Shown: positions 1 to 64,000 of the stretch, piece by piece
Layout of the letters: the number at the start of each line of letters is the position of its first letter
How positions within the stretch are numbered: position 1 is the first letter of the stretch
DNA from: Bolinopsis microptera
Taxonomy: Eukaryota; Ctenophora; Tentaculata; Lobata; Bolinopsidae
Assembly (NCBI RefSeq): GCF_026151205.1
Contig: NC_087084.1
Location: forward strand, 1,712,312 to 1,776,311
Reading direction: 5' to 3'
DNA: 64,000 nucleotides
The notes under the pieces: generated by a model
What the model was told of the DNA's origin: nothing
Database searches by the model: none
What the model saw: the letters and a program-made list of their open reading frames with translations, nothing else
Made by a program: the position numbers and the translations under genes

Positions 1-405
1 ATTAGGCTGGGGGAGGGTGGGTATTAGGCTGGAGGAGGGTGGGTATTAGGCTGGGCCCTGGGGTGGGTATTAGGCTGGAGGAGGGTGGGTATTAGGCTGG
101 AGGAGGGTGGGTATTAGGCTGGAGGAGGGTGGGTATTAGGCTGGAGGAGGGTGGGTATTAGGCTGGGCCCTGGGGTGGGTATTAGGCTGGAGGAGGGTGG
201 GTATTAGGCTGGGGGAGGGTGGGTATTAGGCTGGGCCCTGGGGTGGGTATTAGGCTGGAGGAGGGTGGGTATTAGGCTGGAGGAGGGTGGGTATTAGGCT
301 GGGGGGAGGGTGGGTATTAGGCTGGGCCCTGGGGTGGGGGTGGGTATAAGGCTGGGGGGAGGGTGGGTATTAGGCTGGGGGGGGGGAAGAGGGTGGGGGA
401 GGGTG
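1..405. repeat. Minisatellite, ~22-bp G-rich unit
   Basis: Units of ATTAGGCTGGAGGAGGGTGG with a trailing GT are repeated from the window edge, with a GGGCCCTGG variant every few units. It lies in the gene A intron beyond exon 25 and contains no gene. Confidence 0.9.
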
Positions 406-517
406 CAGCGGAGGGTGTAAGGAATATTTAGAAATAGGTGGAACACTTGTTTATTACGTTTATTTTTTACGGAACCTCTAGGGCAAACAAACAAACAAAC
501 AAACAAACAAACCCCAC

Positions 518-3500
518 CTTTTTTGTTAGTGATGAGAGCGTTGGGAACGTTTCTCTGTCTGCACATGATAGGGGCACATTGTGGCTCGCTGTTGCTCCAC
601 ACTGTGGCTGTTCCGTTCCATTTGCACGTGCGCTCGCACGTACTCGTGCATGGGAAACTGCAGCTGTTACATTGCACGTGCAGTGTGTCTCCGCACTCCA
701 GGATTTCTCCTGATAGATATTAATATTTTTGGGTCATTTTATAAAACATCTATATTTGTGGGTACCGTAAAATTCATTAAGCTACATATTATTGTATTTG
801 TTAAATATTCAGCCTGTATAGTGTATATTTCCGGTTGCATTTAATAGGAATATATTGTTCCTAATGTTCCTAATGTTCCTAATGTTCCTAATGTTCCTAA
901 TGTTCCTAATGTTCCTAATGTTCCTAATGTTCCTAATGTTCCTAATGTTCCTAATGTTCCTAATGTTCCTGCTGTTGCGCCTACCTTGAGAAACCTCAGC
1001 ACCATTAAACAGATAGTTCCCATCCTCGTACGATGTAACAGCAGGACACTTCCTCTTCACACATGTTGGTAGCTCACCAGACCAGCTACCGTCTGGCTGG
1101 CAGGTTCTTGTAGCGTTACCTTCAATCTGGTGGAGTCTATGTTATTACCATGGTTACTGTGTTACTGTGGTTACCAGTAACTGTGTTACTGGCAGGTTCT
1201 TGTAGCGTTACCTTCAATCTGGTGGAGTCTGTGTTATTACCATGGTTACTGAGGTTACCAGTAACTGTGTTGCTGGACACCGGTTGGGAGGTGAGCGATG
1301 TCACGTATCGATATATATTATATATATAGCTCCTCGAAGTTAAAAATATAATAAACTAATAAAGAACAGTACCTCATAACAAGGACTGTCACAATAGTAG
1401 TTTATTTGGTAGGAGCAGTAGTGAGCTCCACCAGATCTGATGGATAAGTGAGCATCTCCGCTAGCTTCTACTTCCACTGCTGGGTCCGCACACTGTTTCA
1501 CTGTATAGGAGTTAGGATTATAATTAGCACACTATATGGTAGTACAATTAGCACACTGTATGGTAGTACAATTAACACACTGTATATTAGTATAATTAGC
1601 TTCTTCCATCGTTAAATATTGAATATTTTGTAATCAGGAGACTTAAAAGAGAGTACAAAGGAGAGTATAAGATGAGGAGAACTTTTTTTCTTTTCTTTTT
1701 TAAAGCCCCTCGTAAGGGGGTTGTCTCTAATGGACTAATTTATTGATTACAATCATAATAAGTAAAAAATAAAGACCCCAATGGGCACTCCTGAAGACAT
1801 AACTACTAGAAAATATATCAAAACTAAATAGAAAAAACTGAGGACAAATGTGATAAAATCGCATCAAACTGCAAATAATGGAAGATACATTTAGGATTCG
1901 TTATTTAATGGCACGCAGCAGATAATAAAAAACTAACGTCTGCACTCAGGTAGGGTCCCATCTCCCCACTTGTTGTTGCAGCACCCCACCTCCGGGGTCC
2001 CCGCTAGTTCATAGCACTCGTGACAGTGATAACTCGCTCGTCCGGAGCAGCAGGATTTGTCATCGAAATCCTGGTTAACATATGGTCATTACAACGTTAA
2101 CAGAGGGTCATTACAATAATTATTCCGATTGCAATGTTTACAATTACCATGATTTGATGTGTCAATGATCAGAGTTGAAGTTTATTTGGGATGTATATAC
2201 GGAAATTGTACATGAACCGCTTCAAGTGCTTGTAGGTGCAGAAAACCTGACAGTGGAAACTAATACCTGTCACGTGACCTGACAGTGAAAACTAATACCT
2301 GTCACGTGACCTGACAGTGGAAACTAAGCTGTCACGTGACCTGACAGTGGAAACTAATACCTGTCGCGTGACCTGACAGTGGAAACTAAAACCTGTCACG
2401 TGACCTGACAGTGGAAACTAAAACCTGTCACGTGACCTGACAGTGGAAACTAAGCTGTCACGTGACCTGACAGTGGAAACTAATACCTGTCACGTGACCT
2501 GACAGTGGAAACTAATACCTGTCACGTGACCTGACAGTGGAAACTAATACCTGTCACGTGACCTGACAGTGGAAACTAAGCTGTCACGTGACCTGACAGT
2601 GGAAACTAATACCTGTCACGTGACCTGACAGTGGAAACTAAGCTGTCACGTGACCTGACAGTGGAAACTAATACCTGTCACGTGACCTGACAGTGGAAAC
2701 TAAGCTGTCACGTGACCTGACAGTGGAAACTAATACCTGTCACGTGACCTGACAGTGGAAACTAATACCTGTCACGTGACCTGACAGTGGAAACTAAGCT
2801 GTCACGTGACCTGACAGTGGAAACTAATACCTGTCACGTGACCTGACAGTGGAAACTAAGCTGTCACGTGACCTGACAGTGGAAACTAATACCTGTCACG
2901 TGACCTGACAGTGGAAACTAAGCTGTCACGTGACCTGACAGTGGAAACCAAAACCTGTCACGTGACCTGACAGTGGAAACTAAAACCTGTCACGTGACCT
3001 GACAGTGGAAACTAAAACCTGTCACGTGACCTGAACTCACCACCCAAGAGAGGGGACTAGCATTGATCTGCTTGTCAACGTTGGGAACTCTCGGATCTGC
3101 ACACTCGGTAACTGAAAGAGCAATACTTATTTAACCATCACACCAGATCTGATTAAATCAATATATTTATAATATTAATCAGAGTAGTGATCGGTATTCT
3201 AGAGTAACTAATAATGACCGATAAAGGAGCAAATGAATAATGAATATCCTACGTTTGCAAGACGGAGGACTGCTACTCCACCCAGCAGTTTTGTCACCGT
3301 TAGAGACACACTGTATGTCTGAGCCCCCAGTCATCTCGTAGCAGTTACAGTTACACTCTGTTTTCGTGCACTCGTACCCCACCTGTAGTGATGTGGTTTG
3401 GTTTGTTTTTTGTTTTTCTGTTTTTTTATTATTTGTTTTTTTTTTTTTTTTTGTTTTTTAAAACTTCTCATTTTTATTATGGTATGGTTTGCTGACTTCC

Positions 3501-4217
3501 TTCATGCTAGGTGGTTGATAACCAACTGATATTGCTTTTTTAGAGAGTGTAAAAATGTTGTTTATACAACTAAGAATTACCTTATCTCCACAGTTGTAAG
3601 AAGCTTCACTGTCCAACAAGAACTCTACAAAGTCTGTTAACCCGGGGGTGGAACATGTCTTAACTGAAAAATTAAGTTATGAGTTTCCGTCGCTGCTCAA
3701 AGTAATTAATAACTGTGGTTTTGATTATTTCATCTCCGTGCACTTACAGGACCTTATTTGAGCGGACATTAATTGGACGCTTGATGCCGTACAGTTCTAT
3801 GAATGTCTGTTCAAATAAAGTCTTTCCGTCCAAGTCCGTGGAAATATTTTAATAACTTACCCTTGCAGTCGGAGGGGTCCTTGTTCCACGAACCGTCATG
3901 TTTACACTCGATAGAATCGTGCTCATCAACATAATGACAGTTGTCTGTGAGGAGATTGTTATTAATATTTGCAGTACTCAGTAGTAATACTGAAAGACTA
4001 CTGAAAAACTTATAGCTTTATAGTTTAGACGTGTTATAGAATATAGATGCTACGTTAACTTTTGAGCACATAACTCATAAGAAACTGGGGGATAAACAGA
4101 ATGTTATGGAAATACCTTTAGGGTCGTATGAGATGCTCTCTTTGTAGAAGAAGGATAACTCTTTTCCTGCGTCATCAACACACTCTTTGTCGGTGTCAGG
4201 CTTTATACAGGGGTCAT
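518..4217 (-). CDS. Gene A exons 17-25: CCP/Sushi modules
   Basis: Exons 4116-4217, 3861-3944, 3581-3663, 3253-3382, 3041-3111, 1938-2070, 1373-1500, 985-1126 and 518-709 encode five CCP modules and the opening of a sixth. Each shows the Sushi pattern of four cysteines with a CYE-type motif before the third and a W before the fourth. Examples are ECADPRVPNVD, YHCHECYELAG, WGDGTLPEC, and WSGELPTC in module 4. Most modules are split by a phase-0 intron near the second cysteine or CYE motif, so half-module exons alternate. Such modules bind proteins or glycans at cell surfaces. The frame stays open at the last donor (518), so coding continues left of the window. Confidence 0.82.
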
Positions 4218-7200
4218 CTGAAAAACCAAGCTCAACTTACTTACTAATTAAGTTAATTAAAGGTAATTAACTTACTAATTAAGCTCAACTCATCACTCAT
4301 CACTCATGATGTGTATTCAAATCAAAGGTTAAAAAACTTATTCTCTCGTCCCAGGGTAAAGGTGACCAGGATACCTGGGCCCCTGTGGCAAACTTCCTGT
4401 TTGTTTTATTCTGAATATTTGTTTTATTCTGAACTAACTTACTAATTAAGTTTGATGGTGATCAATGATCATGTATACATGGTTAATATAAAAGGTTGCA
4501 TCTTTTTAAAAACAATTTTTAAGATATTTAAAGTTATTTTAAAAATAAAAGTATTTATAAAATCTTTAAAACTAAGTCTACTAACCACAAGGAAGGTCGG
4601 CCTCACAGCCCTCCAGTAGTGCTGCAAACCAGTACTTCTCCTGCTCCTCACAGGAACACTTGCCTGTATCTACATCTGAGGGTAAAGGGAGGGTAACAAT
4701 CTACATCTGAGGGTAAAGGGAGGGTAACAATCTACATCTGAGGGTAAAGGGAGGGTAACAATCTACATCTGAGGGTAAAGGGAGGGTAACAATCTACATC
4801 GGAGGGTAAAGGGAGGGTAACAATCTACATCTGAGGGTAAAGGGAGGGTAACAATCTACATCTGAGAGTAAAGGGAGGGTAAAAATCTACATCTGAGGGT
4901 AAAGGGAGGGTAACAATCTACATCTGAGGGTAAAGGGAGGGTAACAATCTACATCTGAGGGTAAAGGGAGGGTAACAATCTACATCTGGGGGTAAAGGGA
5001 GGGTAACAATCTACATCTGAGGGTAAAGGGAGGGTAACAATCTACATCTGAGGGTAAAGGGAGGGTAACAATCTACATCTGAGGGTAAAGGGAGGGTAAC
5101 AATCTACATCTGAGGGTAAAGGGAGGGTAACAATCTACATCTGAGGGTAAAGGGAGGGTAACAATCTACATCTGAGGGTAAAGGGAGGGTAACAATCTAC
5201 ATCTGAGGGTAAAGGGAGGGTAACAATCTACATCTGAGGGTAAAGGGAGGGTAACAATCTACATCTGAGGGTAAAGGGAGGGTAACAATCTACATCTGAG
5301 GGTAAAGGGAGGGTAACAATCTACATCTGAGGGTAAAGGGAGGGTAACAATCTACATCTGAGGGTAAAGGGAGGGTAACAATCTACATCTGAGGGTAAAG
5401 GGAGGGTAACAATCTACATCTGAGGGTAAAGGGAGGGTAACAATCTACATCTGAGGGTAAAGGGAGGGTAACAATCAGTGGCGTAACGTTGCCTGTTGGC
5501 GCCCCCCTGCCGAAAAAAGTGCCCCCCTGTTGGCGCCCCCTCCCCTTTTGGTGCCCCTCCTTAAAATTGAACAAATTAGGTGATTTTAGAGAATACGCCG
5601 GTAAAATCTCTAAAAAAGTGTGTATCTAGAGCAAAACGCGCAGTTTTGCTAGTACTTTAGTTAAGTTTTAGAAATTGTCCCACATTCAAACGACTATTTG
5701 GCGCCCCCCTAAGACGGCGCCCCCCTGCACAGCGGGGTCAGCAGGGCCTTTCGTTACGCCACTGGTAACAATCTGCATCTGAGGGTAAAGGGAGGGTAAC
5801 AATCTACATCTGCGGGTAAAGGGAGGGTAACAATCTACATCTGCGGGTAAAGGGAGGGTAACAATCTACATCTGCGGGTAAAGGGAGGGTAACAATCTAC
5901 ATCTGAGGGTAAAGGGAAGGTAACAATCTACATCTGACGGTAAAGGGAGGGTAGCAATCTACATCTGAGGGTAAAGGGAGGGTAACAAATACAAGAGCTA
6001 GCTGCCTGTATCTACATCTGAGGGGAAAGGGAGGGTAACAAATACGAGAGCTAGCTGCCTGTATCTACATCTGAGGGTAAAGGGAGGGTAACAAATAGCT
6101 AGCACCTCTTTTCAAGATGTTTTCATCATGGAAAGTATCATCGACAACCCAGAATTTCTGACAGGTTTTTCATAGAAACTAAAATATATCTGATATGATT
6201 TATCTGTTAGTATTGAGACTGGTAAATAGCGGACTTACTGTTACAGCAGCACTCCTTGACTGCATCCACGCAGTTTGTATACCAGCTGGACGAATCCAGA
6301 ACCTCAAAACATTGGTTAAAGTCACCTGAAGTATTTACCTTCAACAACAGACAAAACAATAGCTACGATATGAAAAAATTAGAGCAAATACATATAAACA
6401 GACTAAAAACAGCTCCTAACATATATATATATGTTCCTGTTGCTTTTAAAACAATTTTATCTCAGATAACGATGTTTAATAAAATGATGCAAAGACTTAT
6501 TTCGAAGATCTAATCAACACCGACTTTTAATGTGTAGGAGTACAGCTACAAAATATATATATATATATATATAATAAATAGTTTTTGTTTGGTTTCCCAA
6601 AGAGAGTGCTCGACTGCAGTTAAGCAGGAGCATTTTGGAAGTTTTTTTGGAAATTTTGTAAATTTTGATAATTTTGAAAATGTTTCATGATCGATAAAAA
6701 TTATTTTATAAAGGAGCAACATGTCATAGCGCTACAATTCATTATTCTATTTGGCACTGATGATTGGTATTGTTTTTATACATATCATGAAACGGATCGT
6801 TTGCCCGCCAATTTGATTTGTTTCAATTGTTCGAATTATAATGCTCCTGCTTAACTGCAGTCGAGCACTCTCTTTGGGAAACAAAACAAAAACTATTTAT
6901 TAGTTATGCTCCTTCGACTCGTCGTTGTTGAGCACTCTCGTTTGATAACCAGAATCAACAATTAACTCTCAAATACGGATCCTAATTCTACCAGCTTCAC
7001 GGAACTCAGTAAAGAATTTTCCTCTACCACTACACGAAGGCCAACGCAGTTTACAACTTTAAAAGCCAAAGATATCTTACTACCTTACTTCATAGACAAT
7101 TTTAAAATTGGGACGGACACAATAAACTGTTTTTTTGGAAATTTTGTAAATTTTGATAATTTTGAAAATGTTTCATGATCGATAAAAATTATTTTATAAA

Positions 7201-10200
7201 GGAGCAACATGTCATAGCGCTACAATTCATTATTCTATTTGGCACTGATGATTGGTATTGTTTTTATACATATCATGAAACGGATCGTTTGCCCGCCAAT
7301 TTGATTTGTTTCAATTGTTCGAATTATAATGCTCCTGCTTAACTGCAGTCGAGCACTCTCTTTGGGAAACAAAACAAAAACTATTTATTAGTTATGCTCC
7401 TTCGACTCGTCGTTGTTGAGCACTCTCGTTTGATAACCAGAATCAACAATTAACTCTCAAATACGGATCCTAATTCTACCAGCTTCACGGAACTCAGTAA
7501 AGAATTTTCCTCTACCACTACACGAAGGCCAACGCAGTTTACAACTTTAAAAGCCAAAGATATCTTACTACCTTACTTCATAGACAATTTTAAAATTGGG
7601 ACGGACACAATAAACTGTTTTTTTGGAAATTTTGTAAATTTTGATAATTTTGAAAATGTTTCATGATCGATAAAAATTATTTTATAAAGGAGCAACATGT
7701 CATAGCGCTACAATTCATTATTCTATTTGGCACTGATGATTGGTATTGTTTTTATACATATCATGAAACGGATCGTTTGCCCGCCAATTTGATTTGTTTC
7801 AATTGTTCGAATTATATATATATATCTGAGATAAAATTGTTCTAAAAGCATATATACAGCTACAACATATATATTATATATATATATATATTACAGATAA
7901 CGATCATGTATAATAAATGATGCAAAAATAAACCCTGATGATTTGAGCCATACTAATGAGTCCTAATAGGACGATCTATGGATATATAATATATATAGAG
8001 ATACTGACCGGAGGGGTCCTTGAGAGGGTAGCACACTTGTTCAGCAGTTTCCTGACATTCAGATTCGTCTCTGCATAACTCGTCTACCTCTTCACCCTCC
8101 TGAAACGTTCAAATCTGCTGGTGATTTTTATATTTATTTATATTTATATCATTTGTTACTTACAGGTCAACACTTTTTTGTTTATCAAAAGTTGTGTGTG
8201 CTTAATATTTAGCTTGTATAGCAGAGTGTCAGAATAAAGAACGATGATATTTTATTGAGGCTGATAAACTTGTTCTGCAAAGTTTCAAATATTTCCGAAA
8301 TCTAACCAAATACACATTTACCAAAATGAAACATACATACTAACAAGTACAATAAAACAGAAAACTGCAGCACAAGTGTGCATGTAGTGTGCATGTAGTG
8401 TGCATGTAGTGTGTGCATGTAGTGTGTGCATGTAGTGTGTGCATGTTATGAAAACTCACACAAGTAAAGTCGCCTTCTTTCCATTCCTGAATATATTTCC
8501 TCTTGTTTTCCTTGAAGGTAAACTCCATGTCATTCTCATACCGGTCAACAAACTCACGAACATGACTGAAATATTATCAACACGTGTTATGACGTCATAA
8601 CACGTGGTGTGACGTCACACCACGTGTTATGACGTCACAACATACTCACGAACATGACTGAAATATTATCAATCTACATGGTCTGGATAATCAAAAAGGT
8701 TTGTAATATCATAGTCTTTTGACATGTAAAAATTTCGCTTATTGGTTTAATTCATTATCAAAGGAAGGTTTTAAATCCCTCAAATTCTCTTTTCACCTAC
8801 AAAACTTCGATCTGTTAGAATTTTTCTAGTTAGCTAGTAATAGTATGGGTTATCTACCTGTTGTCAAGGAAACCACAGATTCCTTTAGTTTTCTCACGGA
8901 ACAACTCCATATCATCCAAGTTAATTCTGATCTGCTGATGTCCATCAAACGAAACCTTCAATAAAATCATTTAAAAACTATTCACAATGCAAGTAAATAT
9001 TTCAACCCATTCAATAACGCTGAACGTTAAATTTCACATAAAATAGTAGAATAATTACCGTAATGTTTTCAGACAGTTTCACAGTGACGACCGGAACAAA
9101 TCTGCGGTCATCTTGCTGGGTTCGCACTTGGTGGTCTGCTAGAGAAATAATGTAGTCAGCTCCCTCTATAACAGAGCCCAGGTTCATTTCTATAGCGTCC
9201 ACTGTTACCTGGAGACAGAATGAAATTAACTTATATGGAGAAAAATTTAAATTAACTTGCCAAAATGACAGTTTGAATATAACTATAAGTACTGTATCCA
9301 GAATGAATGTTGTTAACTGTTAAGGCTGTACCTTTGGTCCAGATTCGAGGGTTATCACCGTACTAGCTGTTTTAATCGTGAACACAGTATCCATGATCAT
9401 CTCACCCTCCCTGCAAATTAGAAAACTATCGTCATAGGTTTTTAGGCTTTTAGGGGTTCTCATAGCTTTATGTTGTGACGATTATTGCATTTTCGAACTA
9501 AAATTCCAGCCTTTTTACCCATCCTCACATACTCCCTGCATGTCCCCTGTAAGGGGGTGGTGTTGCTCGTTCCAGGTTCCTGAAACTTCCCAGCAACTAC
9601 CCTACCCCTCAAAATAGGTTCCCCTACCCACCTCTCATGAGTAGCGGTAACAGAGTTGTTAGTCTCAGAGGAAGCAAACACCAGCACAGAAAGACAGTCC
9701 TCGTAGTAGTTGTAAGCCATGTCATCCCACGTGACCACGCTTTTAGCGGCTTTCTTCATCTTCTCGTTGTTGTCTGAGTTCACCAGCTGCTTTGTTTGGG
9801 CTACGTAACACTTGCCGTGGTCCGGCCGCTTGTAGACTGGGGGAATTACAGTTACCATAGTAACACTACCATATTAGGTCATGTTACCATGATATGTTAT
9901 TGCAAAGTATTAGGCAAAGTAACCTTTAAGGAATCAATAGTTTAGAAAATACCTCAACTGCAATGTATTGGTTCATTTTCATGAATACAAGCACTAGAGA
10001 AGTGTTATAGTCAGCTATTCCTTCTTTCTCTTTACTTACAAGGACAAATATCGAAGAGTAATCTGTTGGGGGTGGCAGCCCTGTTAGCAGATGGTGAGAG
10101 TGTGAGCGCTTCTTTAGTAGATCTGCTTAGTAGGACAGCCTTTAATCTGGCTACTTCTCCTGCCTGTTATAGTGACGTGTTACACCTTGAAGAATGTGAC

Positions 10201-13200
10201 GTCACAGCACGTGTTGTGACGTCACACAACGTGTTATGACGTCACACCACGTGTTATGACGTCACACCACGTGTTATGACGTCACACCTTGAAGAATGGG
10301 ATTATTTTTTAGATAAGGGAAATAAATTGGGGTCTTTACACAACGACAAGGAGGGGGGTTTAAAAAAACGTGAGGGGTCCCCAGTCTCCAGTTCACGCCC
10401 CCACAGCTAAGGACCCGGCATGTTAACTAACCTCTCTGATCATAAGGAGGTTCTGGATAGCAGCACCAGCGACAGCACCAGCCGCGTAGGGGGTGCCAGT
10501 CTCCTTTGTAATGCTGGTGTCGTCAGAGGAAGTTGCTACTGATACTTTCTCACCTGGGTACAGTGTATAATGCTATGTTGGCAGTACACTACAATTTAGT
10601 TGTTCTGAAGGGGTACCCTAAGAGTATTAGAATAATGAAAGATACATATTAAAATTCGGAATGAGACTGAGATTATATCCGCTAGCCTACGTTTTAAACA
10701 CAAAACACCCTCGTACCTGGAGCCCAAATATCAATACATCTGCCATAGTTAGAACTGGAGGACTGAGTGTCGGTCTTGGTGGAGGAAGCCACAACCATAA
10801 TACCAATCTCATCTGTCTGCGGGGGGGGGGGGGTTACAACGTTACCATAGTGACTATAGTAACCAGTTACTATCACAGTTACAACGTTACCATAGTGACT
10901 ATAGTAACTAGTTACTATCACAGTTACAACGTTACCATAGTGACTATAGTAACCAGTTACTATCACAGTTACAACGTTACCATAGTGACTATAGTAACCA
11001 GTTACTATCACAGTTACAACGTTACCATAGTGACTATAGTAACCAGTTACTATCACAGTTACAACGTTACCATAGTGACTATAGTAACCAGTTACTATCA
11101 CAGTTACAACGTTACCATAGTGACTATAGTAACCAGTTACTATCACAGTTACAACGTTACCATAGTGACTATAGTAACCAGTTACTATCACAGTTACAAC
11201 GTTACCATAGTGACTATAGTAACCAGTTACTATCACAGATACAACGTTACCATAGTGACTATAGTAACAAGTTACTATCACAGATACAACGTTACCATAG
11301 TGACTATAGTAACCAGTTACTATCACAGTTACAACGTTACCATAGTGACTATAGTAACCAGTTACTATCACAGTTACAACGTTACCATAGTGACTATAGT
11401 AACCAGTTACTATCACAGTTACCATAGTGACTATAGTAACCAGTTACTATCACAGTTACAACGTTACCATAGTGACTATAGTAACCAGTTACTATCACAG
11501 ATACAACGTTACCATAGTGACTATAGTAACCAGTTACTATCACAGATACAACGTTACCATAGTGACTATATTAACCACGCAACTATAGTAACCAGGCAAC
11601 CATAGTAACCAGGCAACTATAGTAACCAGGCAACCATAGTAACCAGGCAACCATAGTAACCAGGCAATTATAGTAACCAGGCAGCTATAGTAACCAGGCA
11701 ACTATAGTAACCAGGCAACTATAGAAACCAGGTAACTTAGTAACCATGCAACTATAGTAACCAGGCAAATATAGTAACCAGTTACTACCTCAGTTACAAC
11801 CTTACCAAGGTGAGGTTTAGTAATTATAAATGAGATCCATTGAGGTAATTAATTGATTAATTGATTAATTAAGCAAACAGAACTAACCGGAGAAATAAAA
11901 CTGCAGTGGTTGGAGGAAGAATCGCCAGCAGGTAGAACCACAAGTTGATTCTCAGCGAGTGTGTTCAGCTCACTAGGCACGGAGCCGGAGAGTGGGAAGG
12001 AAAGAAGGATTACAGCGCGGTGACCGGGGTTGGAGGATATGTGCTGCTGTACCCATTGTAGACCTGAAGTGCAGGATCAGGGTTTGGAATCTACAAAGAT
12101 ATTTGCTCCAGGAGTGATTATAGAGGACGTACTAGAAACTATTTTCCAGAAGCGATCACTGCCTTAAGTATATATTCGTGGCATCTAAATTCTCATCAAC
12201 AGTTATACTGTTCTTTAGCAGTGTTAAGTGTTGAAGAGGGCCTGTAGATCAATAACAAACCTCGAGAAAGAGCTGACGAGGAAACACTCGTGTGACACTG
12301 TGACACTGTGCCACTGTGCCACTGTGACACTGTGATAACTGTGACACTGTGACACTGTGCCACTGTGACACTGTGATAACTGTGACACTGTGACACTGTG
12401 ACACTATGACACTGTGACACTGTGACACTGTGACACTGTGACACTGTGACACTGTGAAACTGTGACACTGTGACACTATGACACTGTGACACTGTCTCAC
12501 TGTGACACTGTGACACTGTGACACTGTGACACTGTGACACTGTGACACTGTGACACTGTGACACTGTGACACTGTGACACTGTGACACTGTGACACTGTG
12601 ACACTGTGACACTGTGACACTGTGACACTGTGACACTGTGACACTGTGACACTGTGACACTGTGACACTGTGACACTGTGACACTGGCAGTGTGCCACTG
12701 TGCCACTGTGACACTGTGACACTGTGACACTGTGACACTGTGACACTGTGACACTGTGACACTGTGACACTGTGACACTGTGACACTGTGACACTGTGAC
12801 ACTGTGACACTGTGACACTGTGACACTGTGACACTGGTAGTGTTAAGTGTTGAAGAGGGCCTGTAGATCAACAACAAACCTCGAGAAAGAGCTGACGAGG
12901 AAACACTTTGTCCACAGCCCACTTTTACTGGGATCACATTAGCTCTTCTGGCTATACCGTTGTGGCCACCAATTGCTATGGAGGCAGCTCCTGGGTAGTT
13001 TGTTGTAAAACAAAAAATTTTTATTAAAGTGAACACTCGATACAAAATTTGCTATATTAAAGTGAATACTCGATACAATTTATTAACTTTTATGTTGAGT
13101 AGACAAAGACACAAAATTTGCTTCAATTTTTCAAAACTATTCGACTAACAAAATACCTGTTGCGTTATATTTATGATATTGATGCTTTTCATACAAAAAA

Positions 13201-13993
13201 GTTAAACCAAATTCTTTATGTCATGTATCCTGGGTAATTTCGACAGGATATGTCTGCTTAAAATACTTCCATCGCGTTACATTATATAATTCTCAAATTA
13301 TTTGTTATATAGTAGTGTTGAAAGTATTAAAACTAAAATTGAATATACCTGTGGAGACACCACCACTACAGTCCTCCCGACTATCACTCCCATCGTAACT
13401 ATACCCCTCCAGTACACGTGCCCCAAACTCCACGTGCGTCGCGCGCACACCACCCCCCACTACGTACACATCTCCCTCCGCTACATTCTCTATTTTACCA
13501 TCAGTACCGTCTGGATGCAGCTTGAGCTCGTTTAGTCTGGGGTGGTTGTTTTATAAAGGTTTACATCTCACTGCAGTTTATAATGTTTGAAATAAAGCAG
13601 GATTTAACGTGATTTTCTATTACAATCCTATTTGAAACACGTTTGTTGTGTAATGTGTATAAGTCACCTGTCTAAAGCCCAGTCCACACCTTCAATAGCC
13701 TGGCGTCGGCTGATCCGTTTTAGCATCCAGTCAGATCCAACTTCATGAAATTCTGAAATAGTGGATTTTTCGTCAGCGGTGATTCAGAAGTTTTTTCTGA
13801 TTTAAGATTTTTGTCGGAAATATTATAGTTTTTTACAAAATTTCACAATTTTTTTTAAATCGATAAATTTTACGATATATTTGACGAATCGAATAAGATT
13901 AGTGATAAATACAAATTTTTCAGCAAACTTACCACTGAAACACTCAGAAATCAAAAGCACCGCCAAGAACGTTGAAAAGGATTTCCTTGTCAT
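518..13993 (-). CDS. Gene A: secreted pseudo-subtilisin / VWD / C8-like / CCP (Sushi) protein, 3' end beyond the left edge
   Basis: I reconstructed 25 coding exons: 13933-13993, 13668-13752, 13349-13536, 12880-12990, 11888-12063, 10717-10816, 10432-10553, 10040-10163, 9632-9836, 9332-9410, 9059-9208, 8858-8955, 8460-8565, 8009-8099, 6239-6325, 4586-4663, 4116-4217, 3861-3944, 3581-3663, 3253-3382, 3041-3111, 1938-2070, 1373-1500, 985-1126 and 518-709. Each has an AG acceptor and GT donor, and codon phase is continuous across every junction, which is strong internal support. The start is MTRKSFSTFLAVLLISECFS, a signal peptide; an in-frame Met seven codons upstream is a weaker alternative. Domains in order are a catalytically dead S8 fold, VWD, a C8-like cysteine-rich stretch and five CCP modules plus the start of a sixth. 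About 975 codons are visible. It is a same-strand neighbour and paralogue of gene B, whose stop lies about 0.9 kb upstream. Function is unknown; extracellular scaffolding or binding is inference. Confidence 0.85.
857..970. repeat. 9-bp tandem repeat (CCTAATGTT)
   Basis: About 12 copies of a 9-bp unit sit 15 bp from the gene A exon 24 donor (985). Confidence 0.9.
1096..1258. repeat. Duplicated exon 24 5' edge of gene A
   Basis: The segment across the exon 24 acceptor (about 1099-1160) is repeated at about 1189-1250, including the acceptor AG, with a GTTACTG-rich spacer. Confidence 0.75.
2234..3033. repeat. Minisatellite of GTCACGTGACCTGACAGTGG units
   Basis: Roughly 30 units of 25 or 31 bp alternate between forms with and without TAATACC. 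Each holds the palindrome GTCACGTGAC with a CACGTG core. The array ends eight bases from the gene A exon 21 donor. Confidence 0.9.
4586..8099 (-). CDS. Gene A exons 14-16: C8-like cysteine-rich region
   Basis: Exons 8009-8099, 6239-6325 and 4586-4663 encode a cysteine-rich region directly after VWD. Key pieces are EGEEVDELCRDESECQE, CFEVLDSSSWYTNC, VDAVKECCCN and KCSCEEQEKYW. The order VWD then C8 is standard in VWF-like proteins, and the pattern C, about 13 residues, C, seven or so residues, CC resembles a C8 core. Gene B has an equivalent segment (CLRGVNVYKETQAC, REVSKCCC). The C8 assignment is tentative because the eight cysteines cannot be aligned by eye with certainty. Confidence 0.6.
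4669..6098. repeat. 31-bp minisatellite abutting the gene A exon 16 acceptor
   Basis: The unit GTAACAATCTACATCTGAGG plus GTAAAGGGAGG is repeated about 35 times, interrupted by the hAT MITE at 5476-5764. The array starts a few bases from the exon 16 acceptor (4663), and its distal units (about 6000-6075) again carry TGCCTGTATCTACATCTG, a copy of that exon edge. Confidence 0.88.
5476..5764. mobile_element. hAT-like MITE (289 bp) inside the 31-bp array
   Basis: The ends are CAGTGGCGTAACG and its exact inverse CGTTACGCCACTG. The element is bracketed by 8-bp direct repeats, GTAACAAT, at 5468-5475 and 5765-5772, which are part of the array unit. A CAGNGGCGNA terminus with an 8-bp target duplication is typical of hAT elements. 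It has no coding capacity. It sits in a gene A intron. Confidence 0.85.
6573..7860. repeat. 488-bp tandem repeat with inverted-repeat ends
   Basis: A 488-bp unit is repeated about 2.4 times (unit starts near 6649, 7137 and 7625). A 61-bp inverted repeat pairs 6573-6633 with 6839-6899 and contains TGCTCGACTGCAGTTAAGCA. An outer inverted pair, about 6443-6470 with 7822-7848, suggests a mobile element that was later tandemly copied. Confidence 0.75.
8460..9836 (-). CDS. Gene A exons 9-13: VWD domain
   Basis: The exons (9632-9836, 9332-9410, 9059-9208, 8858-8955, 8460-8565) encode a von Willebrand factor D domain. It opens with a Cys and KSVVTWDDMAYNY, then EDCLSVLVFASS. Beta strands follow (VFTIKTASTVITLESG and FVPVVTVKLSENITVSFDG), then IRINLDD and the hallmark GICGFLDN, ending in EFTFKENKRK with YIQEWKEGDF. 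VWD domains occur in secreted mucins, vitellogenins and matrix proteins, where they aid assembly or binding. The GxCGxxDN motif is kept. Exon 13 has a partial 5'-edge copy at about 8641-8675. Confidence 0.8.
8578..8675. repeat. Short CACGTG/TGACGTCA repeat plus copied exon 13 edge of gene A
   Basis: Copies of CACGTGTTATGACGTCACAA are followed by ACTCACGAACATGACTGAAA, a copy of the exon 13 acceptor edge at 8552-8571. The same 20-bp unit recurs at 10195-10290 in another intron. Confidence 0.7.
10040..13536 (-). CDS. Gene A exons 3-8: degenerate S8 (proteinase K/PCSK9-like) domain
   Basis: Six exons give a recognisable subtilisin fold: VYVVGGGV with ATHVEFGARV (Asp region), CSGGVSTGAASIAIGG then NGIARRANVIPVKV (His region), GLQWVQQH, VVLPAGDSSSNHC (oxyanion region), IMVVASSTK with SSNYGRCIDIWAPG, KETGTPYAAGAVAG (Ser region) and TPNRLLFDICP at the C-terminal edge. 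Against the family patterns D-[ST]-G, H-G-T-H, A-A-G-N and G-T-S-M-A, the Asp is Gly, no His stands at the His position, the oxyanion Asn is Asp, and the Ser is Pro. Structural positions such as the NYG, FAPG-like and TPN motifs are kept. It should fold but not cleave. Exons: 13349-13536, 12880-12990, 11888-12063, 10717-10816, 10432-10553 and 10040-10163. Confidence 0.8.
10195..10290. repeat. 20-bp repeat CACGTGTTATGACGTCACAC
   Basis: About four copies lie in the gene A intron 7. Each has a CACGTG and a TGACGTCA palindrome. Confidence 0.8.
10838..11790. repeat. 45-bp minisatellite followed by a 16-17-bp derivative
   Basis: About 16 copies of a GTTACCATAGTGACTATAGT-containing 45-bp unit lie at 10838-11565, then shorter CAACTATAGTAACCAGG units to about 11790. 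It lies between gene A exons 5 and 6. Open frames through it are low-complexity artefacts. Confidence 0.9.
12220..12908. repeat. (CACTGTGA)n octamer array bracketed by copies of the gene A exon 4 3' edge
   Basis: The octamer array at 12290-12837 is flanked by two copies of a roughly 68-bp sequence (12220-12288, 12838-12908). The right copy is the genuine exon 4 end and donor; the left copy is a non-functional duplicate. Confidence 0.85.
13668..13993 (-). CDS. Gene A exons 1-2: signal peptide and short N-terminal segment
   Basis: Exon 1 (13933-13993) encodes a basic start followed by a hydrophobic core, FLAVLLISECFS, and ends at a GTAAGT donor. Exon 2 (13668-13752) continues with a charged stretch ending GVDWALD, which matches the WxLDR element just before the subtilisin core in the proteinase K subfamily. 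Only about 30 residues separate the signal peptide from the S8 core, so gene A appears to lack an I9-type propeptide. That fits a protein that no longer matures autocatalytically, although a missed small exon cannot be excluded. Confidence 0.75.
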
Positions 13994-14857
13994 TTCTGTT
14001 ACAGTTACAGTCAAGTTGCTTTAACCATAAACCTATAGCAATATGTTAGTTCACCCGTTATAATATAGATATCAAATATGAATTGAATAAAAATATTAGG
14101 GAAGAAAATTAATATAATATCTGGATAGTAACATAGTAACGGTAAGTTAAAAATATTTTTTATAATGATTCACAGTTGTTCTAAAGTTTATGCTAGATCG
14201 GAAAATATACCAATCTATGGACTGAAAAAGAAAACTCGAAATTAAATGAAATAAACTTAAAAGTTAATTAATTTATCACATGATTCAATTAATTTGATTT
14301 AACGCAAATCGACAATTTATTAATTACAAAATGAAATTTTGAACAATCAATAATCATCCTCATGTAAAGAATCTAAAATAATTTTTTTACTGTTTTTAGT
14401 TTCAGTTTTTCGCACTATTAATTTGTCTCATTATCATTCAGCTCTTGTATATTGTCAAACATAAAATTAGAATTACATCAAAGTTTAACAAAGGTAAATT
14501 TATGATTCAAGTCACTATGATTTGAAAATCTATCATTTCAAATTGAGGAGCAAGTATATCATGTCCTTGTGACACTGTGACACTGTGACACTGTGACACT
14601 GTGACACTGTGACACTGTGAAACTGTGAAACTGTGACACTGTGACACTGTGACACTGTGACACTGTGACACTGTGACACTGTGACACTGTGAAACTGTGA
14701 AACTGTGTCACTGTGACACTGTGACACTGTGACACTGTGAAACTGTGAAACTGTGACACTGTGACACTGTGACACTGTGACACTGTGACACTGTGACACT
14801 GTGACACTGTGACACTGTGACACTGTGACACTGTGACACTGTGACACTGTGACACTC
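13994..14857. other. Intergenic gap between gene B stop and gene A start
   Basis: This 0.86-kb stretch must hold the gene B 3' UTR and the gene A promoter. It is AT-rich with an octamer microsatellite (CACTGTGA)n at 14571-14855 directly after the gene B stop. I see no further gene. Confidence 0.7.
14571..14855. repeat. (CACTGTGA)n octamer array in the gene B 3' UTR region
   Basis: About 35 copies, with AACTGTGA variants. It is the same octamer as in gene A intron 4. Confidence 0.92.
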
Positions 14858-14997
14858 TCAGTCGCACACGGAGTACTCCCTATCCTCCCACACTGTTACA
14901 GACCACACAGTCTCCGGTGTACAAGTACCCAGGATACACGAGGCTGGTTTCTTTATCTGCCGCTTTACTGGGATCTTCCGGACTTCCTTCCGGCAGT
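14858..14997 (-). CDS. Gene B exon 52: C-terminal tail and stop
   Basis: This terminal exon follows the last CCP module. It encodes a basic, cysteine-containing tail (CRKEVRKIPVKRQIKK, SCILGTC, TVWEDREYSVCD) and ends with TGA at 14858-14860. The four cysteines could make a small terminal knot, but I recognise no family. No hydrophobic anchor is present, so the protein is predicted to be secreted rather than membrane-bound. An octamer microsatellite begins three bases past the stop and would lie in the 3' UTR. Confidence 0.75.
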
Positions 14998-17900
14998 CTG
15001 GAGGGGAGGGGTCACGTGTTAGTTTAGTAAGAGTAAGCAACTTAGTTTCTATCTTCAGTTTAATCAGAGTAGATGTAACACTGTGACACTGTTGTTACCA
15101 TAGCTACACTACTAGTTACCATAGCTACACTACTAGTTACCATAGTTACACTACTAGTTACCATAGTTACACTACTAGTGTAGATATAACAAGCTTCTTA
15201 TCACTGTCTCTACTTCTCTACTATCTCTTCAACAAGAGATATTTGGCAGAATCTACAATGAAGTTTTTTTTTTCTACAGTGAAGTTTGACATTGAGGTTT
15301 ATAATTTTAGGGAAAGATTATAATTGGGTTGTGTTTAATTATCCCTGGTTTATAACTTGTATTTGATAATATCTGGCCACTAGGCTGTATTTGATAATAT
15401 CTGGCCACTAGGCTGTATTTGATAATATCTGGCCACTAGGCTGGTTTACTCACCACATCTCTCAGGTAGGTCACCTGACCAGAGTCCGTCTTCTTGACAC
15501 TTTGTGATCCACCCTCCTTTCAGATTAGGACACTTCACCTGACAGTGGAATAGGGGGTTGGCTGGGGAACCACTTATATATAATTATACATAATTATACA
15601 TAATTAACCACTTATATATAACTGTTATCTTCATTTCCTACTCTCTAAATGCAGAGAACTCTACAGACTGTAATCTGTGTGCAGACTGTAATCACTACAG
15701 TACACGGATACGGGTACATTTCCCATTCCTAAGCAAACTAATAACAAGCAAACCTCTACAATATCCTGGAAACTGTGACCAGTGCTCGAGTGGATCCGGC
15801 CTCCCTCGGGTACTCTGAAGTTCTGCGTGCAGTTCAGTCCTGAAAACATCAACCTGGTTACCTATAATTCTCAGAGGACTGTTACTCAAAAGTGATAATA
15901 GCATTACGAAGTACTAAGTATTTATTGGCTGAAAGTACTGAACTAAATAAGTACCAAAGTACTGAACTAAATATTAAATAACTAATAAGATTTAAGTTTA
16001 TTTGACGGCTGAAAGTACTGAACTAAATAAGACACGTACGTTTACAAAGAGGCTCGTCTCCACTCCAGACCCCCGAAGCAAGACAGTGCCTAGTAGCTTC
16101 ACCCACCACCTCGTAACCAGGGTAACATACGTACTCTACAAATGATTCGTACGAGTTGGAGTCCGTAGAGACTATGTATCCGTTAGTGGGTTGATTTAAC
16201 CGGGGGCATTCGTCACCTGGAGTAATATAGTGTTAGTAAAGTGTTAGTAAAGTGTTAGTTAAGTGTTAGTAAAGTGTTAGTGAAGTGTTAGTAAAGTGTT
16301 AGTAAAGTGTTAGTAAAGTATTAGTAAAGTGTTAGTAAAGTGTTAGTAAAGTGTTAGTAAAGTGTTAGTAAAGTGTTAGTAAAGTGTTAGTAAAGTGTTA
16401 GTAAAGTGTTAATAAAGTGTTAGTAAAGTGTTAGAGTAATGGTGGTGATACTGATAGTGATAGTCCTTCTCTTTCAATTAGGCTGCGCATTTCAGATTAT
16501 TTTTTCTATATTGAGGTAACAAATGATCAAGTTGATTGAAATGCCAATATATAAGATTTACAATAAAAGTTTCAACTTACAGACACAGTAGGGAGGCGCA
16601 TAGTCCCACTCTCCCTTGTGAGTGCACGTGATGGTCTTGGCCCCCCTCATCTGATAGCCGTCCTGGCACTTGTAACTCACAGTGTCTTGGTACTCGAAAC
16701 TGTCGCCCTCTCTCATTCCCCAGTCAGGTACACCTGTTAATGTAACACTTCTTTATAGTTTATGACTTAATTAATTAATTAATACAGTTATTTAGATACC
16801 ACATTTTTCAATTAATTATGTTATTTCGAGCCCGCCGCAAGATTTACTAATTTAAGATTTATTCACTAATACTATTACTTATAATACCAAAAGCCGCGCT
16901 CGCACTTATAAACTAACCAGGATCCCCGCAGTTATAATACTAAAAGCCGCGCTCAAGCTTTACTTATCAACTAACCAGGATCCCCGCAGACTTGTTTACT
17001 ACAAGTTGGCTCCACACCCTGCCACTGTCCCTTAACACAGAGCAAGTAACTATCCCCACTTTGTTGGTACCCCTTGTTGCACGAGAACTCCAGGTAGTTA
17101 GACCTGAGGGAGGGTTATCTGTTATCTGATTTCAAACACAAGGATTTATTTTTACCAGAACTCCAAGTAGTTCGACCTGAGGAGTGAGGGAGGGATATCG
17201 GGAGCAGGACTATTGAGCGGTGGACTGTTGAGCGTAGGACTGTAGGTCGGTGAAGGTCGGAAGTAGGACTGTAGAGCGGTGTCAAATCGCCAGGGTAGGA
17301 CTCTAGAGCGGCCGCCCTTATAGATCTCACAACATGAGGACTTTAGAGCGGTACGATCCTAAAATGAGGACTGTAGAGCGGTGGACTGTTGAGCGGTGGA
17401 CTGTAGGCCGGTGAAGGTCGGAAGTAGGACTGTAGAGCGGCCCTCCCTTATAGATCCCATAACATGAGGACTCTAGAGCGGTACCCTCCTATAACATGAG
17501 GACTCTATAGCGGTTGAAAATTTGAAGATTGAACACTCAACGAAGCTAAGTTATACATTGTAACTCGTGATTGATTATGGTCATGACATTCTAGGATGAT
17601 AACTTTATTAAAGAGTCATGGAGTTAATGAACATTTTCATTTACTTATTATAAATATTTCATTACTAATATTATAGTGTAACTTAATTTAAGATTATTGG
17701 TCGGTCTCAACGTCTTCCAAATGATTGAAATATTCCCCTGCTACTCAAAAATGTAAAACGTGTTTTCGGTATTTACCTACAATATGAGCGCTTAGCTCCA
17801 ATCAGAAGCGGAGATATTTTGAAATAAGTGTGATAATTGTTGCTTGCGAGGTCCTGCTAATATAGTAAAATCGGATTTTTGGCGATTTCTCAAAAACTAA

Positions 17901-20900
17901 GTCTCTTAGGCCTCTCTTAGGCCTTCATAGCACTAATATAAACATGCATCTTAGGCACATTTTGGTTCATGCCTGAGGTCTGTATCTCAATCAGAAGCCG
18001 AGATAATTTATAGTGGGGGTCGCGATATGGGTGCGGTCAAAAAGGGCGTGATTCCGAGAAATGCCCGGGCACTGGTGAAAAAGTGTACCCGAGTAATTAG
18101 TGTTATTTAGGACCATATAATTCGGATTACAGCGAGAAACTAAGCGGACCTCCCATTGTGAGCTGGAATTTTGCCTGGTCCAGGATTATTTATTCAATAT
18201 TCAAATTTTTTGGAAGACTTTGAGACCGACCAATAATCTTAAATTAAGTTACACTATAATATTAGTAATGAAATATTTATGATGAAAATGTTCATTAAAT
18301 CCATGACTCTTTAATAAAGTTATCATCCTAGAATGTCATGACCATAATCAATCACGAGTTACAATGTATAACTTAGCTTCGTTGAGTGTTCAATCTTCAA
18401 ATTTTCAACCGCTATAGAGTCCTCATGTTATAGGAGGGTACCGCTCTAGAGTCCTCATGTTATGGGATCTATAAGGGAGGGCCGCTCTACAGTCCTACTT
18501 CCGACCTTCACCGGCCTACAGTCCACCGCTCAACAGTCCACCGCTCTACAGTCCTCATTTTAGGATCGTACCGCTCTAAAGTCCTCATGTTGTGAGATCT
18601 ATAAGGGCGGCCGCTCTAGAGTCCTACCCTGGCGATTTGACACCGCTCTAGAGTCATACTTCCGACCTTCACCGACCTACAGTCCTACGCTCAACAGTCC
18701 TCTGCTCAATAGTCGGGATATCATCAAGTTTACATCGTGGTAATGATATGAAAGTTCCAATAATAAAAGGACTAAACTAACCCGATAGCCTGTCTCATGC
18801 CCCCGTTCTCAGGAGTATCTATCGAAGGACACTGAATGTCCGCACACACAGGAGCGGACCCTGACCATCTCCCCTCCTCGTCACAGGTCCTGATCCTTGC
18901 CCCGTGCAGGTTGTGCAGCTCCTCACAGGCGTACTCTACTGTATCACCACACGAGTATGTTGCCTGGGAAACGGGGGTCACAAACTCTGGCTGATCCGAA
19001 TGGTCTAGTAAAGAGGTAGGTAAAACAATTCTGTTGTTAAATATATATATACATATCACCGGAGACTCGCGGGCGGAACAAAATATTGCACGCGCACGCG
19101 CGTGCAATATTTCATATGTCCCCGAGGGCGCTAGCCCGAGGAGGACATATTTTCGTATAGCACGGAGGGCCCATCGGGCCCGAGTGCTATACGATTTTTC
19201 CGCCCGCGGGTCGAGGTGATGTGGATTATATCCACCAGCGGGCGTATTACAGTTAATATATAATTTTATAAATAAACAATGGAGCTTGTATAAAAGTCAA
19301 CTCTAGAAAAGGTCGCCACTAATTGTTGTAACCATGGTAACACGTTACGTGTTCAATGTAAGCCAATCATAAAGGGCTGTGTCGTATATAGGGGCTGGAG
19401 ATGCACTGTATTCCTGGGCCGTGGGAATAATGAATGTAATGTCAGTGACGATGAATATCAATAATATAGGGGGATTATAGTGCTGATGTGTATTATGTAG
19501 TGTGTTATAATAACGTTGATATAAATCAAAGTATCATGTCATCTGCTCACGAGCTGCATGAGCAGCCCTACCGGACACAAAAATAAAATGTATATATAGT
19601 CAGTGTAATAAGGAATTTCACATGGAGACGATACAGAAACTGAAAATATTTTAGAGAACTCCGGGCTATATTGCTACTGGTCAAATTAAATGTCACTTGT
19701 TAGCGGGCTATATCATGAGCGGGCTGTAGAGATATCGGGCCCTTTGACAGCGGGCTGGTGAGAGCCCGCTATGCGAAAAAGCGCACGCTGGTGGATATAT
19801 ATTTATATGCTTAGATTTAAGTTCAAAATTAAACTTTATGCAGTGCTACTTTTATTTGCGATTGTTATGAATCAATGCCAATATAAGAAGCATCACGATT
19901 CATGAGAGGCCCTACAATACAAACATTCTCACCTTTGTAGAGTCATATCCGATAATGTAACTGTTTGGCTCCTCACCAGGAGGGTAGCACACATTCTCCC
20001 TACAAGTGGGGGGTTGCTGTGGCAACCACTCCCCATCATAACACGTCAGGTCTCTGTAACCCTCCAGACTGTAACAGGTATCACAACTGTAGGAAGCTAC
20101 CCCGCCCTCCTTGAGGGAGCTGCTGTTATAAGACACTGTTCCGTTATCAGGTTGGGTGGGTGCCTCGCAGGTCTCTCTCGAGCACCGTGGTGGGGAGTCT
20201 GACCAGGAACCATCCTCCATACAAACCTGTAGGGAGCACATACTTATTACTTTATTAATAATGATATCGCTTGCTTGTAATAGAGCTGAGTAATAGGTAT
20301 AACATCTGATTAGGTTATTATAGTAGTTTGTGTAACGGTCGATATATAACTCAAATTATAGGCACTATCCGTCGCGGAGTCGAGTCCGCGGCGGAGCCGC
20401 CGGACTTCGAGCGGACTCCGAGCGGACTCCGGCGGAGCCGCCGGACTCCGAGCGGACTCCGGCGGTGCTCCGCCAAAATGTATTTACAGTGGACTCGAGT
20501 ACATTTTGGCGGACTCCGAGCGGAGCCGAGCGGACTCCGAGCGGACTTTAAAGTCCGCCGCGGACTCCGAGCGGCTCCGCGGCGGCTCGGTGGAGTGTCC
20601 GCCGCGGACTAAGCCACTAGGCGGACTCCGGTCCGCCGCGGACTCCGGCGGAGTGCTTGGCGGACTCCGCCGGACCTCTCCGCCAGACTTGAATCCGGCG
20701 GAGTCCGGCGGAGCTTGGCGGAGTCCGCCAGCTCGGCGGACTCCGCTCGGAGTCCGCCGGACTCCAACAGAGTCCACTGACTTCCGACTTCCGTCTTCCG
20801 ACCCTCGGCTAAATTTGTCACGTGACATACAACATAGAATTTTGCAATATTGTGGTCAGATGAAAAGGTCGCTAGTGATAAACCTTAACCATTACCCTCA

Positions 20901-23900
20901 CAATGTCAATAGTGTACAACTCTAGTCCTAACTTTGACCCTATAATGTATAAACGTTGACCCTAACCCTCCACCAAACCGTCCGCAGCGAAATATCAATG
21001 TCATTGACTGGTCACGTGACCAAAACAATTTTTGTCATATTATCTCATATGGGGAAGCGTTTTTAGTTTTACCCTACACGTTGCATGTGGCGTCATTCGG
21101 CCGGATCCCAGCAAGCAAAAATTTGACGGATGTTACTCGTCTAAATTTCTTCGAAGTAGCGCGCGCCGCTTTCTTCTCGACGGCACGAGCTACGAAGTAG
21201 CGCGCGCCGGGCCAGATCATTAACAATGGTCAAGCAAAAATACGTCGACCATCACAGGACGACGCCAGCCAGCACTCTCTACGCTCTTCGAGCTCCGATC
21301 GTCCTGTGACGAAGTAAGGACGAAGCCTGAGGTCCTCAGGTAACATTGACCACCGATTGAAAATTCAAAGATTTTTTGACATAAAGGTCAAATGTAAAAC
21401 TAAAATCTTGATGCTGATTGATTGACGACGTCAATTTTTGAGCACAGCGCGAGCGCATGCGGAAAAGGACCGCGTAGCTAGTCAAGATGTTGATAAATAT
21501 TTGGCTTGTGGCGCGATGTGTTGCTCTAACTATAGCCCTCTCGCTTGCAGTAGCGCGCGACCGCCGGAAATGACTTGTGGAACAAGCGCGCCCGCAGCGG
21601 CGCGAAAGCACCTGGTTAGCTAAATGAACGCGATGTGCCTTGCATTGTAGGATAAAATCCTACTAGCTGACGCCACTCGCAGCTGTGATGTTCGCTGTAC
21701 GTCAGCGATCGAAATTTATACGCGTATCATCCGTTAAGATGTGCCACCCGACGCGCCACGCAATTTTTCTCGTTGCTCGTCGCACGTCGACGCCCTCATT
21801 AAATTTTTGGAGAAAATCGCTCGCCAAAATTTCGATCGTGCTAAATCACTCTACAGTCGATCTTCGAGATTGTTCTAAAAGGGCCCCCGACGGTTGTAAC
21901 CAACTTCAATCGATGTATTTTCGGACGCTGATTCCGAATCACCCTCCATGACATAGGGTTAAAATGCTCCCCTGACGAGATATTGGCGAAAAACTGTCTC
22001 GATCACGTGATATGACCGTATAAGGAAGTTAATTTAATTTCTCATTAGGGTTAGGGTTTCAGCATATGTTTTTGTTAAGGATAGGGTTAGGGTTAGGGTT
22101 GGGATCAGATTAGAGGGTTAGGGTTTCGAAAAGTCGTTCAGAACCAGCTAGAGAACGGGTTGAAAAAGTCACGTGACAGTCGAGTGTAGAGTGATTAATC
22201 ATCATCCAAAATTTGTTGGACCAGGACGATGTCCTAGTCTGGCAGCTCATTGCGCGGCGCGTCGCAACGAGCTTCGTTGTTCGTCGACGTGCGACGAGCA
22301 ACGAAAAAAATTGTGTGGCGCGTCGAGTGGCACATCTTAACGGGGGATACGCGTATAAATTTCGATCGCTGACGTACAGCGAGCAGCACAGCTGCGAATG
22401 GCGTCAGCTAGTAGGATTTCATCCTACAAGGCACATCGCGTTTACCTAGCTAACCAGGTCATTTCCGCCTCCGGCGGTCGCGCGCTACTGCAAGCGAGAG
22501 GGCTATAGTTAGAGCAACACATCGCGCCACAAGCCAAATATTTATCAACATCTTGACTAGCTACGCGGTCCTTTTCCGCAATATGCGCTCGCGCTGTGCT
22601 CAAAAATTGACGTCGTCAATCAATCAACATCAAGATTTTAGTTTTACATTTGACCTTTATGTCAAAAAATCTTTACTGGGCCGCGCTCAGCCTGTCATTC
22701 CGCCAAATCTTTATTTATGAACATAATAGCCTGGGGTCCCCAGGTAAAAAAATCTTTGAATTTTCAATCGGTGGTCGATGTTACCTGAGGACCTCAGGCT
22801 TCGTCCTTACTTCGTCACAGGACGATCGGAGCTCGAAGAGCGTAGAGAGTGCTGGCTGGCGTCGTCCTGTGATAGTCGACGTATTTTTGCTTGCTAAAAA
22901 CGCTTCCCCATATTATGAGATAATATGACAAAAATTGTTTTGGTCACGTGACCAGTCAATGACATTGATATTTTGCTGCGGACGGTTTGGTGGAGGGTTA
23001 GGGTCAACGTTTATACATTATAGGGTCAAAGTTAGGACTAGAGTTGTACACTATTGACATTGTGAGGGTAATGGTTAAGGTTTATAGCGATTTTTATCAC
23101 TAGCGACCTTTTCATCTGACCACAATATTGCAAAATGCTATGTTGTATGTCACGTGACAAATTTAGCCGAGGGTCGGAAGACGGAGGTCGGAAGTCAGTG
23201 GACTCTGTTGGAGTCCGGCGGACTCCGAGCGGAGTCCGCCGAGCTGGCGGACTCCGCCAAGCTCCGCCGGACTCCGCCGGATTCAAGTCTGGCGGAGAGG
23301 TCCGGCGGAGTCCGCCAAGCACTCCGCCGGAGTCCGCGGCGGACCGGAGTCCGCCTAGTGGCTTAGTCCGCGGCGGACACTCCGCCGAGCCGCCGCGGAG
23401 CCGCTCGGAGTCCGCGGCGGACTTTAAAGTCCGCTCGGAGTCCGCTCGGCTCCGCTCGGAGTCCGCCAAAATGTACTCGAGTCCACTGTAAATACATTTT
23501 GGCGGAGCACCGCCGGAGTCCGCTCGGAGTCCGGCGGCTTCGCCGGAGTCCGCTCGGAGTCCGCCTGGAGTCCGGCGGCTCCGCCGCGGACTCGACTCCG
23601 CGACGGATAGTGCCAAATTATACAATAGAAGACGGGAAGCTACAAACCGTTTCTTCTCTCCCCACTAACTCGTACCCATCTTTACATTCATAATATATCA
23701 ACGTATGTAGAGGGTAGGAGTCCCTCTTCATAGGCTCCGGGGTAGGCAGCATGGAGGGGTCCATGTTGTCACTATTGGGGGTGCTGAGAATATATTTCAG
23801 CAATACTCATAGATAAAAATTATTCAAACAATATATACATAATTGTATAATATATTCCCTGTCTCAAAAATTTGGAGAAACATTTGAAAATCACCCTTGG

Positions 23901-26900
23901 CCTTGTGGCTCCAAATTCAAATCTAAACTATTGACAAAGTTCTTTCTCGCACCTGATAATATAGTAGTCTCCGTTTTTAATGTCCAGCTCATAAGCCGAA
24001 CAAGGGTTAGGTTGGCAGGTGGGTGGAGAGCCGGACCACTTTCCATTCTCCTGACAAGTAAGACTAGTGGGTCCGGTGAGAGTGTAGCCGGAGTAACACT
24101 GGAACGTTCTCGTGCTGCCGCAGTAGCCTGAGTAGCTGTTGTCGCTGTAGTTACCGTTACTGAGGAGAGAGACAGTTAGCTGCAGTAGTAGTGACGTCAT
24201 CAGGAGTAGTGACGTCACCAGGAGTAGTGACGTCACCAGGAGTAGTGACGTCACCAGGAGTAGTGACGTCACCAGGAGTAGTGACGTCACCAGGAGTAGT
24301 GACGTCACCAGGAGTAGTGACGTCACCAGGAGTAGTGACGTCACCAGGAGTAGTGACGTCATCAGGAGTAGTGACGTCACCAGGAGTAGTGACGTCACCA
24401 GGAGTAGTGACGTCACCAGGAGTAGTGACGTCATCAGGTTAGCTGCAAGGCGAACAACTTGTTTGATTTTGGCATCATGATTATAAAACATCTAATATGA
24501 AATATAGAACAAACATGTGACATGCACGGTGCACCTGAACTTGATGATATCACACTTAATGAGCTTGCAGTAAGGTAGCTCCTCTGACCATGTCCCATCT
24601 GCTTGGCAGGTGTGGTCCGAGGATCCTGGACTAACTCCGTTATATGGAGTATGCATCTCGTAGCAACTGAGGGAGTTACAGTGGTTTTATTAAGAATATT
24701 ATATTGTTGACTTTTTGAAAATAGTTACCCTCGCACAAGATTATTTTCAATTTTCTTGTTGTGTTCCACAACTCTGTGTTAAAAGTATCACCAGGATTAC
24801 TTCAGGAATACTTCATGAATAACTCACCTATCACACTTGACTCTCACCCGATCCCCATAACACTGAGTATCATCCAGCTCTTCTACCTGCGAGGATTTAA
24901 AATTACAAGCTTATCACAAAACAGTATATCCACCACGTGACACAAACCAACCAATCAGATCACAGTATTAGTACCACGTGACACAAACCAACCAATCAGA
25001 CCACAGTATTCACACCACGTGGCACAAACCAACCAATCAGAGCACAGTATTAGTACCACGTGACACAAACCAACCAATCAGAGCACAGTATTTACACCAC
25101 GTGACACAAACCAACCAATCAGAGCACAGTATTCACACCACGTGACACAAACTAACCAATCAGAGCACAGTATTAAGACCACGTGACACAAATCAACCAA
25201 TCAGAACACAGTATTCACCCCACTTAACACAAACTAACCAATCAGAGCACAGTATTTACCCCACTTGACACAAACTAACCAATCAGAGCACAGTATTCAC
25301 ACCACGTGACACAAACCAACCAATCAGACCACAGTATTTACACCACGTGACACAAACCAACCAATCAGAGCACAGTATTTACACCACGTAACACAAACCA
25401 ACCAATCAGAGCACAGTATTCACACCACGTGACACAAACCAACCAATCAGAGCACAGTATTCACACCACGTGACACAAGGAACTAACACAGGGTTACCCA
25501 CCTGTCCATTGAGGAGGAGTTGTCTCCGAGGGCAGCACTTCTTCTGGCACTGTGGTACTTCACTATTCCACTGAGAATTGCTTTGACAGAACAGGGACTT
25601 CACTCTCCCTCTTACCTGGTAACCTTCGTCACATTGAACTTCCTGAGAGCAAGTAGTTACAACGCTGGATCTAACTATGTATAATCTAAGAACAATTCTA
25701 CGCTCCATCAAATCGATTCCTCTAAAAGTCAAATCATCGAGATATATAAATGTTCAAAATTAAATGAAATTAAAATGAAAAGTCAAAACCTCAGCTACAT
25801 ATCAAAATATAAACCCTACCAAATGTTGACTGCAGTCAAATTCAGAAAGTGTGTAGCAAGTTCGTTCCAATCTGGGTCCGTAGCAAACTTTGTTACGGAT
25901 TGGAATGAGTTTACTGTTGGGGCCTGCTGTTACTTTAGGACATTGTATCCTGTTACACGTGGGAAGCTCTGTTGGTTCCCACAAGCCAGACGGGTTCCGC
26001 TTGTCGCTGAAAAGTTTGTTTTACTGTGCTCTGATTGGTTAGTTTGTGTCACGTGGTGTGAATACTGTGCTCTGATTGGTTAGTTTGTGTGTTTGCGGAT
26101 GGGTTCCGCTTGTCGCTGAAAATTTTAACTGTTTCATGATTTGTGGTGTAGGTTAAGTGTTTTAGTGAGTGAGTTTTTTTAAGCAATGAGCATATTTTCA
26201 ATCAAAACCACGATTTAAAAACTACCGAAAGAAGCCACTATTCCCCTAAAAAAGCGAGTATTCCCCAAACTACTAACTTATCAGTGCAGGTAAAAGTAAG
26301 CTCCTCCTTTGCCTGGTGACAATAATCACAGTCGTAAGTAACACTGCTCATATACACATACTCCTCCTCCTCCTCTAATACAGGGGAGTACTTGCCGTTC
26401 TGGACTTCTCGGGGGGTGTTGCAGGTCTTTACCTGTAAAAGGAGGGAGTGAGGGAGTGAGGGAGTGAGGGAGTGAGGGAGTGAGGGAGTGAGGGAGTGAG
26501 GGAGTGAGGGGAGTGAGGGAGTGAGGGGAGTGAGGGAGTGAGGGGAGTGAGGGAGTGAAGGAGTGAGGGAGTGAAGGAGTGAGGGAGTGAGGGAGTGAAG
26601 GAGTGAGGGAGTGAGGGAGTGAGGGAGTGAGGGAGTGAGGGAGTGAAGGAGTGAGGGAGTGAAGGAGTGAGGGAGTGAAGGAGTGAGGGAGTGAGGGAGT
26701 GAGGGAGTGAGGGAGTGAGGGAGTGAAGGAGTGAGGGAGTGAAGGAGTGAGGGAGTGAAGGAGTGAGGGAGTGAAGGAGTGAGGGAGTGAGGGAGTGAGG
26801 GAGTGAGGGAGTGAGGGAGTGAGGGAGTGAGGGAGTGAGGGAGTGAGGAAGTGAGGGAGTGAGGGAGTGAGGGAGTGAGGGAGTGAGGGAGTGAGGGAGT

Positions 26901-29900
26901 GAGGGAGTGAGGGAGTGAGGGAGTGAGGGAGTGAGGGAGTGAGGGAGTGAGGGAGTGAGGGAGTGAGGGAGTGAGGGAGTGAGGGAGTGAGGGAGTGAGG
27001 GAGTGAGGGAGTGAGGGAGTGAGGGAGTGAGGGAGTGAGGGAGTGAGGGAGTGAGGGAGTGAGGGAGTGAGGGAGTGAGGGAGTGAGGGAGTGAGGGAGT
27101 GAGGGAGTGAGGGAGTGAGGGAGTGAGGGAGTGAGGGAGTGAGGGAGTGAGGGAGTGAGGGAGTGAGGGAGTGAGGGAGTGAGGGAGTGAGGGAGTGAGG
27201 GAGTGAGGGAGTGAGGGAGTGAGGGAGTGAGGGAGTGAGGGAGTGAGGGAGTGAGGGAGTGAGGGACTGAGGGAGTGAGGGAGTGAGGGAGTGAGGGAGT
27301 GAGGGAGTGAGGGAGTGAGGGAGTGAGGGAGTGAGGGAGTGAGGGAGTGAGGGAGTGAGGGAGTGAGGGAGTGAGGGAGTGAGGGAGTGAGGGAGTGAGG
27401 GAGTGAGGGAGTGAGGGAGTGAGGGAGTGAGGGAGTGAGGGAGTGAGGGAGTGAGGGAGTGAGGGAGTGAGGGAGTGAGGGAGTGAGGGAGTGAGGGAGT
27501 GAGGGAGTGAGGGAGTGAGGGAGTGAGGGAGTGAGGGAGTGAGGGAGTGAGGGAGTGAGGGAGTGAGGGAGTGAGGGAGTGAGGGAGTGAGGGAGTGAGG
27601 GAGTGAGGGAGTGAGGGAGTGAGGGAGTGAGGGAGTGAGGGAGTGAGGGAGTGAGGGAGTGAGGGAGTGAGGGAGTGAGGGAGTGAGGGAGTGAGGGAGT
27701 GAGGGAGTGAGGGAGTGAGGGAGTGAGGGAGTGAGGGAGTGAGGGAGTGAGGGAGTGAGGGAGTGAGGGAGTGAGTGAGGGAGTGAGGGAGTGAGGGAGT
27801 GAGGGAGTGAGGGAGTGAGGGAGTGAGGGAGTGAGGGAGTGAGGGAGTGAGGGAGTGAGGGAGTGGGGGAGTGGGGGAGTGAGGGAGTGAGGGAGTGAGG
27901 GAGTGAGTATTTACACCACGTGACCCCTCACCTGACACTGGAAGTCCTCTCCGTCCCAGGTCTGATCGGTACCACAGCCCCTCACACTGTCCCCACTTGA
28001 GTGGAAGTAACCTGCGTAAGTTATTATTAAATAAGATTTAGTTGCTGACACAGCTTCGATTCAGCTGACGTGCGATATGAAATCAATATGAAACCCCGAA
28101 ATAAACGAGTTATACACTACTGCCACTTATACCCTTGCTATTTTTTATCTTACCTTCGTTACAAGTATATTCAATGTGGTCACCACAGTGAAACTCAGTG
28201 GAGTTAATGTCTGCATTTCCTGGAATCTCTGGTTTCCCACAGTACTTTCTCTGACAGACAGGCTCACTCCCGTTCCAGTTACCATGCTCCTCACAGGCTA
28301 GGATGTGGTACCTGGGGTACACAGAGCTGGTCTTCAAGATGGCAGGATCAGTCATAGAGTTAGGGAACTTGTAGCAGGAGTTACAGGAGAAGGTGACTAC
28401 AGTCCCGTAGTGGTGGTCTGGGGTGGAGAGGTACCCCTCATCTGGTGCTTGCAGCTGAGTGCAGTTCCGGATCCTACAGACTGCTTCCGAGCCAGACCAC
28501 TCTTTGGTGTTGCTGCATGTTCTGGTGAGGTCACCAGTTACCAGCTCGTAGCCGGTGTTACACTCAAACTGTGTAGCTTGGTTACACCCCGTGTTGCTGA
28601 TTACCACGTGGGCGTGTTCTGGCAGTTCCAGAGGTTCACATACCTTGGGGAGACAGGTGGGGAACTTGCCTTGCCAGGACCCCTTGGTGCAGTCAGTGGG
28701 GTGGGTTCCCTTGCACTCCACCTCAGCACAGTTGCAGTCTCCAGGATCCTCCATCTCGTAGCACTCATCACACTCGTATCTGATAAGCCGGCCACACTGG
28801 TAATCACTCCCATCTGTCACGAACGAGGCGTGGTCGAATTCTTGCGGAGGTTCACACTTCTTAACATTGACTACAGGTTCCTGAGTCTTCCACTCCCACT
28901 CCCTAGCCATGTTGCAGCGGACAGCAGTGTCCCTAGAGTCACCCTCTCTACACTTATCAGTGTAGAAACACTCCTCGCACTCCAACTGGCGAGTGCTACC
29001 ACAGGTGATGTGTTCCCCGGGAAAGGAGCACTGAGTGTCCACAAAGGGGAGCTCACTGCACTCTTTTAGAGAACAGGTTGGGATGTTAGCAGACCACTGT
29101 TTGTTGGGGAGACAGGTGTGGGTCAGCTCCCCATCCAGTGCTTCGTAACATTCCTTACACTCCAGCTCCACCTCCTTCCCGCACAGCACAGCAGACTCCA
29201 TTGAGGTGTCTGTGTATCTAATGTGTTGAGAGGGGTCAGGGGTTCTAGCTGGACAGGACTTCCTGGAGCACACCTCGTCCTGGTTAGTCCAGGTCCCTGG
29301 GTGCTGACACTCTCTTCGTGGTGCTGTCTCGTAGTGCTCCTCTCCACTGGGGAAAATAGGGAGTTAAACAAGTGAACACTTCAACAGGGTGATAAATATA
29401 ATATCATAGTATTGAAACGTTAATCATAGGGTCCAAGTTCAGAATCGAAATCTGTCCAGTATCCATTATCCAACTGCAAAGTTTTGTCAACTAATATATA
29501 ACTAACTACTACTACTATGTCAGAACTAAGTGTAAGCAAAAGTGTGATATTCCATCAAGATGAGTTACCTGTTATACTCATAGCACTCCTGGCACGCAAC
29601 ATCCACCCTCTGACACACGTGATCCCCTCCGCAAACTTCCCGCTGTTCCTCGTCCCCTACACTTGTGTAATTGTAAGTCATGATCACCACATCGTAGGTG
29701 GGGTCCCCACTTCTTATCTCCGATATAGCGGGGCAGCACACCGGCACACACTCGGGCTGGTCCCCATCAAACTGCCATTCCTCGTCCACTGTACACCTGG
29801 CTGAGGCTGCTCCACTCAACTTGAAACAGGAGGGGCAGGAGAACTGGATAGTGGAGCCGCAGGAGAAGGAGGGACCGTGGGAGACTAGAGGGTCGGATAG

Positions 29901-32900
29901 CATTGGGGGGAGGCACTCCAGGACTGAAATATTTATTGTTAGCCGCAGGAGAAGGAGGGACCGTGGGAGACTAGAGGGTCGGATAACAATGGGAGGAGGC
30001 ACTCCAGGACTGAAATATTTATTGTTGGCACACATTTGGGTTTAGATGTTGATTGCTACCACGTCAACTGTTTTTGTTTCTCTGGTTAATTTATATATTT
30101 GTATCATTTTAGACACCTGGATGTTTACAGGCTTACAGGGGTTTACAGGAATGTCTAGAGATCTCACAAGAACTGCCTATAATCTAAACTTACTGAAGCA
30201 AGTAGGAGGATCAGCAGGGAACCAAGATGTTTCGTTAGTCCCACTAACTGGCTTACAGGATCTCTCTGAACTTCCGTCCAACTCCCAGCATCTGGGAGTT
30301 TAGTAATCAATAACTACAGATTATTGGAATGAACTACCGTCCAACTCCCAGCATCTGAGAGTTTAGTTATCAATAACTACAGATTATTGGAATGAACTAC
30401 CGTCCAACTCCCAGCATCTGAGAGTTTAGTAATCAATAACTACAGGTTATTGGAATGAACTACCGTCCAACTCCCAGCATCTGGGAGTTTAGTAATCAAT
30501 AACTACAGGTTATTGGAATGAACTACCGTCCAACTCCCAGCATCTGAGAGTTTAGTAATCAATAACTACAGGTTATTGGAATGAACTACCGTCCAACTCC
30601 CAGCATCTGAGAGTTTAGTAATCAATAACTACTGGTTATTGGAATGAACTACCGTCCAACTCCCAGCATCTGAGAGTTTAGTAATCAATAACTACTGGTT
30701 ATTGGAATGAACTACCGTCCAACTCCCAGCATCTGAGAGTTTAGTAATCAATAACTACAGATTATTGGAATGAACTACCGTCCAACTCCCAGCATCTGAG
30801 AGTTTAGTAATCAATAACTACAGATTATTGGAATGAACTACCGTCCAACTCCCAGCATCTGGGAGTTTAGTAATCAATAACTACAGATTATTGGAATGAA
30901 CTACCGTCCAACTCCCAGCACCTGAGAGTTTAGTAATCAATAACTACAGGTTATTGGAATGAACTACCGTCCAACTCCCAGCATCTGAGAGTTTAGTAAT
31001 CAATAACTACAGATTATTGGAATGAACTACCGTCCAACTCCCAGCATCTGGGAGTTTAGTAATCAATAACTACAGGTTATTGGAATGAACTACCGTCCAA
31101 CTCCCAGCATCTGAGAGTTTAGTAATCAATAACTACAGATTATTGGAATGAACTACCGTCCAACTCCCAGCATCTGAGAGTTTAGTAATCAATAACTACA
31201 GGTTATTGGAATGAACTACCGTCCAACTCCCAGCATCTGAGAGTTTAGTAATCAATAACTACAGGTTATTGGAATGAACTACCGTCCAACTCCCAGCATC
31301 TGAGAGTTTAGTAATCAATAACTACAGATTATTGGAATGAACTACCGTCCAACTCCCAGCATCTGAGAGTTTAGTAATCAATAAGTACAGGTTATTGGAA
31401 TGAACTACCGTCCAACTCCCAGCATCTGGGAGTTTAGTAATCAATAACTACAGGTTATTGGAATGAACTACCGTCCAACTCCCAGCATCTGAGAGTTTAG
31501 TAATCAATAACTACAGAGTATTGGAATGAACTACCGTCCAACTCCCAGCATCTGAGAGTTTAGTAATCAATAACTACAGATTATCTGAACTACCGTCCAA
31601 CTCCCAGCATCTGAGAGTTTAGTAATCAATAACTACAGATTATTGGAATGAACTACCGTCCAACTCCCAGCATCTGAGAGTTTAGTAATCAATAACTACA
31701 GATTATTGGAATGAACTACCGTCCAACTCCCAGCATCTGAGAGTTTAGTAATCAATAACTACAGATTATTGGAATGAACTACCGTCCAACTCCCAGCATC
31801 TGAGAGTTTAGTAATCAATAACTACAGATTATTGGAATGAACTACCGTCCAACTCCCAGCATCTGAGAGTTTAGTAATCAATAACTACAGATTATTGGAA
31901 TGAACTACCGTCCAACTCCCAGCATCTGAGAGTTTAGTAATCAATAACTACAGATTATTGGAATGAACTACCGTCCAACTCCCAGCATCTGAGAGTTTAG
32001 TAATCAATAACTACAGGTTATTGGAATGAACTACCGTCCAACTCCCAGCATCTGAGAGTTTAGTAATCAATAACTACAGGTTATTGGAATGAACTACCGT
32101 CCAACTCCCAGCATCTGAGAGTTTAGTAATCAATAACTACAGGTTATTGGAATGAACTACCGTCCAACTCCCAGCATCTGGGAGTTTAGTAATCAATAAC
32201 TACAGGTTATTGGAATGAACTACCGTCCAACTCCCAGCATCTGAGAGTTTAGTAATCAATAACTACAGATTATTGGAATGAACTACCGTCCAACTCCCAG
32301 CATCTGAGAGTTTAGTAATCAATAACTACAGGTTATTGGAATGAACTACCGTCCAACTCCCAGCATCTGAGAGTTTAGTAATCAGTAACTACAGATTATT
32401 GGAATGAACTACCGTCCAACTCCCAGCATCTGAGAGTTTAGTAATCAATAACTACAGATTATTGGAATGAACTACCGTCCAACTCACAGCATCTGAGAGT
32501 TTAGTAATCAATAACTACAGGTTATTGGAATGAACTACCGTCCAACTCCCAGCATCTGAGAGTTTAGTAATCAATAACTACAGATTATTGGAATGAACTA
32601 CCGTCCAACTCCCAGCATCTGAGAGTTTAGTAATCAATAACTACAGATTATTGGAATGAACTACCGTCCAACTCCCAGCATCTGAGAGTTTAGTAATCAA
32701 TAACTACAGATTATTGGAATGAACTACCGTCCAACTCCCAGCATCTGAGAGTTTAGTAATCAATAACTACAGATTATTGGAATGAACTACCGTCCAACTC
32801 CCAGCATCTGAGAGTTTAGTAATCAATAACTACAGATTATTGGAATGAACTACCGTCCAACTCCCAGCATCTGAGAGTTTAGTAATCAATAACTACAGGT

Positions 32901-35900
32901 TATTGGAATGAACTACCGTCCAACTCCCAGCATCTGAGAGTTTAGTAATCAATAACTACAGGTTATTGGAATGAACTACCGTCCAACTCCCAGCATCTGA
33001 GAGTTTAGTAATCAATAACTACAGATTATTGGAATGAGCTACCGTCCAACTCCCAGCATCTGAGAGTTTAGTAATCAATAACTACAGGTTATTGGAATGA
33101 ACTACCGTCCAACTCCCAGCATCTGAGAGTTTAGTAATCAATAACTACAGATTATTGGAATGAACTACCGTCCAACTCCCAGCATCTGAGAGTTTAGTAA
33201 TCAATAACTACAGGTTATTGGAATGAACTACCGTCCAACTCCCAGCATCTGAGAGTTTAGTAATCAATAACTACAGGTTATTGGAATGAACTACCGTCCA
33301 ACTCCCAGCATCTGAGAGTTTAGTAATCAATAACTACAGATTATTGGAATGAACTACCGTCCAACTCCCAGCATCTGAGAGTTTAGTAATCAATAACTAC
33401 AGATTATTGGAATGAACCGTCCAACTCCCAGCATCTGGGAGTTTAGTAATCAATAACTACAGATTATTGGAATGAACCGTCCAACTCCCAGCATCTGAGA
33501 GTTTAGTAATCAATAACTACAGATTATTGGAATGAACTACCGTCCAACTCCCAGCATCTGAGAGTTTAGTAATCAATAACTACAGATTATTGGAATGAAC
33601 TACCGTCCAACTCCCAGCATCTGAGAGTTTAGTAATCAATAACTACAGATTATTGGAATGAACTACCGTCCAACTCCCAGCATCTGAGAGTTTAGTAATC
33701 AATAACTACAGATTATTGGAATGAACTACCGTCCAACTCCCAACATCTGAGAGTTTAGTAATCAATAACTACAGATTATTGGAATGAACTACCGTCCAAC
33801 TCCCAGCATCTGAGAGTTTAGTAATCAATAACTACAGATTATTGGAATGAACTACCGTCCAACTCCCAGCATCTGAGAGTTTAGTAATCAATAACTACAG
33901 GTTATTGGAATGAAAAGGTTACTTGTACTCCCAGCATCTGAGAGTTTAGTAATCAATAACTACAGATTATTGGAATGAACTACCGTCCAACTCCCAGCAT
34001 CTGAGAGTGTTGTAATAAATAACTACAGGTTATTGGAATGAACTACCGTCCATCTCCCAGCATCTGAGAGTTTAGTAATCAATAACTACAGATTATTGGA
34101 ATGAGCTACCGTCCAACTCCCAGCATCTGAGAGTTTAGTAATCAGTAACTACAGATTATTGGAATGAACTACCGTCCAACTCCCAGCATCTGAGAGTTTA
34201 GTAATCAATAACTACAGATTATTGGAATGAACTACCGTCCAACTCCCAGCATCTGAGAGTTTAGTTATCAATAACTACAGATTATTGGAATGAACTACCG
34301 TCCAACTCCCAGCATCTGAGAGTTTAGTAATCAATAACTACAGATTATTAGAATGAACTACCGTCCAACTCCCAGCATCTGAGAGTTTAGTAATCAATAA
34401 CTACAGATTATTGGAATGAACTACCGTCCAACTCCCAGCATCTGAGAGTTTAGTTATCAATAACTACAGATTATTAGAATGAACTACCGTCCAACTCCCA
34501 GCATCTGAGAGTTTAGTAATCAATAACTACAGATTATTGGAATGAACTACCGTCCAACTCCCAGCATCTGAGAGTTTAGTAATCAATAACTACAGATTAT
34601 TGGAATGAACTACCGTCCAACTCCCAGCATCTGAGAGTTTAGTAATCAATAACTACAGATTATTGGAATGAATTACCGTCCAACTCCCAGCATCTGGGGG
34701 TTTAGTAATCAATAACTACAGGTTATTGGAATGAATTACCGTCCAACTCCCAGCATCTGAGAGTTTAGTTATCAATAACTACAGGTTATTGGAATGAATT
34801 ACCGTCCAACTCCCAGCATCTGAGAGTTTAGTAATCAATAACTACAGATTATTGGAATGAACTACCGTCCAACTCCCAGCATCTGAGAGTTTAGTAATCA
34901 ATAACTACAGATTATTGGAATGAACTACCGTCCAACTCCCAGCATCTGAGAGTTTAGTAATCAATAACTACAGATTATTGGAATGAACTACCGTCCAACT
35001 CCCAGCATCTGAGAGTTTAGTAATCAATAACTACAGATTATTGGAATGAACTACCGTCCAACTCCCAGCATCTGAGAGTTTAGTAATCAATAACTACAGG
35101 TTATTGGAATGAACTACCGTCCAACTCCCAGCATCTGAGAGTTTAGTAATCAATAACTACAGATTATTGGAATGAATTACCGTCCAACTCCCAGCATCTG
35201 AGAGTTTAGTAATCAATAACTACAGGTTATTGGAATGAACTACCGTCCAACTCCCAGCATCTGAGAGTTTAGTAATCAATAACTACAGATTATTGGAATG
35301 AACTACCGTCCAACTCCCAGCATCTGAGAGTTTAGTAATCAATAACTACAGATTATTGGAATGAATTACCGTCCAACTCCCAGCATCTGAGAGTTTAGTA
35401 ATCAGTAACTACAGGTTATTGGAATGAATTACCGTCCAACTCCCAGCATCTGAGAGTTTAGTAATCAGTAACTACAGGTTATTGGAATGAACTACCGTCC
35501 AACTCCCAGCATCTGAGAGTTTAGTAATCAATAACTACAGATTATTGGAATGAATTACCGTCCAACTCCCAGCACCTGGGAGTTTAGTAAATTTTAATAT
35601 AGTCAAATTCCACTTATATTTGTTAATATTAGTATTATTATTATGGGGAGGGACGAGTTATTTTATTAATGTTTTTATGTTTTTATTATCTTGACAGTTG
35701 CTGTTGTAACTCAAGATTTGAAATTTGTATTCCTTGTATTCCTTGTATTCCTTGTATATCTTGTAGTAATCAATAACTACAGATTATTGGAATGAACGGG
35801 TTACTTGTAATATGTGGACAATTATACTGCTCAACAGCTTTATCACTTTATTGAAATGATGGAAACGCCAGATCTTACCACTTCTGAACAATATAACCTA

Positions 35901-38900
35901 CAGCAGGCTACGTGCCTGACCTACAGGCCCAACTTTTCACCCCCAAAATAACCCCTCAAAAGTACATCACCTCCAAAAGTTACAAAAACAACTACTTACT
36001 CGTCATCACAAGAATATTGTATCGGTTCCTTGCAGGAGTAGATCTCTCTTACTGGGTTCAGAACTAAATGGTCTGTTAGCTCCTCTGGTTTATTGCACAA
36101 CTTCACTGTTGTGGAGAATGTGGTTAGTAATCAGAAGTCTGTGGTTTAGATTCGGAACAAGTTGGAATGCTGAATTGGATATTTGTAAATGTTGTTATTC
36201 ATTAAGGTAAAATATTTATTGATTTGTGATCTGATTCTCACAGATGGGGCAATATTCGCGAGTAAGAAACTCAGAGAGCTACAATATTTCCTTTCATTTA
36301 CTTTGGTAGTAAATACAGTATATATTTATATATTTATTATATGATATATATTATACTTTATTAATATATAGTAAATATAGGCAGAGGTATTGCACAAGTT
36401 TACCAAAGAGCTATACATATATCCTAACAAAATATTTCCTTGTGTTTGACTTACGCTCGCATACAGGAGCAATAGTCCAGGTCTTATCTTCCTTGCACTG
36501 CACAGTCTTGTTACCCTTGAGGTTGTAGCATTGATCACACTCGTATTCGACCGGGTCGCCACACTTGTACGTCTTCACAGCCTGGGCCTGAAGGAAGGTG
36601 AGTTTGGTATTCTGTGTTTGTAACACGACATCTGTCCGACAGCACTATTTTCTTGTGTTTGATGTGATATCTCAAAATTGGCACATAGAAACTCGCTCAA
36701 ACTTACACAGATTATCCGTTCTATAACCACCATATTTAATGGAAAGTTTCAAGAAAATCGTACGGTAGGATCCGACATAAACTATTGTCCGAATAACCTA
36801 TTTTGGTATCCTGTGTTTGAATTGGTTGCTTACTTTATAACGGCACCATAATTTGATACCTTTGGTAACTTAATTTCTCTTATAACACTTCGACTTTTCT
36901 TCTGCTATAAAATCATACCTTTGTTGAACCATGCTAAGTTTTTAATGTAATTTGGAAGTTGACAAAATTAAAAAATTACTTTAAGATCAGAAAATATTAA
37001 ATATATGAGAATCACTTACCGCACTAAATTTAGACATAATCCCATCAATCTCCTCCACAATAAACGACAAATCCTCTCCATATCCTAGTCCAAAGTTCTC
37101 TGTAACATTAACCAGTTTGGGATAGCTGGGATGCTCGCACTGCTTGATGCCACACCCGGGCACCTCCCTCTCCCACCCCACCTCTCCTGCTGCATTCTCA
37201 GTGCAGTGGATATCAACTGCTTCCAGCTCAAAGCAAGGATCACATTTAACCGTGATATATTCACCACAGTTGTAGGAATCCTTATCAGGAGCTATCTCTG
37301 TGTTGCCAGGAACAGCTGGTTTCTGGCAGGTTTTGATAGAGCAGATTGGTTCAGGCTCACTCCAGCCCCCTCCATGCAGACACTCCGCACTGTTGGAGCC
37401 TGAGGTCCTCTGGTAGCACGTGTTGCAGGTGTACGTGACCTGGTCTCCACACAGATTGTAGTTGCTGTTAGATATCTGACCATTCTCTGGGTCCCCCCTC
37501 TTCTCACATTCGTACAGAGTACACTTGGGTACTGGTTTAGACCAGGACCTGGGGAGAATCAAGTTAGACTACAACCCGGGGAGTGGAGAAGCATCGTGTT
37601 GGACATTTTATGGGATAACGGGTCTTTACAAACAAGTGAAAACAAATTTTAGATACAGTATTATTCAGAACATTGCTGGTACTACACATGTTCGTCATTC
37701 CCCCTACATTCCCCCTACATATCCCCTACATTCCCCCTACATTCCCCCTACATTCCCCCTACATTCCCCCTACATTCCCCCTACATTTCCCCTACATTCC
37801 CCCTACATTCCCCCTACATTCCCCCTACATTCCCCCTACATTCCCCCTACATACCTATCATGGAGACACTGAGCGGACTCATCCCCCTCCAGATAATAAC
37901 ATTTGTCACACGCGTAGTTTACTACAGCACCACATTGTTGGGAGTCTACTGTCCCGGCTCCGTTTCTAGGTTGTCCTGGTGCTGGACACTCCTTTCCTGG
38001 GTGAGGTGCAGGTTAGAGTGATGATATCAAGTCTCCGTAGTGATTGAGCCTCTAGGATGAGGCCGGGCGGGGTTCCTTATACTCCTATAGCAGATGGTAG
38101 CAAAGAGACTTACACTAAAATGTTGTCAGTAAGACTCACAACTGATTCCTCATGAAACGAAGCTAGAAGATATTGTAAGATAAGAGATAACACGTGACTT
38201 ACTGACACACGCGGGCACCTCAGCTGACCAGGTCTTATCTGACTGACACCTCACCTCCTCCTCACCCTGCAGTTCGTGACACTCCTCACACGAGAACTTG
38301 ATGCTTGACCCACATGTTGTCTCCAGGGAGGTCATCATACCGTTTTCTGGCGCTTCTAGTGCTGGACACTGTTTTACTAGATAGAACCGATGTTAGAACT
38401 TATAGTGAATATGACTTATGATGACTTAGGATGACTTAGGATTAAAATGTAAAAGCAATTACCTCTTAGATATTAAGTTACAGTTGCTTGTTGGTTACAA
38501 GATTGCAGTTTGGTTGTGAGGATCACGGTACAATAGAATTACCAAAGAGTCAAGGGGACTATTTCTAGTATAGAAACCCTGTAAACTCAATTAAACACTA
38601 ACTTTTGCAGGAGTAAGATTGTCCGTCCCACTTAGCCTTACTCTGCCAGGGGTTGTAGTCATCAGGTTTATTTGGCTGGCATCTGTGGGTTTCACTTCCT
38701 GATATGGTTCATTGTTTCACTAAAACAACTATAAGTCTGGTATGTAAAAAAAGTAAATGATTAACATTCCTTCTATTCACTTTTACAATTGGTCCATTAA
38801 GTGTTTCACTAAAACAGCCATAAGTCTGGTATGTAAAAACGATGTGAAAGTAATTTGACCTTGTAATTAACATTCCTTGACCCTTGTATTCACTTTTACA

Positions 38901-41900
38901 ATCTGAGCCAAATTAAACCAAAGCAACTCCTAACCTGCATCGTATTCATAACAGTCGTCCTTGCACTGGAAAGTAACGGAATCTCCACAATCATACACTG
39001 ATTTAGACGGCTTGTAAATGGCATTAGATTGGGTATCATCATTCTCCGGCTTCCGGCAACTCCTTATTTGGCAGAGAGGTCTCTCTTGTCCCCAAGTTCC
39101 GTCGGGTAAGCAAGTTCTTTTGTCTGGTCCACAAAGATAGTAGCAATCCTCACAAACCTGACGTTACGGTTTTATATAAATTGAAATTTGACGCTATTTA
39201 TCACAACCGAGAAGAGGAAATAATACATGGTTGAAACATTTTGGATATATGCACTTTCGTTAAGACTTTGTCACTATATCGAATTTTGATAAAATGCTTC
39301 AATTACATATACTTCAATTACATTATTATTCGCCCAATTTAACAGATTTGTCTAGTACTTACATCTTGATCTAGTGGTGTTAATTCAAATGATTAAGATA
39401 TAGAAGGATAATTTAAAATCAATTTTATAATAATAACAAAAAATGATTTATATTATTATTATTATAATAAAAATAATTTAAGATAAAATTATTAAGTTAA
39501 ATCAAGCTTACAACGTCAACTTGAGACCCACACTCAGTAGGACTGTTAGATCCTGTGTCAGTTATCCAAATCTTCTTGTACTCGTCCTCCGCGCTACTCA
39601 GCTTGTCTGAAATGTGCATACTTTCATTTTGAATTTCAGTTTCACTTCTCTTTCACTTTCACATTCACTTTCACTTTCACTTTCGTTTTAATTTTAATTC
39701 AACTCCCAGTTTTATAAACTCACACTGATAGAATCCTTGTCCAGCAATATGGTTTGTTGTGAGCTCGGGGCAAGTTCGAACTGAAGGAAAAACCTATGTT
39801 AAAGAACATTCTTGAAAAGTGGTCTTAACAGGTTAAACGTATATTATTAAATGTAAAATTATTAAAATTATTAAATTTAAAATTGCAAGATTACAAAACA
39901 AGACTCACTAATAACAAAACTCGTTGTTACCAACAAGACTTACTGTTACAAGAAGGACGCTCGGAGTCCCAGTCAATAGAATTGTCATCATCCACCCTAC
40001 ACGTACTAGAAGGAGACCCCTCTAGATCATAACACTCGTCTCCTGCAGGATCGTTCTCTCTAAAAGGAGGGGATACGTTTAGTGGGGGGTTAGGGGGCTG
40101 GGGGGTTACAGTTAGGTGGGGGGATACGTTTAGTGGGGGGTTACAGTTAGTGGGGGGGTTACAGTTAGTGGGGGGGGGTTACAGTCAGTGGGGGGTTACA
40201 GTTAGTGGGGGGGGGGGGTTACAGTTAGTGGGGGGTTACAGTTAGTGGGGGGGGGTTACGTTTAGTGGGGGGGGGGGTTACAGTTAGGGGGTGGGGGATA
40301 CGTTTAGTGGGGGTTACAGTTAGGGGGTGGGGGGTTCGAAGTACAGTTAGGGGGGTTCGAAGTACAGTTAGTGGGGGGGGGGGAGTTCGAAGTACAGTTA
40401 GGGGGTTCAACGTTTAGTTAGTGGGGGGAGGGTTCGAAGTACAGTTAGGGGGGTGGGGGGTTCGAAGTACAGTTAGGGGGTTCAACGTTTAGTTAGTGGG
40501 GGGGGAGTTCGAAGTACAGTTAGTGGGGGAGGGGTTACAGTTGGGGGGGTGGGGGGTTCGAAGTACAGTTAGGGGGGTCCAACGTTTAGTTAGTGGGGGG
40601 AGTTCGAAGTACAGTTATTGGGGAGAGGTTCGAAGTATAAATTAAATTAAAGATTTTGTTGAATAAACCATAGAGATAAACATTAGAGCATTGTAATTTT
40701 GTTCACTGATACTTTATTGTATCATTGCAACTTACCGTGTTTTGCACTGATACTCTATGGTATCATTGCAAGCAGTTCGCACATTCTTTATCTCTAGTGG
40801 ATACTCCAGGGTAGGGCTCTTAGGGGTGATCACAGTATCTGAGTCTACATCTAGGAGAGTCAGTCCAGCGAGCATCCTCCTCACAGGTCACATGTGACCC
40901 ATCCTCAGGGTACATGTCGTAGCAGATATCACACTCGAACTCCACTGAGTCACCACACTCTAGTCCCTGCAGGGTGTATTGTTTCATCAGATATAATCTT
41001 TATAGTAATAGTCTTACTACCATTATTCGATTCAGTAAGATCCAGCCAATCATTTTATACCAGATCTTATCGGTTTTAAGTTCTTGCTATCATTTTCGAG
41101 AACAAATCTTCCACTTAAACCACTTTTGTTACCTGAATGTAGTTCAAAAAAGGAGCATGACATGACTTACATGTGGGACAGGGGACCTGATCCAAGAAAG
41201 TGGGTATTTTTTATTCTTATCGTCATCTATATCGGGCAGTGTCGGCTCCGGACAAGTTATTACTGAAAAGTATATGTTTATCAGACATTTGATACTATGC
41301 AGTGACTCAGTGAGCATTTTGGTGATTGTCAAAAGCTATAACTTGCTACAAAAAGATTCGTTTTGTCTTACTTTTGCAGGCGTCCACCCCCTCAGTCCAC
41401 CCTGCATCGTTCACTTTGTCTCCGTTACCTGGTCTACACTGGATCACCTGAATTACCATTATGTAATAGTGGGAACCTGGTAAGCAGTTTAGAGTAAAAA
41501 GTGAAAGTGAAAGGTACTTTCTCTCTCGTCACACGAAAGTTATTTTTATTATTTCTGTTTTCGATGGCAGAGCATTAAGTCAACAATCACATTCTAGTTC
41601 CAACCACAAAATCCACCAGATCACAGCCAAATCATTGCCAGTACAGGAACTGACCTGAGGTTCCGGGTTGATCTCGTGGCAGGTGGTGCAGGTGACTGTG
41701 ACCTTTTCCCCACAGTTACTATGGTTACTACACTGGTTACTATGGTTACTACACAGACGAGGAACTCACCTGAGGTTCCGGGTTGATCTCGTGGCAGGTA
41801 GTGCAGGTGACAGTGACCTTCTCCTCACAGTTGTACCACTCCTTGTCTGGAGAGATGATTGTTTGGTCGTTAGGAACAGCCGGTCTCTTACAAGTCTTTT

Positions 41901-42100
41901 CCTGGGGGAGTCAGGTCAGTCAGCTGTTTCAAGCAATATACTGATACAATTATAAACAAGTTTATTTTTTACGCTTCATGTAATATTTTGTTATTTTTTA
42001 AACTAAATTGTAACAATAAAACTTAACGTTAATCATAAGCTCTCTCTGTACCTGACAGGCAGGAACTGATCTGTCCCACATCAGATCGAAAATGAAAGAG

Positions 42101-42161
<61 letters not shown>

Positions 42162-45100
42162 AATTGAAATTGAAAGTGAAAGTGAAAGTGAAAGTGAAAG
42201 TATATGTACCTGACAGGCAGGAACTGATCTGTCCCACATCATGTCCTCGTTTCTAGGAGCAGTGCAGGTCTGAGTGTCCTGTTGGGGGACGAAGTAGCAG
42301 CAGTCCTGGGGGCTGTAGGTCACGCTCTCCAGGTAGTCGAATACAGTCCGCCCTATAGATAGGTGGTCAAATTAGGGGGTTTAAGTGTACTTCTTATCTA
42401 CTTGAATCACAACCCCTCATTGTCATGACAACTATTGTCATGGGATATAAAAGAGTGGAACTTCAACCTCTATAGCCGATCTGGAGCACTAAGATTAATC
42501 CTCATCGATATTAATCCTCACCGTTAGCATTGTCCACACAGTATTGGTGTGTCTCCTCTTTCTCACACTTGGGATCACTACAGAAACTGCAACCATCCCT
42601 GTTCCTCTCGAAGTTTCCAAGGTATGAGTTCTGACAGCAGACCTCACTGAGATTCGGTGAGGAGTTACCCCCATCTTTCTCCTGACAGCAGCACTTGGAG
42701 ACTTCTCTGATACAAGCCTGGGTTTCTTTGTAAACATTTACTCCTCTCAGACAGTCGTTGGAGGCTCCTGAGAGACAAAGAGATTAGCTGATTACTGAGA
42801 TACGTTTCAATTCACGTTACTATGCGAGCATCATAAATTGCATGACGCATTAAGAGTACCGACTCCCTATCCTTTATTTGATCTGTTGGTAACCCTAGAT
42901 ATTCGAACAAAGTATAGACCCTGGAATTTTTTGAAGCAAGGGAAAATGAAAGCAAAAGTTAAAGTATCACTATATACCCTGGAACTGTTTGGAGCAGTAG
43001 TCCTGCGCGTCCTGCTGACACTGGCTATCCTCACACTCACACCCCTTCTCCACACACTGTGTACACTCCTCATCCTCAGGGTGGGTGCTCCACTCCTTGT
43101 GGTACTGAGTGTTGTACGAGGTTAGCTCGCTTCCGTCCGGGAGTTTGTAGTCGTTTGTACCTGAGAGGGAGAGGATGTGAAGGGATCAGTTATAGTTATT
43201 ACACCAAATGGTCCTAAAATAAAAGATGAAACAGAAAGTGCGATACTGTCCACCCGGATTCCAAAAAAATACTGTGATACCAGTGTGATAGAAAACTTAC
43301 CGTCATTATCGTAGAACCCACACAGGCCCCCAGTACTCCCGCTGTATTTAGAAAACTTGACCAGTGTCACTGTCAACCTGCTCGTCCCATCAAATGTTAC
43401 CTGACGATAAAACATGATTAAAAGATTAAAGAGGTTATAAAATTATAATGTTGTAGTCCTGCAGTGAGGGTATATTAGAGGAAACTGTTTTGAGTGATAT
43501 GATGATGATGCAGATTTCAATGAACTTACCTTATCGGATTTTGTTCGGGCGGACATTGCGTGAACGGACATAATATTGGGTGGTCATAATTATGGACACA
43601 AAAATATCTTTGACCGTACATACTAACCCGACTTAAATTTGGGTGGACATTACGTGGACGCTGACCCCTCCAGTGCTCACGTAATTTCCGACCAAACAAA
43701 GTTTGATAAGTTAGTACTGGTTACTATGGTTACTACACTGGTTACTATGGTTACTACACTGGTTAATATGGTTACTACACTGGTTACTATGGTTACTACA
43801 CTGGTTAATATGGTTACTACACTGGTTACTATGGTTACTACACTGGTTACTACACTGGTTACTACACTGGTTACTATGGTTACTACACTGGTTACTACAC
43901 TGGTTACTAAGGTGGTAAGAAAGAATAACTATTAACTAACGGAGATCTCCTCCTCGCATCCCTTCTTCACACTGGTTACTATGGTTACTACACTGGTTAC
44001 TATGGTTACTACACTGGTTACTATGGTTACTACACTGGTCACTATGGTTACTACACTGGTTACTAAGGTAATAAGAAAGAATAACTAACGGAGATCTCCT
44101 CCTCGCCTCCCCTCTTTAGGGATATAACAACGAGCGGCTCCCTTGGTTCCGTGTCCTGTAGCACGTGTTTAATAGACATGTCAGCACTATCGTGATCTAT
44201 CTCTGCGGATTTAGTGTTCTGTTAAGTTAAGTTGTTACCTAATCTGTAACCTCTTTCAAAATTCTAAAAAATATTCAGATACGAAAAAGATACAAAAAAT
44301 AAATAAATAAAAAATAAGCTAACCATCTCTGATCATCTTGTGGCTGTTGACAATAACGACTGGCTCGGGCAGCAAAGTGACAATGTTATCTTGCCATTTG
44401 ATTCTGTACGCTCCCAAAGTGCACTTATGATAGTATCCTGAGTAGGGGAACTTTGTTATTCTCGTTCTGTTGAAAATCATACAATTTATATATAAATTGT
44501 ATATATTATATTAAATCATACTCACAGTGTAGTAATTAGTTCTGTCGACTGTGGATTGTCAAATGTAAAGATCACAAATAACATACCAAGATCGCAACCA
44601 AACTATAAGCAACTGCACCAGCATAGAATAATGAACCTACTGTACCTTCAATACTGACATCATTATCCTCTGACTTGAAGAGATGGAAGCCACACTTTTC
44701 TACCTTTTGTTGGAATAGGGGCACATTGTTGCCATCAAATGTGGTTACTTTGGAGTTGTTACAGGCAGAGGTGTAGGACACACAAGTGGGGGGTGTTTCG
44801 TTCTTGTAGTCTGGCGGGGTTATTACACTGGTTACTATGGTTACTGCACTGGTTACTATGGTTACTACACTGGTTACTACACTAATAGGTGTAACAAAAA
44901 ACACCCAGAATCCCGAATATGTTAAACCTTTAAACGTTAATGTACACTAGAGACTTACAGCCGCAGGCGTGATAGAGCAGCTTGCGAGGAGTTTGCGCCT
45001 TGAGAGTAGTCAGTCTGAACTCTCCATTGTCAGTAGGGAGAGTCAGGGGCACTATTGTAGCGCCGTTAACTAACATTGACTTCTGCACTTCCAGGTCCAC

Positions 45101-48100
45101 CCTGGTCAGACTATGGTTACTACACTGGTTACTATTGTTACTACACTAGTTACTAAGGTTGTACTATTGTAGCACCGTTAACTAACATTGACTTCTGCAC
45201 TTCTAGGTTCACCCTGGTCAGACAGTATGTTGTTAATGATAATTAACAATGAAAAAGCCTCCCTACGTTGAAAAAGCCAGAACTCCCAATTGAAACGTCA
45301 CCGTTCTCAGGAGATGAACTATCTACAGCTCTCAAGCAGACAAAGGACACGTACGGTCATGACGGAATTCCTTCTCTGCTGTACAAGTGTGTTGACTTGG
45401 ACACTACTTTACTATCTCTGTTCAACAACATGCTAGCTACTGGTAAAGCCCCGGAAGAGCTTCTTGTCACTGCCATTCTTCCTATACCCAAAGGAGCTAA
45501 AAAGTTCTGTCCTGAAAATAGCAGAGGCATCTCCATCCTCCCTGTTGCCACGAAAATCTACAACAGGCTGCTTCTAAACCGAATCAGGAGCCACATAGAA
45601 CCTCGCCTCCGATACAACCAGAATGGTTTCCGGCCTGGAAGAGGGACTCGTGAACAGATTCTGGCTCTTAGACGTATCATCGAAGAGGTTGTGAACTTCC
45701 AGCTTCCTTGTGTCATCTCCTTTATTGACTTCTCAAAGGCCTTTGACTGCATCTTCAGATCGCATCTTCCCGACATCCTGGCTTCTTACGGCTTTCCTAA
45801 AAAAATCATAAAAGCCATTATGTCACTCTACATCAACACCAAGGCTAAAATCATGACCCCTGAAGGTATAACCTTAGAATTCCTTACCAACCTCGGAATT
45901 CTCCAGGGCGATGTTCTTGCACCTCTCATTTTTATCATCGTCCTGGATTTCATACTAAGACTAGCAATAGGGCCACGTGATGGGTTTAAAGTTGGAAGTA
46001 ACTACATTGCTGATTTGGACTTCGCCGATGACCTAGCAACAATTACTGACAGCTTCAGCGAAAATGGCCGCCTTTGCCAAAGCATTTCTGACATAGCAGC
46101 CCGTTATGGTCTCCTTATTAACATCGGAAAGACCAAATACATGTCCTATAACATCCCGCGACCTGTCAACTCAGACGATAGAGTCTTTATTAACGGCAAC
46201 CCTTTAGAAGAAGTTCGTGACTTTAAGTACCTAGGATCCTTTATAGCCTCAACAAGCAGAGACATCAATGTCAGGAAAGGCCTCGCATGGAAAGCTTTAC
46301 AGAGTCTAGATGCTTTTTGGAAATCTAATATGTCCAGGAAGATCAAGACTAAGATTTTTCGAACTGCAGTAGAACCTGTTCTGCTGTATGGTGCAGAAAC
46401 CTGGACTCTTAAAAAGGCTGATATCAGAGCACTAGACGGTGTTTATACTAGAATGCTACGAAGGGTCTTTGGTATCTCATGGAAATCACATACACCTAAC
46501 TCCGTTCTTTACGGAAAGATTCCATCGGTGACAGATACTATAAAGACACGAAGACTTCGTTTTGCAGGACATGTCTACCGTCTACAGGACCAACCTGCTC
46601 AACAACTCCTTTTCTGGCAACCATCCTATGGCCAGCGTTATCGAGGACGACCACATAAGACCTTCCCGGACGTCCTACTTGAAGACACTGGAATGGAACC
46701 TGACCAGCTGCGTTTACTCATGTGTGATAGGGATAAATGGAGAGAAGCGTTGACACGAAACTCGTTCCAGATTTCATCTGGATCGATCTAGGCAGGACGT
46801 TGAGCAGGTGCATATTTCAAAATTTTGACGTTAAAAGTTTGACGTTAAAAAATGTTGACGTTAAAATTAAATAAATATTAAAACTAAGTACTTGCTGTTT
46901 TGCCTAAGACTCTCAGCTATAACTCCAGCAGCCAGGGCAGCAGCACACAGTGAACCACTGCATGAGGATTTAGCTGTGGTGTCTGTGAAACCTGTGGGGT
47001 TAGTTTGTGTCACGTGGTGTGGGTACTCAGGTCTGATTGGTTAGTTTGTGCCACGTGGTGCGAATACTGTGTTTTGATTGGTTTGTTCTACGAGAATGAA
47101 ATCCTTTTTTTCTTCAGATGAAATGTCTAAATAAAAACCTGCAGCTGGAATATCAGCTCCGGGGGCGAATAGGTCCACACACTCCCCAATGTTAGAGACT
47201 GTAGCGTCGTTTTCATCTGTAGCTCCCACTGTAACTACCCCATTTAGTGCTGTTCCTCCCTGGGCACAAAACTTACGTAAATGAAAGTACACTGGTTACT
47301 ATGGTTACTACACTGGTTACTATAATGGTTACTATAAAGTGTACCTGAGCGGAGGCGGGGTTGGAACTGGTTACTATGGTTACTACACTGGTTACTATGG
47401 TTACTATATAGTGTACCTGAGCGGAGGCGGGGGTGGAACTGGTTACTATGGTTACTACACTGGTTACTATGGTTACTATATAGTGTACCTGAGCGGAGGT
47501 GGGGTGGAACTGGTTACTATGGTTACTACACTGGTTACTATGGTTACTATATAGTGTACCTGAGCGGAGGCGGGGGTGGAACTGGTTACTATGGTTACTA
47601 CATTGGTTACTATGGTTACTATATAGTGTACCTGAGCGGAGGCGGGGGTGGAACTAGTTACTATGGTTACTACACTGGTTACTATGGTTACTATAAAGTG
47701 TACCTGAGCGGATGTGGGGGTGGAACTGGTTACTATGGTTACTACACTGGTTACTATGGTTACTATATAGTGTACCTGAGCGGAGGCGGGGGTGGAATGA
47801 CAAGAGTCCAGATCCTCATCGTCACCAGCTCCAGCGACCACTAACACTCCAGAGTTAGAGCCGTAGTTCAGCTCAGTCAGGCTCACTGGGAGGGAGGAGG
47901 GTAAATACTTATATATAATTATAGAGGATAACATTTTAAGCATAACTGGTGGAGTAGTAGCGCATTTGATGAATTAATTAGATTAGGATTTTAGGTTTAA
48001 TTTAATTAAGTAAATTAAGTAAATTAGGTTCTCACCTATCTTAGAGTTGATGTCTTTATGAACCCGGTGAATGGTAAAGCCAGCTAGCACCACAGAACGC

Positions 48101-51100
48101 CTATCTGACTTCAATATACTCTCTGTGGAGGGTAGGTTTGTTATAGAAACATTATAATAGGGGTAGTGTGGGAAACAAAACCACGATATACTGTCTTTGC
48201 GTACAATCCTCCTTAGAAACAAAATCACGATACTGTCTTTGCGTACAATCCTCCATAGGAACAAAACCACGATATTATCTTTGCGTACAATCCTCCATAG
48301 AAAAAAAAACCACGATACTATCTTTGCGTACAATCCTCCATAGAAAAAAAACCACGATACTATCTTTGCGTACAATCCTCCTTAGAAATTAAAGTTTAAC
48401 GCCATCGCAAAATTTTCTCGTTCATGATCAGATCAGTAATGAAATCGGTCATGAATAACAGATCAGCACGTGATAACAACCACGTGACAACCACGTGACA
48501 ACCACGTGACAACCACGTGACAACCACGTGACAACCACGTGACAACCACGTGACAACCACGTGACAACCACGTGACAACCACGTGACAACCACGTGACAA
48601 CCACGTGACAACCCCCATGACAACCACGTGACAACACCGTGACAACCCCCATGACAACCACGTGACAACCCCCATGACAACCACGTGACAACCCCCATTA
48701 AACGGAACCTCCGTGATAATTACCCTCGATATAAGAGATTCCTCGGAGGATGCTGGCTGCATCAGTGTTCCCATCACAGTCTATAATCTTGACTCCGATG
48801 AGTCTAGCGTTCCTTGCGACCCCCATTGTGCGACCTCCCACTAGTGAGGCTAGTACCGTGCCTGCAGAGAGGAAGATGAGGGGTAAGGGGTAAGAGGAGG
48901 TGAGGGATGAGGGTTGAGGGATGAGGGTTGAGGGATGAGGGGTAAGGGGTGAGGGGTGAGGGGTGAGGGGTGAGGGGTGAGGGGTGAGGGGTGAGGGGTG
49001 AGGGGTGAGGGGTGAGGGGTGAGGGGTGAGGGGTGAGGGGTGAGGGGTGAGGGGTGAGGGGTAAGGGGTGAGGGGTGAGGGGTGAGGGGTGAGGGGTGAG
49101 GGGTGAGGGGTGAGGGGTGAGGGGTGAGGGGTGAGGGGTGAGGGGTAAGGGGTGAGGGGTGAGGGGTAAGGGGTGAGGGGTGAGGGGTGAGGGGTGAGGG
49201 GTGAGGGGTGAGGGGTGAGGGGTGAGGGGTGAGGGGTGAGGGGTGAGGGGTGAGGGGTGAGAGGTGAGGGGTGAGGGGTGAGGGGTGAGGGGTGAGGGGT
49301 GAGGGGTGAGGGGTGAGGGGTGAGGGGTGAGGGGTGAGGGGTGAGGGGTGAGGGGTGAGGGGTGAGGGGTGAGGGGTGAGGGGTGAGGGGTGAGGGGTGA
49401 GGGGTGAGGGGTGAGGGGTGAGGGGTGAGGGGTGAGGGGTGAGGGGTGAGGGGTGAGGGGTGAGGGGTGAGGGGTTAATCTATATAACTAGTTTATTGTG
49501 CAATTAAACATTGCTTTGGACTGTCATGTTAGGTTTAAGATAATTTGTTTCAACATATTAGAAGTTGACAAAAAAGTTGAATTATTCAGCCAACCACCGG
49601 CTGTAATTTTTACACTGCATTTGTCTAGATTAGATTATTTCCAGGTTTATTATGATCCTTATCAAATTATCCTTTCTATCGCGTTCGATAACTAGAGTAA
49701 GTGACAGTAAAACTTGTATCACGTGACAGTAAAACTGGTATCACGTGACAGTAAAACTTGTATCACGTGACAGTAAAACTTGTATCACGTGACAGTAAAA
49801 CTTGTATCACGTGACAGTAAAACTAACCTGACCCCTCACAGTCCGTTTTGTCTCCGTACGCAGAGAACCCGTTACTCGCTCTACTCTCAAACTCTGAGTG
49901 GTCTACTTTTATACCCGAACCTGGGGAGAAGGGTTGTTCTGATTGGTTGGTTTGTGTCACGTGGTGTGAATACCGTGTTCTGATTAGGTGATTTGTGTCA
50001 CGTTGTGTGAATACTGTGTTCTGATTGGTTGGTTTGTGTCACGTGGTGTGAATACTGTGTTCTGATCGTTTTTTGTGTCTTGTGGTGTGAATACTGTGTT
50101 CTGATCGGTTGGTTTGTGTCACGTGGTGTAAATACTGTGTTTTGTTTGTGTCATGTGGTGTGAATACTGTATTCTGATCGATTTGTTTGTGTCATGTGGT
50201 GTGAATACTGTCTTCTGATTGGTTGGTCTGTGTCACGTGATGTGAATACTGTGTTTTGTTTGTGTCATGTGGTGGCAATACTTACCGAGAATGTAAACGT
50301 CCACATCAGCGTTATCTTTATAACTCCCGTCCAAAACTCCGCTCTGCTGGTTCAGTCTGTCCAGGTTCCAGGGAGCTGACCTCTTCAGAATCCTAGATAT
50401 AATAATTAACATTATGAGAAATAATATATCCTGATATAATCATTAATATTATGAGAAATATTAGTGAAAGAAGAAATTATGATATTTCCGATCAATGTTG
50501 AACCCGGAAACAATCACGACTCAATGTGTAAAGCGTCATAGTACAAAAAACACTTAAAGAAGTTGCTTACCGTCCGCCGGTTATCTTTGAAATGGTGCTT
50601 GTTGCCATGGTTTCCATTTCATCGATGTAATCTAACAACTCATCTTGTTGCAACAACTGAAATATTTCGTAAACGTCAAAGTAGTTTCTTCAAGAAAATA
50701 TTAAAAACGACAGGGTAAAAAATGTAATCAGAAATTAAACACAAAATAAACACAAAATTAAAAAACTGCGGAACTCACATGAACGCTATCTTTCTTGGAG
50801 ATGCCGTGACAGAAAAGCTTTAAAGAGCTTGTAGGACTCGTACACTTCTCGCTCAGCTCGGGTACTCTGTTTAATAGGCTCCACGCGGCCTGGGGTGGGG
50901 GTGGAAGTGGTACACGCCAATAACGCACAAAATAACTATAAGCTAGTTGCTGACAGTGACAACCAGATGAGCAGGTTTTATGATCGTGGCCACAGATTTC
51001 TTTAAACTTGGTCTATAAAAAAGTGTCGAACTTCCCAAAATCCTACCTAGTACTTGACTTTACTAACCTCTAAAGATTTAGCTTTCAGCTGATAATTGCC

Positions 51101-51178
51101 CTTGTCTGATTTGTTTTTGAAGGGCACGACTGATAGAGATCCGATTATCAGAGAGCAGATCAAAATAAGATTATACAT
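14858..51178 (-). CDS. Gene B: giant secreted pseudo-subtilisin / VWD / C8-like / ~31-CCP protein (52 exons)
   Basis: Coding exons run from ATG at 51178 to TGA at 14858-14860, with 52 exons joined by consistent phases and about 8.5 kb of coding sequence (roughly 2840 residues). It has a signal peptide (MYNLILICSLIIGSLS), an I9-like propeptide remnant, a dead S8 fold, a VWD domain, a C8-like region, about 31 CCP modules and a short cysteine-containing tail. The summed exon length is one base over a multiple of three, which matches a single apparent frameshift in exon 23 (40823-40826). The 36-kb locus is mostly repeats: introns hold a LINE, two long-inverted-repeat elements, a cloverleaf-like hairpin element and more than 15 tandem arrays. 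It is the tandem paralogue of gene A. A role as an extracellular matrix, mucus or recognition scaffold is inference. Confidence 0.85.
15095..15441. repeat. Two short tandem repeats in a gene B intron
   Basis: About four copies of TTACCATAGTTACACTACTAG lie at 15095-15180, and three copies of a 28-bp TATCTGGCCACTAGGCTG-containing unit at about 15355-15441. Confidence 0.8.
15454..26432 (-). CDS. Gene B exons 38-51: CCP/Sushi modules 21 to 31
   Basis: Exons: 26278-26432, 25820-26006, 25502-25642, 24828-24886, 24535-24666, 23953-24159, 23648-23783, 19933-20226, 18782-18963, 16976-17103, 16581-16733, 16040-16216, 15754-15839 and 15454-15538. Examples are TCNTPREVQNGKYS, CDEGYQVRGRVKSLFC, SLTCQENGKWSGSPPTC, WSDSPPRC, TCEAPTQPDNGTVSYN, CPSIDTPENGG, WSGDEPLC and WSGDLPERC. 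For exon 46 I use the internal acceptor at 18963, because the more distal AG at 19004 breaks the phase with exon 45. The introns on either side of exons 45-47 hold the long-inverted-repeat elements, yet the splice junctions remain intact. Confidence 0.83.
16226..16435. repeat. 11-bp tandem repeat (GTGTTAGTAAA)
   Basis: About 19 copies start ten bases from the gene B exon 49 acceptor. Confidence 0.9.
17200..18714. mobile_element. 1.5-kb long-inverted-repeat (foldback-like) element
   Basis: The left arm (about 17200-17720) and right arm (about 18210-18714) are inverse copies of each other. They are built from repeats of an AGGACTCTAGAGCGG-like motif, and the middle about 500 bp is unique. Flanking 8-bp repeats GGGATATC (17192-17199 and 18715-18722) may be a target duplication, although the outermost few bases of the arms do not match perfectly. 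No transposase frame is present. It lies between gene B exons 46 and 47. Confidence 0.7.
19064..19211. repeat. Nested hairpin (cloverleaf-like) element
   Basis: An outer stem pairs CGCGGGCGGAA (19068-19078) with its exact inverse (19198-19208). Inside it are three further hairpins: a perfect 14-bp stem at 19081-19094/19099-19112, an 8-bp stem at 19114-19121/19143-19150 with an inner GGGC/GCCC stem, and a 10-bp stem at 19154-19163/19184-19193 with an inner GGGCCC pair. No tRNA consensus boxes are apparent. It lies in a gene B intron. Confidence 0.7.
20361..23614. mobile_element. 3.25-kb palindromic DNA element with an 8-bp target duplication
   Basis: The termini GGCACTATCCGTCGCGGAG and the inverse bound the element, with AAATTATA duplicated at 20353-20360 and 23615-23622. 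Almost the whole element is one inverted repeat with arms of about 1.5 kb around a central segment of roughly 300 bp (about 21880-22170). The outer arms are GC-rich, built of CGGACTCCG-like motifs; the inner arms are more ordinary sequence. The right arm carries a 70-odd-bp insertion near 22675-22746 flanked by AAAAAATCTTT. No transposase was found. The 8-bp duplication points to a hAT, P or Merlin-type mobiliser, which cannot be chosen by eye. It sits 33 bp downstream of the gene B exon 44 donor. Confidence 0.82.
22044..22126. repeat. Internal TTAGGG-type telomere-like repeats
   Basis: Short runs of GGTTAGGGTTAGGGTT with degenerate neighbours lie in the central segment of the 3.25-kb palindromic element. 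Confidence 0.7.
24186..24438. repeat. 18-bp tandem repeat AGTAGTGACGTCACCAGG
   Basis: About 14 copies, each with the palindrome GTGACGTCAC. It lies next to the gene B exon 43 acceptor. Confidence 0.92.
24925..25485. repeat. 41-bp minisatellite with CACGTG and CCAAT motifs
   Basis: About 13 units of CACCACGTGACACAAACCAA followed by CCAATCAGAGCACAGTATTCA. Inverted copies of the same family lie at 26030-26092, 46992-47085 and 49930-50283, all in gene B introns. Confidence 0.9.
26030..26130. repeat. Inverted copies of the 41-bp family with a copied exon 39 edge
   Basis: Two inverted units of the CACGTG/CCAAT family are followed by GGGTTCCGCTTGTCGCTGAA (26104-26123), a copy of the gene B exon 39 acceptor edge at 25993-26012. 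Confidence 0.75.
26441..27909. repeat. (GGGAGTGA)n octamer microsatellite, 1.47 kb
   Basis: About 180 near-identical octamers fill the intron between gene B exons 37 and 38. A long Ser/Leu/Thr/Pro/His frame across it is only the translation of the repeat. Confidence 0.95.
27932..30291 (-). CDS. Gene B exons 34-37: CCP/Sushi modules 12 to 20
   Basis: Exon 34 (30194-30291) completes module 12 with CWELDGSSERSC and WFPADPPTC; its acceptor is the last copy of the 63-bp array. Exon 35 (29569-29923), exon 36 (28154-29346, 1193 nt) and exon 37 (27932-28011) follow. Exon 36 is unusual here in holding about six modules without introns, for example SCPARTPDPSQ, LECKECYEALDGELTHTC, YECDECYEMEDPGDC, FECNTGYELVTGDLTRTC, WSGSEAVC, WNGSEPVC and YCGKPEIPGNADINS. 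This suggests local duplication from a processed or intron-poor copy, or intron loss. A partial copy of the exon 35 5' edge lies at 29941-30017. Confidence 0.85.
29862..30027. repeat. Duplicated exon 35 5' edge of gene B
   Basis: About 77 bp spanning the acceptor and first 60 bases of exon 35 (29862-29938) is repeated directly at 29941-30017 with a few substitutions. Confidence 0.85.
30268..35590. repeat. 63-bp satellite (~84 copies) built on the gene B exon 34 splice acceptor
   Basis: Units read, on the plus strand, TCCAACTCCCAGCATCTGAG then AGTTTAGTAATCAATAACTA then CAGATTATTGGAATGAACTA then CCG. On the coding strand each unit contains TTACTAAACTCTCAG followed by ATGCTGGGAGTTGGACGG, which is the acceptor and first 18 bases of exon 34. 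The genuine exon edge (30291) is the terminal copy. A truncated outlying copy sits at about 35764-35797. Confidence 0.92.
35591..35999. other. Unique AT-rich intron sequence
   Basis: Past the satellite lies AT-rich sequence with a short GTATTCCTT tandem run (about 35727-35757) and the outlying 63-bp fragment. No gene is seen. Confidence 0.5.
36000..42352 (-). CDS. Gene B exons 19-33: CCP/Sushi modules 1 to 12 (first half)
   Basis: Exons: 42210-42352, 41770-41901, 41372-41447, 41171-41262, 40736-40966, 39944-40059, 39724-39780, 39512-39606, 38935-39157, 38603-38698, 38203-38376, 37855-37996, 37020-37548, 36455-36587 and 36000-36105. Typical module starts are TCKRPAVPNDQ, TCPEPTLPDIDD, SCRKPENDD, QCPALEAPENG, ECPAPGQPRNG, TCQKPAVPGNTE and QCEHPSYPKLV; typical ends are WSAEVPAC, WSEPEPIC and WTIAPVC. 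Most modules are split across exons, commonly after the CGD or CYE element, with phases that join exactly. Exons 19 and 20 each have a partial copy of one edge nearby. Exon 23 needs a one-base frame correction to reach its second half. Confidence 0.82.
37698..37853. repeat. Tandem CCCCCTACATT repeat beside the exon 30 donor
   Basis: About 14 copies of an 11-bp unit start two bases from the gene B exon 30 donor; the donor sequence GTATGTAGGGG resembles the unit itself. Confidence 0.88.
40075..40640. repeat. G-rich degenerate tandem repeat
   Basis: Poly-G runs alternate with TTACAGTTAGT and TTCGAAGTACAGTTAG. It may form G-quadruplexes. It lies between gene B exons 23 and 24. Confidence 0.85.
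40823..40826 (-). other. Apparent one-base frameshift in gene B exon 23
   Basis: On the coding strand, module 3 ends SPRCRLRYCDHP and then meets TAA in frame. Skipping one base of the four-C run restores KSPTLEYPLEIKNV, which leads into a normal CCP module and a donor with the right phase. The total exon length is also one base over a multiple of three. An assembly or sequencing error in the homopolymer is the simplest cause; a real null allele is the alternative. Confidence 0.7.
41655..41717 (-). pseudogene. Copied 3' half of gene B exon 20
   Basis: This matches exon 20 positions 41770-41832 with a few changes and still encodes CGEKVTVTCTTCHEINPEPQ before a GTCAGT donor. No good acceptor precedes it, because a TTACTATGG repeat replaces the upstream half. 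It could be a spare alternative exon end, but more likely is a passive duplicate. Confidence 0.75.
42050..42205. repeat. (GAAAGT)n hexamer and copied exon 19 3' edge
   Basis: A GTGAAA hexamer run (about 42095-42202) separates the true exon 19 donor from a copy of the last 30 exon bases and donor at about 42050-42082. Confidence 0.85.
42522..42767 (-). CDS. Gene B exon 18: C8-like cysteine-rich segment
   Basis: This 246-nt exon encodes 14 or so cysteines in about 80 residues, including NDCLRGVNVYKETQAC, REVSKCCCQEKDGG, SEVCCQNSYLGNF, and CSFCSDPKCEKEETHQYC. It follows VWD directly and matches gene A's CVDAVKECCC segment in position and spacing, so it is the equivalent C8-like region. The final cysteines begin the first CCP-like module, which continues in exon 19. 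Confidence 0.65.
42978..45101 (-). CDS. Gene B exons 11-17: linker and VWD domain, including a 23-nt microexon
   Basis: Exons are 44959-45101, 44641-44810, 44526-44548, 44324-44466, 44090-44202, 43301-43400 and 42978-43160. The linker has VDLEVQKSMLVNGATIV and ends APTPRKLL-like with QTPRKLLYHACG, as at gene A's S8 edge. VWD follows: SKVTTFDGNNVPLFQQK, EKCGFHLFKSEDNDVSIEG, IKWQDNIVTLLPEPVVIVN, SVTFDGTSRLTVTLV, and the hallmark GGLCGFYDNDG, then LPDGSELTSYN with a cysteine-rich end. The 23-nt exon (STELITTL) is required for phase: without it the flanking exons do not join in frame. In exon 15 an internal acceptor at 44202 fits the phase, and an acceptor 16 bases upstream does not. Confidence 0.78.
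43712..44066. repeat. 21-bp TTACTATGGTTACTACACTGG arrays with copied exon 15 edge
   Basis: Two arrays (43712-43912 and 43966-44066) flank a copy of the exon 15 end and donor (about 43935-43968). The same 21-bp unit recurs at 44820-44885, 45110-45150 and within 47290-47770. Confidence 0.8.
45166..45224. repeat. Copied gene B exon 11 5' edge
   Basis: This copies 45053-45108, including acceptor and about 45 exon bases, next to TTACTATTG repeats and just before the LINE. Confidence 0.8.
45240..46872 (+). mobile_element. 5'-truncated APE-type LINE inserted in a gene B intron
   Basis: A non-LTR retrotransposon copy lies antisense to gene B between exons 10 and 11. It begins abruptly at the reverse transcriptase domain, so the endonuclease and ORF1 are absent, as is usual for 5'-truncated insertions. 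The 3' end has a short tandem TTTGACGTTAAAA-like tail at about 46822-46862. I could not identify a clear target-site duplication. The host exons splice in phase around it. Confidence 0.8.
45268..46791 (+). CDS. LINE reverse transcriptase, open but lacking its N-terminal part
   Basis: The open frame spans about 507 codons; the first codon is not a real start, because the frame is simply cut off and a TGA lies six codons upstream. Motifs are those of a LINE reverse transcriptase: GHDGIPSLLYK, NSRGISILPVATKI, QNGFRPGRGTREQI, FIDFSKAFDC, LQGDVLAPLIF, the catalytic FADDLATI, and GKTKYMSY. The C-terminal region has FKYLGSFI, PVLLYGAETWTL, LRRVFGISW and RRLRFAGHVYRL, typical of invertebrate RT-like ORFs. 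No stop or frameshift interrupts it, which suggests recent insertion. It cannot move by itself without the missing endonuclease. Confidence 0.88.
   Translation: MKKPELPIETSPFSGDELSTALKQTKDTYGHDGIPSLLYKCVDLDTTLLSLFNNMLATGKAPEELLVTAILPIPKGAKKFCPENSRGISILPVATKIYNRLLLNRIRSHIEPRLRYNQNGFRPGRGTREQILALRRIIEEVVNFQLPCVISFIDFSKAFDCIFRSHLPDILASYGFPKKIIKAIMSLYINTKAKIMTPEGITLEFLTNLGILQGDVLAPLIFIIVLDFILRLAIGPRDGFKVGSNYIADLDFADDLATITDSFSENGRLCQSISDIAARYGLLINIGKTKYMSYNIPRPVNSDDRVFINGNPLEEVRDFKYLGSFIASTSRDINVRKGLAWKALQSLDAFWKSNMSRKIKTKIFRTAVEPVLLYGAETWTLKKADIRALDGVYTRMLRRVFGISWKSHTPNSVLYGKIPSVTDTIKTRRLRFAGHVYRLQDQPAQQLLFWQPSYGQRYRGRPHKTFPDVLLEDTGMEPDQLRLLMCDRDKWREALTRNSFQISSGSI
46892..50392 (-). CDS. Gene B exons 4-10: degenerate S8 (proteinase K/PCSK9-like) domain
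   Basis: Exons 50286-50392, 49828-49920, 48724-48861, 48036-48122, 47776-47885, 47139-47259 and 46892-46991 encode an S8 fold. Landmarks are APWNLDRL, VYILGSGI, DHSEFESRAS, CEGSGTVLASLVGG, GVARNARLIGVKIID, VLVVAGAGDDED, GGTALNGVVTVGATDE, ECVDLFAPGADIPAAG and CSGSLCAAALAAGVIA. The catalytic Asp aligns with Gly (VYILGSG against VYVIDTG), His with Ser (GSGT against GHGT) and Ser with Leu (SGSLCA against SGTSMA). The oxyanion Asn region reads AGAGDD. The fold is conserved around all three dead positions, so a pseudoprotease is the best reading. Exon 8 carries a tandem array of copies of its own 3' edge. Confidence 0.83.
47290..47800. repeat. 72-bp array of copied exon 8 ends and donors (gene B)
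   Basis: Seven copies of the exon 8 end and donor start near 47341, 47413, 47485, 47556, 47628, 47700 and 47772; the last is the genuine one. Each carries CGCCTCCGCTCAG followed by GTACACT on the coding strand, separated by ATAGTAACC-type repeats. Confidence 0.88.
48165..48385. repeat. ~50-bp tandem repeat
   Basis: About five copies of a unit with AAACCACGATACTATCTTTG then CGTACAATCCTCC, in the gene B intron between exons 6 and 7. Confidence 0.85.
48472..48705. repeat. 11-bp tandem repeat CACGTGACAAC
   Basis: About 21 copies with a CCCATGACAAC variant, all carrying CACGTG in the main form, beside gene B exon 6. Confidence 0.9.
48895..49476. repeat. (GGGGTGA)n heptamer microsatellite
   Basis: About 80 copies, with a few GGGGTAA variants, between gene B exons 5 and 6. 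Confidence 0.94.
49697..50283. repeat. 21-bp GTGACAGTAAAACTTGTATCA array and 41-bp CACGTG/CCAAT family
   Basis: The 21-bp unit (about six copies, 49697-49822) ends at the exon 5 donor. Beyond exon 5, at 49930-50283, lie degenerate inverted units of the CACGTG/CCAAT minisatellite. Confidence 0.85.
50571..51178 (-). CDS. Gene B exons 1-3: signal peptide and propeptide-like region
   Basis: Exon 1 (51068-51178, 37 codons) encodes MYNLILICSLIIGSLS followed by a polar stretch and ends at a GTTAGT donor. Exon 2 (50779-50889) and exon 3 (50571-50656) encode about 66 residues including LLQQDELLDYIDEMETMA and ISKITGG. This length and position match an inhibitor I9 propeptide before the S8 core, but I see no diagnostic I9 motif, so the domain name is tentative. 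The chain then enters APWNLDRLNQQ, the usual start of proteinase K-type domains. Confidence 0.72.
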
Positions 51179-51219
51179 TTCTCTTCTCACAAAGTTACAA
51201 ATCACATCTGAACTTTAGA

Positions 51220-51660
51220 GTGGATGTTAGAGTGTTTAGCTATACAGATCAGACGTTACATCTGGTTACCTGGTTACCTGGTTACCTGGTTACCTGGTTA
51301 CCTGGTTACCTGGTTACAAATCACATCTAAACTTTAGAGTGGGTGTTAGAGTGTTTAGTTATACAGATCAGAAGTTACATCTGGTTACCTGGTTACCTGG
51401 TTACCTGGTTACCTGGTTACCTGGTTACCTGGTTACCTGGTTACCTGGTTACCTGGTTACCTGGTTACCTGGTTACCTGGTTACCTGGTTACCTGGTTAC
51501 CTGGTTACCTGGTTACCTGGTTACCAGGTTACCTGGTTACCTGGTTACCTGGTTACCTGGTTACCTGGTTACCTGGTTACCTGGTTACCTGGTTACAAAT
51601 CACATCTAAACTTTAGAGTGGATGTTAGAGTGTTTAGCTATACAGATCAAATGTTGAAAG
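51220..51660. repeat. (GGTTACCT)n arrays between three copies of their flank
   Basis: Octamer runs at 51261-51317 and 51380-51596 are separated and bracketed by three copies of a roughly 65-bp sequence containing AACTTTAGAGTGGATGTTAG. It lies just upstream of gene B's start. Confidence 0.9.
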
Positions 51661-51877
51661 GTTAAATGGAGAGATACCTAAACTAACTGAGCTTCATCTC
51701 GGTGAACAAATAACAATACTTTGTGCCGTAAAACAACAGGCCAGCATAGTTAAGACTGACAAGGCATCTACCAAGATACATCATCTACCAAGCTAAATCT
51801 GCGATAAGACCATGCTTCTTAACGAGGAAGAGCATCATTAAATATTAAAATCGCGCGCTCAACAGATGAAAAGTCCA

Positions 51878-52785
51878 TTACTAGTGAGATGAACAGTCCA
51901 CTACTAGTGAGATGAACAGTCCACTACTAGTGAGATGAACAGTCCACTACTAGTGAGATGAACAGTCCACTACTAGTGAGATGAACAGTCCACTACTAGT
52001 GAGATGAACAGTCCACTACTAGTGAGATGAACAGTCCACTACTAGTGAGATGAACAGTCCACTACTAGTGAGATGAACAGTCCACTACTAGTGAGATGAA
52101 CAGTCCACTACTAGTGAAATGAACAGTCCACTACTAGTGAGATGAACAGTCCACTACTAGTGAGATGAACAGTCCACTACTAGTGAGATGAAAAGTCCAC
52201 TACTAGTGAGATGAACAGTCCACTACCAGTGAGATGAACAGTCCACTACTAGTGAAATGAAAAGTCCACTACTAATGAGATGAACAGTCCACTACTAGTG
52301 AGATGAACAGTCCACTACTAGTGAGATGAACAGTCCACTACTAGTGAGATGAACAGTCCACTACTAGTGAAATGAACAGTCCACTACTAGTGAAATGAAC
52401 AGTCCACTACTAGTGGGATGAACAGTCCACTACTAGTGAAATGAACAGTCCACTACTAGTGAGATGAACAGTCCACTACTAGTGAGATGAACAGTCCACT
52501 ACTAGTGAGATGAACAGTCCACTACTAGTGAGATGAACAGTCCACTACTAGTGAGATGAACAGTCCACTACTAGTGAGATGAACAGTCCACTACTAGTGA
52601 GATGAACAGTCCACTACTAGTGAGATGAACAGTCCACTACTAGTGAGATGAACAGTCCACTACTAGTGAGATGAACAGTCCACTACTAGTGAGATGAACA
52701 GTCCACTACTAGTGAAATGAACAGTCCACTACTAGTGAGATGAACAGTCCACTACTAGTGAGATGAACAGTCGACTACTAGTTGA
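51878..52785. repeat. 23-bp satellite GATGAACAGTCCACTACTAG(TGA)
   Basis: About 39 copies. No gene. Confidence 0.94.
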
Positions 52786-53299
52786 CTAATTGTCACTCCA
52801 CCGAACGAACAATCCTAAAATGAACTGCATTCATGCGAGCGGCCTGTTATACCGATCAATCTCGAAAGTTCCACTTTTGTTGAATTTTGCGGCAGTCAAT
52901 TGCAATCCCCCGCCATTGTCGAAGAGGATCACGTGATCTCGCCCCAATGTTGGGATTGGTGGAAGCCATGCATTCCTTTTCGCACCCTAGGCACATGAGC
53001 TAGGGGTCAAAGTGTGAAAATTGGGGATAATTATTCAGGAACAGGGGCTCTTTAGTTGTATTCAGGAACTTAAACGTCATCGTCACCTGATTTACCGTGG
53101 TATTTATTAATTCTTCTATTTTTCAACGAAAATTCAAGTTTTTAGCGGAGTCCCTAGGATGAGGTCACTCGAAAGTCGGAAGGCTCCGATTATTTGCACT
53201 CGAACTCGCTTCTTGAAGTGTTACTTCAGGCCCTAAGTCGGATGGTGGACGATTTAGTAAGCTAGTTAAGTTAACACGTTCTCTTCGTTTAGCTGTACC
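52786..53299. other. Unique intergenic sequence
   Basis: About 500 bp of non-repetitive sequence between two satellites. I see no coding frame, RNA gene or clear promoter motif. Confidence 0.5.
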
Positions 53300-56200
53300 A
53301 CTTACCAGGGTACCAGGGTACTAACCTGGTATGGTAACAGCTATTGGACCCCCCACCACTTACCAGGGTACTAACCTGGTATGGTAACAGCTATTGGACC
53401 CCCCACCACGTACCAGGGTACTAACCTGGTATGGTAACAGCTATTGGACCCTCCACCACGTACCAGGGTACTAACCTGGTATGGTAACAGCTATTGGACC
53501 CCCCACCACGTACCAGGGTACTAACCTGGTATAGTAACAGCTATTGGACCCCCACCACTTACCAGGGTACTAACCTGGTATAGTAACAGCTATTGGACCC
53601 CCACCACTTACCAGGGTACTAACCTGGTATGGTAACAGCTATTGGACCCCCACCACTTACCAGGGTACTAACCTGGTATGGTAACAGCTATTGGACCCCC
53701 CACCACTTACCAGGGTACTAACCTGGTATGGTAACAGCTATTGGACCCCCCACCACGTACCAGGGTACTAACCTGGTATGGTAACAGCTATTGGACCCCC
53801 ACCACTTACCAGGGTACTAACCTGGTATGGTAACAGCTATTGGACCCCCCACCACGTACCAGGGTACTAACCTGGTATGGTAACAGCTATTGGACCCCCC
53901 ACCACGTACCAGGGTACTAACCTGGTATGGTAACAGCTATTGGACCCCCCACCACGTACCAGGGTACTAACCTGGTATGGTAACAGCTATTGGACCCCCC
54001 ACCACTTACCAGGTTACTAACCTGGTATGGTAACAGCTATTGGACCCCCCACCACGTACCAGGGTACTAACCTGGTATGGTAACAGCTATTGGACCCCCC
54101 ACCACTTACCAGGGTACTAACCTGGTATGGTAACAGCTATTGGACCCCCCACCACGTACCAGGGTACTAACCTGGTATGGTAACAGCTATTGGACCCCCC
54201 ACCACTTACCAGGGTACTAACCTGGTATGGTAACAGCTATTGGACCCTCCACCACGTACCAGGGTACTAACCTGGTATGGTAACAGCTATTGGACCCCCC
54301 ACCACGTACCAGGGTACTAACCTGGTATGGTAACAGCTATTGGACCCCCCACCACTTACCAGGGTACTAACCTGGTATGGTAACAGCTATTGGACCCCCC
54401 ACCACGTACCAGGGTACTAACCTGGTATGGTAACAGCTATTGGACCCCCACCACTTACCAGGGTACTAACCTGGTATGGTAACAGCTATTGGACCCCCCA
54501 CCACGTACCAGGGTACTAACCTGGTATGGTAACAGCTATTGGACCCCCCACCACGTACCAGGGTACTAACCTGGTATGGTAACAGCTATTGGACCCCCCA
54601 CCACGTACCAGGGTACTAACCTGGTATGGTAACAGCTATTGGACCCCCCACCACTTACCAGGTTACTAACCTGGTATGGTAACAGCTATTGGACCCCCCA
54701 CCACGTACCAGGGTACTAACCTGGTATGGTAACAGCTATTGGACCCCCCACCACGTACCAGGGTACTAACCTGGTATGGTAACAGCTATTGGACCCCCCA
54801 CCACGTACCAGGGTACTAACCTGGTATGGTAACAGCTATTGGACCCCCCACCACGTACCAGGGTACTAACCTGGTATGGTAACAGCTATTGGACCCCCAC
54901 CACTTACCAGGGTACTAACCTGGTATGGTAACAGCTATTGGACCCCCCACCACGTACCAGGGTACTAACCTGGTATGGTAACAGCTATTGGACCCCCCAC
55001 CACGTACCAGGGTACTAACCTGGTATGGTAACAGCTATTGGACCCTCCACCACGTACCAGGGTACTAACCTGGTATGGTAACAGCTATTGGACCCCCCAC
55101 CACGTACCAGGGTACTAACCTGGTATGGTAACAGCTATTGGACCCCCTCCACGTACCAGGGTACTAACCTGGTATGGTAACAGCTATTGGACCCCCCACC
55201 ACGTACCAGGGTACTAACCTGGTATGGTAACAGCTATTGGACCCCCCACCACTTACCAGGTTACTAACCTGGTATGGTAACAGCTATTGGACCCCCCACC
55301 ACGTACCAGGGTACTAACCTGGTATGGTAACAGCTATTGGACCCCCCACCACTTACCAGGGTACTAACCTGGTATGGTAACAGCTATTCTGTCGTTTCCT
55401 GAGAAAACGCATTAAGTCCATTTTTTCGAAATTTTGAGATATCGGTACCAAAATTTTCAGGAGAAGATTCTCTACAACTTAAGCTATGAATCAAGTTATG
55501 AAAATACTGTTTTAGCTGCCACGAAAGGCATTAAGTCACACAAAACGTAAATATTTAGCTCGTTATCCCAAAACCTTCCCTGAGAAAAGGCATTAAGTCC
55601 ATTTGTAATGCCTTCTCTGAGGGAACTTTTTCTGTTCCTTGAGATTCCCTGAGAAAAGGCATTAAGTCCAGACTTTATTTGCAGTTTTTATAGTTTTTGG
55701 CCTATAACTTCCACAGTTTTAGTTATATCGAAACAATTTTTATGTGGTCGTAATCAGCTCAGCAAGCAACAAATTTTGGTACTAATATTTCAAAATTTAA
55801 AGAATTATTATTTTCAAAATTTTTGAACCTGAACACAAGGGTCCCCCCTTGTGTGAATTATTGAAACATTTTTTGAAAAATTTGGTGCTTTAAATATTGT
55901 ATGTTTAAATATTTCTACCCAAATTAATGCGTCTGACCGAGCTGAATACGATGCTGTAAAAATTATTCCAAAATATTCGATATTTAAGAAGTTATAGGCA
56001 TTTTGAGCGAAAAAATTATCCATTTTTCGTCAATATTACTTACTTGCAATGCATAGGAGGCCCACATAATTATATTGCAAAGATATGATCAAAAATATAG
56101 AAATGTTGTATTTTCTGTGTTGACTTTATCTGAGAAAAAATGGACTTACTGCCTTTCTAGAGAGGAATCGGTTGAAATCGATCCTGATAAAAGGCATTAA

Positions 56201-57492
56201 GTCCGCAATTCCCTCAGAAAAGGCATTAAGTCCAATGCGGATGAGAAAATAGTTCAGTTATTCTGGAGGAAAATGGTTTTTGTAGATCAGTGTTGGTGAA
56301 TTTATGCTTTTAAGCATGTTTAGGACATATGACAATAATTTATTTACAGATATATGTCAAAATTAACCCTGTTTATGCGAATAAAATTACCTAAAAAACG
56401 ACGAACACGTTTGTCCCATTTTCTCAAAATGACATCGATGTGACTTAATGCGTTTTCTCAGGGAACGGCAGTATTGGACCCCCCACCACTTACCAGGGTA
56501 CTAACCTGGTATGGTAACAGCTATTGGACCCTCCACCACGTACCAGGGTACTAACCTGGTATGGTAACAGCTATTGGACCCCCCACCACGTACCAGGGTA
56601 CTAACCTGGTATGGTAACAGCTATTGGACCCCCCACCACTTACCAGGGTACTAACCTGGTATGGTAACAGCTATTGGACCCCCCACCACGTACCAGGGTA
56701 CTAACCTGGTATGGTAACAGCTATTGGACCCCCACCACTTACCAGGGTACTAACCTGGTATGGTAACAGCTATTGGACCCCCCACCACGTACCAGGGTAC
56801 TAACCTGGTATGGTAACAGCTATTGGACCCCCCACCACGTACCAGGGTACTAACCTGGTATGGTAACAGCTATTGGACCCCCCACCACGTACCAGGGTAC
56901 TAACCTGGTATGGTAACAGCTATTGGACCCCCCACCACTTACCAGGTTACTAACCTGGTATGGTAACAGCTATTGGACCCCCCACCACGTACCAGGGTAC
57001 TAACCTGGTATGGTAACAGCTATTGGACCCCCCACCACGTACCAGGGTACTAACCTGGTATGGTAACAGCTATTGGACCCCCCACCACGTACCAGGGTAC
57101 TAACCTGGTATGGTAACAGCTATTGGACCCCCACCACTTACCAGGGTACTAACCTGGTATGGTAACAGCTATTGGACCCCCCACCACGTACCAGGGTACT
57201 AACCTGGTATGGTAACAGCTATTGGACCCTCCACCACGTACCAGGGTACTAACCTGGTATGGTAACAGCTATTGGACCCCCCACCACGTACCAGGGTACT
57301 AACCTGGTATGGTAACAGCTATTGGACCCCCTCCACGTACCAGGGTACTAACCTGGTATGGTAACAGCTATTGGACCCCCCACCACGTACCAGGGTACTA
57401 ACCTGGTATGGTAACAGCTATTGGACCCCCCACCACTTACCAGGTTACTAACCTGGTATGGTAACAGCTATTGGACCCCCCACCACGTACCA
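53300..57492. repeat. 50-bp satellite with TACCAGG/CCTGGTA inverted motif, split by a MITE
   Basis: About 41 units (53300-55388) and 20 units (56472-57492) of CCACCACGTACCAGGGTACT then AACCTGGTATGGTAACAGCT then ATTGGACCCC. The MITE at 55389-56471 splits the array. Variation is mainly ACGTACC against ACTTACC. Confidence 0.93.
55389..56471. mobile_element. 1.08-kb MITE with subterminal repeats, inside the 50-bp satellite
   Basis: Inverted ends read CTGTCGTTTCCTGAGAAAAC on the left and, inverted, CTGCCGTTCCCTGAGAAAAC on the right, both continuing GCATTAAGTC. TATT flanks both sides (55385-55388, 56472-56475), consistent with a 4-bp duplication. The motif CTGAGAAAAGGCATTAAGTCC recurs, in whole or part, near 55580, 55645, 56180 and 56210, a subterminal pattern expected for transposase binding. 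No long coding frame is present. Confidence 0.75.
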
Positions 57493-58732
57493 GCGACTTG
57501 ACGACGTCTCAGCAGTAACCTGGGCAACCATTAATGATGTGAGACGAGAGTATAATGTAAAGTACTGGTAGGCATTGGAACTATCAACCGTCAGTTTAAC
57601 GGGTGATACGCGCAGCCATGGTAACCTGGCGTTAACCATGGCAACCTGGTGCGCGCGTAAGTAGGTTACAAGCGTCAGTCACCATGTTATCAACTTTAAA
57701 AGTTTAAAGCACATGACACGGGTGAAATTGCCTGAAATAGGAGGAGATCTTGATCACTAGCTTGCTAGGATCGCACTATTCAGTCTATTCAATCGTAAGT
57801 AGTAACCATAGTGATAAGTAACCCAATAGTAAAGACCGAGCGATATACATTTACAATATCAGAATGATATCAATATGGTGCAGTGGTATTTGATAAGTGG
57901 TAAGTGTTCACACCCTCTGTCTGGTACACGCTGTAGTTATACTCGTAAGTTTTTATTGTTGTTGTTGATCACGGAATTGCCACAGTGCTAAATTAGAGAT
58001 ACCGAAATTAAATGAGTATTATTTTATAGTTACGATCATTTTAAAGTTTTAAGGATGGTCAAATTGGTGAAATCGGCCGGTTGAAGAGGAAAATAATGTT
58101 TTCGAATAAATAATATTTGTTGCTGAGTTCTCTGAATGTTCTTACCAAATAATTGATCCATAAAATAAACGGATCTCTGCAATTCTCCTAAAATTCCTAA
58201 GTTTCGGAGTAATCCAAGATACTACCACGCGTGGATACTGGATATGATCACCGTTTTAAACTAATTTCTTGGCATTCAGCCAAAGTGGAACTGGAATACC
58301 CAGTTCAAAATAACAATTCCTTCGATTGCAGTGTTTAATATCTCCGCTTAATGCCGCCACTCGTTTCTAGGTTTAAATAAATGTTATAGTCATCACAAGG
58401 GATAGTTATAGTATTACTACAACTAGTAGTACCCAATATATATACAGTGGTAGTAACTAGTAGTCACAAATATGACAGACTTTTTCAAAAATTAGCTTTT
58501 TAATAAATAAGTCATACTCATACTTCTATCGAGTATGACAGTTGTACAATGTACAATGTACAATGTACAACAATCTAGGTAACACTGAGTAGGATATTAA
58601 CCTGAATAGCAGACCCATTCAGCAGGGTATGCAGATTGCAGAGAGTCATACCCCTCTTTTGCTTTGCTCCCACATACATGCATTGCATGTAACATTTCCA
58701 TCACAGTCACCATTATATCTGCACAATGCACA
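57493..58732. other. Unique intergenic sequence
   Basis: This 1.2-kb stretch is AT-rich and non-repetitive apart from GTACAATGTACAAT repeats near 58548-58570. A minus-strand cysteine-rich frame at 58646-58740 (CRYNGDCDGNVTCNAC) is the only hint of coding and is too short to call. Confidence 0.45.
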
Positions 58733-59190
58733 GGTAACCAGGTAACCAGGTAACCAGGTAACCAGGTAACCAGGTAACCAGGTAACCAGGTAACCAGGTA
58801 ACCAGGTAACCAGGTAACCAGGTAACCAGGTAACCAGGTAACCAGGTAACCAGGTAACCAGGTAACCAGGTAACCAGGTAACCAGGTAACCAGGTAACCA
58901 GGTAACCAGGTAACCAGGTAACCAGGTAACCAGGTAACCAGGTAACCAGGTAACCAGGTAACCAGGTAACCAGGTAACCAGGTAACCAGGTAACCAGGTA
59001 ACCAGGTAACCAGGTAACCAGGTAACCAGGTAACCAGGTAACCAGGTAACCAGGTAACCAGGTAACCAGGTAACCAGGTAACCAGGTAACCAGGTAACCA
59101 GGTAACCAGGTAACCAGGTAACCAGGTAACCAGGTAACCAGGTAACCAGGTAACCAGGTAACCAGGTAACCAGGTAACCAGGTAACCAGG
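58733..59190. repeat. (CCAGGTAA)n octamer array
   Basis: About 57 near-perfect copies; the reverse complement of the GGTTACCT octamer used upstream of gene B and gene C. Confidence 0.95.
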
Positions 59191-60729
59191 AGGTTAACAA
59201 TGCCAATACATTGTACAATGCCAATAAGGACGTAGTACACAGGATCAGATTTCGTTTTCGAGCCTGTTTCTTTCACAGTGTTTGAGTAATAGTAATTTCA
59301 GTGTTGCAACTTTACTCTCCTTTGTTTTCTTGACTGATCTATGCGGCAAATATTGGCAAATTTCCAATCTTCACCTCCGTCAAGATTAGCGAACGGAACG
59401 TTAAAATGACCGCTAGAGCAGCGTCCAATTCATGTCCGCTCAAATAAAGTCCGCGATAAGGTAGTTACGTATTATGTAACAGGGCGTTAGACACGAGGGC
59501 GTAGGACACGTGTGATGTTACAAGTAATAAACTTGTAACATCAAAAAATAACATATTTTTTCCTTTTCACCCTTTTGAAAAAAGGCAATAGTGAAAGGTT
59601 ACGAATGGACGTTTTTGCAGAAAAACGTGGATTTTGGAGATAGCGGTAGGTGGGTCAAATATATGTCGTGTTCCTTACTTGCTTGCTTCCGTTCGTTACC
59701 ATGTCAACTTGCCGCGCGCACGCGCACGGGGATTGCTTGCGGAGATGTGGTGTATAGCTAGTCTGTGGTCAATGAATGCGCGGCACGAGCGTATTTTAAT
59801 GTATACTAGTAATGTATAGTATTTTGTAATAAGCCCAACTTGAATGTGGCACGCGTAGTCTACTGATGTTTCAATATTATTATTATAAGGTGAGCTGATT
59901 AGAGCTTATATTAATAGTTATAGTGAAATGGAAATCTATCGTCCGCCAAAACGAAACAACGGGCGCAATTCTTGTTCACTTTGTCGCATATACGAAATTA
60001 TCAGACATTTTCATCATAATGATAAACATCACAACAATGCGACTCATAATGTTTCTTTCCGGATATTACACGTTCAAGTTCGCTTCCAATTACTGAAATT
60101 GAAATATCCACTGCTTTTCCCACTAAGGATGATGTATTTCCGATGTTATATAGTAGACACGATTATTACTCTGGTAAAAAAAATTTCTGAAGAATGATTT
60201 GTAAATCTTTATCCGCTTACTTTGCAGCCCTTAGGCGTTCTTTATATCATAACCTCATCATATTTCAGAGCAGCAGAGCAACAATCTTTTATTTACAATG
60301 TAATTGCTTCTATAGAAGTCAAATGTTTGCTTCTAGTAGTCATAAATATAATTTCAAATAACACATATATATTCATGATTATGATTAATATATTAACATT
60401 TAATATAAATATAACGCTACGTTATATTAATAATAAAGTAGTAACGTTACAAAGGAAAACGCTGTTACCTATAGTAATATAGCAGCTACAGTTAATGTTC
60501 GTCAGAATCGTATCACAATCACGTCATGTTACAGTATATATTACATATAATATATTATACATAATTCCTTTATTTGAACAACCTATTGAGGATAATAAAA
60601 TAATAGCTCCTGACCGATCGTAATTTCGGAGCAATATTTATTACTCACAGTACTCTAACATTGTGTGTAGAGACCGTTGTAAACGTGTTACAGTAAACTG
60701 TGTGTTATCGACATTGTGTATTCGGGGAT
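59191..60729. other. Unique intergenic sequence
   Basis: About 1.5 kb of AT-rich DNA. Plus-strand frames at 59928-60197 and 60222-60482 have start codons but no recognisable domain or splice support, so I do not call them genes. Confidence 0.45.
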
Positions 60730-61545
60730 AACCTGGTTACCTGGTTACCTGGTAACCTGGTTACCTGGTTACCTGGTTACCTGGTTACCTGGTAACCTGG
60801 TTACCTGGTTACCTGGTAACCTGGTTACCTGGTTACCTGGTAACCTGGTTACCTGGTTACCTGGTAACCTGGTTACCTGGTTACCTGGTTACCTGGTTAC
60901 CTGGTTACCTGGTAACCTGGTTACCTGGTTACCTGGTAACCTGGTTACCTGGTTACCTGGTTACCTGGTTACCTGGTAACCTGGTTACCTGGTTACCTGG
61001 TAACCTGGTTACCTGGTAACCTGGTTACCTGGTTACCTGGTAACCTGGTTACCTGGTAACCTGGTTACCTGGTTACCTGGTTACCTGGTAACCTGGTTAC
61101 CTGGTTACCTGGTAACCTGGTTACCTGGTTACCTGGTAACCTGGTTACCTGGTTACCTGGTAACCTGGTTACCTGGTTACCTGGTAACCTGGTTACCTGG
61201 TTACCTGGTAACCTGGTTACCTGGTTACCTGGTAACCTGGTTACCTGGTTACCTGGTAACCTGGTTACCTGGTTACCTGGTAACCTGGTTACCTGGTTAC
61301 CTGGTTACCTGGTTACCTGGTTACCTGGTTACCTGGTTACCTGGTTACCTGGTTACCTGGTTACCTGGTTACCTGGTTACCTGGTTACCTGGTTACCTGG
61401 TTACCTGGTTACCTGGTTACCTGGTTACCTGGTTACCTGGTTACCTGGTTACCTGGTTACCTGGTTACCTGGTTACCTGGTTACCTGGTTACCTGGTTAC
61501 CTGGTTACCTGGTTACCTGGTTACCTGGTTGTGTATTCGGGGACA
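60714..61545. repeat. (CTGGTTAC)n octamer array with CTGGTAAC variants, flank duplicated
   Basis: About 100 octamers at 60731-61529. The left part alternates CTGGTTAC with CTGGTAAC in patterns of two or three, while the right third is uniform. GTGTATTCGGGGA occurs on both sides (60715-60727 and 61530-61542). Confidence 0.93.
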
Positions 61546-61764
61546 ATGGTTGTTTTTATCAAATCTTCAATACTGTCGTTAGCTTCAGTTGCTACTACTA
61601 GCAACGCTGCTCATGTCACTGTACAAAGAGCTTCTGTTTTTTATTGGTTTTTACAAGCGAGCAGTAATTATGTAGCGGCTAATAACCATTAATTATGTAG
61701 CAGCTAATATAAACCATTTTATTAAACTTGCCGTATTGAACCCTTTTCTTTGTTTTTAATTATA

Positions 61765-62452
61765 CCAGAGTTATTTAGAGTCACCCTTCAGACAAGCTGC
61801 CTCCCTGGTTACCTGGTTACCTGGTTACCTGGTTACCTGGTTACCTGGTTACCTGGTTACCTGGTTACCTGGTTACCTGGTTACCTGGTTACCTGGTTAC
61901 CTGGTTACCTGGTTACCTGGTTACCTGGTTACCTGGTTACCTGGTTACCTGGTTACCTGGTTACCTGGTTACCTGGTTACCTGGTTACCTGGTTACCTGG
62001 TTACCTGGTTACCTGGTTACCTGGTTACCTGGTTACCTGGTTACCTGGTTACCTGGTTACCTGGTTACCTGGTTACCTGGTTACCTGGTTACCTGGTTAC
62101 CTGGTTACCTGGTTACCTGGTTACCTGGTTACCTGGTTACCTGGTTACCTGGTTACCTGGTTACCTGGTTACCTGGTTACCTGGTTACATGGTTACCTGG
62201 TTACCTGGTTACCTGGTTACCTGGTTACCTGGTTACCTGGTTACCTGGTTACCTGGTTACCTGGTTACCTGGTTACCTGGTTACCTGGTTACCTGGTTAC
62301 CTGGTTACCTGGTTACCTGGTTACCTGGTTACCTGGTTACCTGGTTACCTGGTTACCTGGTTACCTGGTTACCTGGTTACCTGGTTACATGGTTACCTGG
62401 TTACATGGTTACCTGAGTTGTTTAGAGTCACCCTTCAGACAAGCTGCCTCCC
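61765..62452. repeat. (CTGGTTAC)n octamer array between two copies of its flank
   Basis: About 76 octamers (61804-62415) lie between two copies of a 35-bp sequence containing AGAGTCACCCTTCAGACAAG (about 61770-61803 and 62418-62452). Confidence 0.93.
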
Positions 62453-63119
62453 CAGACGCAACTTATCAAATGTCACGGTTACAAACCGTCCTGATCGTAG
62501 TAATAGTATCGTACTCATTGTCCTTTATTATAATCTACCTTTCTTTATCAAACTTGCACTTTAGAGTTAGAAGCCATTAATAAGGTCTTATCAAATCATA
62601 AGATAAGAGGTATCAAGATAAGAAGTATCATTTCTACTTTACTTTAACGAATTTCGTTGTTTTTCGCTTATCAATCTAGTAATCTCGTTTACGGCGTTTT
62701 AACGGCTTTTTCTCTTTTTTAGAAAAGTGTTTTCGAAATTTGAAAGCTCTGCAAGTTAAATGATAATATATATATACTGCCGATTTTATTACATTTAGAG
62801 TCTAAGAAACGTGTTAACATTTTGATTAATAAAATTCGGTGAACCTTCAATCTCTGTTGAATAAATTAGGGACTTGTTTTTCAGGGAGATCAGTAGTTCA
62901 GTGAGTCTCTGCCGTTTCAACTGATTAAGGGAAAACGTTTAAATTACTTGCTTAGATTTGTTATTTGTGGTATCAATAAGGTGACACTTTGCCTGGGAAA
63001 TACTTAAGTACTTAGATTTGTATGTATGAAATTGATATTTGCTACTTTATTTTAAATTTTCTCATTTTTCTAAACCATAATTACTCATTTTTAACGTTTT
63101 TTATTTTCGTTAGCATCGT
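62453..63119. other. Sequence upstream of gene C
   Basis: AT-rich, non-repetitive DNA that must hold the gene C promoter and 5' UTR. I recognise no specific motif. A 36-codon hydrophobic frame at 62470-62580 is noted but not called. Confidence 0.45.
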
Positions 63120-63927
63120 ATGAGATTCATACAAATAAAACTACTATTGTGGAAAAATGCTATCTTGATCAAGAGAAAACCAGTAAGTGAAGTTTCAATT
63201 AAAAATTTCTTTTTTTACCATAACTTTAAAAGGAAGAATTTTAGGGTGTTTTGTTGTAGACAAGAAGATGGAAGGAAAAAGATCCAGCTGAGGTCAGGTC
63301 AAAAAGTGATGAAAAACTAAATAGAAAATATCTGTTGCTAGTGTCCTAGATTTCAGTCAGCCATTAAATAATAACAAATAACTTGTATTTCAGTGGGTGA
63401 CTCTATTGCAGATACCCAATAAATAATAACAAATAACTTGTATTTCAGTGGGTGACTCTATTGCAGATACCCATTAAATAATAACAAATAACTTGTATTT
63501 CAGTGGGTGACTCTGTTGCAGATACCCATTAAATAATAACAAATAACTTGTATTTCAGTGGGTGACTCTATTGCAGATACCCAATAAATAATAACAAATA
63601 ACTTGTATTTCAGTGGGTGACTCTATTTCAGGCACCCATTAAATAATAACAAATAACTTGTATTTCAGTGGGTGACTCTATTTCAGGCACCCATTAAATA
63701 ATAACAAATAACTTGTATTTCAGTGGGTGACTCTATTTCAGGCACCCATTAAATAATAACAAATAACTTGTATTTCAGTGGGTGACTCTATTTCAGGCAC
63801 CCATTAAATAATAACAAATAACTTGTATTTCAGTGGGTGACTCTATTGCAGATCCTCCTACCTTTGGTCCTTTTCCTCGTCCTACTCGCAGTGCGACTAA
63901 AGCTGCCTCCTGTCAATGTTTCAGATA
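63120..63927 (+). CDS. Gene C: N-terminal exons of an ABCA-type ABC transporter, partial
   Basis: Exon 1 (63120-63182, 21 codons) encodes MRFIQIKLLLWKNAILIKRK with a final Pro and ends at a GTAAGT donor. Exon 2 (63834-63927) joins in phase 0 and encodes WVTLLQILLPLVLFLVLLAV then RLKLPPVNVSD, ending at GTAAGT. The pattern LLLWKN, then basic residues, then the first transmembrane helix followed by a V-R-x-x-x-P-P turn is characteristic of the extreme N-terminus of ABCA-subfamily lipid transporters. The rest lies to the right of the window. The intron between the two exons contains nine tandem 55-bp units that each copy the exon 2 acceptor. No nucleotide-binding domain is visible, so the call rests on the N-terminal pattern alone. 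Confidence 0.7.
63362..63833. repeat. 55-bp array of copied gene C exon 2 acceptors
   Basis: Nine units with CTTGTATTTCAG followed by TGGGTGACTCTATTGCAG recur every 55 bp from 63382 to 63822; the last runs into the genuine exon 2. Earlier copies diverge after the first 18-20 exon bases (ATACCCATTAAATAA) and close the frame. Confidence 0.92.
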
Positions 63928-64000
63928 GTAAGTTGTATATTAATCTAATAACTTAATTTCCTAACCAAGCGGTATAATCTATTAATTTTTCATAGTAATT

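Follow-up and report, generated by a model that had tools for sequence, protein, structure and literature searches.

An intron of a sushi-domain gene in the ctenophore Bolinopsis microptera consists almost entirely of a satellite whose unit carries a 3' splice site and the start of the exon that follows. The array lies on the minus strand at 30267-35590 of the window, the 64,000-nucleotide stretch of DNA analyzed here, where TRF reports a period of 63, 84.6 copies, and 97% matches. Splitting it on the acceptor gives 85 acceptor copies, all 85 with an intact CAG and each with part of the exon. The 63-bp unit comprises 43 nt through the AG and 20 to 25 nt of exon start, a minisatellite at an exon edge with a splice-site consensus in every unit, and its final copy continues into the exon at 30291-30194. 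The initial annotation, made from the letters alone, had described a satellite amplifying one acceptor about 84 times, with only the last copy entering the real exon; both points hold, and the recognition problem that it raised, a choice among 85 near-identical intact acceptors, is real. The reading that we consider probable, without holding it firmly, combines a microhomology duplication followed by expansion, use of the last acceptor through exon definition, and membership in a tolerated, recurrent class of minisatellites.

The array-bearing gene is a sushi-domain gene: PF00084 (sushi/CCP) scores 79.7, 45.2, and 22 bits on exons around the array, against a cutoff of 20.7. All of its features lie on the minus strand (slashes mark splice boundaries). 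An upstream exon of 106 nt (36000..36105), an open frame ending in YSCDDE with the donor CGA/GTAAGT at 35999, precedes the phase-2 intron of 5708 nt (30292..35999) that is nearly all satellite. Behind the last acceptor is the 98-nt exon (30194..30291; CWELDGSSERSCKPVSGTNETSWFPADPPTCF) with the donor TCA/GTAAGT at 30193, into which the upstream frame continues through GA/A, giving Glu and then Cys-Trp. The next exon (355 nt; 29569..29923), an open frame with a Pfam sushi match, has the relatives P0001, P0002, and P0004, and the long exon after it (1193 nt; 28154..29346) is an open frame with four sushi stretches in Pfam; these two downstream exons have relatives in 5 proteins at 55-95% identity. 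The acceptor of the 355-nt exon is itself duplicated (86 bp x 2; 29855..30026), and where the two copies meet, a CTAAC arises at position -16 relative to the second acceptor.

Placement of the exon edges relies on a single open frame across the four joined exons and on plausible splice sites, and it is also backed by PF00084 on the neighboring exons. For the predicted 98-nt exon, support comes from frame, splice sites, and Cys spacing only. With E values up to 1 allowed, Pfam assigned the 74 residues around the array-intron junction to no family, the domain split by the array intron drew no PF00084 match (in the third query the best-scoring stretch fell in the next exon), and none of 48 candidates from a protein search across the junction qualified as a relative at E 0.001. 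Because neither Pfam nor a relative spans that junction, the apparent Cys-Trp sushi pattern of the 98-nt exon is one recognized by eye, and our confidence in the favored reading is slightly lower for it. When paralogs of this exon were sought in the genome, its residues were matched by the copy in the window alone, and the other matches, on C13, C1, C4, and C12, corresponded to sushi-like exons elsewhere in the query.

The unit shares 25 nt with the exon, interrupted by a single A/T difference (GGAAGTTCA versus GGTAGTTCA), as the initial annotation had noted. The pentanucleotide GTTCA is common to the exon (ACGGAAGTTCAGAG), the outer intron flank (CCCGTTCATTCC), and the junction between units (ACGGTAGTTCATTCC), and unit 27 shows a second junction type that contains outer-flank sequence (ACAAGTAACC). 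The array looks like the product of a tandem duplication joined at this 5-bp microhomology, one that spans an intron-exon boundary in the manner associated with intron gain. We propose that the stretch from the last 43 intron nt to 25 nt into the exon would have been duplicated in tandem at the microhomology and would then have grown to 85 copies through slippage or unequal exchange, turning every exon edge except the last into intron. Counting against this origin, the T of the unit opposite the A of the exon requires an additional substitution. A duplication at GTTCA microhomology implies that the exon was probably there first. The reverse order, in which the array came first and an exon edge was recruited from it, could account for the near identity of units and exon edge and for the failure of Pfam to recognize the split domain; it is highly improbable, since the Cys-Trp encoded in the repeated stretch falls, by eye, at the position that the neighboring exons call for, the junction with the microhomology is internal to the exon, and the unit was found nowhere else among the matches listed. 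That last point comes from a search of the 264.65-Mb genome that skips common words, in which the unit occupied one genomic locus: the 40 matches listed all fell within the array intron, and none was a copy at an unrelated locus, as a dispersed satellite or transposable element would have. The initial annotation had named copies at unrelated loci as evidence against its reading, so this outcome favors it.

The array copies fall into 29 different 63-nt sequences with at least two types of junction, which argues against an assembly artifact, as does the recurrence of a 31-bp acceptor array at a second place in a different layout. Long tandem arrays are error-prone, but we regard an artifactual origin as barely credible. 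Homogenization biased toward neighbors was not seen among the copies, the mean distance being flat with lag at 1.2-1.5 differences per 63 nt.

The window holds several splice-edge arrays, the 63-bp one being the largest of those found. A second acceptor array on the minus strand (4668..5476) has a 31-bp unit, TTTACCCTCAG/ATGTAGAT, in 26.1 copies that include 8 nt of exon; its outlying block (5764..6097, minus) holds 7.3 copies of the 31-bp unit and 2.7 copies of a 53-bp form containing 15 nt of exon. The same 31-bp array is also present at C13:1527255-1528577, and 30 residues of the exon behind the window's array (4586..4675, minus; DVDTGKCSCEEQEKYWFAALLEGCEADLPC) adjoin the other array as well (2/2 matches). 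On the donor side, a 72-bp unit repeated 7 times (47288..47797, minus) carries the last 22 exon nt and CTCAG/GTACAC, amplifying the end of a subtilase-like exon (47776..47885, minus), with the real exon end in the first copy. When this exon is joined to the one after it, PF00082 matches across the junction at 24 bits (cutoff, 21.8); one exon of the gene on its own reached E 0.062, the donor-array exons together with a third exon in front matched no Pfam family, and none of the 10 matches listed in a whole-genome PF00082 search lay in the window. A further donor array, with a conserved exon end and donor in about 31 extra copies, came from a random sample in which a splice-edge scanner was run on 18 of 20 pieces, excluding L026 (100% tandem array) and L029 (79%); of the four cases already known in the window the scanner recovers two, one through a wrong frame. 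It also marked two plus-strand sites within the G-rich array at 40135-40336, which were set aside as implausible.

The amplification of donor, acceptor, and branch-like sequences within one window, together with a donor array from a random sample, might point to mutation directed specifically at splice junctions, an explanation that we judge unlikely. Near copies were present for 6 of 50 curated junctions (a list compiled with some arrays already known), for 191 of 491 random non-exon 30-mers, and for 2 of 139 exon-interior 30-mers. The junction rate falls between those of exon and intron, as expected from spill-over of intron duplication, and because duplication is less frequent at junctions than in introns, nothing indicates that splice sites are targeted. 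Recurrence itself is visible in the sequence, in those 6 junctions and in the donor array from the random sample. We favor a recurrent genomic class of minisatellites seeded across exon-intron junctions, of which the 63-bp array would be a member and which would be tolerated since one working copy still splices.

How the last of the acceptors might be chosen is constrained by the reading frame. Translation entered through any of the 84 upstream acceptors meets an in-frame stop 6 to 18 codons later, and the frame is shifted if the 98-nt exon is skipped; an intact protein therefore requires the last acceptor. That site scores 7.7 and the unit consensus 8.0, within a range of 5.5-16.3, on matrices built from 31 curated acceptors and 19 curated donors that include the array's own sites, and the hairpin over its AG is tighter (-9.9 versus -6.9 kcal/mol). 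Selection of the last acceptor by local strength or by hairpin was rejected, as it is no stronger than the copies, and for this reason we infer that its use depends on the downstream exon and donor, that is, on exon definition. The spliceosome would use the sole copy with a full-size exon and a strong donor (GTAAGT) behind it, while the upstream copies precede pseudo-exons of about 17-20 nt with a mostly poor donor, the common form scoring 2.6, below all 19 curated donors. The array may be nearly neutral. Two points weigh against the exon-definition account: with cotranscriptional splicing, the first acceptors could be reachable before the last, about 5.3 kb later, is made, and a weak last acceptor with a hairpin could make splicing leaky.

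Leakiness of this kind could give the array a function. Exon edges that repeatedly become arrays and are tolerated by exon definition might act, through their length, as a heritable, copy-number-coded rheostat for full-length mRNA, with leaky upstream acceptors yielding stop-containing mRNAs and array length setting the productive fraction; length should then differ between individuals. The early stops from every upstream acceptor and the AG intact in all 85 units are in keeping with such a rheostat, which is nonetheless improbable in our estimation. Selection on the units found no support in the 78 of 85 units that are regular (7 irregular units excluded), where variation affects 14 of the 43 intron columns and 5 of the 20 exon columns. 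Similar arrays at unrelated exons, with the near copies of 191/491 non-exon 30-mers, indicate instead a general mutational habit.

The initial annotation had also seen in each unit a 17-nt microexon with its own donor. The motif itself is present: GGTAGTT lies 17 nt past the acceptor in 72 of 85 copies, with GGTAATT in 7, GGTAGCT in 2, GGTTCAT in 2, and none in unit 27, and the real exon has GGAAGTT at this position, without a GT. Splicing of the units as microexons separated by mini-introns, producing variable short peptides, would gain some plausibility from the fact that three together restore the frame with no stop in the part inspected, and from a potato duplication of this kind that created a new intron (PMC4974935). 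We consider it very unlikely, because the common pseudo-donor falls below the 4.3-11.8 range of the curated donors, from which the donor matrix was itself built, the 46-nt intron would be far under 142 nt, the minimum among the 15 curated donor-acceptor pairs, and inclusion of one or two microexons disrupts the frame. The GTAATT form in seven copies, at 6.0, falls within the real-donor range and counts against the exon-definition account. The proposal that TTACTAAAC is a branch-like motif is doubtful because its A lies just 8-9 nt from the AG, and it is probably not one; of the 31 curated introns, 10 have CTRAY between -15 and -21.

Related systems are known. In the IFI6-type minisatellite (1995), also at an exon edge with splice signals in its units, two downstream units serve as donors with known transcripts (PMC4526556), whereas the present array, described from sequence, mainly repeats an acceptor, in 85 copies whose upstream use would truncate the protein. 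In the potato RdRp gene a tandem duplication across an intron-exon boundary likewise spans the intron end and exon start and leaves the upstream exon piece intronic (PMC4974935), but there a single duplication gave a new intron, and here there are some 85 copies, in which any new intron would have a mostly weak donor and a spacing of 46 nt. NAGNAG acceptors also present a choice among neighboring sites, two that are 3 nt apart (PMC3250501) rather than complete 3' splice-site modules spaced at 63 nt, and canine LHX3 intron 5 is an intron partly of tandem repeats in which splicing is affected, although its 7-bp repeat in a 75-bp intron does not include the splice sites (PMC3223203). No amplified acceptor array was named in the titles and abstract openings covered, a set with most subscription journals outside it. 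The array offers a natural experiment in acceptor choice among about 85 near-identical modules that differ only in downstream context, and it illustrates how tandem duplication can extend introns from their edges with the reading frame unbroken. If the class is common in the genome, many replicate loci in donor and acceptor versions would allow tests of exon definition beyond the usual model animals.

The outermost array copy is split by a dispersed repeat element of 172-173 bp (35591..35763, minus) with TTACTA flanking both sides, which separates the outermost part of the first unit (35764..35797, minus; 100% match, C13:1748075-1748108) from the array. With 40 of 227 first-look candidates scored, 17 further sites share at least 140 of its 172 bases at 82-90% identity, and there are more partial matches. 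The element entered this copy later than the array's tandem duplication.

The 63-bp tandem unit occupies 30267-35590 on the minus strand (84.6 copies, 97% matches), and the amplified acceptor proposed by the initial annotation was borne out: 85 acceptors were counted in the array, with the CAG kept in all of them. The outermost unit (35764-35797) is severed from the array by an inserted element (35591-35763) with TTACTA on either flank. This element is dispersed, with at least 17 other genomic places matching at least 140 of the 172 queried bases at 82 to 90% identity, and further partial matches beyond these, in a search that scored 40 of the 227 initial candidates. For the 63-bp unit, all 40 matches listed by a search that skips common words lie at this one locus of the searched genome (264.65 Mb in 232 contigs, 13 of which, at 15 to 26 Mb each, together make up about 258 Mb; the window is contig C13:1712312-1776311).

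Sushi domains (PF00084) were matched in the exons around the array at 79.7, 45.2, and 22 bits (cut-off 20.7), and the exons 36105-36000, 30291-30194, 29923-29569, and 29346-28154 join in a single open frame; omitting the 98-nt exon behind the array (30291-30194) shifts the frame and leads to a stop. Searches of a protein collection found five relatives of the two downstream exons (E 0.001, 55 to 95% identity) and none for a query across the exon junction interrupted by the array intron, and no Pfam family matched the 74 residues round that junction up to E 1, so that the candidate 98-nt exon is supported by its frame, splice sites, and cysteine spacing, the last judged by eye. The joint explanation that best accounts for the locus, namely that a junction-crossing duplication expanded into the array and that the last acceptor is used through exon definition, is in our judgment reasonably probable, and slightly less so for the lack of Pfam and protein matches across this exon's junction. 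Downstream, three of the protein relatives (P0001, P0002, and P0004) lack the intron at 29347-29568 that separates the 355-nt exon from the 1193-nt exon, their sequences being continuous there, while a 95% identical relative (P0003) seems to read intron sequence ahead of the second exon; a recent intron gain, or losses, is possible.

Conceptual reading-on from the upstream acceptors met an in-frame stop after 6 to 18 codons in 84 of 84 cases, with the peptide ECWELDGSSFQ* from 68 of them, and the full protein therefore requires the last acceptor. Local features do not single it out: it scores 7.7 against 8.0 for the unit consensus (range of curated acceptors, 5.5 to 16.3) on a matrix built from 31 curated acceptors, itself included, and a hairpin, CTCYCAG-ATG-CTGGGAG, occurs at both the unit and the real acceptor, tighter at the latter (-9.9 versus -6.9 kcal/mol for 17-mers). 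What can mark the last acceptor is the body of the exon behind it together with that exon's GTAAGT donor, and its choice would then be by exon definition. Ten of the 31 curated introns carry CTRAY at -15 to -21; in the array unit, the A of TTGAT is at -16 and that of TTACTAAAC, the branch-like motif first suggested, at -8/-9. By this distance TTGAT is the better candidate, and we prefer it as the putative branch point.

Each unit had also been read as a 17-nt microexon with its own donor. The pseudo-donor is present, but its common form, GTAGTT, scores 2.6 on a matrix derived from 19 curated donors, which themselves range from 4.3 to 11.8, and the GTAATT form, at 6.0 inside that range, is found in seven copies. 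Such splicing would need a 46-nt intron, the minimum among 15 curated donor-acceptor pairs being 142 nt, and the frame is broken by one or two microexons and restored by three. We regard microexon splicing as unlikely.

GTTCA is common to the exon (ACGGAAGTTCAGAG), the outer intron (CCCGTTCATTCC), and the unit junction (ACGGTAGTTCATTCC), the pattern that a tandem duplication joined at microhomology would leave, given a single A/T substitution in addition; within the exon that substitution is synonymous (Gly). In unit 27 the junction is of another kind and retains ACAAGTAACC from the outer flank. Units differ by 1.2 to 1.5 per 63 positions at lags from 1 to 40, and divergence this low at all lags indicates that the array is young or homogenised. 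Among the 78 regular units of the 85, there was no sign of selection (variable columns, 14 of 43 intronic and 5 of 20 exonic).

Near copies, defined as 30-mers at no more than 5 mismatches and no more than 7 kb away, were found for 6 of 50 junctions (31 acceptors and 19 donors; one of 51 listed was unplaceable). The corresponding counts were 191 of 491 for random 30-mers outside exons and 2 of 139 for those from exon interiors. Because the junction list was curated by the author with known arrays included, its figure cannot serve as an unbiased estimate. A junction rate between those of exon and non-exon sequence is expected if intron duplications land anywhere and edge-crossing ones persist where one working splice site is left, so that no targeting of junctions is indicated.

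Other splice edges in the window are also repeated. An acceptor array of 31-bp units (26.1 copies) runs up to exon 4675-4586, and a further block of it lies apart at 5764-6097; the 31-bp copies diverge inside the 30-mer, so the near-copy test at 4675 counts two copies only, of a 53-bp form. The array recurs in a different layout at C13:1527255-1528577, and an exon of the same 30 residues adjoins both (2 of 2 matches). Seven copies of a 72-bp donor unit, in part a dispersed repeat, reiterate the final 22 nt of exon 47885-47776. Joined to the next exon, it gives a subtilase (PF00082) match of 24 bits that spans their junction, above the cut-off of 21.8; no family was matched when an additional exon was placed in front, and a whole-genome PF00082 search placed none in the window among the matches listed. 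An 86-bp duplication doubles the acceptor of the next sushi exon (29923), generating CTAAC at -16, and one extra junction copy each lies at 41769 and 26006.

Published relatives include IFI6, where a minisatellite supplies several splice donors (Turri 1995, cited in PMC4526556), and a potato gene with a new intron from a single duplication over an intron-exon boundary (PMC4974935); the titles and abstract openings searched named no acceptor array of this kind. In twenty 10-kb genome pieces, tandem arrays made up a mean of 20% and a median of about 11% (the richest, 100% and 79%), against 40% of the window. A scanner for arrays over exon edges, which in the window recovered two of four known cases, one via the wrong frame, gave one candidate from 18 of the 20 pieces, L030 on contig C5. 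Here the final 36 nt of an exon and its donor, TAATAG|GTRCGTG, are repeated in a 71-bp unit. The exon end had 32 matches listed, in two blocks all within C5:5025277-5029194 (sequence read for the block inside L030); one is a partial match at the real exon, leaving about 31 extra copies. The exon matched no Pfam family and is conserved in four protein relatives (69 to 97% identity), all keeping ..SRTTSINR, beyond which P0006 continues with YVF much like L030, P0007 and P0008 diverge, and P0009 stops.

Arrays of branch-like or pyrimidine-rich sequence stop 9 to 15 nt from the acceptors at 16216, 26432, and 48861. At 16229-16434, 18.7 copies of an 11-bp unit, TTACTAACACT, with a branch-point-like consensus, stop 12 nt short of acceptor 16216 of a sushi-like exon, and a 1.47-kb (CACTCCCT)n pyrimidine array (26442-27907) forms almost the entire intron reaching acceptor 26432. 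An exon end (..MWDRSVPACQ) with donor GTAC stands on either side of an (ACTTTC)19 array at 42050-42260. A 41-bp repeat containing CACGTG (ACAGTATTCACACCACGTGACACAAACCAACCAATCAGAGC) occurs at 24921-25478, 46998-47087, and 49935-50282, one instance beginning inside a GTAAGT donor. Two 50-bp arrays of one repeat with inverted flanks (..TTAATGCGTTTTCTCAG..), at 53310-55388 and 56472-57493, resemble by eye a foldback or DNA transposon, and a 512-codon plus-strand frame at 45253-46788 bears, also by eye, a likeness to LINE-type reverse transcriptase.
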